Source of the DNA: a virus
Reading direction: 5' to 3' (one strand)
Length of the DNA stretch: 44,471 nt
IMG/VR virus record: IMGVR_UViG_3300033996_000679
Location: 1-44,471 of that record
Each line of letters opens with the position of its first letter. Position 1 is the stretch's first letter. Of the stretch, positions 1 through 44,471 are shown one piece after another. The notes under the pieces are model-generated. The model saw only the letters and a program-made list of their open reading frames with translations, ran no database searches and was not told the DNA's origin. Made by a program: the position numbers and the translations under genes.

Positions 1-1380
1 AATGACTTCTTAAAAAACGAAGTTAAGATTACCGTACCTTTTGGTTCATCAGTTATGATTAATAATCCAGCTGATTCTGATATTGTGATGCCAGCAATTA
101 TACAAAGAGATACAAATGGTTCAGCAAAACCAGTTGCAAACTCTTCACCAAGAATGTTATTTTGGGGTGGTTTAAGACCTTACACTCGTTCAAGAGGTGG
201 TTCACAAGTTACGTTAGCAAGTTCATACTCATCATACGCGACTGGTTGGGAGTTATTAAGTTCAGTTGTTTCAACAACAGCTTCTATTGTTTCAACACAA
301 AGTTTTCCTTTTCAATACTATCCATATGCTGGAACTGTTGATTCACCATCAGATCCTTACTTTGATATCAACTGGTTCAATATGGAAGAAGGTGACTTTG
401 TTTACTGGGACTTTGCAAGATGGACTAATAATAACTTATACAATGCTTATTGGTCTAATTTTATTAATGAGATATCAGATCCGGCATCAAAAGTCGTTAG
501 AGCAAAGTTATGGTTAAAACCTTCTGATATCTTTAAGTTAGATTTTAGAAAAATATATGTGATAGATGGTCATTGGTTAAGGCTACAAAAAGTTCTTGAT
601 TACGATCCACTATCAGATGGTTTAACTCAGTGTGAATTCTTGAAATTAATATCACCATCGAAGTTTGTTAAAAGATCTATTGTTACTGATTCTTACTCAC
701 AGGTAGGTCAACTATTTCCTATAGACCCAATATTAAATCCAGGTCCAATTAAACCTAATGTTATACAATACGCACCGGTGAAAAAGAAACCTAACTTTGG
801 ATTCAACAACACTACATTATCATCTGATGTATCAAATAATCTTTCTATACAAACAACAGGTTCATCTAACTTTGTTGCTTCATCAGCTAAGAATGTTAAA
901 GTAACTGGTGATGAAAACTCTATTGGTGAAGGTTCTAAAAATATACACATCTCTTCTGGTAACGGTAACTTTATATCAGGTGGTCTTAATAATGTAAATA
1001 TTATTGGTACAAATAAAGTTTTTATACAAGAATCTGATGTTACTTACATAAATGGTGTTAGATATAAAAATGGTATCGCTATTTCTAAATCAAATGTTAT
1101 TGATGCCTGTGAAGATGTCGCTGTTATTAGACAATCTATCAACACAGTATCAAATTTAATTGATGCTGGTGAAGATATCGTTATTCAAGGTGGTTCTACT
1201 ACTTATGAAAACTTAATTGATTCTGGTAAAGATGCTATCTTACCTGACTTACCTGAGTTAGGTATCGGTACCTTAAACAATCCTAATCCACGAACAAACA
1301 CATCAGGTGGATTCGACAATATATCACCTACGGCTTCGATTACTGAGAGAGTTAGATTAGCAGCTTTCTTAAGATCATAA
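1..1380 (+). CDS. Tail-tip (hub-like) structural protein, 3' part only, strain variant A
   Basis: The frame is open to the first base, so this is the last 459 residues of the gene seen in full at 31267-35058. The first in-frame ATG (base 55) is internal, because the eighteen codons before it match the full-length copy. The C-terminal half has a run of short beta repeats (Ser-Gly-Asn-Gly-Asn and Asn-Asn-Val-Asn-Ile-Ile-Gly types) suggesting a beta-helix or stacked-strand domain. About 50 residues differ from the other copy, mostly conservative, and the last replacement lies near base 1200. A Cys at 1108-1110 replaces Gly. The change from divergent to identical sequence falls at about base 1318, inside the gene. 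Confidence 0.8.
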   Translation, partial: NDFLKNEVKITVPFGSSVMINNPADSDIVMPAIIQRDTNGSAKPVANSSPRMLFWGGLRPYTRSRGGSQVTLASSYSSYATGWELLSSVVSTTASIVSTQSFPFQYYPYAGTVDSPSDPYFDINWFNMEEGDFVYWDFARWTNNNLYNAYWSNFINEISDPASKVVRAKLWLKPSDIFKLDFRKIYVIDGHWLRLQKVLDYDPLSDGLTQCEFLKLISPSKFVKRSIVTDSYSQVGQLFPIDPILNPGPIKPNVIQYAPVKKKPNFGFNNTTLSSDVSNNLSIQTTGSSNFVASSAKNVKVTGDENSIGEGSKNIHISSGNGNFISGGLNNVNIIGTNKVFIQESDVTYINGVRYKNGIAISKSNVIDACEDVAVIRQSINTVSNLIDAGEDIVIQGGSTTYENLIDSGKDAILPDLPELGIGTLNNPNPRTNTSGGFDNISPTASITERVRLAAFLRS

Positions 1381-1396
1381 ACACGATAATAAAAAT

Positions 1397-1405
1397 AAAA
1401 CATAT
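1397..1405 (+). promoter_or_regulatory. AAAACATAT motif 6 nt before a start codon
   Basis: AAAACATAT is followed by ATTGAA and the ATG at 1412. The same nonamer at nearly the same distance precedes genes at 5904, 11741 and 23357. It could be a phage late-promoter element or an A-rich translation-initiation region. Confidence 0.35.
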
Positions 1406-1411
1406 ATTGAA

Positions 1412-2581
1412 ATGGCAAGAATAGACCAATACTCAAGACTAAAACACCACAGAATATCAACAAGTGGTCAATCATTTACGATTCCTACATCAGAAGACCA
1501 CACTGACGAAACTTGGTTAGCAACTGACCTTTATATCGGTGAAGTTGGTGTGAATATAACTGACGATAAAATGTTCTTTAGAACTAATAATGGTATCGTT
1601 CAGGTAATGACTGGTACAACATCTGGCGGTGGTACATCATCATCTACAAATATCTGGCAGTTTTCTTCACCTAATATTATTATTGGTTCAACTTATTCAG
1701 CAAGTTCAGTTAGTCCTCGTTCAGGTGTTTACACAGATTTAGGTACATCTACTTTAAGATGGAAAGACCTTTACTTAGGTGGTTCACTTTCAGGAGCAAC
1801 TATTATCAACACTAATGGTGGTCTTCAATTAAGAGAATCATCTGATTCAATCTTAGTTACAAAAGGTGTTGCTTCAACTAACGCACCGATAGAAATAAAC
1901 ACTAATTCATCAAACTTTAATAAAGACCAAGTTCTTTGGTTAAACACAAGATTTGGTTTAGCATCTGGTTCTACAAATTATATTGTTACAGCCGCTGCTA
2001 ACACAGTCAATACTGATGATAACTCTTATGTGTTTGTAGCTGCTGGTGATAACGTATCATTCAATAACGGTGAAAGTTATATGACTCACTTAGGTCGTGG
2101 ATTTAATAGGTCTGTTTGGGATTCTAATATGCACGTTGTTGGTGGTAAATCGGCTGTTAAAGGTATGGGTGATGATGGTTCAACTCAATATGAACAATCT
2201 GAATGGATTACTACTCAATCACTTTTAAGAACTTCTAATGCGACCACAACAGACTTAGTAACAATTCCTTGGACTTCTACAGCTTCAGGTGGTGATGTGT
2301 TACAAGTTAAGGCTTATATTATAGGTACAGATATCGCTGATGCTACTAAAGTTTATTCAGCAGAAATGATGGGTTGTTATTCAATTAATGGTTCTTTAAC
2401 TATAACTGAAATAGGAACACCTATCTTGAATGCTATCAGTTCTTGGCCTTCAGGTCAACCTGACTTAGAAATGTTTGCAGACTCTAATGGATTTTACTTA
2501 AAAGCAACCGGTTTAGGTGCTACTACTATACAATGGTTATGTTCTTATTCATACCATAAACTAATTAATGTTATACCATAA
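1412..2581 (+). CDS. Tail-fibre-like structural protein (389 aa)
   Basis: I recognise no exact family. Residues about 40-65 (DLYIGEVGVNITDDKMFFRT) resemble the GE-phi-G-V...D...L/F-hydrophobic segment that opens many phage fibre proteins. The rest is rich in Ser, Thr, Gly and Asn with predicted beta strands, as in virion adhesins. There is no signal peptide or membrane segment. It lies 31 nt after the tail-tip gene and 14 nt before the tape measure gene, so it is probably attached near the tail tip. It is not the usual tail assembly chaperone, which is encoded about 13 kb away. The start is supported by its position 6 nt after the AAAACATAT motif. Confidence 0.5.
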   Translation: MARIDQYSRLKHHRISTSGQSFTIPTSEDHTDETWLATDLYIGEVGVNITDDKMFFRTNNGIVQVMTGTTSGGGTSSSTNIWQFSSPNIIIGSTYSASSVSPRSGVYTDLGTSTLRWKDLYLGGSLSGATIINTNGGLQLRESSDSILVTKGVASTNAPIEINTNSSNFNKDQVLWLNTRFGLASGSTNYIVTAAANTVNTDDNSYVFVAAGDNVSFNNGESYMTHLGRGFNRSVWDSNMHVVGGKSAVKGMGDDGSTQYEQSEWITTQSLLRTSNATTTDLVTIPWTSTASGGDVLQVKAYIIGTDIADATKVYSAEMMGCYSINGSLTITEIGTPILNAISSWPSGQPDLEMFADSNGFYLKATGLGATTIQWLCSYSYHKLINVIP

Positions 2582-2595
2582 AATAAATCAAATGA

Positions 2596-5500
2596 ATGGC
2601 AAATTATGAATTAAATGTTAAGATTAATGGTGTTGAACAATCTGTAAGTTCTATTGGCGAACTTGAGAAGGCTCTAACAGAAACTAATGTTGAACTAACA
2701 AAGATAGATAAGAATTCTAAAAGTTTTGCTGCTTTAAATAACCAAGCAGAAGCAGTAAATTCTACATTTCAAGACATAGCAGGTGAATCAAGCACAGTAG
2801 CAACTAACTTAAATAAAGTTAATCAACAAGCTAATAATCTTGGAAATGCCGTTAGAACTGGTGCTCAATTAGCGTCTGAACTACAAAACGCTGGTCAATC
2901 AACTACTAATCTTAATACTAATATGGTAGCAGCTGCTACATCAGCAACATCATTAAGAACTGAATTAAGAAACACCATATTAGAACTACAAAATTTAGAA
3001 CCAGGTTCAGCAAGATTTCAAGAGTTATCAGTAAGAGCTGGTGAATTAAGAGACCAGATATCTGATACAAATGCAACGGTTACTGCACTTGCTGGTAACA
3101 CAACTGAAAGACTCGGTGGTGCTTTACAAGGAACTGTACAAATAGGTATAGCTGGTTTTCAAGGTGTGGCTGCGGCTCAAGCACTTTTTGGTGTTAAATC
3201 AGAAGAAGCGGCTGAGACTATGGTTAAGTTACAAGCTTTATTAAACTTATCACAAGCAGTACAATCATTTGGTGGTTTAAGAGACCAAGTTACAAACATT
3301 ATTGCTGGATTTAAAAGTTTAATACCAACTGCTACAACTGCGGCTGCTACTACAACAGCGGTTGCTACTGCTGAAGGTGCGGCAGGTGTTGCTGCAACTG
3401 GAGCTGCTGCTGGTACCACAGCCTTCTCTGTGGCTCTTAACTCACTACCATTAGTTGCTATTGTAACAGCACTTGGTTTATTAGTTGCTGGTATGATTAA
3501 CTACTTTAACACATCTGACCAAGCAGAAGAAGCAGAGAAAGCAAGAAATGAAGAACTTAAGAAACAAGAAGAACAAATAAAATCTGTAACTGATGCAACA
3601 GCAAAAGAAGGTTCTGAGTTATTCGTTTTACTGAATAGATTAAAACAAACAAATGCCGGTAGTAAAGAAAGAGCAGATTTAATTAGACAAATTAATGCTG
3701 ATTATGGTCTAACACTTAAAAATCTTCGAGATGAAAAATCATTTCAAGATCAAGTTACAAAGTCTGTTGAAGATTATATTGCACAATTAAAAAACAAAGT
3801 CGCACTTCAATTAGTAGAACAAGAATTAACAACTTTATTAACTGAAAGACTCGATATTGAAAGACAATTAACCGACCAAACTCAGAAATATAACACAGCA
3901 AATACTTTCTTTAGAAAAACTATTGTTGATACTATACCAGAGTTAAACACATTTAATAACGGTATAGCACTACAAGATGGTTACTTAGCTGATTTAACAG
4001 CTCAAAAGTTTAACAACATTAGAGCAACAAATGCACAATTTGAGGCCGATGCTAACTCAGCAAAACAATCTATTGCATCTCTTGAAGCAAGAAGAAAGTC
4101 TATTGATGCACAAGTTCAAGACCTTGCTACTGAAGCACAAAGTTATGAGAAGTTATTAAGTGGTGCCTTTGAGAAGATAAACACTGGTTCAACCAATACT
4201 GGTAAAAGTCTTGAAGACTTAAAAGCAAAACAAGAACAAGTTAATAGAGAATCTTTAGACTTCACGGAATTTGCAGCAACTAAAGAAATTGAACTACAAA
4301 AGTTAAGAGTACAAACAACTGCTGATAAGTTAGATGATATAGCATTTGAGACTGCTCAAGAGTTAGCTGAAGGTCAACAAAGATATGAAGCACAAAAGTT
4401 AAACATTGAGAAGAATGTTAAAGATGAAAAAACAAAAATAGAGTTATTAAAAACACTAAACAGTGATTATCAAAGATATTTAACATCACAATCAGAAATA
4501 ACAGCATTAAGAGAAAATGAAATCAATCAGAAAAGACTCCAAGACTCACAAAAACTTTATGCTGAATTAGCACTCGCAAATGAAATTCTACAAAATGAGG
4601 TAAGATTTGCTGGAGCCGATACTACCGACTCATTGATACTTTTACAAAATAGATTGTTAAATATTCAATTGTCGAATATTGAAAAACAATTACAAGCAGA
4701 AGAATTATCTGTTGAAGAGTTCAATAAACTTCAAGACCAAAAGCTAGAGATACAAAAAAAGTATAATGATAATGCCAAAGCTGATGCAGAAAGACAAGCA
4801 AAGGCTCAAGCACAAGTCGAGTTGGCCACTACTATACAAACATTAGAAGAACAACTTGGCGCTACTGTAGAATTTAACAAAGAAACAAATAGGTATGAAG
4901 TAAAAAGTACTGATGAAAAGTATGCTGAGTTTGCTAAGTTAGGTAAAGTTGCTCTTGATGATAGAATTGCCGCAGAGACTTTAGCTGAACAAGTTATTAA
5001 TAAGACAGCTATCAACTTAAATGAAGAAGCAAATATTAAAATTCAAGAAAGTGACCAATCTTACATAGATGCTAATGTCGCAGCTGAAAAAGCAGCAGAA
5101 GATGAAAAGGCAAATTATAAGATCAAAAAGGCTCAGGATGTTTTACAAATTATTCAACAATTTGCTGATGCTGCTATTGCTATAAATGACTTAGTTAATC
5201 AAAGTGAAAATCAACAATTAACACAGCAAAATGAAGCAAGAGCACAATCTACTCAAAATCAGATAGATGCTTCTTATGCAGCATTAGAACAAGAGTTAGC
5301 TCAATCTAATCTAACAGAAGAACAGAAACAAGAAAGAAGAGCGGCTTTACAAAAACAAAATGAAAATCTTGTTAAAACTTCTAATGCCGTTATTGATGCT
5401 GAAAATAGAAAGTTGGCTAAGAAACAATTTGATAGACAAAAAGCTCTTAGTATAGTTAGTGCTTTGATTAATGGAGCAGGTGCTGTCTTACAGGGTATAG

Positions 5501-5871
5501 CACAATTTGGTCCACCGCCTTCACCATTAGGTATCGCATCTATTGTTGCTGCTGGTATCATAACTGCTGCTCAAGTTGCAGCGATTGCTTCACAACAATT
5601 TGATGGTGGTTCATCTGGTAGAGGAACCGGTATGAATGCTTCTATTCCAGATACATCAACAACTTCAAGTACACAAGCAGCGGCTTTAACACAGACTGCC
5701 TCAACAGGTGGATTCACATCATTTAATCAGAATGTTACTGGTTCACCACAAAATCAACCAGGAACTACAGGATTCACATCTGGTGGTCAAAGAGTTTATG
5801 TGTTAGAATCAGACATAACTGCGACACAAGATAGAGTTAGAGTGTTAGAATCTAACTCAACATTTGGCTAA
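2596..5871 (+). CDS. Tail tape measure protein (1091 aa)
   Basis: This protein sets tail length during assembly and is normally ejected with the DNA. It is a long, mostly alpha-helical chain rich in Gln, Glu, Ala and Lys. Predicted coiled coils lie at about residues 10-170, 305-520 and 540-900. A hydrophobic segment (VAIVTALGLLVAGMI) lies near residues 285-303, and a second hydrophobic, Gly/Ala-rich region near 950-1000 contains GPPPSPLGIASIVAAG, a motif type common in tape measures. The C-terminus is Ser/Thr/Gly rich. Family experience of about 1.5 angstrom per residue would give a tail near 160 nm (inference). An out-of-frame ATG at 2592 is ignored. A second copy with an identical translation lies at 36274. 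Confidence 0.85.
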   Translation: MANYELNVKINGVEQSVSSIGELEKALTETNVELTKIDKNSKSFAALNNQAEAVNSTFQDIAGESSTVATNLNKVNQQANNLGNAVRTGAQLASELQNAGQSTTNLNTNMVAAATSATSLRTELRNTILELQNLEPGSARFQELSVRAGELRDQISDTNATVTALAGNTTERLGGALQGTVQIGIAGFQGVAAAQALFGVKSEEAAETMVKLQALLNLSQAVQSFGGLRDQVTNIIAGFKSLIPTATTAAATTTAVATAEGAAGVAATGAAAGTTAFSVALNSLPLVAIVTALGLLVAGMINYFNTSDQAEEAEKARNEELKKQEEQIKSVTDATAKEGSELFVLLNRLKQTNAGSKERADLIRQINADYGLTLKNLRDEKSFQDQVTKSVEDYIAQLKNKVALQLVEQELTTLLTERLDIERQLTDQTQKYNTANTFFRKTIVDTIPELNTFNNGIALQDGYLADLTAQKFNNIRATNAQFEADANSAKQSIASLEARRKSIDAQVQDLATEAQSYEKLLSGAFEKINTGSTNTGKSLEDLKAKQEQVNRESLDFTEFAATKEIELQKLRVQTTADKLDDIAFETAQELAEGQQRYEAQKLNIEKNVKDEKTKIELLKTLNSDYQRYLTSQSEITALRENEINQKRLQDSQKLYAELALANEILQNEVRFAGADTTDSLILLQNRLLNIQLSNIEKQLQAEELSVEEFNKLQDQKLEIQKKYNDNAKADAERQAKAQAQVELATTIQTLEEQLGATVEFNKETNRYEVKSTDEKYAEFAKLGKVALDDRIAAETLAEQVINKTAINLNEEANIKIQESDQSYIDANVAAEKAAEDEKANYKIKKAQDVLQIIQQFADAAIAINDLVNQSENQQLTQQNEARAQSTQNQIDASYAALEQELAQSNLTEEQKQERRAALQKQNENLVKTSNAVIDAENRKLAKKQFDRQKALSIVSALINGAGAVLQGIAQFGPPPSPLGIASIVAAGIITAAQVAAIASQQFDGGSSGRGTGMNASIPDTSTTSSTQAAALTQTASTGGFTSFNQNVTGSPQNQPGTTGFTSGGQRVYVLESDITATQDRVRVLESNSTFG

Positions 5872-5883
5872 AAACATTTAGCC
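5866..5883 (+). other. Intercistronic hairpin across the tape measure stop codon
   Basis: GGCTAAA-AACA-TTTAGCC is a perfect 7-bp stem with a four-base loop that includes the tape measure stop codon. It is followed by TTAAAAAAA, not a T tract, so it does not fit an intrinsic terminator on this strand. It may shape mRNA processing or translation between the tail and head genes. Confidence 0.5.
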
Positions 5884-5888
5884 TTAAA

Positions 5889-5897
5889 AAAACATAT
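5889..5897 (+). promoter_or_regulatory. AAAACATAT motif 6 nt before a start codon
   Basis: AAAACATAT is followed by TAAGAT and the ATG at 5904. The spacing is identical to the site at 1397, although the flanking bases differ. Confidence 0.35.
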
Positions 5898-5903
5898 TAA
5901 GAT

Positions 5904-7070
5904 ATGAAGAAAGATTTACCAATTTATGACATCGTTCTTTCTGATGATAATCAGGGAGTAGGTATGATATCACTTGTTGATGATCCTGCAATTCAAGTTA
6001 ACTGGATTAAGTTAGCGAATCAACCACAAGAACTTTTCTTTAAGACTGATGTTGATAAGCAAATGTTATATGGTCCATTCTTGATACCTAATAAACTCAT
6101 TTATAGATTTGATGAGATTAATGGTGAATACTATGTTAGATTTAAGAAAGAACAAATCGAAGAAATAGCATCTAAATTCAACGAGGATCTTAATAACAAG
6201 AACATCAACTTTATGCACACAGATGAAAAGGTTGATGCTTTCGTTTCTCAAAATTGGATTATTGAAAACGAACAAGACAAAAGTAAAAGTTTAGGATTTG
6301 ACTTACCAGAAGGAACTTGGTTTGGTGGTGTTAAGGTCAAAGATTCTAATTTTTGGACAAATAAAGTTAAAAACGAGGAAGTTAAAGGATTCTCTGTTGA
6401 GATTCTTGCTGACTTAGAATTATCCCTAAAAAATAAAGAACAAATAATGAAAAAACAAATCAAATTAAGTTCTGCAGTTCTAAAAAATGGAACTACTGTT
6501 TACTTTGATGGAGACTTAGCTGTTGGTACGGCAGTTTATCTTGACGAAGCTTTAACAGAAAAAGCACCAGATGCTGACCACGTTGCAGAAGATGGTACTA
6601 TAGTTGTAACTGTAGATGGTATAATTACTGAAATCAGACCAGTAGAAGAAATGGCTGGTGAAAAATATCTTGCAGAAGACGGACCTTGTTATGAAGGTTA
6701 TGTACAAGTAGGTATGAAGATGGTAGATGGTAAAGAAGTGCCAAACTGCGTACCAAACGAAGATGGTAGAATAGCTGAATCAACAATGGCTATCGATCCT
6801 AACACAGGTAGTGAGTTACCAGCTCAAATCACACCAGAAGAAGTATCAATGATGATTGATAACAGATTCGGTGAATTGATGGAAGAAATCACAAGACTTA
6901 AAATTATGATTGAAGGTGGTGAAAAAGAAATCGAAGAGTTTAAGAAACAAGTTAACGAGAAATTCTCTACAACTCCTGCTAAACCTTCTATCAAAAAACA
7001 AGAGGTTAAGATTGATGAGAAGTTCTCTTCAATGGAAGCTCGTGTAAAAGCATTCGCTAAAAACAAATAA
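5904..7070 (+). CDS. Prohead protease (XkdF-like) fused to a scaffold-like C-terminus (388 aa)
   Basis: The N-terminal domain (about residues 50-170) matches the XkdF-type prohead serine protease layout: GPFLIPNKLIYR, then MHTDE with a candidate catalytic His near residue 105, then GFSVEI with a candidate Ser near residue 164. Residues about 185-245 form a small Gly/Asp-rich beta domain. Residues about 255-280 hold a GPCYEGYVQVGMK...VPNC segment seen in other phage head proteins. Residues about 315-350 are a predicted coiled coil, as expected for scaffold. The gene lies directly before the capsid gene. It would mature the prohead and supply a delta-domain or scaffold. The role is inferred from motifs and position. 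Confidence 0.75.
   Translation: MKKDLPIYDIVLSDDNQGVGMISLVDDPAIQVNWIKLANQPQELFFKTDVDKQMLYGPFLIPNKLIYRFDEINGEYYVRFKKEQIEEIASKFNEDLNNKNINFMHTDEKVDAFVSQNWIIENEQDKSKSLGFDLPEGTWFGGVKVKDSNFWTNKVKNEEVKGFSVEILADLELSLKNKEQIMKKQIKLSSAVLKNGTTVYFDGDLAVGTAVYLDEALTEKAPDADHVAEDGTIVVTVDGIITEIRPVEEMAGEKYLAEDGPCYEGYVQVGMKMVDGKEVPNCVPNEDGRIAESTMAIDPNTGSELPAQITPEEVSMMIDNRFGELMEEITRLKIMIEGGEKEIEEFKKQVNEKFSTTPAKPSIKKQEVKIDEKFSSMEARVKAFAKNK
6447..7070 (+). CDS. Possible nested scaffold protein from an internal start (207 aa)
   Basis: The in-frame ATG at 6447 (Met182 of the protease-scaffold protein) falls exactly between the protease domain and the beta/coiled-coil part. Its context, AACAAATA-ATG-AAAAAACAA, resembles the A-rich starts of other genes here. 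Lambda (C/Nu3) and related phages make scaffold from such nested starts. The product would contain the Cys motif and coiled coil but no protease residues. Initiation here is inferred. Confidence 0.35.
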   Translation: MKKQIKLSSAVLKNGTTVYFDGDLAVGTAVYLDEALTEKAPDADHVAEDGTIVVTVDGIITEIRPVEEMAGEKYLAEDGPCYEGYVQVGMKMVDGKEVPNCVPNEDGRIAESTMAIDPNTGSELPAQITPEEVSMMIDNRFGELMEEITRLKIMIEGGEKEIEEFKKQVNEKFSTTPAKPSIKKQEVKIDEKFSSMEARVKAFAKNK

Positions 7071-7117
7071 TAAGTTTTTTACATATTAAGAAACTACAAA
7101 AAATAAATAAATAAAAA

Positions 7118-8041
7118 ATGGCTTTAACAGACAATACTACATTTTACGGTAAGGACGCTGAAGGTTTCTTCAAGAAAGTACTTACCACTGGTGTTGCTAA
7201 GAATGAGTTAGCTCTTATACCAAACGTAAAGAGCAAAATCAAATTAGCTTACTCTGACTTAGGTAACATCCTACAGGCTGATGATTGTTCTTTCTCTGCA
7301 ACAGGTGAAGGTACTTTAAATCAAAAGACTATGGAGGTTTGTGACCTTAAAGTTAACTTAGAATATTGCGCAACAACATTCGAGGCTAACTACTTATCAC
7401 TACAATTAAGAGCTGGTTCTAATAGCGAAGAAGTTATGCCGAACTCATACGCTGAATTCGTAGTTGACTACGTTGCTGAAAAAGTAGCATCTGACTTAGA
7501 ATTAACTATGTTCAAAGGTGATACTGCAACAGCTTCTTATCCTTACTCACTTTGTGATGGTTTAGTAAAACAATTGCTAGCTGATGGTACAGTTATCGAT
7601 GTTGCTGCTACTGCATCTTCAATTACTGCTGCTAACGTAGTAGGTGAGTTAAATAGAATTCTTGAAGCAGTTCCTGCACAAGTTAGACAACAAGCTAACT
7701 TCAAGATTTTTATCTCTCAAGAAATCGCATTCGCTTACAAACAAGCTCAAGCTGCTACAACTGGTGGATTGTTCTTAGTAGGTGATAAAGAATTGAACTA
7801 CTTAGGATTCAGATTGATTCCTACTTCAGGTCTTTCTGCAAAACAAATGATTGCTTTCAACTCAGATAAAGTTTACTTCTTAACTGACTTAACTTCTGAT
7901 TGGGATGAAATTATCATCATACCACAAAGAAATATCTCTGGTGCAAGAACTGAAAGATTCGCAACTTCACTTAAATTTGGTATCAACTATCTTTACGGAG
8001 CTGAAATCGTTCTTTACTCTGGTGGTACAATTATGGCATAA
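7118..8041 (+). CDS. Major capsid protein (307 aa)
   Basis: This is the shell-forming protein, probably with the HK97 fold. It follows the protease/scaffold gene by 47 nt, the standard position, and its length fits the family. The middle holds a long helical segment (YAEFVVDYVAEKVASDLE, residues about 110-127) compatible with the spine helix. The chain ends with a beta-rich region containing a LKFGINYLYGAEIV segment and no cleavage-type tail. The leader AAATAAATAAATAAAAAATG suggests strong translation in a Bacteroidota host. Assignment rests on context and general sequence character. Confidence 0.8.
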   Translation: MALTDNTTFYGKDAEGFFKKVLTTGVAKNELALIPNVKSKIKLAYSDLGNILQADDCSFSATGEGTLNQKTMEVCDLKVNLEYCATTFEANYLSLQLRAGSNSEEVMPNSYAEFVVDYVAEKVASDLELTMFKGDTATASYPYSLCDGLVKQLLADGTVIDVAATASSITAANVVGELNRILEAVPAQVRQQANFKIFISQEIAFAYKQAQAATTGGLFLVGDKELNYLGFRLIPTSGLSAKQMIAFNSDKVYFLTDLTSDWDEIIIIPQRNISGARTERFATSLKFGINYLYGAEIVLYSGGTIMA

Positions 8042-8075
8042 TCCTCCTTTGGATAAAAAAATAAACTAAAAGCAA

Positions 8076-8591
8076 ATGGCATGTGTTTCATTTTCAGGCG
8101 GTATTCCTAAAGATTGTGCAAATAATATAGGTGGGTTAACAAAGTTGTATATTACAGACTTTGATAACATCACAGGTTATACACAAGCAGGTGGTACTGT
8201 ATCAGCAATCACTCTTGCAACTGCTTCTTACTTCTATGAGTTTGAGTTCAACAGAAACTCAGCAACATTCACAGAAGATTTAGTAAAATCAGTAGAAGCT
8301 GGTTCTGCTCTATTTGAGCAAACTACTACGGTTACTATTCCAAGAAGAGATGTAGCTAAGAGAAATACTTTGGCTCTTTTAACACAAAGAGACTTAGCAG
8401 TAATCATAAAAGACTCTAATGGCTTGTTCTGGTATCCAGGAGCTGTAGAAGGTATGTATTTATCAGAATCTACATCTACATCTGGTACAGCAAAAGCAGA
8501 CGGATCTAATTATGTACTGACTCTAAAAGGATTTGAATCCGATAGAGCACCAGGTGTAGCACCAGGTATAGTAGCAGCTTTAGTAGCTTAA
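8076..8591 (+). CDS. Probable major tail tube protein (171 aa)
   Basis: This is a single-domain protein with alternating strands, of the size usual for tail tube subunits. It follows the capsid gene and is closed off by a strong terminator, which fits an abundantly made structural protein. The segment FYEFEFNRNSATFTEDLVKS resembles the strand-loop-strand part of tube proteins in Bacteroidota phages, and residues about 90-110 (VTIPRRDVAKRNTLALLTQRD) form the likely single helix. A decoration or head-surface protein is the main alternative. Confidence 0.55.
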   Translation: MACVSFSGGIPKDCANNIGGLTKLYITDFDNITGYTQAGGTVSAITLATASYFYEFEFNRNSATFTEDLVKSVEAGSALFEQTTTVTIPRRDVAKRNTLALLTQRDLAVIIKDSNGLFWYPGAVEGMYLSESTSTSGTAKADGSNYVLTLKGFESDRAPGVAPGIVAALVA

Positions 8592-8613
8592 CTATAACCA
8601 CTACATATAAAAT

Positions 8614-8649
8614 AAAAACCCAACTTCTTTACAGAGGTTGGGTTTTTTT
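8614..8649 (+). terminator. Intrinsic terminator after the tail tube gene
   Basis: CCCAACTTCT-TTAC-AGAGGTTGGG pairs at 9 of 10 positions plus one G-U, flanked by AAAAA and TTTTTTT. The symmetry would let it work in both directions, but both neighbouring genes are on the + strand. It separates the capsid/tube genes from the portal group. Confidence 0.9.
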
Positions 8650-8709
8650 GTATATAAACACTAATTTAGACAGATGAATTTTATAGATTAAAAACAATAT
8701 AAAGTTTAC

Positions 8710-8718
8710 AAAACATAT
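8710..8718 (+). promoter_or_regulatory. AAAACATAT motif downstream of the terminator
   Basis: The nonamer lies in the 150-bp gap after the terminator, 23 nt before the ATG at 8742. A promoter is needed here if the terminator is efficient, and no TTTG/TAnnTTTG promoter is visible. Confidence 0.35.
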
Positions 8719-8741
8719 TAATTAAAATATATCTGCTCGAT

Positions 8742-9101
8742 ATGATGATTAACTTTACACCAGGTGTGACAGCGTCTATATGGATGAGTCTACGAGAATC
8801 GACTCCTTATGGTTCAACAGCGAGCTTTAAATTTACATTCACTAATGATATATCAGGTCAAACTAAAGTCTTTTACCCTACTGACTTACAACCTGATAAC
8901 AAGTGGTCTAAATTTAATATCATTGTTGCTACACCAGAGAATCTATCTACCTCTAAATTAGATATGGCACCAGGAATGTGGTCTTACATAGTTGAAGCAG
9001 GTTTAACCATACTTGAAACGGGTAAAGTACTGGTGAATGAAACAAAAACTTGGACTACTTTAGACAGACCCGCTAAAAACACACCAGTCCTCAGAAGATA
9101 A
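8742..9101 (+). CDS. Small structural protein of unknown role (119 aa)
   Basis: I do not recognise the family. The chain is beta-rich (ASFKFTFTND, TKVFYPTDL, KFNIIVAT) with an immunoglobulin- or fibronectin-like strand pattern, and has no signal or membrane segment. It lies after the terminator and one nucleotide before the portal gene, so it is probably a virion component made with the portal. Two Met codons are adjacent at 8742 and 8745; either may be used. Confidence 0.55.
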   Translation: MMINFTPGVTASIWMSLRESTPYGSTASFKFTFTNDISGQTKVFYPTDLQPDNKWSKFNIIVATPENLSTSKLDMAPGMWSYIVEAGLTILETGKVLVNETKTWTTLDRPAKNTPVLRR

Positions 9102-9102
9102 T

Positions 9103-10302
9103 ATGGCACTATTTGACTTTATTAGAAAACCACAACAGGTTGAAAAACCAAACATCACACAGGATTTAGTAGATTCTATTATGTTAAGAAACATAGAACT
9201 ACCAATGCCTAAAGAACAAAAAGGATTTGATTGGGTACTATTCGGACCTAACAATCAATTTCCAATTGACCTTCTTGAATATAGAAATTCATCAGCGATA
9301 CACGATAGTATAATCGAATCTAAGACATCTTTAATAGCCGGTAATGGTTTTCTATTCGGAGACACAAGAGAAGCGTCTAATCAGTTTATAATCGATAATT
9401 GGAAGCTCGTACCTTTCTGGAGAAAACTTGATAGAACATTCTGGCAAGTAGCAAGAGACCAAGAGACTTTTGGTTATTCTTGTTTCGAGATTATCTACTC
9501 AATGGATAGAACTCGTGTTGCTGATATCAATTGGATTGATGCTTCAAGAATTGCTGTTGGTAAGAAAGATGAGTGGGGTCAGATTAAAAAGTACTACTAC
9601 TCAGAGAATTGGTCTAACACAAGAACTAATCCACCACGAGAAATAGACTCTTGGGATCCTAATGGTGAGTCTTTAAGACAACTTATGTTTATTAAGTATG
9701 AAGATAACAATATAGATTACTATGCACTACCTAACTATTATTCTGCTTTAAGATGGATTAAGGCTGATGCTTTAATGGCTGAGTATAACTTAGCAGCAAT
9801 CAATAATGGTTTCTCACCATCAATTGTGTTTAAGTTTTATAAGAAACCTACACCAGATGAACGTAGAATGAATGCTGAGGCTATTAGACAACAACACGGT
9901 GGTTCTAAAAACGCTGGTAAAGCAATTATCTTTTACTCAGATGGTAAAGAGTTAGCACCAGATGTTACAACTATTGATGCAACAAATATCGACCAAAGAC
10001 TTTTACAAGTTGCTGAACAAATCACTCAACAAATCATCACGGCTCACAGAGCACACCCACAATTATTAGGAATTCAAACACCAGGTAAATTAGGCTATTC
10101 ATCGGAGTTAGTTCAATCTTGGGAAATCTTTGATAAAATGGTTATTCGACCAGAAAGAAAATTAATCTTTGATGCTTTTAAGGAAGTTCTTATTTATAAT
10201 GGTGTTAGTAAAATTGAAATTGAAGACCTTAAACCTATTAACACTGATGCTGCTGAGGCACCTCAGGTTAGTTTCTCAATAAATAAAAAAAATGACATAT
10301 AA
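9103..10302 (+). CDS. Portal protein (399 aa)
   Basis: The portal is the ring at the capsid vertex through which terminase pumps DNA. The protein has typical portal character. The N-terminus (about residues 35-75) carries a FGPNNQFP...LLEYRNSSAIHDSIIESKTSLIAG segment, like the first wing helices. Residues about 120-150 read FWQVARDQETFGYSCFEI, matching the conserved D-x-E/L-x-x-G-x-x-Y/F-wing region, followed by a WIDASRIAVG strand. The long C-terminal helices (QRLLQVAEQITQQIITAHR) fit the stem/crown. It is compact compared with many portals. It overlaps the next start (TAATG). Unusually, it is downstream of the capsid gene and about 20 kb from TerL in the unit. Confidence 0.85.
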   Translation: MALFDFIRKPQQVEKPNITQDLVDSIMLRNIELPMPKEQKGFDWVLFGPNNQFPIDLLEYRNSSAIHDSIIESKTSLIAGNGFLFGDTREASNQFIIDNWKLVPFWRKLDRTFWQVARDQETFGYSCFEIIYSMDRTRVADINWIDASRIAVGKKDEWGQIKKYYYSENWSNTRTNPPREIDSWDPNGESLRQLMFIKYEDNNIDYYALPNYYSALRWIKADALMAEYNLAAINNGFSPSIVFKFYKKPTPDERRMNAEAIRQQHGGSKNAGKAIIFYSDGKELAPDVTTIDATNIDQRLLQVAEQITQQIITAHRAHPQLLGIQTPGKLGYSSELVQSWEIFDKMVIRPERKLIFDAFKEVLIYNGVSKIEIEDLKPINTDAAEAPQVSFSINKKNDI

Positions 10303-10868
10303 TGGCAGCAACTTTTTCAGCACTATTTATAGACGACCAATATCTTAAAGATTATACTCCACTCGGCAAATCAGTCGATATTAACGAGATATATCCTTTT
10401 GTAGAAGAAGCACAGAACGTGTATATTCAAGATGTTTTAGGTACGCCTTTATACATAGATTTAGAATATAAACTTTACACAGGAGTTACTTACTCGAATA
10501 TTGAAAGACAATTAGTTGATATCTGTTCTAAAGGATTGGCTTACTGGACTGTTTATATGGCACTTCCACATTTAGCAATTAAGATTAGAAACTTAGGTGT
10601 TGCAAGACCTACATCAACTGATGCTCAGGTATCAACAATCGATGAGATGAAGTATGTAAGAGAAGAAATGAAAAACTTAGGTGAGTTTTGGAACACAAGA
10701 GTAGTTAACTTTTTATGTGAGAACTCAACATTATTTCCACTTTATCAAGCGGCTTCTGATGATATGTATCCTAACACAAGACAATATGACTCTGATATTT
10801 ACTTAGAAGAAACTTTCAGAGACTTAACTTTAGAAGAGATTAGGTACTTGAAAAAATATTTAAGTTAA
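10302..10868 (+). CDS. Head-completion/adaptor-type protein (188 aa)
   Basis: The protein follows the portal with a TAATG overlap. It starts with LFIDDQYLKDYTPLG and continues as a helical chain with a WTVYMALPHLAIKIRN core. This style is seen in head-tail adaptor proteins of Bacteroidota phages, where the gene follows the portal. Residues about 170-188 (LTLEEIRYLKKYLS) form a helix. It would bind below the portal to receive the tail. It is mostly helical with no Cys motif beyond one Cys pair. The second copy is cut off by the window end. Confidence 0.55.
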   Translation: MAATFSALFIDDQYLKDYTPLGKSVDINEIYPFVEEAQNVYIQDVLGTPLYIDLEYKLYTGVTYSNIERQLVDICSKGLAYWTVYMALPHLAIKIRNLGVARPTSTDAQVSTIDEMKYVREEMKNLGEFWNTRVVNFLCENSTLFPLYQAASDDMYPNTRQYDSDIYLEETFRDLTLEEIRYLKKYLS

Positions 10869-11119
10869 TGGAAATGATTGAATTATTGACAATAATTGGT
10901 GGTGTTATGCTTGCTATAATCGGTTTCTTTTTGCGACAAACAATGGCTGACCTAAAAAGTGTAAAACTTATGTCATACGAAAACAAATCTAAAATAGAAG
11001 TTTTAGAAAAAGAACACATACTTAGACATCAAAACTTAACTGAAAAGTTTGATGAACTTAAACTTACTATGTCTGAGTTGATAAAAGAGATTAAAGAACT
11101 CAACAAACGAATTAAGTAA
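10868..11119 (+). CDS. Small membrane protein with coiled coil (83 aa)
   Basis: Residues about 3-22 (MIELLTIIGGVMLAIIGFFL) form one transmembrane segment. The remaining 60 residues are charged and predicted as a coiled coil with Leu/Ile heptads. The layout resembles small phage holin-like or XhlA-like proteins, but with the membrane segment at the N-terminus. It overlaps both neighbours by one base, so it is translated with the virion genes. Possible roles are lysis, membrane contact during entry, or a virion part; I cannot decide from sequence. Confidence 0.55.
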   Translation: MEMIELLTIIGGVMLAIIGFFLRQTMADLKSVKLMSYENKSKIEVLEKEHILRHQNLTEKFDELKLTMSELIKEIKELNKRIK

Positions 11120-11709
11120 TGGCGATAATTAAAAACTTATTAACAAGAAACAATCAGTATAATGGTGTTAGATTGGTGATTCAAGGTCAACAACAAAGCG
11201 ACACACACTTTTACTACACAGAAGCGGCTGGTGATAGATACTACTTTAATCAAGTTTCATCAACAGCTTCTGCTGATATGGAATCAGCAACTTTTAGAAG
11301 TTTCTTAAGTTTTACTATGTCTGGTCTTCAGACTTATACTTATAGTCTTATACCTATGGAATCAGGTGAATCAGTTATGATTGAAACACGAGTTGTTGGT
11401 ATAAATAAAAATGGTTCTAAAGGTTATATGATGAGAACTTTTGGTGGTTTTAGACACTCAGGTTCTACTTTACAAGCAGTTGGTGGTACTTTTATTTATG
11501 ATACAAGAACTGATTTTACATCAGCATCTGCTTCATTTACAGCATCAGCAACAGCATCTATCGTGTTAAGAGTTAGTGGTCAAACATCAGAAGAGATAGA
11601 CTGGGATGTTCATATTAACTATACAAAAGGATTTCATTCATTAAGTTATGTAGGTTCAACTGCTTCACCACCAACTAAACCAATATATCCTAAATATCCA
11701 GATGCTTAA
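11119..11709 (+). CDS. Virion surface/fibre-type beta protein (196 aa)
   Basis: After an N-terminal segment that may be an attachment peptide, residues about 30-170 form a beta-sandwich-like domain with alternating SGxxTYTY, VMIETRVVG and IVLRVSGQTSEEIDWDVHI strands. The pattern -V-G-x-T/S-x-x-x-I-x-W-x-V- recurs in the 142-aa protein at 11956, so the two probably share a fold. It has a Pro/Tyr-rich C-terminus. The proposed role is fibre or decoration; no enzyme motif is seen. Confidence 0.5.
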   Translation: MAIIKNLLTRNNQYNGVRLVIQGQQQSDTHFYYTEAAGDRYYFNQVSSTASADMESATFRSFLSFTMSGLQTYTYSLIPMESGESVMIETRVVGINKNGSKGYMMRTFGGFRHSGSTLQAVGGTFIYDTRTDFTSASASFTASATASIVLRVSGQTSEEIDWDVHINYTKGFHSLSYVGSTASPPTKPIYPKYPDA

Positions 11710-11726
11710 AAACAACATAAAAATCT

Positions 11727-11735
11727 AAAACATAT
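11727..11735 (+). promoter_or_regulatory. AAAACATAT motif 5 nt before a start codon
   Basis: AAAACATAT is followed by AAGTT and the ATG at 11741, near-equal spacing to the sites at 1397 and 5889. Confidence 0.35.
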
Positions 11736-11740
11736 AAGTT

Positions 11741-11938
11741 ATGAAAATAGTAGCTCAAAAAACGATACAGAAATCTCAAATAGATTGGGAAGCAATTAGA
11801 AAGAGAATCATATTGTCTGGAGCTCAGATAGGATATTTTCCTCAAACAACACCTACACCTGACAATTGGCTTTTAACTGACGGAGTTTGGAATGACTCTG
11901 GTGAATGGCAGGATGATGATGTTTGGCAAGATAGTTAA
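11741..11938 (+). CDS. Small unknown protein with acidic Trp-rich tail (65 aa)
   Basis: I do not recognise it. The N-terminal half is basic and helical (IQKSQIDWEAIRKRIILSG). The C-terminal half is acidic with repeated W-x-D/Q-D/S-x motifs (GVWNDSGEWQDDDVWQDS). The A-rich leader with AAAACATAT supports expression. It lies among virion surface genes and may be a linker or minor structural protein. Confidence 0.5.
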   Translation: MKIVAQKTIQKSQIDWEAIRKRIILSGAQIGYFPQTTPTPDNWLLTDGVWNDSGEWQDDDVWQDS

Positions 11939-11955
11939 AAATATAACAATATAAA

Positions 11956-12384
11956 ATGAGTTTAACACAAATAAATAATGGAGATTCAGGTTTAAATGCA
12001 AGAAATGCTATCAATGCTGCTATATCAGCGGTTGATGCTCTTGAGTTACAAGGACCACAAGTCTCTTATGTTCAGACAACAAACGGTGCTACTACATCAA
12101 TAGCAACACTTACAATGGGTACTTTCTCTACATTTACAATTGAAGCCACTGTAGCTGCTGTAGATGATACAAATAACTTAGTTTATGGTTCGCAACTATT
12201 TGCAGTATTCAATAGTGCTGATGGCACACCGGCTCAAGTTTCAACAACAGATGTTTATGAGAAGTCAGACTTTTCAACAGCAACTTCACACATTATTTTA
12301 GATACAAATCCTAAGATTGTGGTTGTAGGTGAAACATCTAAAACTATTAGATGGACTGTTAAGTATGAAATTACAAAAATATAA
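11956..12384 (+). CDS. Fibre-type structural protein (142 aa)
   Basis: The first 30 residues (LTQINNGDSGLNARNAINAA) match the NNGD-S-G-x-x-R-x-x-I-N opening of many phage fibre or tail attachment segments. The remainder is a beta domain ending in VVVGETSKTIRWTVKYEI, which resembles the end of the 196-aa protein at 11119. The gene sits between small surface genes with short A-rich gaps. The likely role is a virion-attached adhesin or decoration subunit. Confidence 0.55.
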   Translation: MSLTQINNGDSGLNARNAINAAISAVDALELQGPQVSYVQTTNGATTSIATLTMGTFSTFTIEATVAAVDDTNNLVYGSQLFAVFNSADGTPAQVSTTDVYEKSDFSTATSHIILDTNPKIVVVGETSKTIRWTVKYEITKI

Positions 12385-12393
12385 TTAAATAAA

Positions 12394-13113
12394 ATGATAG
12401 TTAGAAACGATAATATAGTAGAAGCAACGATTAATGACTTACCAGACTACCAGTTATTATATGATGACGTTTTTGGTCTTACAAAAGTAAATCTTAAAGC
12501 TTGGTTTAAAAGTGATGCTGGTGTGGCTTTAATTGGAACAAGTTCTGATGTTAGTAGTTGGACCTCACAGTTTGGAACACCAACGATAGTGGCAAATGCA
12601 GGAGTTGGTGAAACAGATTGGGAGGTAGGAACTAACTTAAATGGTTATCCTTCTTTAAGACAACCAGCGGCGGCTTTTAAGACTTTAAGTTTTAGTTCAA
12701 CACCAGCTATATCTTATGGTTATACAATTTTTGCTGTTCTTGTAACACCAGCAGAACCACTTGCTGAGTATATCTTAAAATCAGGTGAGAGTGGAATGTG
12801 TGGTTTTAATTTAAGACCAGACTTAGGTGGAACAGGAGCTTTCTTATTTGATGGTGATTCATTAATCGCTGGTAGTGGTGTAAACACAACTTCGCCACAA
12901 TATATTATGTGGCAATCAGGACCACAAGGAACTAACTTAAGACAAAATGGTAGTCAAGTTTTAACTAATGGAACTGCTAAAAATGTTTCACCTGATGGAA
13001 TCATGTCAAGAGAAAGCGCGCAAGTATGGGAAATCTTAATCTATGGTGATGTTAAGTCAAACACAGATATTGTAAATATAGAAAATTATCTTAAAACTAA
13101 ATACGGATTCTAA
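12394..13113 (+). CDS. Lectin-like (LamG/concanavalin A-type) virion protein (239 aa)
   Basis: Residues about 30-70 (LKAWFKSDAGV..., then WTSQFG) and NGYPSLRQPA near 90 match the opening of LamG/concanavalin-like domains in phage and bacterial surface proteins. The C-terminus (VWEILIYGDVKSNTDIVNIENYLKTKYGF) is the typical closing E-x-x-x-Y...YL-x-x-KYG segment of such domains. It would bind cell-surface glycans of the host. It is the last gene of the rightward virion block, directly before a bidirectional terminator. No catalytic residues are evident. Confidence 0.65.
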   Translation: MIVRNDNIVEATINDLPDYQLLYDDVFGLTKVNLKAWFKSDAGVALIGTSSDVSSWTSQFGTPTIVANAGVGETDWEVGTNLNGYPSLRQPAAAFKTLSFSSTPAISYGYTIFAVLVTPAEPLAEYILKSGESGMCGFNLRPDLGGTGAFLFDGDSLIAGSGVNTTSPQYIMWQSGPQGTNLRQNGSQVLTNGTAKNVSPDGIMSRESAQVWEILIYGDVKSNTDIVNIENYLKTKYGF

Positions 13114-13115
13114 AA

Positions 13116-13145
13116 AAAAAACCCACTGATTAAAGTGGGTTTTTT
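13116..13145. terminator. Bidirectional intrinsic terminator between converging genes
   Basis: AAAAAACCCACT and AGTGGGTTTTTT form a perfect 12-bp inverted repeat with a six-base loop. It ends the + strand lectin-like gene (stop at 13113) and the reverse-strand gene whose stop lies at 13147. Confidence 0.95.
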
Positions 13146-13146
13146 G

Positions 13147-14310
13147 TTATACAGTAATTATTTCTAACTTCCATTCGTGTCTACAAAACGGTGTTGTATC
13201 AACACCTCTAACACCACCTGGTAGTGTGTAGAAACCACCTCTGTAAAGAAATACATCTGGCGGTAGACCCATATCAACTAAATGTTCTGTAGGTAAAGAT
13301 TGAATCTCTAATAAAGAGTAACCTCTATTCCTATCAGACATAAGTTTAGTACAGAATGGTCTTGAACCACTCTTAGTAGCAGGAGCCACATCAGGTCTTT
13401 CACGATAGAAATAAACTGCTCTAACGGTTATAAACTTCATTTCGACATTGTTAATCTCTTTTAATTCGAGTTCTTTTGCTTCTTCCATAGAATTTACCGT
13501 GAACTCTTTTATCGTTCGTCTGGTCGAATAATCTTGACCCATAACACTTAGATGTTCTAAGATAGGATCTTGACCAGTCATTAACATATCAAAGTTATAT
13601 TTCTTATGAAGTTCTTTAACCTCACCATATAACATAACATCTTCTGTTAAGCCAACAGACTTTAATTTATTCCAAACCTTTTTATCTTTTTTCTTTAACT
13701 TTCTTTTAGAACGAACAAGTATCTTAAAGCCTAACTTTTTATAAGTAGCAACATCATCTTCATTAAAGTCTTCATCAAAAAGAACCTTCTTAACTCTACT
13801 AAGTGAAAGTTTTTCTTTGTCAATTTGTTCTAATTTTCTTTGAGCCCATTCGATACCTTCATCACCACCCCACGCTAACCACATCAAACGACCACAACCA
13901 TCACCTAACTCTTTATCTGAGTTCTGACGATGTCTTTCAAATGCTGCCATACGAGCAATTGTTTCACGAGATATATTCTCACCATTTGCTAATTGATTTG
14001 CTCTTTGCTTTCCAACAGGTGTACCACAAGAACCCCAACCATTTTCTTCAGCCCATCTTAAAGCTGCTTTAGCATTCTCTGATGCACCTTTTGGATAATC
14101 ATTATAAGATTCTAAATTAACACTGATAGGTGCTTCTGTAGACCAAGTGTTATCTGACACACTGGCTGTTTCACCTCTGAACTCATCTTCGGCTTTCTTG
14201 ATACAAATAGCAACTGCTTGTGGTTGAGACTTTCCATTATCTATTTCGATACGGATACATCTTGATATAAAATCATCTTGAGATTCGTCTTGTCTTGGCG
14301 TAATTGGCAT
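13147..14310 (-). CDS. Head-morphogenesis-like protein with Cys/His C-terminus (387 aa)
   Basis: There are three parts. Residues about 8-45 (DDFISRCIRIEIDNGKSQPQAVAICIKKAEDEF) resemble the opening segment of phage head-associated proteins. Residues about 66-165 carry YNDYPKGASENAKAALRWAE, GSCGTPVGKQRANQLANGE, ISRETIARMAAFERHRQN and LMWLAWGGDEGIEWAQ, a domain I know from phage prohead protease or portal neighbours, with no proven activity. Residues about 315-387 have a conserved FC...NRGYS...YRGGFY...PFCRHEW pattern similar to Mu F/SPP1 gp7-type minor head proteins, possibly metal-binding. It ends the reverse-strand operon and is separated from the other head genes on the opposite strand. Confidence 0.6.
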   Translation of the reverse strand: MPITPRQDESQDDFISRCIRIEIDNGKSQPQAVAICIKKAEDEFRGETASVSDNTWSTEAPISVNLESYNDYPKGASENAKAALRWAEENGWGSCGTPVGKQRANQLANGENISRETIARMAAFERHRQNSDKELGDGCGRLMWLAWGGDEGIEWAQRKLEQIDKEKLSLSRVKKVLFDEDFNEDDVATYKKLGFKILVRSKRKLKKKDKKVWNKLKSVGLTEDVMLYGEVKELHKKYNFDMLMTGQDPILEHLSVMGQDYSTRRTIKEFTVNSMEEAKELELKEINNVEMKFITVRAVYFYRERPDVAPATKSGSRPFCTKLMSDRNRGYSLLEIQSLPTEHLVDMGLPPDVFLYRGGFYTLPGGVRGVDTTPFCRHEWKLEIITV

Positions 14311-14336
14311 AATAAAACTTTAGTTTTTAGATATGT

Positions 14337-14579
14337 TTAAGAAAGTTCATAATGTTTATGATACTCTTCTTTGTTCTCGAAGTACCAAGTCTTAAGTTTG
14401 TTCCAAACTCTTACACGACATCCACTACAACCTTTAGAATATTCTCTTCTTTCCCAAAACACTACATTGTGCATATTGAATATAAGAGTGATGATATGAG
14501 CAGGTACAACATACTCTTCTCTACCATGCCAATCTTTGACTAAACACTCAATCTGTATAAAATCATCTTTACTTATCAT
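14337..14579 (-). CDS. Small unknown protein (80 aa)
   Basis: I do not recognise it. It has several Trp and His residues, a GCSGC motif near residues 50-54 and a basic C-terminal half (RVRVWNKLKTWYF). It overlaps the membrane protein gene before it by four bases (14576-14579) and ends 26 nt before the head-morphogenesis-like gene, so it belongs to the same operon. A metal-binding role is possible with only two Cys plus His residues. Confidence 0.5.
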   Translation of the reverse strand: MISKDDFIQIECLVKDWHGREEYVVPAHIITLIFNMHNVVFWERREYSKGCSGCRVRVWNKLKTWYFENKEEYHKHYELS

Positions 14580-14812
14580 AACGATCCTGAATTTAATTTT
14601 CTGCAGATAAACTCTGCTAATATACTACAAACTGCTGCTATGTATAAGTTCTGAGAACAGAGGAGTGCTATCCAAAATGTAGAGCACATACAACAGTTAA
14701 TTAATCTTGAAAAAAGGTCATCCTTTTTATATAACAATCTAAGTCTTATAGTTGGTTCTGAGTTAATCCAAAGAACACCTAAACAACTTAATCCTAATAT
14801 TTGTAGTATCAT
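14576..14812 (-). CDS. Small membrane protein with CxxC-TFW motif (78 aa)
   Basis: Two hydrophobic segments (residues about 1-16 and 43-65) flank a basic stretch. CCMCSTFWI near residue 40-48 resembles the Cys-x-x-Cys-x-x-FW motif of small DUF1360-like membrane proteins, which I recall only in general terms. It lies in the middle of the coupled operon with four-base overlaps on both sides. Possible roles are host membrane modification or holin-like activity; this is inference. Confidence 0.5.
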   Translation of the reverse strand: MILQILGLSCLGVLWINSEPTIRLRLLYKKDDLFSRLINCCMCSTFWIALLCSQNLYIAAVCSILAEFICRKLNSGSL

Positions 14813-15363
14813 AATTCTTCTTTAATTTTTTCTTTTAATTCTTTTATCATATTATATACCGCTGATAACGGTAAGTCTATTTTTTTACCAATATCTCTCA
14901 TCGACATCATCTTTGTAAAATATAAGTCGTAAAGAACTTTCTCATGACTTGGTAGTGTGAGATATATCTTTCTTATTTTAACCAGTCTATCAATCTCTAA
15001 ATCGTTCCAGTTTTGATTTAAATCTATTAACCAGTCTTTGATATCATCTCTTACAACTTCTGACTTTAATTCAATTAAGTCATCATACTCTGCATCCACA
15101 ATTTCTGTTTGTTCAGGTAGATTATTAACTCGTAAAGTTTTATTGAAATCTGAATTATACCAAGCAACTTGATTCTTCATCCAAGTTTGTAAGAACTTTA
15201 TTCGTTCTTCACCATCTGGTATTTGAGAGAACCTCGGCCAGTTTTTGTTTAAGTAAATAGCCATCTGTGAAAGTAATTCAGGCCATTCATCATGTGACCA
15301 TCTTTTTGACCACATACTTATTAAGGCATAATTAGATGTAAACCATATCTGCCAACTATTCAT
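14809..15363 (-). CDS. Sigma-factor-like transcription protein (184 aa)
   Basis: The C-terminus (about residues 137-184) reads LPSHEKVLYDLYFTKMMSMRDIGKKI followed by LPLSAVYNMIKELKEKIKE. This is the helix-turn-helix layout of sigma region 4 (length-E-x-x-hydrophobic, S-x-x-x-I-A/G, then S/T-V-x-x-x-hydrophobic). The N-terminal half (about 22-80), with DEWPELLSQMAIYL and FLQTWMKNQVAWYN, has the shape of sigma region 2 of ECF-size factors. The acidic linker between them is longer than usual. It is the size of a small sigma factor. It overlaps both neighbours. It could redirect host RNA polymerase to phage promoters. A region-4-only regulator is the alternative. Confidence 0.6.
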   Translation of the reverse strand: MNSWQIWFTSNYALISMWSKRWSHDEWPELLSQMAIYLNKNWPRFSQIPDGEERIKFLQTWMKNQVAWYNSDFNKTLRVNNLPEQTEIVDAEYDDLIELKSEVVRDDIKDWLIDLNQNWNDLEIDRLVKIRKIYLTLPSHEKVLYDLYFTKMMSMRDIGKKIDLPLSAVYNMIKELKEKIKEEL

Positions 15364-15706
15364 CCAGTTTAAGAACCTTTTTTAGGTTCGCTGCTGACTC
15401 GAACTCATCTAATTTAACGGCTGATGAAATCCACTTTTCTACTGTTTTAGTAATCCATATCCATATCATAAAGAACTCTGCTGGTTTACATATACTTCTG
15501 ATAACTTCTGATTGCTCATCAATTTCTAATTGAACTTTAAATATCTCTCTATCTGAAAGTAAATCACTATGAACTGATGATGTATAAATGATATTTAATA
15601 AAATCCATATTTCATCTGTGCATTCAGAAGTGATAAGATTAGTCAGTGACTTAGGTATAAAGATAGTCTCTGCAATCTCTTCTTGAAGTTGTTGCATTGC
15701 GTCCAT
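15356..15706 (-). CDS. Unknown protein (116 aa)
   Basis: I do not recognise it. It is helical and acidic, with a hydrophobic aromatic stretch near residues 78-92 (AEFFMIWIWITKTVEKW) that is more likely a buried helix than a membrane span because it is short and followed by charges. It overlaps the sigma-like gene by eight bases and follows the zinc-ribbon gene by two, so it is co-translated with regulators and may be a partner of one. Confidence 0.45.
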   Translation of the reverse strand: MDAMQQLQEEIAETIFIPKSLTNLITSECTDEIWILLNIIYTSSVHSDLLSDREIFKVQLEIDEQSEVIRSICKPAEFFMIWIWITKTVEKWISSAVKLDEFESAANLKKVLKLDE

Positions 15707-15708
15707 GA

Positions 15709-16236
15709 TTACTTATATATTAAATCTTTATTCTTTAGATAATAATCTTCAAGTCTCTTTACCATATACTCAACCTGTTGTTCTCTTTTAGCAGAATCAA
15801 GTGTAGGTTCATAACCCCAGATATCTAAATAATAATCGGCTATAATAAAATAATCAAGTTCTGTGATTAGTTTCCATCTTACTTTAATTAAAATTAATTT
15901 AATCTGGTCTAATCTTTTAGATGTTAGTTGATAACTTTTAGCCACTCTTTCTGAGTGAGCAGTATAGTATTTGTTTCTTTTAGTAGGAATATATTTTTCT
16001 GTTTCTAATAATCCTGATTTAACTTTTAATTTACACATTTTACAATTCGGTTTCATTAATTTACTTGGTAACTCTACACCACATATTTGGCAGTGAGTAT
16101 AACCGTTTTTTCTGATGTAAGCACCATAACACTTCTTACATCTACCAGCAGCATTATAAGCAGATGAACCTTCTTTTGTAAATTCTTTTTCACAACTTAT
16201 ACATCTTTTATAGTTACCTGGTCTTGCTTTACTCAT
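15709..16236 (-). CDS. Double zinc-ribbon protein (175 aa)
   Basis: Eight Cys residues form two CxxC...CxxC sets: Cys12/15 with Cys33/36, and Cys49/52 with Cys65/68. This strongly suggests two zinc ribbons. Basic residues lie between and after the sets. The C-terminal 100 residues are helical and basic with no motif I know. The gene starts inside the end of the winged-helix gene (four-base overlap). A nucleic-acid-binding or recombination-accessory role fits, as in HNH-like small phage proteins, but no HNH or nuclease residues are seen. Confidence 0.6.
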   Translation of the reverse strand: MSKARPGNYKRCISCEKEFTKEGSSAYNAAGRCKKCYGAYIRKNGYTHCQICGVELPSKLMKPNCKMCKLKVKSGLLETEKYIPTKRNKYYTAHSERVAKSYQLTSKRLDQIKLILIKVRWKLITELDYFIIADYYLDIWGYEPTLDSAKREQQVEYMVKRLEDYYLKNKDLIYK

Positions 16237-16574
16237 ATAGTGATATTCATTAATCCATTCGCTGCTGCCATAATAGACTCAGCTCTTTCTTTAAGAGACT
16301 GTGCTTGTGTAATCTTTTCTTGTTCAGATTGAGCAACACGATATCCTCTTTTATCACCAATAACTGGTAGTTTAGAATGAGTTCTTAAATAATTAATCAT
16401 TTGACGAATTCTTGAATCACTACATCTATAAGACAAACCTGCTGCATCACACTCTTCTTGTAATAACATTTTAAGTTCAGGTGCATAAAGAGGTGACCTC
16501 ATTTTAAGAACGTGAATAAGTAGTGGTATAACTTTTACAATCTCTTCGTGATTGAGTGGTTTAGATTGAGACAT
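16233..16574 (-). CDS. Winged-helix DNA-binding protein (113 aa)
   Basis: Residues about 38-82 (CSDSRIRQMINYLRTHSKLPVIGDKRGYRVAQS) have the recognition-helix-plus-wing form S-x-x-x-I/V-R-x-x-I-x-x-L-R...P-V-I-G-x-x-x-G-Y of phage winged-helix proteins. A helical C-terminus follows. It is the first gene of the leftward operon, downstream of the non-coding region with inverted repeats, so it may bind there. It could be a transcription regulator or replication accessory protein. The start is preceded by A/T-rich leader without Shine-Dalgarno. Confidence 0.55.
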   Translation of the reverse strand: MSQSKPLNHEEIVKVIPLLIHVLKMRSPLYAPELKMLLQEECDAAGLSYRCSDSRIRQMINYLRTHSKLPVIGDKRGYRVAQSEQEKITQAQSLKERAESIMAAANGLMNITI

Positions 16575-16623
16575 AAAGTTTTTATTTATTTTATTAAAGA
16601 ATGAAGAAGAAGTTTAAAATCAA

Positions 16624-16693
16624 AAACCACCAGTCTCGAGTATATTTGGTAAATTGGCTATTCATGGAATATAAAGTGTGAGACCGGTGGTTT
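16624..16693. repeat. Inverted repeat with 14-bp arms
   Basis: AAACCACCAGTCTC (16624-16637) and GAGACCGGTGGTTT (16680-16693) pair at 13 of 14 positions, with 42 bases between them. No T tract follows on either strand. The arms share the GGTGGTTT sequence with the terminator arm at 16841. Confidence 0.85.
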
Positions 16694-16739
16694 ATAATAA
16701 AAGTTATCTATGTCTCTTATTATATCTTAAAGTTATTAA

Positions 16740-16755
16740 TTTGTTTTAAAACAAA
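16740..16755. repeat. 16-bp perfect palindrome
   Basis: TTTGTTTTAAAACAAA is self-complementary, and ATTAAT-type sequences flank it on both sides. It is a candidate protein-binding site or A+T-rich unwinding element. Confidence 0.7.
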
Positions 16756-16798
16756 ATGTAAATTAATTTCTATAATATGTAACGAACAATTCGGGTAG

Positions 16799-17395
16799 TC
16801 AAATACCTAAACCATCACTTAAAAAACCATCACTCACTCTGGTGGTTTTTTTATGCTGTTTACTTTTATACCGTTCATACCTCAACCATAAATATTCTGC
16901 TTGGTCATTAGATAATCCGTTTATAAGACACTCTTCAATAACAGCTTTATGCCATATACTACCAAATGTACTTTCGGTTATTTTAAGGCATTGTTTAAAA
17001 ACGTTATAATGTTTTGGTTTTTCAATGATAAAGTGCCCGTATTCATTAGTTATAATTTCAACATCATTTACGGGCTCTTGATTTACGGGCTCTTGATTTA
17101 CGGGCTCTTGATTTACGGGCTCTTGATTTACGGGCTCTTGATTTACGGGCTCATTAAAAAGATCAGCAAGATCTACTTTATTATCTAAATAGTACCAGGT
17201 CTGTCCTCTACCTTTAGAATAGGATTTGTTAGTCATTAGAACACCAGATTCTTTTAACTTTTTAAATACACTTGAAGATACTTCTTTATTATTATTAAAG
17301 AATGTTTCTCTTAAATATTTATTGGTGGATTCAACAGGTGCGTTACTCTTAATAAAGATAATGAATTTCTCTATGTCTTTAATTTTATACTTCAT
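16799..17395 (-). CDS. Winged-helix, replication-initiator-like protein with NQEPV repeats (198 aa)
   Basis: Residues about 1-72 look like a winged-helix domain (YKIKDIEKFIIFIKSN, then SSSVFKKLKESGVLMTNKS, then a GRGQTWYYL wing). Residues about 80-110 are five perfect copies of Asn-Gln-Glu-Pro-Val, encoded by identical 15-bp units. Residues about 125-185 are a helical domain (FGSIWHKAVIEECL...YLWLRYERYK). The layout of an N-terminal DNA-binding domain, flexible repeat linker and C-terminal helical domain, plus DNA repeats inside the gene, recalls initiators such as lambda O, but I see no sequence match. A transcription regulator is the alternative. The 3' end also forms a terminator hairpin. 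Confidence 0.5.
   Translation of the reverse strand: MKYKIKDIEKFIIFIKSNAPVESTNKYLRETFFNNNKEVSSSVFKKLKESGVLMTNKSYSKGRGQTWYYLDNKVDLADLFNEPVNQEPVNQEPVNQEPVNQEPVNQEPVNDVEIITNEYGHFIIEKPKHYNVFKQCLKITESTFGSIWHKAVIEECLINGLSNDQAEYLWLRYERYKSKQHKKTTRVSDGFLSDGLGI
16821..16851. terminator. Terminator-like hairpin inside the 3' coding end
   Basis: AAAAAACCATCA and TGGTGGTTTTTT pair at 11 of 12 positions with a seven-base loop and give T tracts on both strands. It overlaps the last codons of the reverse-strand gene at 16799-17395 and would end that transcript before the operon at 16574. Confidence 0.6.
17066..17152. repeat. Five tandem 15-bp direct repeats (iteron-like)
   Basis: The unit ATTTACGGGCTCTTG occurs five times without mismatch from 17066 to 17140, followed by a partial sixth copy of 12 bases. 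It encodes the NQEPV linker on the reverse strand. The length is a multiple of three, so both a protein and a DNA function are possible. Confidence 0.95.
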
Positions 17396-17405
17396 TTGGA
17401 CAAGT

Positions 17406-17452
17406 TTACGGTTACATATATAAGATCATTTAAATGTGACCGTAAGGTCACA
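17406..17452. promoter_or_regulatory. Overlapping inverted repeats upstream of the initiator-like gene
   Basis: TTACGGTTACAT (17406-17417) and ATGTGACCGTAA (17434-17445) pair at 11 of 12 positions. The second arm also belongs to GTGACC-GTAA-GGTCAC (17437-17452), a perfect 6-bp inverted repeat. The set lies 10-57 bp upstream of the ATG at 17395, where an operator would be placed. No consensus promoter overlaps it clearly. Confidence 0.6.
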
Positions 17453-17563
17453 AACAATGTATCTAATACCTTTTAATGGTTATTTAATGTTTTTTTGGTG
17501 GGGTGGTGGGCTATTTAAAAATAACTCTTAGATCTAATATATGTGCCCGTGAAAAAAGTTTAG

Positions 17564-17758
17564 TTATTGTATAATTATTTTTTTAATCTGTTTAAGATAA
17601 CCTACATCAGTCTTGAGTTCATCAAATGAAACATCTTTATAGATATACTTCTTTCTTAAACTAAGAAGTTCATTGTGGTAGATTGTACCTTTAAGTTTAG
17701 GTTGAAGATTATCAATGTAAATGATAACCTTCATTTTAGTTTTGTCGTCAGTTCTCAT
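17564..17758 (-). CDS. Small unknown protein (64 aa)
   Basis: I do not recognise it. It is basic and Lys/Ile rich, with an opening MKVIIYIDNL strand if translation starts at the internal Met. It follows the 144-aa gene with a one-base gap and so is probably translated from the same mRNA. No motif, signal or membrane segment is seen. Confidence 0.45.
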   Translation of the reverse strand: MRTDDKTKMKVIIYIDNLQPKLKGTIYHNELLSLRKKYIYKDVSFDELKTDVGYLKQIKKIIIQ

Positions 17759-17759
17759 A

Positions 17760-18194
17760 TTACTTTCTTTTCTTTTTCTTTGGCTGAACTGGTGCTAAGA
17801 CGTGAGTAACCTCAGCGATAACACACTCACAATCTGCTGGTTGATAACCTAAAGCCATAGACAAAGTATCATAAGACATTTTACCTTCTTCTGTATAACC
17901 ATAGAAGTTCTTTGACTCATCTTCATTTCTATACACGTGTAGTTTAACAATTTTTGCACCACAAGTGTCATGAGTAACAGAGATAGTTTTAGTGAACTTG
18001 AAACCTTGTGTCTCATAAAGACTAACACCTTCGTTAAACTGGTCTCTGGTATCGAAAGCCATAATCGCATCACAATCTCTGTGGTAGTAGTACCAAGCTT
18101 TTTTGATACCATCTTGTTTGTCGTTCTTGAAGAACTCAACGACTTCTTTTCTCGACTCTACTAAATTAATAACTGCAAATCCTAAATTGTTCAT
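17760..18194 (-). CDS. Unknown early protein (144 aa)
   Basis: I do not recognise the family. It is a mixed alpha/beta protein with many aromatic and acidic residues (AWYYYHRDCDAIMAFDTRDQF), three Cys-containing stretches (residues about 41, 78 and 122-124) and a basic C-terminal tail (PKKKKRK). The tail could bind nucleic acid. Its own TTTG-N20-TACTTTTA promoter lies upstream, inside the end of the neighbouring gene, and its leader is nearly the same as that of the 82-aa gene. This suggests early, host-sigma-driven expression. Confidence 0.55.
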   Translation of the reverse strand: MNNLGFAVINLVESRKEVVEFFKNDKQDGIKKAWYYYHRDCDAIMAFDTRDQFNEGVSLYETQGFKFTKTISVTHDTCGAKIVKLHVYRNEDESKNFYGYTEEGKMSYDTLSMALGYQPADCECVIAEVTHVLAPVQPKKKKRK

Positions 18195-18219
18195 AATGTT
18201 TTATTTTTAATTGTTTCTG

Positions 18220-18251
18220 TAAAAGTAATGAATTGTTTTTAATCTACCAAA
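18220..18251 (-). promoter_or_regulatory. Bacteroidota-type promoter for the 144-aa gene
   Basis: On the reverse strand TTTG (18251-18248), a 20-bp spacer and TACTTTTA (18227-18220) match the TTTG/TAnnTTTG promoter except for the last base. The leader AGAAACAATTAAAA (18218-18205) follows. Confidence 0.6.
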
Positions 18252-18487
18252 TCTGGCTTTAGCCATTTATAATATACAATATCATAATCAACGCCATATA
18301 TTTTAGATAGCTCAACAAAGATTTGTTCTCTAACATCTGATTCTGTGATACCACACAAATCATAAACATTATGTGTCTCACGCCATACATCACTGAATGT
18401 TACATCGGTCATAAATTGAATAACTTCTTTGTCTCTTGAATTTACTGATTTATACCAGTTCTTTACTTTTGTTCTTTTAGTTGCCAT
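18239..18487 (-). CDS. Small unknown early protein (82 aa)
   Basis: I do not recognise it. The N-terminus is basic (ATKRTKVKNWYKSVNS) and the rest is acidic, with VREQIFVELSKIYGVDYDIVYYKW near the end. The acidic, aromatic character is common among phage host-takeover proteins, but that is only a general likeness. It has its own promoter and leader. Its 3' end contains the promoter of the next gene. Confidence 0.5.
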   Translation of the reverse strand: MATKRTKVKNWYKSVNSRDKEVIQFMTDVTFSDVWRETHNVYDLCGITESDVREQIFVELSKIYGVDYDIVYYKWLKPDLVD

Positions 18488-18510
18488 GTTTTAAGTTTTA
18501 ATTGTTTCTA

Positions 18511-18542
18511 TAAATATAAGAATAGTTAATTAATTTGCCAAA
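18511..18542 (-). promoter_or_regulatory. Bacteroidota-type promoter for the 82-aa gene
   Basis: TTTG (18542-18539), a 20-bp spacer and TATATTTA (18518-18511) on the reverse strand, followed by the leader AGAAACAATTAAAA (18509-18496). The leader is identical over 14 bases to that of the 144-aa gene. Confidence 0.65.
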
Positions 18543-18733
18543 TCTTTTGATAAAAGTTTTGCAACATAGTTTATGATGGACCATTTATCAGTGATTTCTG
18601 TTGGTACAAAGTAACTGATATTGTGATAGTAGTCAGAGAATACTTCATTTGTGATTCTTTGACAAGCCTGAAATTCTGTTGCTTGTTTCAAGTCTGAATA
18701 GTTAAGTTCGTCTAAGTAAATTTCTCGTGTCAT
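18530..18733 (-). CDS. Small unknown early protein (67 aa)
   Basis: I do not recognise it. It is acidic with a helical centre (LNYSDLKQATEFQACQRITNEVF) and no motif. It is the first gene leftward from the divergent region shared with the TerS gene, and it has the best promoter in the window. Its 3' end carries the promoter of the 82-aa gene. Confidence 0.5.
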   Translation of the reverse strand: MTREIYLDELNYSDLKQATEFQACQRITNEVFSDYYHNISYFVPTEITDKWSIINYVAKLLSKDLAN

Positions 18734-18757
18734 AATTTCTAATTGTTTATTGTCTTA

Positions 18758-18788
18758 CAAATATACGGATAAAAAACAAATAAACAAA
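18758..18788 (-). promoter_or_regulatory. Consensus Bacteroidota promoter for the leftward early genes
   Basis: On the reverse strand TTTG (18788-18785), a 19-bp spacer and TATATTTG (18765-18758) fully match the TTTG-N19-TAnnTTTG consensus of the Bacteroidota primary sigma factor. It lies 24 bp before the ATG at 18733. Confidence 0.8.
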
Positions 18789-18805
18789 TTTTTGATATAA
18801 TAATT

Positions 18806-19207
18806 ATGAAAAAGCACGAAAAGCCAGAAAAGGATAAAGAGCAAGTCATATCGGCTCTGGTTAAAATGAGAGTTGAAAAGTTTGCCACCACTAAAACTTT
18901 ATTAGATTTTTTAATGAATCAAATAGGTTACGGTCAAACTTATTCTTATGAATTAATAAAACTAAGTAAAGAAAGAATCAATCTTATTTTTAAGGAAGAA
19001 TATGAGCAGTCTTTTCACAATGCAATAGCAAGACTTGAAGAACTTATAGAAACTACAAAGAATGAAAAGGTGAGATTAGAATCACAGAAAGAGATGAATA
19101 AGTTACTTGGCTTATACAGACCACAGAAAGTTGATATAACCTCAAATGGTAAAGATATATCAGTATCAGAAGTGATAGTAAAGATAGTAAGAAAAGAAGA
19201 TGAGTAA
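18806..19207 (+). CDS. terS: Probable terminase small subunit (133 aa)
   Basis: TerS recognises phage DNA to start packaging. The N-terminal half is helical and basic, with a helix-turn-helix-like segment (residues about 22-62). The middle is a coiled-coil-like stretch (NAIARLEELIETTKNEKVRLESQKEMNKLLGLY). The end has the RPQKVDITSNGKDIS...IVKIV pattern common at TerS C-termini, which normally contact the large subunit. It is the first gene of the TerS-sigma-methyltransferase-TerL cluster and overlaps the next start by eight bases. Confidence 0.7.
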   Translation: MKKHEKPEKDKEQVISALVKMRVEKFATTKTLLDFLMNQIGYGQTYSYELIKLSKERINLIFKEEYEQSFHNAIARLEELIETTKNEKVRLESQKEMNKLLGLYRPQKVDITSNGKDISVSEVIVKIVRKEDE

Positions 19208-19571
19208 AATTTACCTGAATAACAAATCACTTTACAAAGAGATACTAATATCAAAAGCAATGGGTAAATTAACACGCGAAGCAGAAAGAATGTTAATCTT
19301 ATTAGCAAAAAACACAATCAAAAAATTCTACTATCATAATCCTGATGATAAACAAGATTGTTTACAGAACGGACTTTATATGATGTTTAAGTTCTGGTAT
19401 AACTTTGATGAGATTAAAAGTACAAACGCCTTTGCTTATTATACAGAAGTGTTTAAGAGAGGTGTTGCTGCTGGTTACAACCAACTATATAAAAAGATTG
19501 ACGGTGAGTATATGTTTAATCAATCATTAGACTATACTGACGCTCAAGGAAACAAAATAACAAACATATGA
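19200..19571 (+). CDS. T4 gp55-like late sigma factor (123 aa)
   Basis: Residues about 22-98 match the gp55-type sigma region 2 layout: REAERMLILLAKNTIKKFYY at the start, then an acidic D-D-K-Q-D-C segment like the DEMISD of gp55, a helix ending in NFD, then STNAFAYYTEVFKRGVAAG like the N-PFAYFTQI...AF segment. There is no region 4, as in gp55. In T4, gp55 directs RNA polymerase to TATAAATA late promoters with gp33 and the sliding clamp; neither partner is recognised here. It is translationally coupled to TerS and the methyltransferase. Confidence 0.7.
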   Translation: MSKIYLNNKSLYKEILISKAMGKLTREAERMLILLAKNTIKKFYYHNPDDKQDCLQNGLYMMFKFWYNFDEIKSTNAFAYYTEVFKRGVAAGYNQLYKKIDGEYMFNQSLDYTDAQGNKITNI

Positions 19572-20944
19572 AAAGAACTAAATTAATGTTGGGAGACAAC
19601 ATCGAATCACTACGAAAACTTCCTGATAATTCAATTGATAGTGTGGTTACAGATCCACCATATGGTTTATCATTTATGAATAAAAAGTGGGACCACGATG
19701 TTCCATCTATTGAGTTTTGGTGTGAAGTTTATAGAGTTCTAAAACCAGGAGGACATATCTTATCTTTCGGTGGAACAAGGACATATCACAGAATGGTTGT
19801 GAATATAGAAGATGCTGGTTTTGAGATTAGAGACCAGATTATGTGGTTATATGGTTCAGGATTTCCTAAAAGTCATAACATCGGTAAGGCTGTTGATAAG
19901 TTACAAGGTAATGATAGAGAGGTTGTTGGTGAAATGAAAGGTGCTGGTTCAACAGGAACAACATATATATCAGGTCAAGAACATCATGATGGATTAGATA
20001 AAGGTGTTTTTAAGAGTTCATATATTGGAACAAAAGGTCAATCACCTTATGAAGGTTGGGGAACAGCTCTTAAACCAGCAAATGAACCTATCTGTGTTGC
20101 TCGTAAGCCATTAAGTGAAAAGTCAGTTGCTGAAAATGTTTTAAGATGGGGAACTGGTGGTATAAATATAGATGGTTGCCGCATAGAAGGAATAGACCCA
20201 TCAAACGCAAAAAGAATTGGTAAAGAATATACAAGTGAAGCAACAAATGAAGGTGAAGTTTTTGATACACTTAATAAAACCGCAATTGTTGGTGGTTCAT
20301 TAGAAGGCAGATTCCCAGCCAACATCATATTAGAATGTATATGTGATGAGGTTATTAAGGGTGAAAAAGGTGAAGTTAAAACAACAAATAGAATAAGAAA
20401 AGGTGAAGCAGCAGGTGGATTAGATATAAATGAAAATAGAAAAGCAGTTGAAGGTATAGACAATTATAATGATAAAGGTGATATTCATACTAATCCGATG
20501 TGTCCGTGTCGTTTGATGGACGAACAAAGTGGTTTATCAAAAACTAATCATAAAGGTAATAGAACTGATAAAGGTGTTGTTACTGGAGTAATTGGATTTG
20601 GAAGAGGAACAGAAGTAGCAAGATGTGATAGTGGCGGAGCCTCACGCTTTTTCTATCAAGCAAAAGTAAGTAAGGCTGAAAGAAATATGGGTTTAGATAG
20701 TTTTGTAATAAATAAGAACACACATCCTACAATAAAGCCCGTATCACTTATGGCTTACCTATGTAGATTAGTAACACCACCTAATGGTATTGTATTAGAC
20801 CCGTTTATGGGTTCTGGTTCAACAGGTATAGCAGCACAATTAGAAGGGTTTAGATTTTGTGGTATGGAAATGGATAAAGATTACTTTAAGATTGCTGAAT
20901 CAAGAATAGAAAACTACGAACAATATAGAAAATTTATAAAATGA
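19568..20944 (+). CDS. DNA adenine/cytosine-N4 methyltransferase, beta class (458 aa)
   Basis: DPPY (residues 29-32) near the N-terminus and FMGSGSTG (about 413-420) near the C-terminus give the catalytic-first, SAM-binding-last order of the beta class. Conserved stretches in between include FPKSHNIGKAVDK, EGWGTALKPANEPI and GGINIDGCRI, a family frequent in phages. The central 200 residues hold the target-recognition part. DPPY suits N6-adenine or N4-cytosine methylation. No restriction enzyme is nearby, so it probably protects phage DNA or marks it for packaging or regulation. It overlaps both neighbours through ATGA. Confidence 0.9.
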   Translation: MKRTKLMLGDNIESLRKLPDNSIDSVVTDPPYGLSFMNKKWDHDVPSIEFWCEVYRVLKPGGHILSFGGTRTYHRMVVNIEDAGFEIRDQIMWLYGSGFPKSHNIGKAVDKLQGNDREVVGEMKGAGSTGTTYISGQEHHDGLDKGVFKSSYIGTKGQSPYEGWGTALKPANEPICVARKPLSEKSVAENVLRWGTGGINIDGCRIEGIDPSNAKRIGKEYTSEATNEGEVFDTLNKTAIVGGSLEGRFPANIILECICDEVIKGEKGEVKTTNRIRKGEAAGGLDINENRKAVEGIDNYNDKGDIHTNPMCPCRLMDEQSGLSKTNHKGNRTDKGVVTGVIGFGRGTEVARCDSGGASRFFYQAKVSKAERNMGLDSFVINKNTHPTIKPVSLMAYLCRLVTPPNGIVLDPFMGSGSTGIAAQLEGFRFCGMEMDKDYFKIAESRIENYEQYRKFIK

Positions 20945-22146
20945 AACTACAGATAGAAGGTAACAGATTATTAGATGAGATGTTAAACTCAGATAAAAGA
21001 TTCTTCTTACACATAGGTGGTTCACGTTCTGGTAAGACTTATTCTATTCTACAATACATTATAATCTATTGTTTCAAGAACAAAGATAAGACAATAACAA
21101 TTGCTCGTAAGACTTTTCCTTCTTTAAGATTAGGTGCTTACCGTGAGTTTATTCAACTCTTAAAAGACTTAGATGTTTATAAAGAAGAATCACATAATAA
21201 AACAAATAACTTTTACAATCTAAACTCAAACACAATTCAGTTTATATCAATCGACCAATCACAGAAACTGAGAGGTCTTAAACACGACTTAGTTTTTATT
21301 GATGAGGTTAATGAAGTTAGCAAAGAAGAAGCCGACCAACTCTTTATGAGAACTGAAGACAAGATTATAATGGCTGAGAATCCATCCGATGCTCTTCACT
21401 GGTCTCTTAAACTTAAATCAGATGTAGATGCTCTTTACTTACATTCAACTTATATTGATAATCCTTTCTTACCACAAGCAATTGTTAGTCAGATTGAATC
21501 ATATAAAGAAACAGATGAAGATTTGTGGAATGTGTTTGGTCTTGGTCTACCAGCCAAGAACAATGAACTTGTATATACAAATTATGAATACTGGCATTCA
21601 GAAGATGAACTATTTGAGATAGATGAAAAAGGTGACAAACATCCTAAGTATGAAGATGTTGTTATTGGTTGTGACTGGGGTTATCAACACCCTTCAGCTA
21701 TTATTAAGTTATGGATTGATTCTAACTATAGAAGAGTGTGGGTTAAAGAATTGATACACGAAAGTTATTTAACAACAGAAGACTTAATCACTAAGATGAA
21801 AACATTTAACATAGAAGAGTTAAAACTATTTGGTGATTCAGCAGAACCTAAAACAATTGAATCAATTAGAAGAGCAGGTTTTGATATTGAGTCATCAATG
21901 AAAGAGGTTAGAGAAGGAATAGATTGTGTTAAAAGTTATAAACTTTTCATACACTCCGAGAGTATAAAGTTACAAGAAGAATTAAGAAGATACAAATGGA
22001 AAATCAAAAACGAAATGAGAACTGATGAGCCTGTTAAACTATTTGACGATGGACTATGTGCTATTAGATACGCACTCTACACCTGGACAAATAGAAACAG
22101 TAGAAGAAACTCATATGATTTCGATATTGATTGGATAGACTTATAA
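20941..22146 (+). CDS. terL: Terminase large subunit (401 aa)
   Basis: This is the ATPase-nuclease that pumps DNA into proheads and cuts the concatemer. Walker A GGSRSGKT is at residues 26-33 and Walker B LVFIDE at about 117-122, with a following coupling motif. The RNase H-like nuclease has candidate acidic residues Asp245 (VIGCDWGYQHP), Asp299 (LFGDSAEPKTIESI) and Asp369/370 (FDDGLCAIRYALYTW). The length is standard for the PBSX/SPP1-like group. It is coupled to the methyltransferase gene by an ATGA overlap. Confidence 0.95.
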   Translation: MKLQIEGNRLLDEMLNSDKRFFLHIGGSRSGKTYSILQYIIIYCFKNKDKTITIARKTFPSLRLGAYREFIQLLKDLDVYKEESHNKTNNFYNLNSNTIQFISIDQSQKLRGLKHDLVFIDEVNEVSKEEADQLFMRTEDKIIMAENPSDALHWSLKLKSDVDALYLHSTYIDNPFLPQAIVSQIESYKETDEDLWNVFGLGLPAKNNELVYTNYEYWHSEDELFEIDEKGDKHPKYEDVVIGCDWGYQHPSAIIKLWIDSNYRRVWVKELIHESYLTTEDLITKMKTFNIEELKLFGDSAEPKTIESIRRAGFDIESSMKEVREGIDCVKSYKLFIHSESIKLQEELRRYKWKIKNEMRTDEPVKLFDDGLCAIRYALYTWTNRNSRRNSYDFDIDWIDL

Positions 22147-22157
22147 ACAATTAAATT

Positions 22158-22382
22158 ATGATAAACGCAGGAACAACAAACATTATTGTAGTAGAACTAT
22201 ACGATGATGGTGAAATAAGATTAGAAGAACTAAGAGTTATGTTAGACGATGAATGTATCGCTAAATCTTGGCGAGAATATTATAAAGGTAAAAAAACCAT
22301 ACAAGGTGGAGCAGATGATATGAGTTACTACACCTTACCTCTTTGGTATCAAAGATACAAAAAAATAGACGAAATTTTGTAG
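22158..22382 (+). CDS. Small unknown protein, paralogue 1 (74 aa)
   Basis: I do not recognise it. It is acidic and ends with LPLWYQRYKKIDEIL, which resembles LPDWYLRSKKLNYLL at the end of the next gene, so the two may be paralogues. It lies directly between TerL and the tail assembly chaperone and its stop abuts the next start. A role in tail or head assembly is only suggested by position. Confidence 0.5.
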   Translation: MINAGTTNIIVVELYDDGEIRLEELRVMLDDECIAKSWREYYKGKKTIQGGADDMSYYTLPLWYQRYKKIDEIL

Positions 22383-22589
22383 ATGGAAGTTACAAAAACT
22401 ATTATACATGAAGACCAATTCATTAGATTAGAAAAGATAAGTTTTGGTAAATATAAAAGACCACCAGTTTATCGTGAACTTATTAAGACTAAGTCTGGTA
22501 ATGTGTCAGAGGTTAAAGAACTAAAGACCTTACCTGACTGGTACTTAAGGTCTAAAAAATTAAACTACTTACTTAATGAAGAAGATTGA
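22383..22589 (+). CDS. Small unknown protein, paralogue 2 (68 aa)
   Basis: I do not recognise it. It is more basic than paralogue 1 but shares the LPxWYxRxKKxxxxL C-terminus. Its ATG follows the previous stop codon without a gap, and its 3' end overlaps the tail chaperone gene by 14 bases, so the three are translationally coupled. Confidence 0.5.
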   Translation: MEVTKTIIHEDQFIRLEKISFGKYKRPPVYRELIKTKSGNVSEVKELKTLPDWYLRSKKLNYLLNEED

Positions 22590-23184
22590 AAGTTGGGCTG
22601 ATATAACTATTGGTCAGTATCAAGAGATGATGCTTATTGAAACAGAAAATGATATAACAAGATTTATACAACAAATCTCTATTGCTTTAGACATTGACTC
22701 TGAAGAGATTAGAAAACTATCTTTATTAGAGTTTAAGAAACTACAAGAAAATATGTCTTTCTTATCAGTAAAGGTAGAAGCTGACTTATCACCTATAATT
22801 GAGATTGATGGTAAAAAGTATGGATTAATTCCTGATATGGGTACAGTAGATGCTGGTACTTTTATAGATGCTGAACAATTCAAGGAAGATACTATACTTA
22901 ACTTACATAACTTAGTTGCCCTAATTTACAGACCAGTTATAAAACAAGATGGTGATGAGTATGAAATAGAGAGACATAAGGCTGAAGGATTTGAGAGACG
23001 AGCCAATCTGTTTAAGGAAAAAGTAAGTATAGAAACCGTCATGGGAGCTGTGGTTTTTTTTTCGAGTGTCGCGACAGAATTATCAATCAATTTACTAACT
23101 TATTTGGCGGACCAACACAAGACTCAGGAGACACCGACGAAGACGAAGAAGACCCGAACACGTACGAAGAAAGTCAAAGAATAA
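22576..23184 (+). CDS. Tail assembly chaperone, unshifted form (gpG-like, 202 aa)
   Basis: The chaperone coats the tape measure before the tube polymerises. It opens with SWADITIGQYQEMMLIETEN, a strong tail-chaperone-type start, and has a hydrophobic helix near residues 156-178 (GAVVFFSSVATELSINLLTYL). The unshifted form ends in a Lys/Thr/Arg tail (TKTKKTRTRTKKVKE). The reading frame contains a T9 run at 23054-23062 where a -1 shift would give the longer form. Its position is unusual: the tape measure is about 13 kb downstream, not next to it. Confidence 0.7.
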   Translation: MKKIESWADITIGQYQEMMLIETENDITRFIQQISIALDIDSEEIRKLSLLEFKKLQENMSFLSVKVEADLSPIIEIDGKKYGLIPDMGTVDAGTFIDAEQFKEDTILNLHNLVALIYRPVIKQDGDEYEIERHKAEGFERRANLFKEKVSIETVMGAVVFFSSVATELSINLLTYLADQHKTQETPTKTKKTRTRTKKVKE

Positions 23185-23336
23185 GTTTTCAGAAAACCTG
23201 GGGTCTATATGATATGGTTTCTAATTTAGCTGATGGTGATATAATAAAAATTCAACATATCTATGACTTACCAATAGTTGCTTTATTTAACCACCTATCT
23301 TATAAGATATCATCAGGTCATAAAAAACAAGCATAA
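22576..23336 (+). CDS. Tail assembly chaperone, -1 frameshift form (gpGT-like, 253 aa)
   Basis: Join of 22576-23061 and 23061-23336 after slippage on T-TTT-TTT (23055-23061). The -1 frame stays open for 91 codons past the slip, to the stop at 23334-23336, while the 0 frame stops at 23182. The shifted part has an acidic linker (DSGDTDEDEEDPNTYEE) and a folded-looking end with WGLYDMVSNLADGDIIKI and LPIVALFNHLSYK. This closely resembles the W-x-x-Y-x-x-hydrophobic-x-x-L-A-x-G-D-I-x-K end of other tail chaperone T domains. No good start codon exists in that frame, so fusion is the best explanation. Confidence 0.75.
23055..23061 (+). other. Slippery heptamer T-TTT-TTT for -1 frameshift
   Basis: The heptamer sits in frame (Phe-Phe codons 23056-23061) within a T9 run. 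It fits X-XXY-YYZ with both tRNAs re-pairing perfectly. A single-base indel in the run is the competing explanation. Confidence 0.7.
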
Positions 23337-23342
23337 TAAAAT

Positions 23343-23351
23343 AAAACATAT
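23343..23351 (+). promoter_or_regulatory. AAAACATAT motif 5 nt before a start codon
   Basis: AAAACATAT is followed by CTTGT and the ATG at 23357, directly after the stop of the frameshifted chaperone. Confidence 0.35.
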
Positions 23352-23356
23352 CTTGT

Positions 23357-23848
23357 ATGAGCATTGGATATCTTTCACAAAACGGTATGAATGTAGTTTT
23401 CAATCAATGGACTACAGCAGATCCTAACATTAATCAATATGGCTTCGGTCAATTATACAATCAAAACGGCGAACCTAAAGTCGCACAACTTTATCCAGGT
23501 ATGTGGGTTAATCCTGTTAACACTATACCTAGCGTTGACTTATACACAGTAAGTAGAAACTATCAAATCATAATCTATGATTTAGTATTTGATGCTAATG
23601 ATGGTACGAATAATCAAAATCATGTTGTTTCAGATTGTGAAGAATTAGCGTTTAGATTAATTAGATTCTTGAGAGAAAAGTCTGATGTGTTTGATATCAC
23701 AACAACACCTACAATCACACCATTTAATGATAGATGGTTAGATGATGTGTCTGGTGTGATTATAGATATCTCAATAGAGTTTAATGGTGAATCTTCTTAT
23801 TGTGAAGATCCTGACTACTCATTCAATATAAAAACTAACGATATATAA
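23357..23848 (+). CDS. Tail terminator/completion-like protein (163 aa)
   Basis: The core NYQIIIYDLVFDANDGTNNQNHVVSDCEELAFRLIRFLRE (about residues 75-115) has the strand-then-helix layout of tail-completion and terminator proteins that cap the tail tube. The size fits. It follows the tail chaperone and overlaps the large fibre gene by one base. Assignment is by structure-like pattern and context; other minor tail roles are possible. Confidence 0.45.
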   Translation: MSIGYLSQNGMNVVFNQWTTADPNINQYGFGQLYNQNGEPKVAQLYPGMWVNPVNTIPSVDLYTVSRNYQIIIYDLVFDANDGTNNQNHVVSDCEELAFRLIRFLREKSDVFDITTTPTITPFNDRWLDDVSGVIIDISIEFNGESSYCEDPDYSFNIKTNDI

Positions 23849-26800
23849 TGGCACAAAAAAAGGTTGGGTTCTCAAACACCAGTAAGATACAAGGTGACAG
23901 ATTAGTCATCAACAATGGTTTAACAGCTTCTATTAACTTCGACTTTCAAGGTGGAAGTGATTTAACATTCAAGATGCCTGTCGCTGATGGTTCAGCTGGT
24001 ATGGCTATCATCACAGATGGTTCAGGCAAATTAAGTTTCGGTACAGTGAGCGGTGCTGGTCAGGTAAACGGTTCAGGCACAACACCTACACATGCTTACT
24101 GGACTGGAACTCAGTCTTTAGGCTCTTCACAATTAGAAGAAGGTTCAGGTCAATTGGTTTTTCCTTCAGGTACAGTAGGTTCACCTGGTATCACATTTAA
24201 GTTAGATACTGATACAGGTATCTATCGTTCAGGTGCTAATAAAGTAGCTATTGCTGGCGGTGGTGCCAAAATGGCTGAATTCACATCAACTAATGCTACG
24301 ATTGGTTTAATCAACTATACAGGTCAATTATCAGCAACAGCAGGATTTGTTTTATCAGTTGATGGTTCAGGTAACACATATTGGGCCGAAAACTATTTAG
24401 GAGCTACAGGTGCTGCTGGTACATCAGGAACATCGGGTCAAGATGGTACATCAGGTACTGATGGTGTTGTTGGTACAAGTGGTTCATCAGGTACAAGTGG
24501 TGCTCAAGGTGCTACTGGTTCTGGTGGTACAATTGCTAACTATGGTTCTTTCTTTGATACAACAACTCAAACTAACTTAGGAGCTACTTACTCAAATCCT
24601 ATTAGATATAACACAACTGATTTATCAAATGGTGTTTCTATACAAAACAATAGTCAAGTTTTAATTAGTCAAATAGGTACTTATAATATTCAATTCTCAG
24701 CACAGATTGATAAAACTGATGGTGGTTCAGATGAGATTTCAATATGGTTGTCTAAAAATGGTTCTAATATTCCTTGGACTTCAACAACAATTGAACTACC
24801 TACAAATGGCTCTGAAGCAGTTGCTGCTTGGAACTTCTTAGTTGATGCGAATGCTAATGACTATTATGAATTATACTGGCATTCAAACGATATTGATATG
24901 AGATTATTAGCCGCTGCTACTCAATCAAATCCTACAAGACCAGCTATACCTTCAGTTATATTAACAGTTAGTCAAGTAACTTATACACAAGTTGGTGCTA
25001 CAGGTGCTAATGGCACATCAGGTACATCTGGCTCATCAGGATTAAGTGGTACATCTGGTACATCTGGAAGTAGTGGTACTTCTGGTTCAAGTGGCTCGGC
25101 TGGTACGTCTGGTTCTGCTGGTTCATCAGGAACAAGTGGTAGTTCAGGTTCATCAGGTTCAAGCGGTTCAGCAGGTAGTTCAGGCTCATCAGGAACGAGT
25201 GGCTCAAGTGGTTCGGCTGGTACATCTGGCTCATCAGGTTCAAGTGGTTCATCTGGCTCATCAGGAACTTCTGGCTCATCAGGAACTTCTGGCTCAAGTG
25301 GCTCATCAGGTTCAAGTGGTTCGGCTGGTACATCGGGTATATTTACAGGTGTTTTCTTTGAGACTTTTATCACATCAGGTGGTACGACAGCTTCTTTACT
25401 TTCTGGAACTTCTGGCTGGTCTGGTCCTACTTACTCAGGTACTTTAGTAAACACACTACAAGGTCAAAGACACTGGGATGTTAATTATGTTTATGAAGCA
25501 GTTGATGATAACTTATGGGTAAGATATTCTATTGGTACAGCAACTGGTGGTGTAGCTGGTTCATCTGGTACATCAGGAACTTCTTTATCACTAACGGTCT
25601 CTGATAGTTATTTTTTAAGACCACTTTCTGGTGGTTTGACTGGTTCAACTGATTTATATCATTATCCAACTTACAAATCTTCTAACGCTCATAGAGTTGG
25701 AATAGAAAGTACGGCTGTAACCAATGGTGGTTTATCTATAGAACTTGCGGCAGGTGCGACTGGTTCTTGGAATCCACTTTTATTTAACGGAAATGCTGGC
25801 GGAAGTATGTCTATTGTTTGGGAGTTCAATAGTATAAACTCACCAGCTGCTCCAACTTTGGTGGCCAGAAAAATCTCTAACGCGATTGCTTCTTTGGATT
25901 TCTATACACCATTTAATGATGTATCAATAAGAACTTTACAATTAAGAGGACAACAAACAGAGCATAATGATGGCTCGTCAGCAACTCCATCTATTACTTT
26001 CTTTGATGATACTGATACTGGTTTTTACAGAAACACAACAAACAGAATAACTGTGGTAGCTGGTGGAGCAACTGCTGGAACTTTCTACTCAGGTGGTTTA
26101 ATTGGTGAATTAAAGACCATTGATGGAACAACTACAACACCATCTATATCATTTGCAAACGAACAAACAACAGGTTTTTATAGAAGTGGCACTGGTGTGA
26201 TGGCTGTTATAGCGGCTGGTGCAACTGCTGGTAGATACTCATCACTCGGATGGCTTGGTAACGTTCTTGCTGGAGATGGTGCATCTGCTGCACCATCTAT
26301 AGGTTTTTCAAACGACCAAGATACTGGTTTTTACAGGGTTGCTGCAAATAGAATTGGATTTGTTTCTGGTGGTCTTTTATACGCGAATCTTTTATCGAAC
26401 GAGACAGATATGTTTCAAGTAAGAGGACAAGCAACAGCATCAAATAATAGATTTTATCATTACGCTCTTGCGACTTCTGGTGGGGATGGTAGATGGAAGT
26501 TAGGTATAGAATCTGATGGAACGACATTTGTTTTAGATAGATGGTCTGGTGCCTCATTTGTAAATAACTTTTTAAGAGTATCAACAACAACAGCATCAAT
26601 TTCTTACCCAACTTCTTTTACATCAACAATTTTAGCATCAGATGGGGCATCTGGAACACCATCACTATCGTTTATAAATGACCCAACAACTGGTTTTTAT
26701 AGGATAGCAAGCCGTGAGGTTGGTTTGTCTGCTTTTAATTATAAGATAACCTCGAACTTTGATGAAGCGAGATTTGATATACAAAGTGCTACATCGGGTC

Positions 26801-27570
26801 AGGCATATAGACATTTTGTAAGAGATTCTGATGATGTGTATGGAATATATGATTTGACGAATGCGAGAACTTGGTTTAGATTTACGGCCAACTCAAATGT
26901 TAATCAACAAAAATTAACCTTGTTGGAAGGTGGCGGTCAGACATTATTTAATGATGGAACGTCGGCTACACCATCGATTGCTTTTAATAATGATACTGAT
27001 ACTGGTATATTTAGAAATACAACAAATGAAATTGCTATATCAGCTGGTGGAGTAAGAAAAGCAGTTTTTACACCAACGGCAATTTATTTAGAAGATGAGA
27101 CATATTATCCAGATGGTTCAGTTTCAGTTCCAGCTATGGCATTTAATAATGATACTGATACTGGTATATTTAGACCAGGTACAAATCAACTCGCTATCTC
27201 AGCAGGTGGAGCGACAGCGGCAACTTTTAAATCATCGGGTGTTAGCATAAATGGTTCTGTTAATGCAAGTGTTTCTACACTTACACTTAGTGGTGGTACT
27301 TCTACTATGAGTTGTACACAATCTAACTTCTTTACAATTAGTTTAGGTTCTGGTCTAAATACTATTAATGCGTCAAATATACAAACAGGTCAAACAATAA
27401 ACTTATTAGTAACAACTACAGCAAGTAACAGTATAAGTTTCGGAAGCTCAATAAAACAAATCAGTGGAGCAACATATTCACCAACAAATGGCGCAGGTAC
27501 TGATATATTGACTTTGATATCATTTGACTCAACAAACCTTTACTTGGTTGCTGCTAAAAACTTTATTTAA
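23848..27570 (+). CDS. Large collagen-like tail fibre/adhesin (1240 aa)
   Basis: Residues about 190-225 and 386-496 are G-x-x repeats made almost only of Gly, Ser, Thr and Ala (GTSGSSG type), a collagen-like rod without Pro. A beta domain lies between them. There are seven copies of a module with P-S/G-I-x-F...D-T-D-T-G-F/I-Y/F-R...V/I-x-x-x-G-G: one near residue 119, the others near 720, 772, 824, 947, 1050 and 1102. The C-terminal 100 residues form the beta domain typical of fibre tips (SISFGSSIKQISGATYS...). It probably trimerises and binds the host. The gene is the largest adhesin gene and overlaps its upstream neighbour by one base. Confidence 0.75.
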   Translation: MAQKKVGFSNTSKIQGDRLVINNGLTASINFDFQGGSDLTFKMPVADGSAGMAIITDGSGKLSFGTVSGAGQVNGSGTTPTHAYWTGTQSLGSSQLEEGSGQLVFPSGTVGSPGITFKLDTDTGIYRSGANKVAIAGGGAKMAEFTSTNATIGLINYTGQLSATAGFVLSVDGSGNTYWAENYLGATGAAGTSGTSGQDGTSGTDGVVGTSGSSGTSGAQGATGSGGTIANYGSFFDTTTQTNLGATYSNPIRYNTTDLSNGVSIQNNSQVLISQIGTYNIQFSAQIDKTDGGSDEISIWLSKNGSNIPWTSTTIELPTNGSEAVAAWNFLVDANANDYYELYWHSNDIDMRLLAAATQSNPTRPAIPSVILTVSQVTYTQVGATGANGTSGTSGSSGLSGTSGTSGSSGTSGSSGSAGTSGSAGSSGTSGSSGSSGSSGSAGSSGSSGTSGSSGSAGTSGSSGSSGSSGSSGTSGSSGTSGSSGSSGSSGSAGTSGIFTGVFFETFITSGGTTASLLSGTSGWSGPTYSGTLVNTLQGQRHWDVNYVYEAVDDNLWVRYSIGTATGGVAGSSGTSGTSLSLTVSDSYFLRPLSGGLTGSTDLYHYPTYKSSNAHRVGIESTAVTNGGLSIELAAGATGSWNPLLFNGNAGGSMSIVWEFNSINSPAAPTLVARKISNAIASLDFYTPFNDVSIRTLQLRGQQTEHNDGSSATPSITFFDDTDTGFYRNTTNRITVVAGGATAGTFYSGGLIGELKTIDGTTTTPSISFANEQTTGFYRSGTGVMAVIAAGATAGRYSSLGWLGNVLAGDGASAAPSIGFSNDQDTGFYRVAANRIGFVSGGLLYANLLSNETDMFQVRGQATASNNRFYHYALATSGGDGRWKLGIESDGTTFVLDRWSGASFVNNFLRVSTTTASISYPTSFTSTILASDGASGTPSLSFINDPTTGFYRIASREVGLSAFNYKITSNFDEARFDIQSATSGQAYRHFVRDSDDVYGIYDLTNARTWFRFTANSNVNQQKLTLLEGGGQTLFNDGTSATPSIAFNNDTDTGIFRNTTNEIAISAGGVRKAVFTPTAIYLEDETYYPDGSVSVPAMAFNNDTDTGIFRPGTNQLAISAGGATAATFKSSGVSINGSVNASVSTLTLSGGTSTMSCTQSNFFTISLGSGLNTINASNIQTGQTINLLVTTTASNSISFGSSIKQISGATYSPTNGAGTDILTLISFDSTNLYLVAAKNFI
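25005..25335. repeat. Collagen-like Gly-Ser-Ser/Thr coding tract
   Basis: A 330-bp tract of imperfect nine-base repeats (GG-x TCA/AGT TCA/AGT type) encodes about 110 residues of G-S/T-S/A triplets. Codon choice varies, so the DNA is less repetitive than the protein. Long reverse-strand open frames across it are by-products of the repeats. Confidence 0.9.
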
Positions 27571-27572
27571 TA

Positions 27573-28247
27573 ATGAACTTTGCACCTTTTACATATTTTA
27601 ATAAAGCACAATCCAATATAGTAGCGGTAACTTATGTGGGTTCTACATTTAGTACGGTTGGTTTAACAACATATACTTTTAATAATGTAAATTTAGGTAG
27701 TCCTGGTTTATGTATAATAACAATTGGTCATGAACACAGTGGAACTATCGGTAGAACTGTTAGTAGTGTAACATTAGCTGGTGTTACTATGTCATTAGGT
27801 GTTGAACAAGTTTCAACTGGAGCGGTACAAGCTACTGGTGCTGCTATTTTATATTTAAGACAAAGTGCACCAACTGCAAGCATTGTTGTTAATTTTTCTG
27901 GTTCATCTAATAGATGTCATATTTCAGTCTATAATATACTAAATAATACATCAGATAGTCCATTCCAAACAAGGTCAAACACATCAAATAACGGACGTGG
28001 TTTTACACAATCTTATTCAGGTTTAAGTGCGAGTTCAATGTGTATATTGCACTATACTATAGGATTAGATTCGGTCACTGGTCTTAGTTGGTCGAATGCA
28101 GACTTAACATTTAACTCTGCTGTAACTGGAACGACAAGATATAGTGGTGCTACTTTTTTAACAACAACTTCAGGAGACAGAACAATAGCAGTAACTCATA
28201 GTAATTCAACACAACCATTATCTTTGGCTGGATGTGTTTGGGTATAA
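27573..28247 (+). CDS. Beta-rich virion surface protein (224 aa)
   Basis: I do not recognise the family. It is a Ser/Thr/Gly-rich beta protein with a jelly-roll-like pattern (SIVVNFSGSSNRCHISVYNI, GDRTIAVTHSNSTQPLSLAG) of the kind found on phage virions as glycan-binding or decoration domains. The end, SLAGCVWV, is hydrophobic. It starts two bases after the large fibre gene and is likely part of the adhesin complex. Confidence 0.5.
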   Translation: MNFAPFTYFNKAQSNIVAVTYVGSTFSTVGLTTYTFNNVNLGSPGLCIITIGHEHSGTIGRTVSSVTLAGVTMSLGVEQVSTGAVQATGAAILYLRQSAPTASIVVNFSGSSNRCHISVYNILNNTSDSPFQTRSNTSNNGRGFTQSYSGLSASSMCILHYTIGLDSVTGLSWSNADLTFNSAVTGTTRYSGATFLTTTSGDRTIAVTHSNSTQPLSLAGCVWV

Positions 28248-28262
28248 ATAATATTTAAGTTA

Positions 28263-29300
28263 ATGGAATATATTTTTAGACAATTTAAAAACAGAACGCC
28301 GAGATGGAAAGGTAACTTAGCAATAAGATATCCAGGTAACTTTCTTCTTACTATTGAAGATGAGAGTTCTCACTATTTTATCAACTCAAGAGATGGTATA
28401 AACTTTTCTGAATTAAATAGTTTTCCTCTGACTCAAGCATCTTTTACTGATGTTGCTTATTCACCTACATTAGATAGATTTGTAGCATCTATAAGTAGAC
28501 CAGATGTTTATACACAAGGTTTATTTTTATATTCAACATCTGGTCCTTATAACTGGGCTACTGGTTCAATGACTTATGCGTCAGATTATAGGTCAGTTTG
28601 TTACTCATCATCTTTAGATAGATTTGTAGCAGTTGGTGATGCAAAACCAATATGGTCTGATGATGGCGTAACATGGAATGCACCAACTAATGTACCTAAA
28701 AACGGTTGGTACTATGTAAGATGGGTTGAAGACATAGGTAAATTCTGTATGATTAACTATGACTATTCTGGTAACTACTTCGGTTACTCTGTTGATGGTA
28801 AGACTTGGTCTTCTGTTACTGGTGTATCTGGTTTAGAATTCGCTTATTCTACTAATTTAGGTAGATTAGTCTCAGTTAATTTAGGATTTAGTTCATTTGC
28901 TTATTCAGATGATGAAGGATTAAATTGGACTACAATAACTCAATCTTCAGCGACAGTTCCAGACTTGAATTATTTTTCTATAGACTATTCACCAACTTTA
29001 GATTTATTTGTAGCAGTAGGAAAGGGTAAAAGTTCACCACAATTTGCAACAAATCAATTTATTGTGTCAAAGACGGGTGTCACTTGGTCTTCTGTTACAG
29101 CATCTACAAATACTTGGGAGAAAGTTTACTGGGCACCGGAGTTTTTACAATTCTATGTTACACCAGCATCAAACTTTAATGCTGCTCAGACTTACGCTTA
29201 CTCTTCTGATGGATACTCATGGTTTACAGCAAGTGTTATTGCTGGTACTTCTACCGGTGGTGCGGTAAAAGCGATAGTATCAGGAACAAGATTATATTAA
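28263..29300 (+). CDS. Beta-propeller-like adhesin (345 aa)
   Basis: Six or so repeats of about 50 residues share Y-S-P/S-x-L-D-x-F-V-A-V-G followed by S-x-D-G-x-x-W-x-x (for example SPTLDRFVASI, SSSLDRFVAVGDA, SVDGKTWSSV and SPTLDLFVAVGKG). This is the Asp-box/BNR pattern of beta-propellers such as sialidase-type and YCF48-type folds. The catalytic Arg triad and Tyr/Glu of true sialidases are not clear, so a binding role is more likely. The gene lies 15 nt after the preceding beta-rich gene. Confidence 0.6.
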   Translation: MEYIFRQFKNRTPRWKGNLAIRYPGNFLLTIEDESSHYFINSRDGINFSELNSFPLTQASFTDVAYSPTLDRFVASISRPDVYTQGLFLYSTSGPYNWATGSMTYASDYRSVCYSSSLDRFVAVGDAKPIWSDDGVTWNAPTNVPKNGWYYVRWVEDIGKFCMINYDYSGNYFGYSVDGKTWSSVTGVSGLEFAYSTNLGRLVSVNLGFSSFAYSDDEGLNWTTITQSSATVPDLNYFSIDYSPTLDLFVAVGKGKSSPQFATNQFIVSKTGVTWSSVTASTNTWEKVYWAPEFLQFYVTPASNFNAAQTYAYSSDGYSWFTASVIAGTSTGGAVKAIVSGTRLY

Positions 29301-29301
29301 T

Positions 29302-29763
29302 ATGAACGAACTACAAGCACTTTTAGAAGCAGCAGCAAACCTATGGGGTCAAGAAACAATTGCTGCTATTCTTAAACAATTAGATTCTTATCCTATTCAA
29401 TGGAATGGTACACTTCGTCGTTCAATAATGTATGAAGAAACAGAACCATTTAACTTTAAGTTTTTAATGGCTGATTATGGTCAGTTTCAAGATGAAGGTG
29501 TTGATGGTACAAATAATTCATATAACTCACCATATAAGTTTAAGGGTAACTGGAAAGGCACGGCTCATTTTATAAAACCTTGGGCTGATGCTAAAGGTCT
29601 AAATTCATTTGCTGTGGCTCGTTCAATTCAAGCAAAAGGTATAAAGCCTCGACCTTTCTTTAAGAGTGTCGTAGAATCAAGATTACCTCAGTTAGAAGTT
29701 GTTATTAATGAGACTTATCAGAACTATCTGAACGCAGCAATTCAGAGAGCTCAAAACTCATAA
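29302..29763 (+). CDS. HK97 gp10-like neck/tail-completion protein (153 aa)
   Basis: The protein has YGQFQDEGVDG in the middle and ARSIQAKGIKPRPFFKSVVESRLPQL near the end, which match the Y-x-x-x-x-x-E-x-G...G-x-x-x-x-P-R-P-F-F/L pattern of HK97 gp10 and related neck proteins. These join head and tail. Length and charge fit the family. It is one base past the propeller gene's stop. Confidence 0.65.
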   Translation: MNELQALLEAAANLWGQETIAAILKQLDSYPIQWNGTLRRSIMYEETEPFNFKFLMADYGQFQDEGVDGTNNSYNSPYKFKGNWKGTAHFIKPWADAKGLNSFAVARSIQAKGIKPRPFFKSVVESRLPQLEVVINETYQNYLNAAIQRAQNS

Positions 29764-29789
29764 TAAACATACAACAAATTCCTAAACAT

Positions 29790-29807
29790 ATTCTATAAAC
29801 ATAGAAT
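29790..29807 (+). other. Hairpin just upstream of a start codon
   Basis: ATTCTAT-AAAC-ATAGAAT is a perfect 7-bp stem ending five bases before the ATG at 29813. It could affect translation of the tail-tip group. The stem is A+T rich and so weak. Confidence 0.4.
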
Positions 29808-29812
29808 AGAAA

Positions 29813-31267
29813 ATGGCAATCAGTATAATAAGTAATTTTACATCAGGTAGATACTATCCATCATCAAACCCGATTAACTGTACAGTTAACTCAAATAACT
29901 CAGGTAAGTGTAACTTTAGATATATTTGTGATGTATATGTAAACGGTACAAAAGTCTTTACAGACAAATTATTTCCAGATCCTAACACAGGTTATGCTTT
30001 CTTTCAATTATCTCGTGTGATACAAGATTATATTGAAACAAGTTTACCTAAAACACCTTATATTCATATTATTAATCCAGCAACTACAACAACAGGTGCT
30101 GGTTCTGCTATATCTGTTTATTGTAGATTCGGTGAAGAATATGACCAATCAACTACTTGTGATGGACAAGTAAGTCAATATCTTAATTTAGGTACATCTA
30201 ACACATTCAATGTTTTTGAGACAGCAATTCCTTATGAAGACTTTCCTACTTTTGATTTTAATGATTATTTAGTCGGTACAGCTTCATCAACTAAAAAGTT
30301 TTTAACTAACTCACCTCGTGAGATGGATATCACTTATAATGATTCTTATTTTTTAGATTTTATAACAAACACAACTATCACAGGTTCTTTCTCAGTTAAT
30401 GTTGAAGGATTCTCAGCAACTGGTTCTGTTGTAAATAAAAACTACACAAGAAATATCGGTACTCTTTACAGAAGAGTAAGGTTAGCAGTTGGACCTTACG
30501 ATATTAACAATTATGATAATGATGTTACAATTGGTGCTAACATAAACTACTATACAGTTAAATTAAAGTGGGCTAACAACACACTAACAGAAACTTTTAG
30601 ATTCAATGTTAGAAAACCTAAAACATTTAGAACAAGATTATCATTTATAGGTTTGATGGGTTCACCTGAATCGTACACATTCTATCACAGAAATAGAGCA
30701 ACTTATAATATCGATAGAAAAACATATCAAAAAACTTTACAATCTAATTATTCTAATCAATGGAAATATGAAGTAGGTGATAGAAGCACTTCTACTTTTG
30801 CGATATCAGCAAATGAAGTACACGCAGTTTCAAGTTTTGTTGAAAGAGAAGTTAGTGAATGGCTTACAGAAATGTGGTTATCACCTGAAGTATGGACTTA
30901 TAAAAGAAATGAATTAGTTGAGTTTAGACCATTTAAGCAAGGTAATTATGTTTACTATTTTATTTACGGTGACCACAACATCAAAGTAGGTGATTATGTG
31001 TTTTCAATATCATCAAATCCTGATTATGAAAACAGATTCTTAGTTACGTTTGTAGATGGTCAAACTATTGGTCTCAATATGTTATACTCTGTTTATGGCG
31101 CAACTATGGAAGGCACTTGTGGTTTTGTTCTTGTAGATGATGCTTGGAATAAACTACCAATAAGTATATCTGATAACTCTGTTGAGGTAAAACAAAAGAC
31201 AGGTAGACCAATAGAATATCAGTTAAACTATGCTATGGCATATCAAAAAATGACTCTTAGACCATAA
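29813..31267 (+). CDS. Tail-tip associated structural protein (484 aa)
   Basis: The protein has an N-terminal beta domain (SIISNFTSGRYYPSSNPINCTV...) followed by several further beta domains and no enzyme motifs. The opening, the FRYICDVYVNGTKVF strand pair and a FQLSRVIQDYIE segment recur in Bacteroidota phage proteins placed just before the hub protein, as here. The gene overlaps the next start by one base. It may be distal-tail-like. Confidence in the exact function is low. Confidence 0.5.
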   Translation: MAISIISNFTSGRYYPSSNPINCTVNSNNSGKCNFRYICDVYVNGTKVFTDKLFPDPNTGYAFFQLSRVIQDYIETSLPKTPYIHIINPATTTTGAGSAISVYCRFGEEYDQSTTCDGQVSQYLNLGTSNTFNVFETAIPYEDFPTFDFNDYLVGTASSTKKFLTNSPREMDITYNDSYFLDFITNTTITGSFSVNVEGFSATGSVVNKNYTRNIGTLYRRVRLAVGPYDINNYDNDVTIGANINYYTVKLKWANNTLTETFRFNVRKPKTFRTRLSFIGLMGSPESYTFYHRNRATYNIDRKTYQKTLQSNYSNQWKYEVGDRSTSTFAISANEVHAVSSFVEREVSEWLTEMWLSPEVWTYKRNELVEFRPFKQGNYVYYFIYGDHNIKVGDYVFSISSNPDYENRFLVTFVDGQTIGLNMLYSVYGATMEGTCGFVLVDDAWNKLPISISDNSVEVKQKTGRPIEYQLNYAMAYQKMTLRP

Positions 31268-34200
31268 TGAAAAAAACTCAATTAATAGTTTTTGATAGAC
31301 CTAATAACGCTCTTGTAACACCAGGAACTACATACAACACAGGTGTCTTAAAATCAATGGGTTTAAGCGCATCACAATTATCACCGGCTTATTCTTATCA
31401 ACAATTAGATAAACCTAATAGTGTTCCTTCACAAGCAGACACATATATTTATCAAAGAGCCTCTGCTGGTAAAGAGATTGACCTTTTTGATGATGTTAGT
31501 ATACCTATCACATTCACAATCTTAGATATTAGAGAACCTGAAAAGAGAAAGACTTCTTGGTCTAAAACTATAACTATACCAGGTACAAAGAATAACAACA
31601 GAATCTTTTCACACATCTATGAGATATCTTCTGATAACTGGTTAAAGATTGGTAACACTTCAATCTATCAAGGTTTTAATCCTAACTTAAGAACAGAAGT
31701 AATTGTTCTTAATGATGGTATACAAGTGATGAAAGGTAACATGCAGTTAAAGAAAGCAACTCGTGATAATGATGGAAATATTATTTATGAGGTTGCCATT
31801 AATGGTGACTTAACTTCTTTATTCTATGATGTTGGTGATTCTAAATTAGCTGACTTAGATTGGACTGAGTTTGACCATCAATGGACTCGAGATAATGTTA
31901 TTAACTCTTGGTCTGGTATCAATCAGAAATCAGGTGTTAGTTATTCAGTTACAGATTATATTTACAGAGCAACAGTTCGAGGTATAAAAAAAGATTCTTC
32001 AACAGGTAGATTAACGTTTGTTACTAATGGCGCTCACAATTTACAAGAAGGTGACTTTGCTAAAATAACTTTAGATGATACAATAAGTCAAAATTTTAGA
32101 GCAGCTGCAGGTGAGTGGAGAGTTATGTCTGCAACTGGTTCTCAGTTCTCTGTTAACTATTTCTACCCTATCTCTTTAAGTCCTAATGGTGTCAGTTACC
32201 CTTATAACATTGGTGTTGTTAGTGAAGCAATTCATAAAGGTGAAGGTTATGTTTATCCGATGATTTCTTGGGGTGATGAGTATGACCCTAACACATTTTC
32301 TGTAACTAATTTTGTACCAGGTTATTATGTTAAACAAATCTTTGATAAGATTATGAAAGAGACTAATTCTTCATACGATTCTTCTTTTATTAATAGTCAA
32401 TTTTTTAAGAGATTATTTATGATACAAAAGAAGTCTAACTATGATATAAATCCAGCTGAGGTTAACTCAAGAAAGTTTTGGGTTGGTTTAACTGGTTCAT
32501 ATACAACACTGGCTTCTGGTAGACAAACACAACAATTTTATTATTTACAAAACACTAATATAAACACAACAGCAACTGCATCTGTTTTACCTGAGGTCGC
32601 TGCTAACAGAGTTGCTTTCAAGAAAGAAAGTGGTTGGTCTGGTACAGCTTCATTCTTTGATAATGGTGCTACTCAATCAGGTCAAATAGGTAACTGGGAT
32701 GAGTCTACTAATTCTTGGAAGGTTACAGATTCTGGTGAGTACTCACTTAATGTTAACTTAAAGTTAAGTAGTAAATGTGTGATGAATGGTTATGAAAATA
32801 ACTTTTCATCTATAGGTACTGCAAGTTTTACACCAACTACATCAGGTATATTCTATTATCCTGGTACTTTCTATCATAAAGTATCATCAAGTTGGAAACC
32901 TACAGGATGTGGAATAAGAGTCGTGGCGACAATTAAAATGAATAGAAATGGATTTGTATCATCGATAGGTGAAAGTGTCTCAGATCATTTCTATATGAAT
33001 ACTGGTTCGTTCTGGACACCTACTAACACTAACTGGAAAAACTTCGGTACTTATCAACCAGCTAACTGGGAGAACTACGAATTAAAAGTACCTTCAAGTA
33101 ACTCTTACTTTGCTAAAGGCGATGAGGTTTGGGTTGAACTTAAATATTATTTACAATCATACACAAGTGGTGAGTTACTTCTAAATCTTGGTTATTGGTC
33201 TTCTATATCATTTGTTGAAGTAGATACAACAGACCCAGAAGGTTATTATAGACAAGATATCAGAGGTGATTGGTCTATAACTTTAGATTCAGCTTCTTAT
33301 ATCTTTAACGAACCAACTGCGAAGTCAACAGAGAATTCCATTGTTGAAGGTAAATCATTTTTACCTAAAGACTTAAGTTGTAAAGATTTCCTATTAGGTA
33401 TAATTAAATCATTTAACTTACATATTGAACCAGACAAACAAATTGAAAGAAAGTACTATATCGAACCTCGTGATGACTTTTACCGAACTGGTACATCAAC
33501 AACTGACTTTGTAGATTGGACTGATAAGATTGATAATGACTCAGTAGATATTTTACCTGTTGGTGAATTGATTGCTAAGTACTATACATTTGAGAATAAA
33601 TCTGAATCTGATTATTGGAATAAAAAGTTCTTTGAGGATAGAGGTCGTCAGTATCAATATTATAAAAAAGAAATAGTAAATGACTTCTTAAAAAATGAAG
33701 TTAAGGTTACTGTACCTTTTGGTTCATCGGTTATGATTAATAATCCTGAAGGTTCTGATGTTGTGATGCCAGCAATTATACAAAGAGAAACTAATGGTTC
33801 TGTTAAACCAATTAGTAACTCAGCACCAAGAATGTTATTCTGGGGTGGTATGAGACCTTACACAGCTTCAAGAGGTGGTGCTCAGGTTAACTTAGCAAGT
33901 TCATACTCAACATATGCAACTGGTTGGGAGTTATTAAGCTCAGTTGTTTCAACAACAGCTTCTGTTATTTCAACACAAAGTTTTCCTTTTCAACAATATC
34001 CATATGCTGGTACAGTAGATTCACCAACAGACCCTCACTTTGATATCAACTGGTTTAATATGCAAGAAGGTGATTTTGTTTACTGGGACTTTGCAAGATG
34101 GACTAATAATAACTTATACAATGCTTATTGGTCTAATTTTATTAATGAGATATCAGACCCAGCATCAAAGGTTATTAAAGCAAAAGTATGGTTAAAACCT

Positions 34201-35058
34201 TCTGATATTTTTAAGTTAGATTTTAGAAAGATATATGTGATTGATGGTCATTGGTTAAGACTACAAAAGGTTATAGATTATGACCCACTCTCAGATGGTT
34301 TAACTCAATGTGAGTTCTTGAAATTAGTATCACCTACTAAATTTGTAAAGAAATCAATTGTAACGAACTCTTATTCAGAAGTTGGTTCTGTGTTTCCACA
34401 AGATGATATCTTTGTTCCTGGTCCAATTAAACCAGTAACGGTAGAATATGCTCCGATTAAAAAGAAACCTAATATAGGATTTAATAACACAACTATCAGT
34501 TCAGATGTATCAAACAACTTAACTATACAAACAACAGGAGCTTCTAACTTTGTTGCTTCATCGGCAAAGAATATTAAAATAACCGGTGATGAAAACTCTA
34601 TTGGTGAAGGTTCTAAAAATATACACATCTCTTCTGGTAATGGTAACTTTATATCAGGTGGTCTTAACAATGTAAATATTATTGGTACAGATAAAGTTTT
34701 TATACAAGAATCTGATGTGACTTATATAAATGGTGTTAGATATAAAAATGGTATCGCTATTTCTAAATCAAATGTTATTGATGCCGGTGAAGATGTCGCT
34801 GTTGTTAGACAATCTATCAACACAGTATCTAATTTAATTGATGCTGGTGAAGATATCGTTATTCAAGGTGGTTCTACTGCTTATGAAAACTTAATTGATT
34901 CTGGTAAAGATGCTATCTTACCTGATTTACCTGAGTTAGGTATCGGTACCTTAAACAATCCTAATCCACGAACAAACACATCAGGTGGATTTGATAATAT
35001 ATCACCTACGGCTTCGATTACTGAGAGAGTTAGATTAGCAGCTTTCTTAAGATCATAA
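31267..35058 (+). CDS. Tail-tip/hub-like protein (1263 aa), full-length, strain variant B
   Basis: Residues about 75-200 (DVSIPITFTILDIREPEKR, KTITIPGTKNNNRIF, then a beta-barrel-like region with MKGNMQLKKATRD) fit the first domain of tail hub proteins that sit at the tip. Several beta domains follow (about 420-690), then hub-like sections with IIKSFNLHIEPDKQ near 715-735. The C-terminal 400 residues correspond to the fragment at the window start. The end carries repeated Asn/Gly-rich turns (GNGNFISGGLNNVNIIG) and three D-A/S-G-E/K-D motifs. No lysozyme motif is recognised. Confidence 0.6.
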   Translation: MKKTQLIVFDRPNNALVTPGTTYNTGVLKSMGLSASQLSPAYSYQQLDKPNSVPSQADTYIYQRASAGKEIDLFDDVSIPITFTILDIREPEKRKTSWSKTITIPGTKNNNRIFSHIYEISSDNWLKIGNTSIYQGFNPNLRTEVIVLNDGIQVMKGNMQLKKATRDNDGNIIYEVAINGDLTSLFYDVGDSKLADLDWTEFDHQWTRDNVINSWSGINQKSGVSYSVTDYIYRATVRGIKKDSSTGRLTFVTNGAHNLQEGDFAKITLDDTISQNFRAAAGEWRVMSATGSQFSVNYFYPISLSPNGVSYPYNIGVVSEAIHKGEGYVYPMISWGDEYDPNTFSVTNFVPGYYVKQIFDKIMKETNSSYDSSFINSQFFKRLFMIQKKSNYDINPAEVNSRKFWVGLTGSYTTLASGRQTQQFYYLQNTNINTTATASVLPEVAANRVAFKKESGWSGTASFFDNGATQSGQIGNWDESTNSWKVTDSGEYSLNVNLKLSSKCVMNGYENNFSSIGTASFTPTTSGIFYYPGTFYHKVSSSWKPTGCGIRVVATIKMNRNGFVSSIGESVSDHFYMNTGSFWTPTNTNWKNFGTYQPANWENYELKVPSSNSYFAKGDEVWVELKYYLQSYTSGELLLNLGYWSSISFVEVDTTDPEGYYRQDIRGDWSITLDSASYIFNEPTAKSTENSIVEGKSFLPKDLSCKDFLLGIIKSFNLHIEPDKQIERKYYIEPRDDFYRTGTSTTDFVDWTDKIDNDSVDILPVGELIAKYYTFENKSESDYWNKKFFEDRGRQYQYYKKEIVNDFLKNEVKVTVPFGSSVMINNPEGSDVVMPAIIQRETNGSVKPISNSAPRMLFWGGMRPYTASRGGAQVNLASSYSTYATGWELLSSVVSTTASVISTQSFPFQQYPYAGTVDSPTDPHFDINWFNMQEGDFVYWDFARWTNNNLYNAYWSNFINEISDPASKVIKAKVWLKPSDIFKLDFRKIYVIDGHWLRLQKVIDYDPLSDGLTQCEFLKLVSPTKFVKKSIVTNSYSEVGSVFPQDDIFVPGPIKPVTVEYAPIKKKPNIGFNNTTISSDVSNNLTIQTTGASNFVASSAKNIKITGDENSIGEGSKNIHISSGNGNFISGGLNNVNIIGTDKVFIQESDVTYINGVRYKNGIAISKSNVIDAGEDVAVVRQSINTVSNLIDAGEDIVIQGGSTAYENLIDSGKDAILPDLPELGIGTLNNPNPRTNTSGGFDNISPTASITERVRLAAFLRS

Positions 35059-35089
35059 ACACGATAATAAAAATAAAACATATATTGAA

Positions 35090-36259
35090 ATGGCAAGAAT
35101 AGACCAATACTCAAGACTAAAACACCACAGAATATCAACAAGTGGTCAATCATTTACGATTCCTACATCAGAAGACCACACTGACGAAACTTGGTTAGCA
35201 ACTGACCTTTATATCGGTGAAGTTGGTGTGAATATAACTGACGATAAAATGTTCTTTAGAACTAATAATGGTATCGTTCAGGTAATGACTGGTACAACAT
35301 CTGGCGGTGGTACATCATCATCTACAAATATCTGGCAGTTTTCTTCACCTAATATTATTATTGGTTCAACTTATTCAGCAAGTTCAGTTAGTCCTCGTTC
35401 AGGTGTTTACACAGATTTAGGTACATCTACTTTAAGATGGAAAGACCTTTACTTAGGTGGTTCACTTTCAGGAGCAACTATTATCAACACTAATGGTGGT
35501 CTTCAATTAAGAGAATCATCTGATTCAATCTTAGTTACAAAAGGTGTTGCTTCAACTAACGCACCGATAGAAATAAACACTAATTCATCAAACTTTAATA
35601 AAGACCAAGTTCTTTGGTTAAACACAAGATTTGGTTTAGCATCTGGTTCTACAAATTATATTGTTACAGCCGCTGCTAACACAGTCAATACTGATGATAA
35701 CTCTTATGTGTTTGTAGCTGCTGGTGATAACGTATCATTCAATAACGGTGAAAGTTATATGACTCACTTAGGTCGTGGATTTAATAGGTCTGTTTGGGAT
35801 TCTAATATGCACGTTGTTGGTGGTAAATCGGCTGTTAAAGGTATGGGTGATGATGGTTCAACTCAATATGAACAATCTGAATGGATTACTACTCAATCAC
35901 TTTTAAGAACTTCTAATGCGACCACAACAGACTTAGTAACAATTCCTTGGACTTCTACAGCTTCAGGTGGTGATGTGTTACAAGTTAAGGCTTATATTAT
36001 AGGTACAGATATCGCTGATGCTACTAAAGTTTATTCAGCAGAAATGATGGGTTGTTATTCAATTAATGGTTCTTTAACTATAACTGAAATAGGAACACCT
36101 ATCTTGAATGCTATCAGTTCTTGGCCTTCAGGTCAACCTGACTTAGAAATGTTTGCAGACTCTAATGGATTTTACTTAAAAGCAACCGGTTTAGGTGCTA
36201 CTACTATACAATGGTTATGTTCTTATTCATACCATAAACTAATTAATGTTATACCATAA
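35090..36259 (+). CDS. Tail-fibre-like structural protein, second copy
   Basis: The translation is identical to the gene at 1412-2581. Here it lies in its full context, directly after the complete tail-tip gene. Confidence 0.5.
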   Translation: MARIDQYSRLKHHRISTSGQSFTIPTSEDHTDETWLATDLYIGEVGVNITDDKMFFRTNNGIVQVMTGTTSGGGTSSSTNIWQFSSPNIIIGSTYSASSVSPRSGVYTDLGTSTLRWKDLYLGGSLSGATIINTNGGLQLRESSDSILVTKGVASTNAPIEINTNSSNFNKDQVLWLNTRFGLASGSTNYIVTAAANTVNTDDNSYVFVAAGDNVSFNNGESYMTHLGRGFNRSVWDSNMHVVGGKSAVKGMGDDGSTQYEQSEWITTQSLLRTSNATTTDLVTIPWTSTASGGDVLQVKAYIIGTDIADATKVYSAEMMGCYSINGSLTITEIGTPILNAISSWPSGQPDLEMFADSNGFYLKATGLGATTIQWLCSYSYHKLINVIP

Positions 36260-36273
36260 AATAAATCAAATGA

Positions 36274-39200
36274 ATGGCAAATTATGAATTAAATGTTAAG
36301 ATTAATGGTGTTGAACAATCTGTAAGTTCTATTGGCGAACTTGAGAAGGCTCTAACAGAAACTAATGTTGAACTAACAAAGATAGATAAGAATTCTAAAA
36401 GTTTTGCTGCTTTAAATAACCAAGCAGAAGCAGTAAATTCTACATTTCAAGACATAGCAGGTGAATCAAGCACAGTAGCAACTAACTTAAATAAAGTTAA
36501 TCAACAAGCTAATAATCTTGGAAATGCCGTTAGAACTGGTGCTCAATTAGCGTCTGAACTACAAAACGCTGGTCAATCAACTACTAATCTTAATACTAAT
36601 ATGGTAGCAGCTGCTACATCAGCAACATCATTAAGAACTGAATTAAGAAACACCATATTAGAACTACAAAATTTAGAACCAGGTTCAGCAAGATTTCAAG
36701 AGTTATCAGTAAGAGCTGGTGAATTAAGAGACCAGATATCTGATACAAATGCAACGGTTACTGCACTTGCTGGTAACACAACTGAAAGACTCGGTGGTGC
36801 TTTACAAGGAACTGTACAAATAGGTATAGCTGGTTTTCAAGGTGTGGCTGCGGCTCAAGCACTTTTTGGTGTTAAATCAGAAGAAGCGGCTGAGACTATG
36901 GTTAAGTTACAAGCTTTATTAAACTTATCACAAGCAGTACAATCATTTGGTGGTTTAAGAGACCAAGTTACAAACATTATTGCTGGATTTAAAAGTTTAA
37001 TACCAACTGCTACAACTGCGGCTGCTACTACAACAGCGGTTGCTACTGCTGAAGGTGCGGCAGGTGTTGCTGCAACTGGAGCTGCTGCTGGTACCACAGC
37101 CTTCTCTGTGGCTCTTAACTCACTACCATTAGTTGCTATTGTAACAGCACTTGGTTTATTAGTTGCTGGTATGATTAACTACTTTAACACATCTGACCAA
37201 GCAGAAGAAGCAGAGAAAGCAAGAAATGAAGAACTTAAGAAACAAGAAGAACAAATAAAATCTGTAACTGATGCAACAGCAAAAGAAGGTTCTGAGTTAT
37301 TCGTTTTACTGAATAGATTAAAACAAACAAATGCCGGTAGTAAAGAAAGAGCAGATTTAATTAGACAAATTAATGCTGATTATGGTCTAACACTTAAAAA
37401 TCTTCGAGATGAAAAATCATTTCAAGATCAAGTTACAAAGTCTGTTGAAGATTATATTGCACAATTAAAAAACAAAGTCGCACTTCAATTAGTAGAACAA
37501 GAATTAACAACTTTATTAACTGAAAGACTCGATATTGAAAGACAATTAACCGACCAAACTCAGAAATATAACACAGCAAATACTTTCTTTAGAAAAACTA
37601 TTGTTGATACTATACCAGAGTTAAACACATTTAATAACGGTATAGCACTACAAGATGGTTACTTAGCTGATTTAACAGCTCAAAAGTTTAACAACATTAG
37701 AGCAACAAATGCACAATTTGAGGCCGATGCTAACTCAGCAAAACAATCTATTGCATCTCTTGAAGCAAGAAGAAAGTCTATTGATGCACAAGTTCAAGAC
37801 CTTGCTACTGAAGCACAAAGTTATGAGAAGTTATTAAGTGGTGCCTTTGAGAAGATAAACACTGGTTCAACCAATACTGGTAAAAGTCTTGAAGACTTAA
37901 AAGCAAAACAAGAACAAGTTAATAGAGAATCTTTAGACTTCACGGAATTTGCAGCAACTAAAGAAATTGAACTACAAAAGTTAAGAGTACAAACAACTGC
38001 TGATAAGTTAGATGATATAGCATTTGAGACTGCTCAAGAGTTAGCTGAAGGTCAACAAAGATATGAAGCACAAAAGTTAAACATTGAGAAGAATGTTAAA
38101 GATGAAAAAACAAAAATAGAGTTATTAAAAACACTAAACAGTGATTATCAAAGATATTTAACATCACAATCAGAAATAACAGCATTAAGAGAAAATGAAA
38201 TCAATCAGAAAAGACTCCAAGACTCACAAAAACTTTATGCTGAATTAGCACTCGCAAATGAAATTCTACAAAATGAGGTAAGATTTGCTGGAGCCGATAC
38301 TACCGACTCATTGATACTTTTACAAAATAGATTGTTAAATATTCAATTGTCGAATATTGAAAAACAATTACAAGCAGAAGAATTATCTGTTGAAGAGTTC
38401 AATAAACTTCAAGACCAAAAGCTAGAGATACAAAAAAAGTATAATGATAATGCCAAAGCTGATGCAGAAAGACAAGCAAAGGCTCAAGCACAAGTCGAGT
38501 TGGCCACTACTATACAAACATTAGAAGAACAACTTGGCGCTACTGTAGAATTTAACAAAGAAACAAATAGGTATGAAGTAAAAAGTACTGATGAAAAGTA
38601 TGCTGAGTTTGCTAAGTTAGGTAAAGTTGCTCTTGATGATAGAATTGCCGCAGAGACTTTAGCTGAACAAGTTATTAATAAGACAGCTATCAACTTAAAT
38701 GAAGAAGCAAATATTAAAATTCAAGAAAGTGACCAATCTTACATAGATGCTAATGTCGCAGCTGAAAAAGCAGCAGAAGATGAAAAGGCAAATTATAAGA
38801 TCAAAAAGGCTCAGGATGTTTTACAAATTATTCAACAATTTGCTGATGCTGCTATTGCTATAAATGACTTAGTTAATCAAAGTGAAAATCAACAATTAAC
38901 ACAGCAAAATGAAGCAAGAGCACAATCTACTCAAAATCAGATAGATGCTTCTTATGCAGCATTAGAACAAGAGTTAGCTCAATCTAATCTAACAGAAGAA
39001 CAGAAACAAGAAAGAAGAGCGGCTTTACAAAAACAAAATGAAAATCTTGTTAAAACTTCTAATGCCGTTATTGATGCTGAAAATAGAAAGTTGGCTAAGA
39101 AACAATTTGATAGACAAAAAGCTCTTAGTATAGTTAGTGCTTTGATTAATGGAGCAGGTGCTGTCTTACAGGGTATAGCACAATTTGGTCCACCGCCTTC

Positions 39201-39549
39201 ACCATTAGGTATCGCATCTATTGTTGCTGCTGGTATCATAACTGCTGCTCAAGTTGCAGCGATTGCTTCACAACAATTTGATGGTGGTTCATCTGGTAGA
39301 GGAACCGGTATGAATGCTTCTATTCCAGATACATCAACAACTTCAAGTACACAAGCAGCGGCTTTAACACAGACTGCCTCAACAGGTGGATTCACATCAT
39401 TTAATCAGAATGTTACTGGTTCACCACAAAATCAACCAGGAACTACAGGATTCACATCTGGTGGTCAAAGAGTTTATGTGTTAGAATCAGACATAACTGC
39501 GACACAAGATAGAGTTAGAGTGTTAGAATCTAACTCAACATTTGGCTAA
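36274..39549 (+). CDS. Tail tape measure protein, second copy
   Basis: The translation is identical to the gene at 2596-5871. The intercistronic hairpin recurs at 39544-39561. Confidence 0.85.
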   Translation: MANYELNVKINGVEQSVSSIGELEKALTETNVELTKIDKNSKSFAALNNQAEAVNSTFQDIAGESSTVATNLNKVNQQANNLGNAVRTGAQLASELQNAGQSTTNLNTNMVAAATSATSLRTELRNTILELQNLEPGSARFQELSVRAGELRDQISDTNATVTALAGNTTERLGGALQGTVQIGIAGFQGVAAAQALFGVKSEEAAETMVKLQALLNLSQAVQSFGGLRDQVTNIIAGFKSLIPTATTAAATTTAVATAEGAAGVAATGAAAGTTAFSVALNSLPLVAIVTALGLLVAGMINYFNTSDQAEEAEKARNEELKKQEEQIKSVTDATAKEGSELFVLLNRLKQTNAGSKERADLIRQINADYGLTLKNLRDEKSFQDQVTKSVEDYIAQLKNKVALQLVEQELTTLLTERLDIERQLTDQTQKYNTANTFFRKTIVDTIPELNTFNNGIALQDGYLADLTAQKFNNIRATNAQFEADANSAKQSIASLEARRKSIDAQVQDLATEAQSYEKLLSGAFEKINTGSTNTGKSLEDLKAKQEQVNRESLDFTEFAATKEIELQKLRVQTTADKLDDIAFETAQELAEGQQRYEAQKLNIEKNVKDEKTKIELLKTLNSDYQRYLTSQSEITALRENEINQKRLQDSQKLYAELALANEILQNEVRFAGADTTDSLILLQNRLLNIQLSNIEKQLQAEELSVEEFNKLQDQKLEIQKKYNDNAKADAERQAKAQAQVELATTIQTLEEQLGATVEFNKETNRYEVKSTDEKYAEFAKLGKVALDDRIAAETLAEQVINKTAINLNEEANIKIQESDQSYIDANVAAEKAAEDEKANYKIKKAQDVLQIIQQFADAAIAINDLVNQSENQQLTQQNEARAQSTQNQIDASYAALEQELAQSNLTEEQKQERRAALQKQNENLVKTSNAVIDAENRKLAKKQFDRQKALSIVSALINGAGAVLQGIAQFGPPPSPLGIASIVAAGIITAAQVAAIASQQFDGGSSGRGTGMNASIPDTSTTSSTQAAALTQTASTGGFTSFNQNVTGSPQNQPGTTGFTSGGQRVYVLESDITATQDRVRVLESNSTFG

Positions 39550-39581
39550 AAACATTTAGCCTTAAAAAAACATATTAAGAT

Positions 39582-40748
39582 ATGAAGAAAGATTTACCAA
39601 TTTATGACATCGTTCTTTCTGATGATAATCAGGGAGTAGGTATGATATCACTTGTTGATGATCCTGCAATTCAAGTTAACTGGATTAAGTTAGCGAATCA
39701 ACCACAAGAACTTTTCTTTAAGACTGATGTTGATAAGCAAATGTTATATGGTCCATTCTTGATACCTAATAAACTCATTTATAGATTTGATGAGATTAAT
39801 GGTGAATACTATGTTAGATTTAAGAAAGAACAAATCGAAGAAATAGCATCTAAATTCAACGAGGATCTTAATAACAAGAACATCAACTTTATGCACACAG
39901 ATGAAAAGGTTGATGCTTTCGTTTCTCAAAATTGGATTATTGAAAACGAACAAGACAAAAGTAAAAGTTTAGGATTTGACTTACCAGAAGGAACTTGGTT
40001 TGGTGGTGTTAAGGTCAAAGATTCTAATTTTTGGACAAATAAAGTTAAAAACGAGGAAGTTAAAGGATTCTCTGTTGAGATTCTTGCTGACTTAGAATTA
40101 TCCCTAAAAAATAAAGAACAAATAATGAAAAAACAAATCAAATTAAGTTCTGCAGTTCTAAAAAATGGAACTACTGTTTACTTTGATGGAGACTTAGCTG
40201 TTGGTACGGCAGTTTATCTTGACGAAGCTTTAACAGAAAAAGCACCAGATGCTGACCACGTTGCAGAAGATGGTACTATAGTTGTAACTGTAGATGGTAT
40301 AATTACTGAAATCAGACCAGTAGAAGAAATGGCTGGTGAAAAATATCTTGCAGAAGACGGACCTTGTTATGAAGGTTATGTACAAGTAGGTATGAAGATG
40401 GTAGATGGTAAAGAAGTGCCAAACTGCGTACCAAACGAAGATGGTAGAATAGCTGAATCAACAATGGCTATCGATCCTAACACAGGTAGTGAGTTACCAG
40501 CTCAAATCACACCAGAAGAAGTATCAATGATGATTGATAACAGATTCGGTGAATTGATGGAAGAAATCACAAGACTTAAAATTATGATTGAAGGTGGTGA
40601 AAAAGAAATCGAAGAGTTTAAGAAACAAGTTAACGAGAAATTCTCTACAACTCCTGCTAAACCTTCTATCAAAAAACAAGAGGTTAAGATTGATGAGAAG
40701 TTCTCTTCAATGGAAGCTCGTGTAAAAGCATTCGCTAAAAACAAATAA
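39582..40748 (+). CDS. Prohead protease/scaffold, second copy
   Basis: The translation is identical to the gene at 5904-7070. The possible internal scaffold start falls at 40125. Confidence 0.75.
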   Translation: MKKDLPIYDIVLSDDNQGVGMISLVDDPAIQVNWIKLANQPQELFFKTDVDKQMLYGPFLIPNKLIYRFDEINGEYYVRFKKEQIEEIASKFNEDLNNKNINFMHTDEKVDAFVSQNWIIENEQDKSKSLGFDLPEGTWFGGVKVKDSNFWTNKVKNEEVKGFSVEILADLELSLKNKEQIMKKQIKLSSAVLKNGTTVYFDGDLAVGTAVYLDEALTEKAPDADHVAEDGTIVVTVDGIITEIRPVEEMAGEKYLAEDGPCYEGYVQVGMKMVDGKEVPNCVPNEDGRIAESTMAIDPNTGSELPAQITPEEVSMMIDNRFGELMEEITRLKIMIEGGEKEIEEFKKQVNEKFSTTPAKPSIKKQEVKIDEKFSSMEARVKAFAKNK

Positions 40749-40795
40749 TAAGTTTTTTACATATTAAGAAACTACAAAAAATAAATAAATAAAAA

Positions 40796-41719
40796 ATGGC
40801 TTTAACAGACAATACTACATTTTACGGTAAGGACGCTGAAGGTTTCTTCAAGAAAGTACTTACCACTGGTGTTGCTAAGAATGAGTTAGCTCTTATACCA
40901 AACGTAAAGAGCAAAATCAAATTAGCTTACTCTGACTTAGGTAACATCCTACAGGCTGATGATTGTTCTTTCTCTGCAACAGGTGAAGGTACTTTAAATC
41001 AAAAGACTATGGAGGTTTGTGACCTTAAAGTTAACTTAGAATATTGCGCAACAACATTCGAGGCTAACTACTTATCACTACAATTAAGAGCTGGTTCTAA
41101 TAGCGAAGAAGTTATGCCGAACTCATACGCTGAATTCGTAGTTGACTACGTTGCTGAAAAAGTAGCATCTGACTTAGAATTAACTATGTTCAAAGGTGAT
41201 ACTGCAACAGCTTCTTATCCTTACTCACTTTGTGATGGTTTAGTAAAACAATTGCTAGCTGATGGTACAGTTATCGATGTTGCTGCTACTGCATCTTCAA
41301 TTACTGCTGCTAACGTAGTAGGTGAGTTAAATAGAATTCTTGAAGCAGTTCCTGCACAAGTTAGACAACAAGCTAACTTCAAGATTTTTATCTCTCAAGA
41401 AATCGCATTCGCTTACAAACAAGCTCAAGCTGCTACAACTGGTGGATTGTTCTTAGTAGGTGATAAAGAATTGAACTACTTAGGATTCAGATTGATTCCT
41501 ACTTCAGGTCTTTCTGCAAAACAAATGATTGCTTTCAACTCAGATAAAGTTTACTTCTTAACTGACTTAACTTCTGATTGGGATGAAATTATCATCATAC
41601 CACAAAGAAATATCTCTGGTGCAAGAACTGAAAGATTCGCAACTTCACTTAAATTTGGTATCAACTATCTTTACGGAGCTGAAATCGTTCTTTACTCTGG
41701 TGGTACAATTATGGCATAA
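40796..41719 (+). CDS. Major capsid protein, second copy
   Basis: The translation is identical to the gene at 7118-8041. Confidence 0.8.
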   Translation: MALTDNTTFYGKDAEGFFKKVLTTGVAKNELALIPNVKSKIKLAYSDLGNILQADDCSFSATGEGTLNQKTMEVCDLKVNLEYCATTFEANYLSLQLRAGSNSEEVMPNSYAEFVVDYVAEKVASDLELTMFKGDTATASYPYSLCDGLVKQLLADGTVIDVAATASSITAANVVGELNRILEAVPAQVRQQANFKIFISQEIAFAYKQAQAATTGGLFLVGDKELNYLGFRLIPTSGLSAKQMIAFNSDKVYFLTDLTSDWDEIIIIPQRNISGARTERFATSLKFGINYLYGAEIVLYSGGTIMA

Positions 41720-41753
41720 TCCTCCTTTGGATAAAAAAATAAACTAAAAGCAA

Positions 41754-42269
41754 ATGGCATGTGTTTCATTTTCAGGCGGTATTCCTAAAGATTGTGCAAA
41801 TAATATAGGTGGGTTAACAAAGTTGTATATTACAGACTTTGATAACATCACAGGTTATACACAAGCAGGTGGTACTGTATCAGCAATCACTCTTGCAACT
41901 GCTTCTTACTTCTATGAGTTTGAGTTCAACAGAAACTCAGCAACATTCACAGAAGATTTAGTAAAATCAGTAGAAGCTGGTTCTGCTCTATTTGAGCAAA
42001 CTACTACGGTTACTATTCCAAGAAGAGATGTAGCTAAGAGAAATACTTTGGCTCTTTTAACACAAAGAGACTTAGCAGTAATCATAAAAGACTCTAATGG
42101 CTTGTTCTGGTATCCAGGAGCTGTAGAAGGTATGTATTTATCAGAATCTACATCTACATCTGGTACAGCAAAAGCAGACGGATCTAATTATGTACTGACT
42201 CTAAAAGGATTTGAATCCGATAGAGCACCAGGTGTAGCACCAGGTATAGTAGCAGCTTTAGTAGCTTAA
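41754..42269 (+). CDS. Probable tail tube protein, second copy
   Basis: The translation is identical to the gene at 8076-8591. Confidence 0.55.
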   Translation: MACVSFSGGIPKDCANNIGGLTKLYITDFDNITGYTQAGGTVSAITLATASYFYEFEFNRNSATFTEDLVKSVEAGSALFEQTTTVTIPRRDVAKRNTLALLTQRDLAVIIKDSNGLFWYPGAVEGMYLSESTSTSGTAKADGSNYVLTLKGFESDRAPGVAPGIVAALVA

Positions 42270-42291
42270 CTATAACCACTACATATAAAAT

Positions 42292-42327
42292 AAAAACCCA
42301 ACTTCTTTACAGAGGTTGGGTTTTTTT
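42292..42327 (+). terminator. Intrinsic terminator, second copy
   Basis: Same hairpin and T tract as at 8614-8649. Confidence 0.9.
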
Positions 42328-42419
42328 GTATATAAACACTAATTTAGACAGATGAATTTTATAGATTAAAAACAATATAAAGTTTACAAAACATATTAAT
42401 TAAAATATATCTGCTCGAT

Positions 42420-42779
42420 ATGATGATTAACTTTACACCAGGTGTGACAGCGTCTATATGGATGAGTCTACGAGAATCGACTCCTTATGGTTCAACAGCG
42501 AGCTTTAAATTTACATTCACTAATGATATATCAGGTCAAACTAAAGTCTTTTACCCTACTGACTTACAACCTGATAACAAGTGGTCTAAATTTAATATCA
42601 TTGTTGCTACACCAGAGAATCTATCTACCTCTAAATTAGATATGGCACCAGGAATGTGGTCTTACATAGTTGAAGCAGGTTTAACCATACTTGAAACGGG
42701 TAAAGTACTGGTGAATGAAACAAAAACTTGGACTACTTTAGACAGACCCGCTAAAAACACACCAGTCCTCAGAAGATAA
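42420..42779 (+). CDS. Small structural protein, second copy
   Basis: The translation is identical to the gene at 8742-9101. Confidence 0.55.
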   Translation: MMINFTPGVTASIWMSLRESTPYGSTASFKFTFTNDISGQTKVFYPTDLQPDNKWSKFNIIVATPENLSTSKLDMAPGMWSYIVEAGLTILETGKVLVNETKTWTTLDRPAKNTPVLRR

Positions 42780-42780
42780 T

Positions 42781-43980
42781 ATGGCACTATTTGACTTTAT
42801 TAGAAAACCACAACAGGTTGAAAAACCAAACATCACACAGGATTTAGTAGATTCTATTATGTTAAGAAACATAGAACTACCAATGCCTAAAGAACAAAAA
42901 GGATTTGATTGGGTACTATTCGGACCTAACAATCAATTTCCAATTGACCTTCTTGAATATAGAAATTCATCAGCGATACACGATAGTATAATCGAATCTA
43001 AGACATCTTTAATAGCCGGTAATGGTTTTCTATTCGGAGACACAAGAGAAGCGTCTAATCAGTTTATAATCGATAATTGGAAGCTCGTACCTTTCTGGAG
43101 AAAACTTGATAGAACATTCTGGCAAGTAGCAAGAGACCAAGAGACTTTTGGTTATTCTTGTTTCGAGATTATCTACTCAATGGATAGAACTCGTGTTGCT
43201 GATATCAATTGGATTGATGCTTCAAGAATTGCTGTTGGTAAGAAAGATGAGTGGGGTCAGATTAAAAAGTACTACTACTCAGAGAATTGGTCTAACACAA
43301 GAACTAATCCACCACGAGAAATAGACTCTTGGGATCCTAATGGTGAGTCTTTAAGACAACTTATGTTTATTAAGTATGAAGATAACAATATAGATTACTA
43401 TGCACTACCTAACTATTATTCTGCTTTAAGATGGATTAAGGCTGATGCTTTAATGGCTGAGTATAACTTAGCAGCAATCAATAATGGTTTCTCACCATCA
43501 ATTGTGTTTAAGTTTTATAAGAAACCTACACCAGATGAACGTAGAATGAATGCTGAGGCTATTAGACAACAACACGGTGGTTCTAAAAACGCTGGTAAAG
43601 CAATTATCTTTTACTCAGATGGTAAAGAGTTAGCACCAGATGTTACAACTATTGATGCAACAAATATCGACCAAAGACTTTTACAAGTTGCTGAACAAAT
43701 CACTCAACAAATCATCACGGCTCACAGAGCACACCCACAATTATTAGGAATTCAAACACCAGGTAAATTAGGCTATTCATCGGAGTTAGTTCAATCTTGG
43801 GAAATCTTTGATAAAATGGTTATTCGACCAGAAAGAAAATTAATCTTTGATGCTTTTAAGGAAGTTCTTATTTATAATGGTGTTAGTAAAATTGAAATTG
43901 AAGACCTTAAACCTATTAACACTGATGCTGCTGAGGCACCTCAGGTTAGTTTCTCAATAAATAAAAAAAATGACATATAA
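42781..43980 (+). CDS. Portal protein, second copy
   Basis: The translation is identical to the gene at 9103-10302. Confidence 0.85.
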   Translation: MALFDFIRKPQQVEKPNITQDLVDSIMLRNIELPMPKEQKGFDWVLFGPNNQFPIDLLEYRNSSAIHDSIIESKTSLIAGNGFLFGDTREASNQFIIDNWKLVPFWRKLDRTFWQVARDQETFGYSCFEIIYSMDRTRVADINWIDASRIAVGKKDEWGQIKKYYYSENWSNTRTNPPREIDSWDPNGESLRQLMFIKYEDNNIDYYALPNYYSALRWIKADALMAEYNLAAINNGFSPSIVFKFYKKPTPDERRMNAEAIRQQHGGSKNAGKAIIFYSDGKELAPDVTTIDATNIDQRLLQVAEQITQQIITAHRAHPQLLGIQTPGKLGYSSELVQSWEIFDKMVIRPERKLIFDAFKEVLIYNGVSKIEIEDLKPINTDAAEAPQVSFSINKKNDI

Positions 43981-44471
43981 TGGCAGCAACTTTTTCAGCA
44001 CTATTTATAGACGACCAATATCTTAAAGATTATACTCCACTCGGCAAATCAGTCGATATTAACGAGATATATCCTTTTGTAGAAGAAGCACAGAACGTGT
44101 ATATTCAAGATGTTTTAGGTACGCCTTTATACATAGATTTAGAATATAAACTTTACACAGGAGTTACTTACTCGAATATTGAAAGACAATTAGTTGATAT
44201 CTGTTCTAAAGGATTGGCTTACTGGACTGTTTATATGGCACTTCCACATTTAGCAATTAAGATTAGAAACTTAGGTGTTGCAAGACCTACATCAACTGAT
44301 GCTCAGGTATCAACAATCGATGAGATGAAGTATGTAAGAGAAGAAATGAAAAACTTAGGTGAGTTTTGGAACACAAGAGTAGTTAACTTTTTATGTGAGA
44401 ACTCAACATTATTTCCTTTATATCAAGCGGCTTCTGATGATATGTATCCTAACACAAGACAATATGACTCT
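43980..44471 (+). CDS. Head-completion/adaptor-type protein, second copy, truncated by the window end
   Basis: This is the first 164 codons of the gene at 10302-10868. It has three silent substitutions at 44417-44420; otherwise the compared part is the same. The missing end is a window or contig edge, not a gene lesion. Confidence 0.55.
   Translation, partial: MAATFSALFIDDQYLKDYTPLGKSVDINEIYPFVEEAQNVYIQDVLGTPLYIDLEYKLYTGVTYSNIERQLVDICSKGLAYWTVYMALPHLAIKIRNLGVARPTSTDAQVSTIDEMKYVREEMKNLGEFWNTRVVNFLCENSTLFPLYQAASDDMYPNTRQYDS

Follow-up and report, generated by a model that had tools for sequence, protein, structure and literature searches.

The window analysed here, that is, the whole stretch of 44,471 nt, corresponds to positions 1-44,471 of the IMG/VR record IMGVR_UViG_3300033996_000679. 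Comparison of the window with itself revealed that positions 1-10793 recur at 33679-44471, with 10,637 of the 10,793 bases identical and the mismatches between the two copies located mostly within the first 1 kb. This repeat, at an offset of 33,678 bases, probably means that a 33.7-kb genome, circular or terminally redundant, was assembled past its own end. The main features are listed in Table 1. The putative chaperone gene comes after the terminase gene, while the tape-measure candidate, whose copy at 2596-5868 matches the tail length tape measure protein PHROG 3336 (E 7e-6), lies about 13 kb downstream and is not adjacent.

Table 1. Features at the putative slip site and in its genomic surroundings
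Feature	Position	Strand	Remarks
N6/N4 DNA methyltransferase gene	19568-20944		directly 5' of the terminase large subunit
Terminase large subunit	20941..22146	+	PHROG 2, E 7e-36; Pfam Terminase_3, E 7e-22
0-frame gene, short form (G-like), putative tail-assembly chaperone	22576..23184	+	202 aa
T9 run, putative slip site	23054..23062	+	
In-phase heptamer T_TTT_TTT	23055..23061	+	X_XXY_YYZ form; codons GTG GTT TTT TTT TCG
-1 frame continuation, T-like domain	23061..23336	+	91 aa; [FL]xFR after the run and a WGxxD segment
Dual-coded overlap, 0 and -1 frames	23063..23184	+	codon-position divergence over relatives
Protein of 1240 aa	23848-27570		3' of the chaperone region; collagen-like tail-fibre matches
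Tape-measure protein candidate	36274..39549	+	second copy at 2596-5871

Analysis of the reading frames indicated that the -1 frame is open over 23016-23336, giving a fused -1 product of 253 aa that has its first ~162 residues in common with the short protein. No ATG, GTG or TTG is found in the -1 frame of the window ahead of the WGLYDMVSNLADGDIIKI segment, and the T9 run is the only T-run of at least eight in the window. These results bear out the preliminary description of the locus, which had reported a T9 run with an in-frame heptamer, a 0 frame ending at 23184 and a -1 frame open to 23336 with no start of its own. The same T9 is present in an independent contig (L002, 1 mismatch in 4404 bases compared with the window), and therefore it is not an assembly slip. 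This recurrence contradicts the possibility raised earlier that another run length would yield one continuous ORF, and in the relatives carrying T10 or T11 the extra T arises by substitution, both frames being preserved. The charge contrast between the two forms was seen in the window, where the 0-frame tail carries +5 and the -1 overlap carries -9, but does not extend to the family: over 73 relatives, the acidic -1 stretch is negative in 82%, whereas the 0-frame tail has a mean charge of +0.6 and is positive in 56%, the basic tail thus not being conserved.

Scanning of viral contigs with the 0-frame protein, plus two Nonlabens phages, yielded 179 distinct homologous sites. Since the search patterns derived nearly entirely from sequence 5' of the T-run, the relatives were not selected for the run. 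An in-phase T_TTT_TTT is present at the homologous place in all 179 sites, and the -1 frame is open past the 0-frame stop in every one, with a few contigs ending within the -1 frame. The frameshift layout is real and conserved. The -1 domain is conserved in 73 representative relatives, with [FL]xFR directly after the run. Among 977 moderately diverged pairs, which are not independent and are read as a pattern rather than a P value, divergence at the three codon positions was.139/.064/.353 upstream, where the 0 frame alone is read, and.139/.084/.346 downstream, where the -1 frame alone is read. The corresponding values in the overlap were.117/.179/.173, indicating that each frame constrains the wobble position of its counterpart. 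On this codon-position pattern, both frames are under purifying selection in the overlap.

The cultured homologs are found in the Nonlabens phages P12024S (gp38/gp39) and P12024L (gp40/gp41), directly 3' of the terminase and with a T9 and a -1 continuation; they stand at ~26% identity and are annotated as two hypothetical proteins. In these records (NC_018271.1 gp38/gp39 and NC_018272.1 gp40/gp41; L011 and L012), the short and -1 ORFs appear as unrelated hypotheticals and should be joined. A search of the phage collection turned up no relatives besides the Nonlabens phages, and pattern scanning (two rounds) of 84,980 genomes from bacteria and archaea, which can miss distant members, returned no relative, suggesting that the group may be strictly lytic. 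Several predicted viral proteins of 234-260 aa combine in one chain a match to the 0-frame model with a weak one to the model of the -1 domain. These single-chain predicted proteins in BFVD (A0A516L611, A0A516L5A8, A0A6J5SVK3, A0A6J5MY57, A0A6J7WJY4 and A0A6J7XA66) may come from lineages whose gene is fused, where slippage might produce the short form.

The 0-frame protein matches PHROG 32199, a family of unknown function (E 3e-9), and gave a confident AlphaFold model (pLDDT 89.6), in which the slip point F161-F162 falls within the last helix, a long one (152-185); the model of the -1 domain is helical, at modest confidence (pLDDT 68). The gene is located 3' of the terminase large subunit in the window, P12024S, P12024L and several relatives, and the next gene in the relative L107 encodes a tape-measure protein (PHROG 1506, E 5e-9). 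Weak family matches were obtained to the PHROG 166 tail protein (22 of 72 members, best E 4e-4), to Phage_TAC_7 (3 of 72 members, best E 0.014) and to a chaperone in BFVD (E 0.13). A fold search of the PDB gave no match, sequence searches of the PDB gave nothing useful, and the alignment was not significant in a profile comparison with the P2, 186 and Mu chaperones. A weak structural match to Flavobacterium phage 6H was not used: this phage carries T_TTT_TTC near its 0-frame end, but its -1 frame closes at once. The architecture, the tape-measure neighbour in L107 and the weak family matches together make a tail-assembly chaperone, as the preliminary description had proposed, a highly probable identity short of proof, with the G/GT type the most plausible assignment ahead of formal membership. 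If the pair works as lambda G/GT does, the tape-measure protein would be coated by the short form, with the long form serving to bring in the tail-tube subunits.

Comparison of the run lengths over the 179 sites revealed T9 in 161, T10 in 16, T11 in one, T7 in one and T8 in none. Thus 178 of 179 sites have nine Ts or more, as do 40 of 41 clusters formed at under 70% similarity and 23 of 24 formed at under 50%. The GC content of the loci ranges from 28 to 51%, and T9 or T10 is still present at the top of this range. The run is found in all three codon phases. Its flanks compensate each other, with fewer Ts on one side matched by more on the other: one site under T9 was seen, against ~18 after flank shuffling, and a tree of the upstream protein part requires 16 or more changes of flank state. 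TTC is never used for the second Phe, though it makes up ~25% of Phe codons (P ~1e-6, 41 clusters). In 398 kb of other coding DNA from the same loci, T9 occurred 0 times against 2.3 expected from codon shuffling (sd 1.2), a deficit that is weak for T9 alone, and the in-phase T_TTT_TTT found there belonged to T7 (16) or T8 (2). The difference in runs of at least T9 between slip sites and elsewhere gave a Fisher P of 3e-14 (41 clusters), the slip sites sharing descent so that the P values overstate independence. These comparisons point to a minimum of nine Ts, and not to the 7-base heptamer, as what is conserved, and the recurrence of the run lies far outside what chance would give.

T7 itself was seen 20 times in the other coding DNA against 50 expected, at 0.42 of expectation in phase and 0.35 out of phase. 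The similar depletion in and out of phase suggests a frame-independent cost, as likewise noted for E. coli (PMC4066793). A-runs of at least nine were also depleted in the control coding DNA (12 seen against 46 expected), less completely than T-runs. In many bacteria, selection against A/T runs begins at nine (PMC1088944); runs of nine A or T slip efficiently in vivo, the RNA:DNA hybrid being 9-10 bp (PMC5009743); and the polymerase of E. coli, which favours poly(T), requires 7 T or more (PMC6260861). The T9 run fits these published thresholds.

The retention of at least nine Ts in nearly all relatives suggests that RNA polymerase, besides the ribosome, may do the slipping, and for most of the family we lean towards programmed transcriptional slippage at the T9 run. 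The switch between frames would take place at T9 and, in most of the family, would probably be made during transcription. The rU:dA hybrid inside RNA polymerase would realign on the T-run, and some mRNAs would then carry 10 Us (one extra) or 7 (two fewer). Ordinary translation of a U10 or U7 mRNA would enter the -1 frame and yield a long form ending in the 91-residue -1 domain, while the short form would end at the 0-frame stop. What we infer here is that the polymerase does the slipping and that the proteins act as chaperones, along with the product ratio. The programmed -1 frameshift of the preliminary description is accordingly very well supported as frame switching, by the layout in 179 relatives and the selection on both frames, but not as an established ribosomal slip, given a run of at least nine Ts and no stimulator.

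Classical programmed -1 ribosomal frameshifting at U_UUU_UUU, in which two Phe tRNAs slip back one base, as for lambda G/GT and P2 E/E+E', is a serious contender whose probability we place somewhat below even. Under ribosomal slipping, the long run would improve slipping or reflect protein constraint on both frames. Every T9 includes the in-phase ribosomal heptamer, so both mechanisms predict the same layout, and the heptamer is in phase in all relatives. U_UUU_UUU slips at >0.10% in E. coli without a stimulator (PMC4066793), and the literature treats every described G/GT case that we found as ribosomal (PMC5009743). However, ribosomal slipping does not predict the minimum of nine Ts, the missing T8, the flank compensation or the lack of T_TTT_TTC as the sole site, U_UUU_UUC being a working ribosomal motif in E. 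coli (PMC4066793), and in other genes T7 is no more strongly avoided in phase than out of phase. A conserved stimulator was not found outside one lineage, L013: analysis of downstream folding energies, over pseudoknot-free structures, gave a mean z of -0.22, compared with -0.48 to 0.37 elsewhere in the same genes, and revealed no conserved RNA structure. A Shine-Dalgarno stimulator is unlikely, since none of the 25 window genes has a Shine-Dalgarno motif upstream. Missing Shine-Dalgarno motifs are expected in phages of Bacteroidota. A 5' nascent-RNA stem able to stimulate polymerase slippage was looked for and not found.

L013 (AGT TTT TTT ATG) is the only site under nine Ts, and its T7 forms the heptamer exactly in phase, a placement that ribosomal slipping accounts for. 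Its downstream stem of 10 bp, starting 5 nt after the heptamer, ranks first among 178 sites, and its score is matched by ~0.1% of random positions, although the shuffle z over 100 nt is only -1.2. Within the loop of this stem, a second hairpin is found (L013, 2962-3061), making the region a candidate ribosomal frameshift stimulator. The placement of the stem is as expected for ribosomal frameshifting and makes L013 a candidate case of a switch, which one lineage cannot prove. In weighing transcriptional slippage, we count in its favour the near-universal run of at least nine Ts, the absence of T9 elsewhere, the occurrence in all three codon phases with flank compensation, the missing TTC, the like depletion of in-phase and out-of-phase T7, the lack of a conserved stimulator, the L013 stem and the published slippage thresholds. 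Counted against it are L013, showing that T7 can suffice in one lineage, the failure to find a stimulating 5' RNA stem, and the residues flanking the run, V/L ahead of it (0 frame) and F/L behind it (-1 frame), which could favour Ts for protein reasons. We give roughly an even chance to the fuller scenario, in which this large group of mostly uncultivated phages makes the tail-chaperone pair by polymerase slippage at T9 and the L013 lineage switched to a T7 heptamer with a stem-loop, so that one protein pair would have two interchangeable mechanisms, as is reported for bacterial dnaX.

Two separate overlapping genes, as in the annotation of P12024S gp38/gp39, with the -1 ORF translated on its own through internal or coupled initiation, are very improbable. 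The Nonlabens records do annotate two ORFs, and an ATG precedes the conserved W in the -1 frame in 53 of 179 sites. However, 62 of 179 sites, the window included, are without ATG, GTG or TTG between the run and that W, and conservation of the -1 frame sets in at the T-run, ahead of any start, with dual coding spanning the stretch. Separate genes would also leave the T9 itself unexplained, and predicted viral proteins hold both parts in one chain. That a sequencing or assembly error or a decaying gene split one ORF has next to no chance: homopolymers are generally error-prone, but 179 distinct sites, drawn from many samples and with two cultured phages among them, repeat the layout and the T9, and purifying selection on both frames and independent contigs refute it.

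Among long-tailed phages, frameshifting of the tail chaperones is conserved and serves as a textbook example of ribosomal recoding; the slip heptamer of lambda is GGGAAAG. The locus resembles lambda G/GT in its short protein with a -1 extension from an overlapping ORF, its small helical C-terminal domain and its position in a tail gene region (PMC5009743); it differs in having T9 in place of the lambda heptamer, in a tape-measure gene that is not adjacent in the window, and in that no sequence homology is shown. P2 E/E+E' and 186 orf51/52 (Pfam Phage_TAC_7) likewise shift by -1 on a T-based heptamer, GGT TTT TTG, which contains T6 compared with T9 here. The pure-T slip site that the preliminary description had singled out is thus distinct from that of lambda but not the first T-based one, and it is the long run that sets it apart. 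In the literature searched, with most subscription papers outside it, no tail chaperone made by transcriptional slippage was found. Transcriptional slippage at 9A/9T, the same run length, is known from Thermus thermophilus dnaX and IS elements, the latter joining overlapping ORFs at conserved runs (PMC1088944); here, slippage is proposed from the DNA sequence. The analysis provides gene borders and a likely role for a widespread family so far labelled unknown, and T9 without a stem compared with T7 with a stem, together with the cultured Nonlabens phages, makes the mechanism directly testable. If our reading is true, tools seeking only heptamers and RNA structures would misread the cause, and the same assembly problem, the short-to-long ratio, would be solved by two machines, RNA polymerase and the ribosome. 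Such a pair would be similar to the dnaX homologs, which, according to a title cited in PMC3711429, use either slippage or ribosomal frameshifting, an alternative to which the prevailing T9 and the stem-bearing T7 of L013 may be likened.
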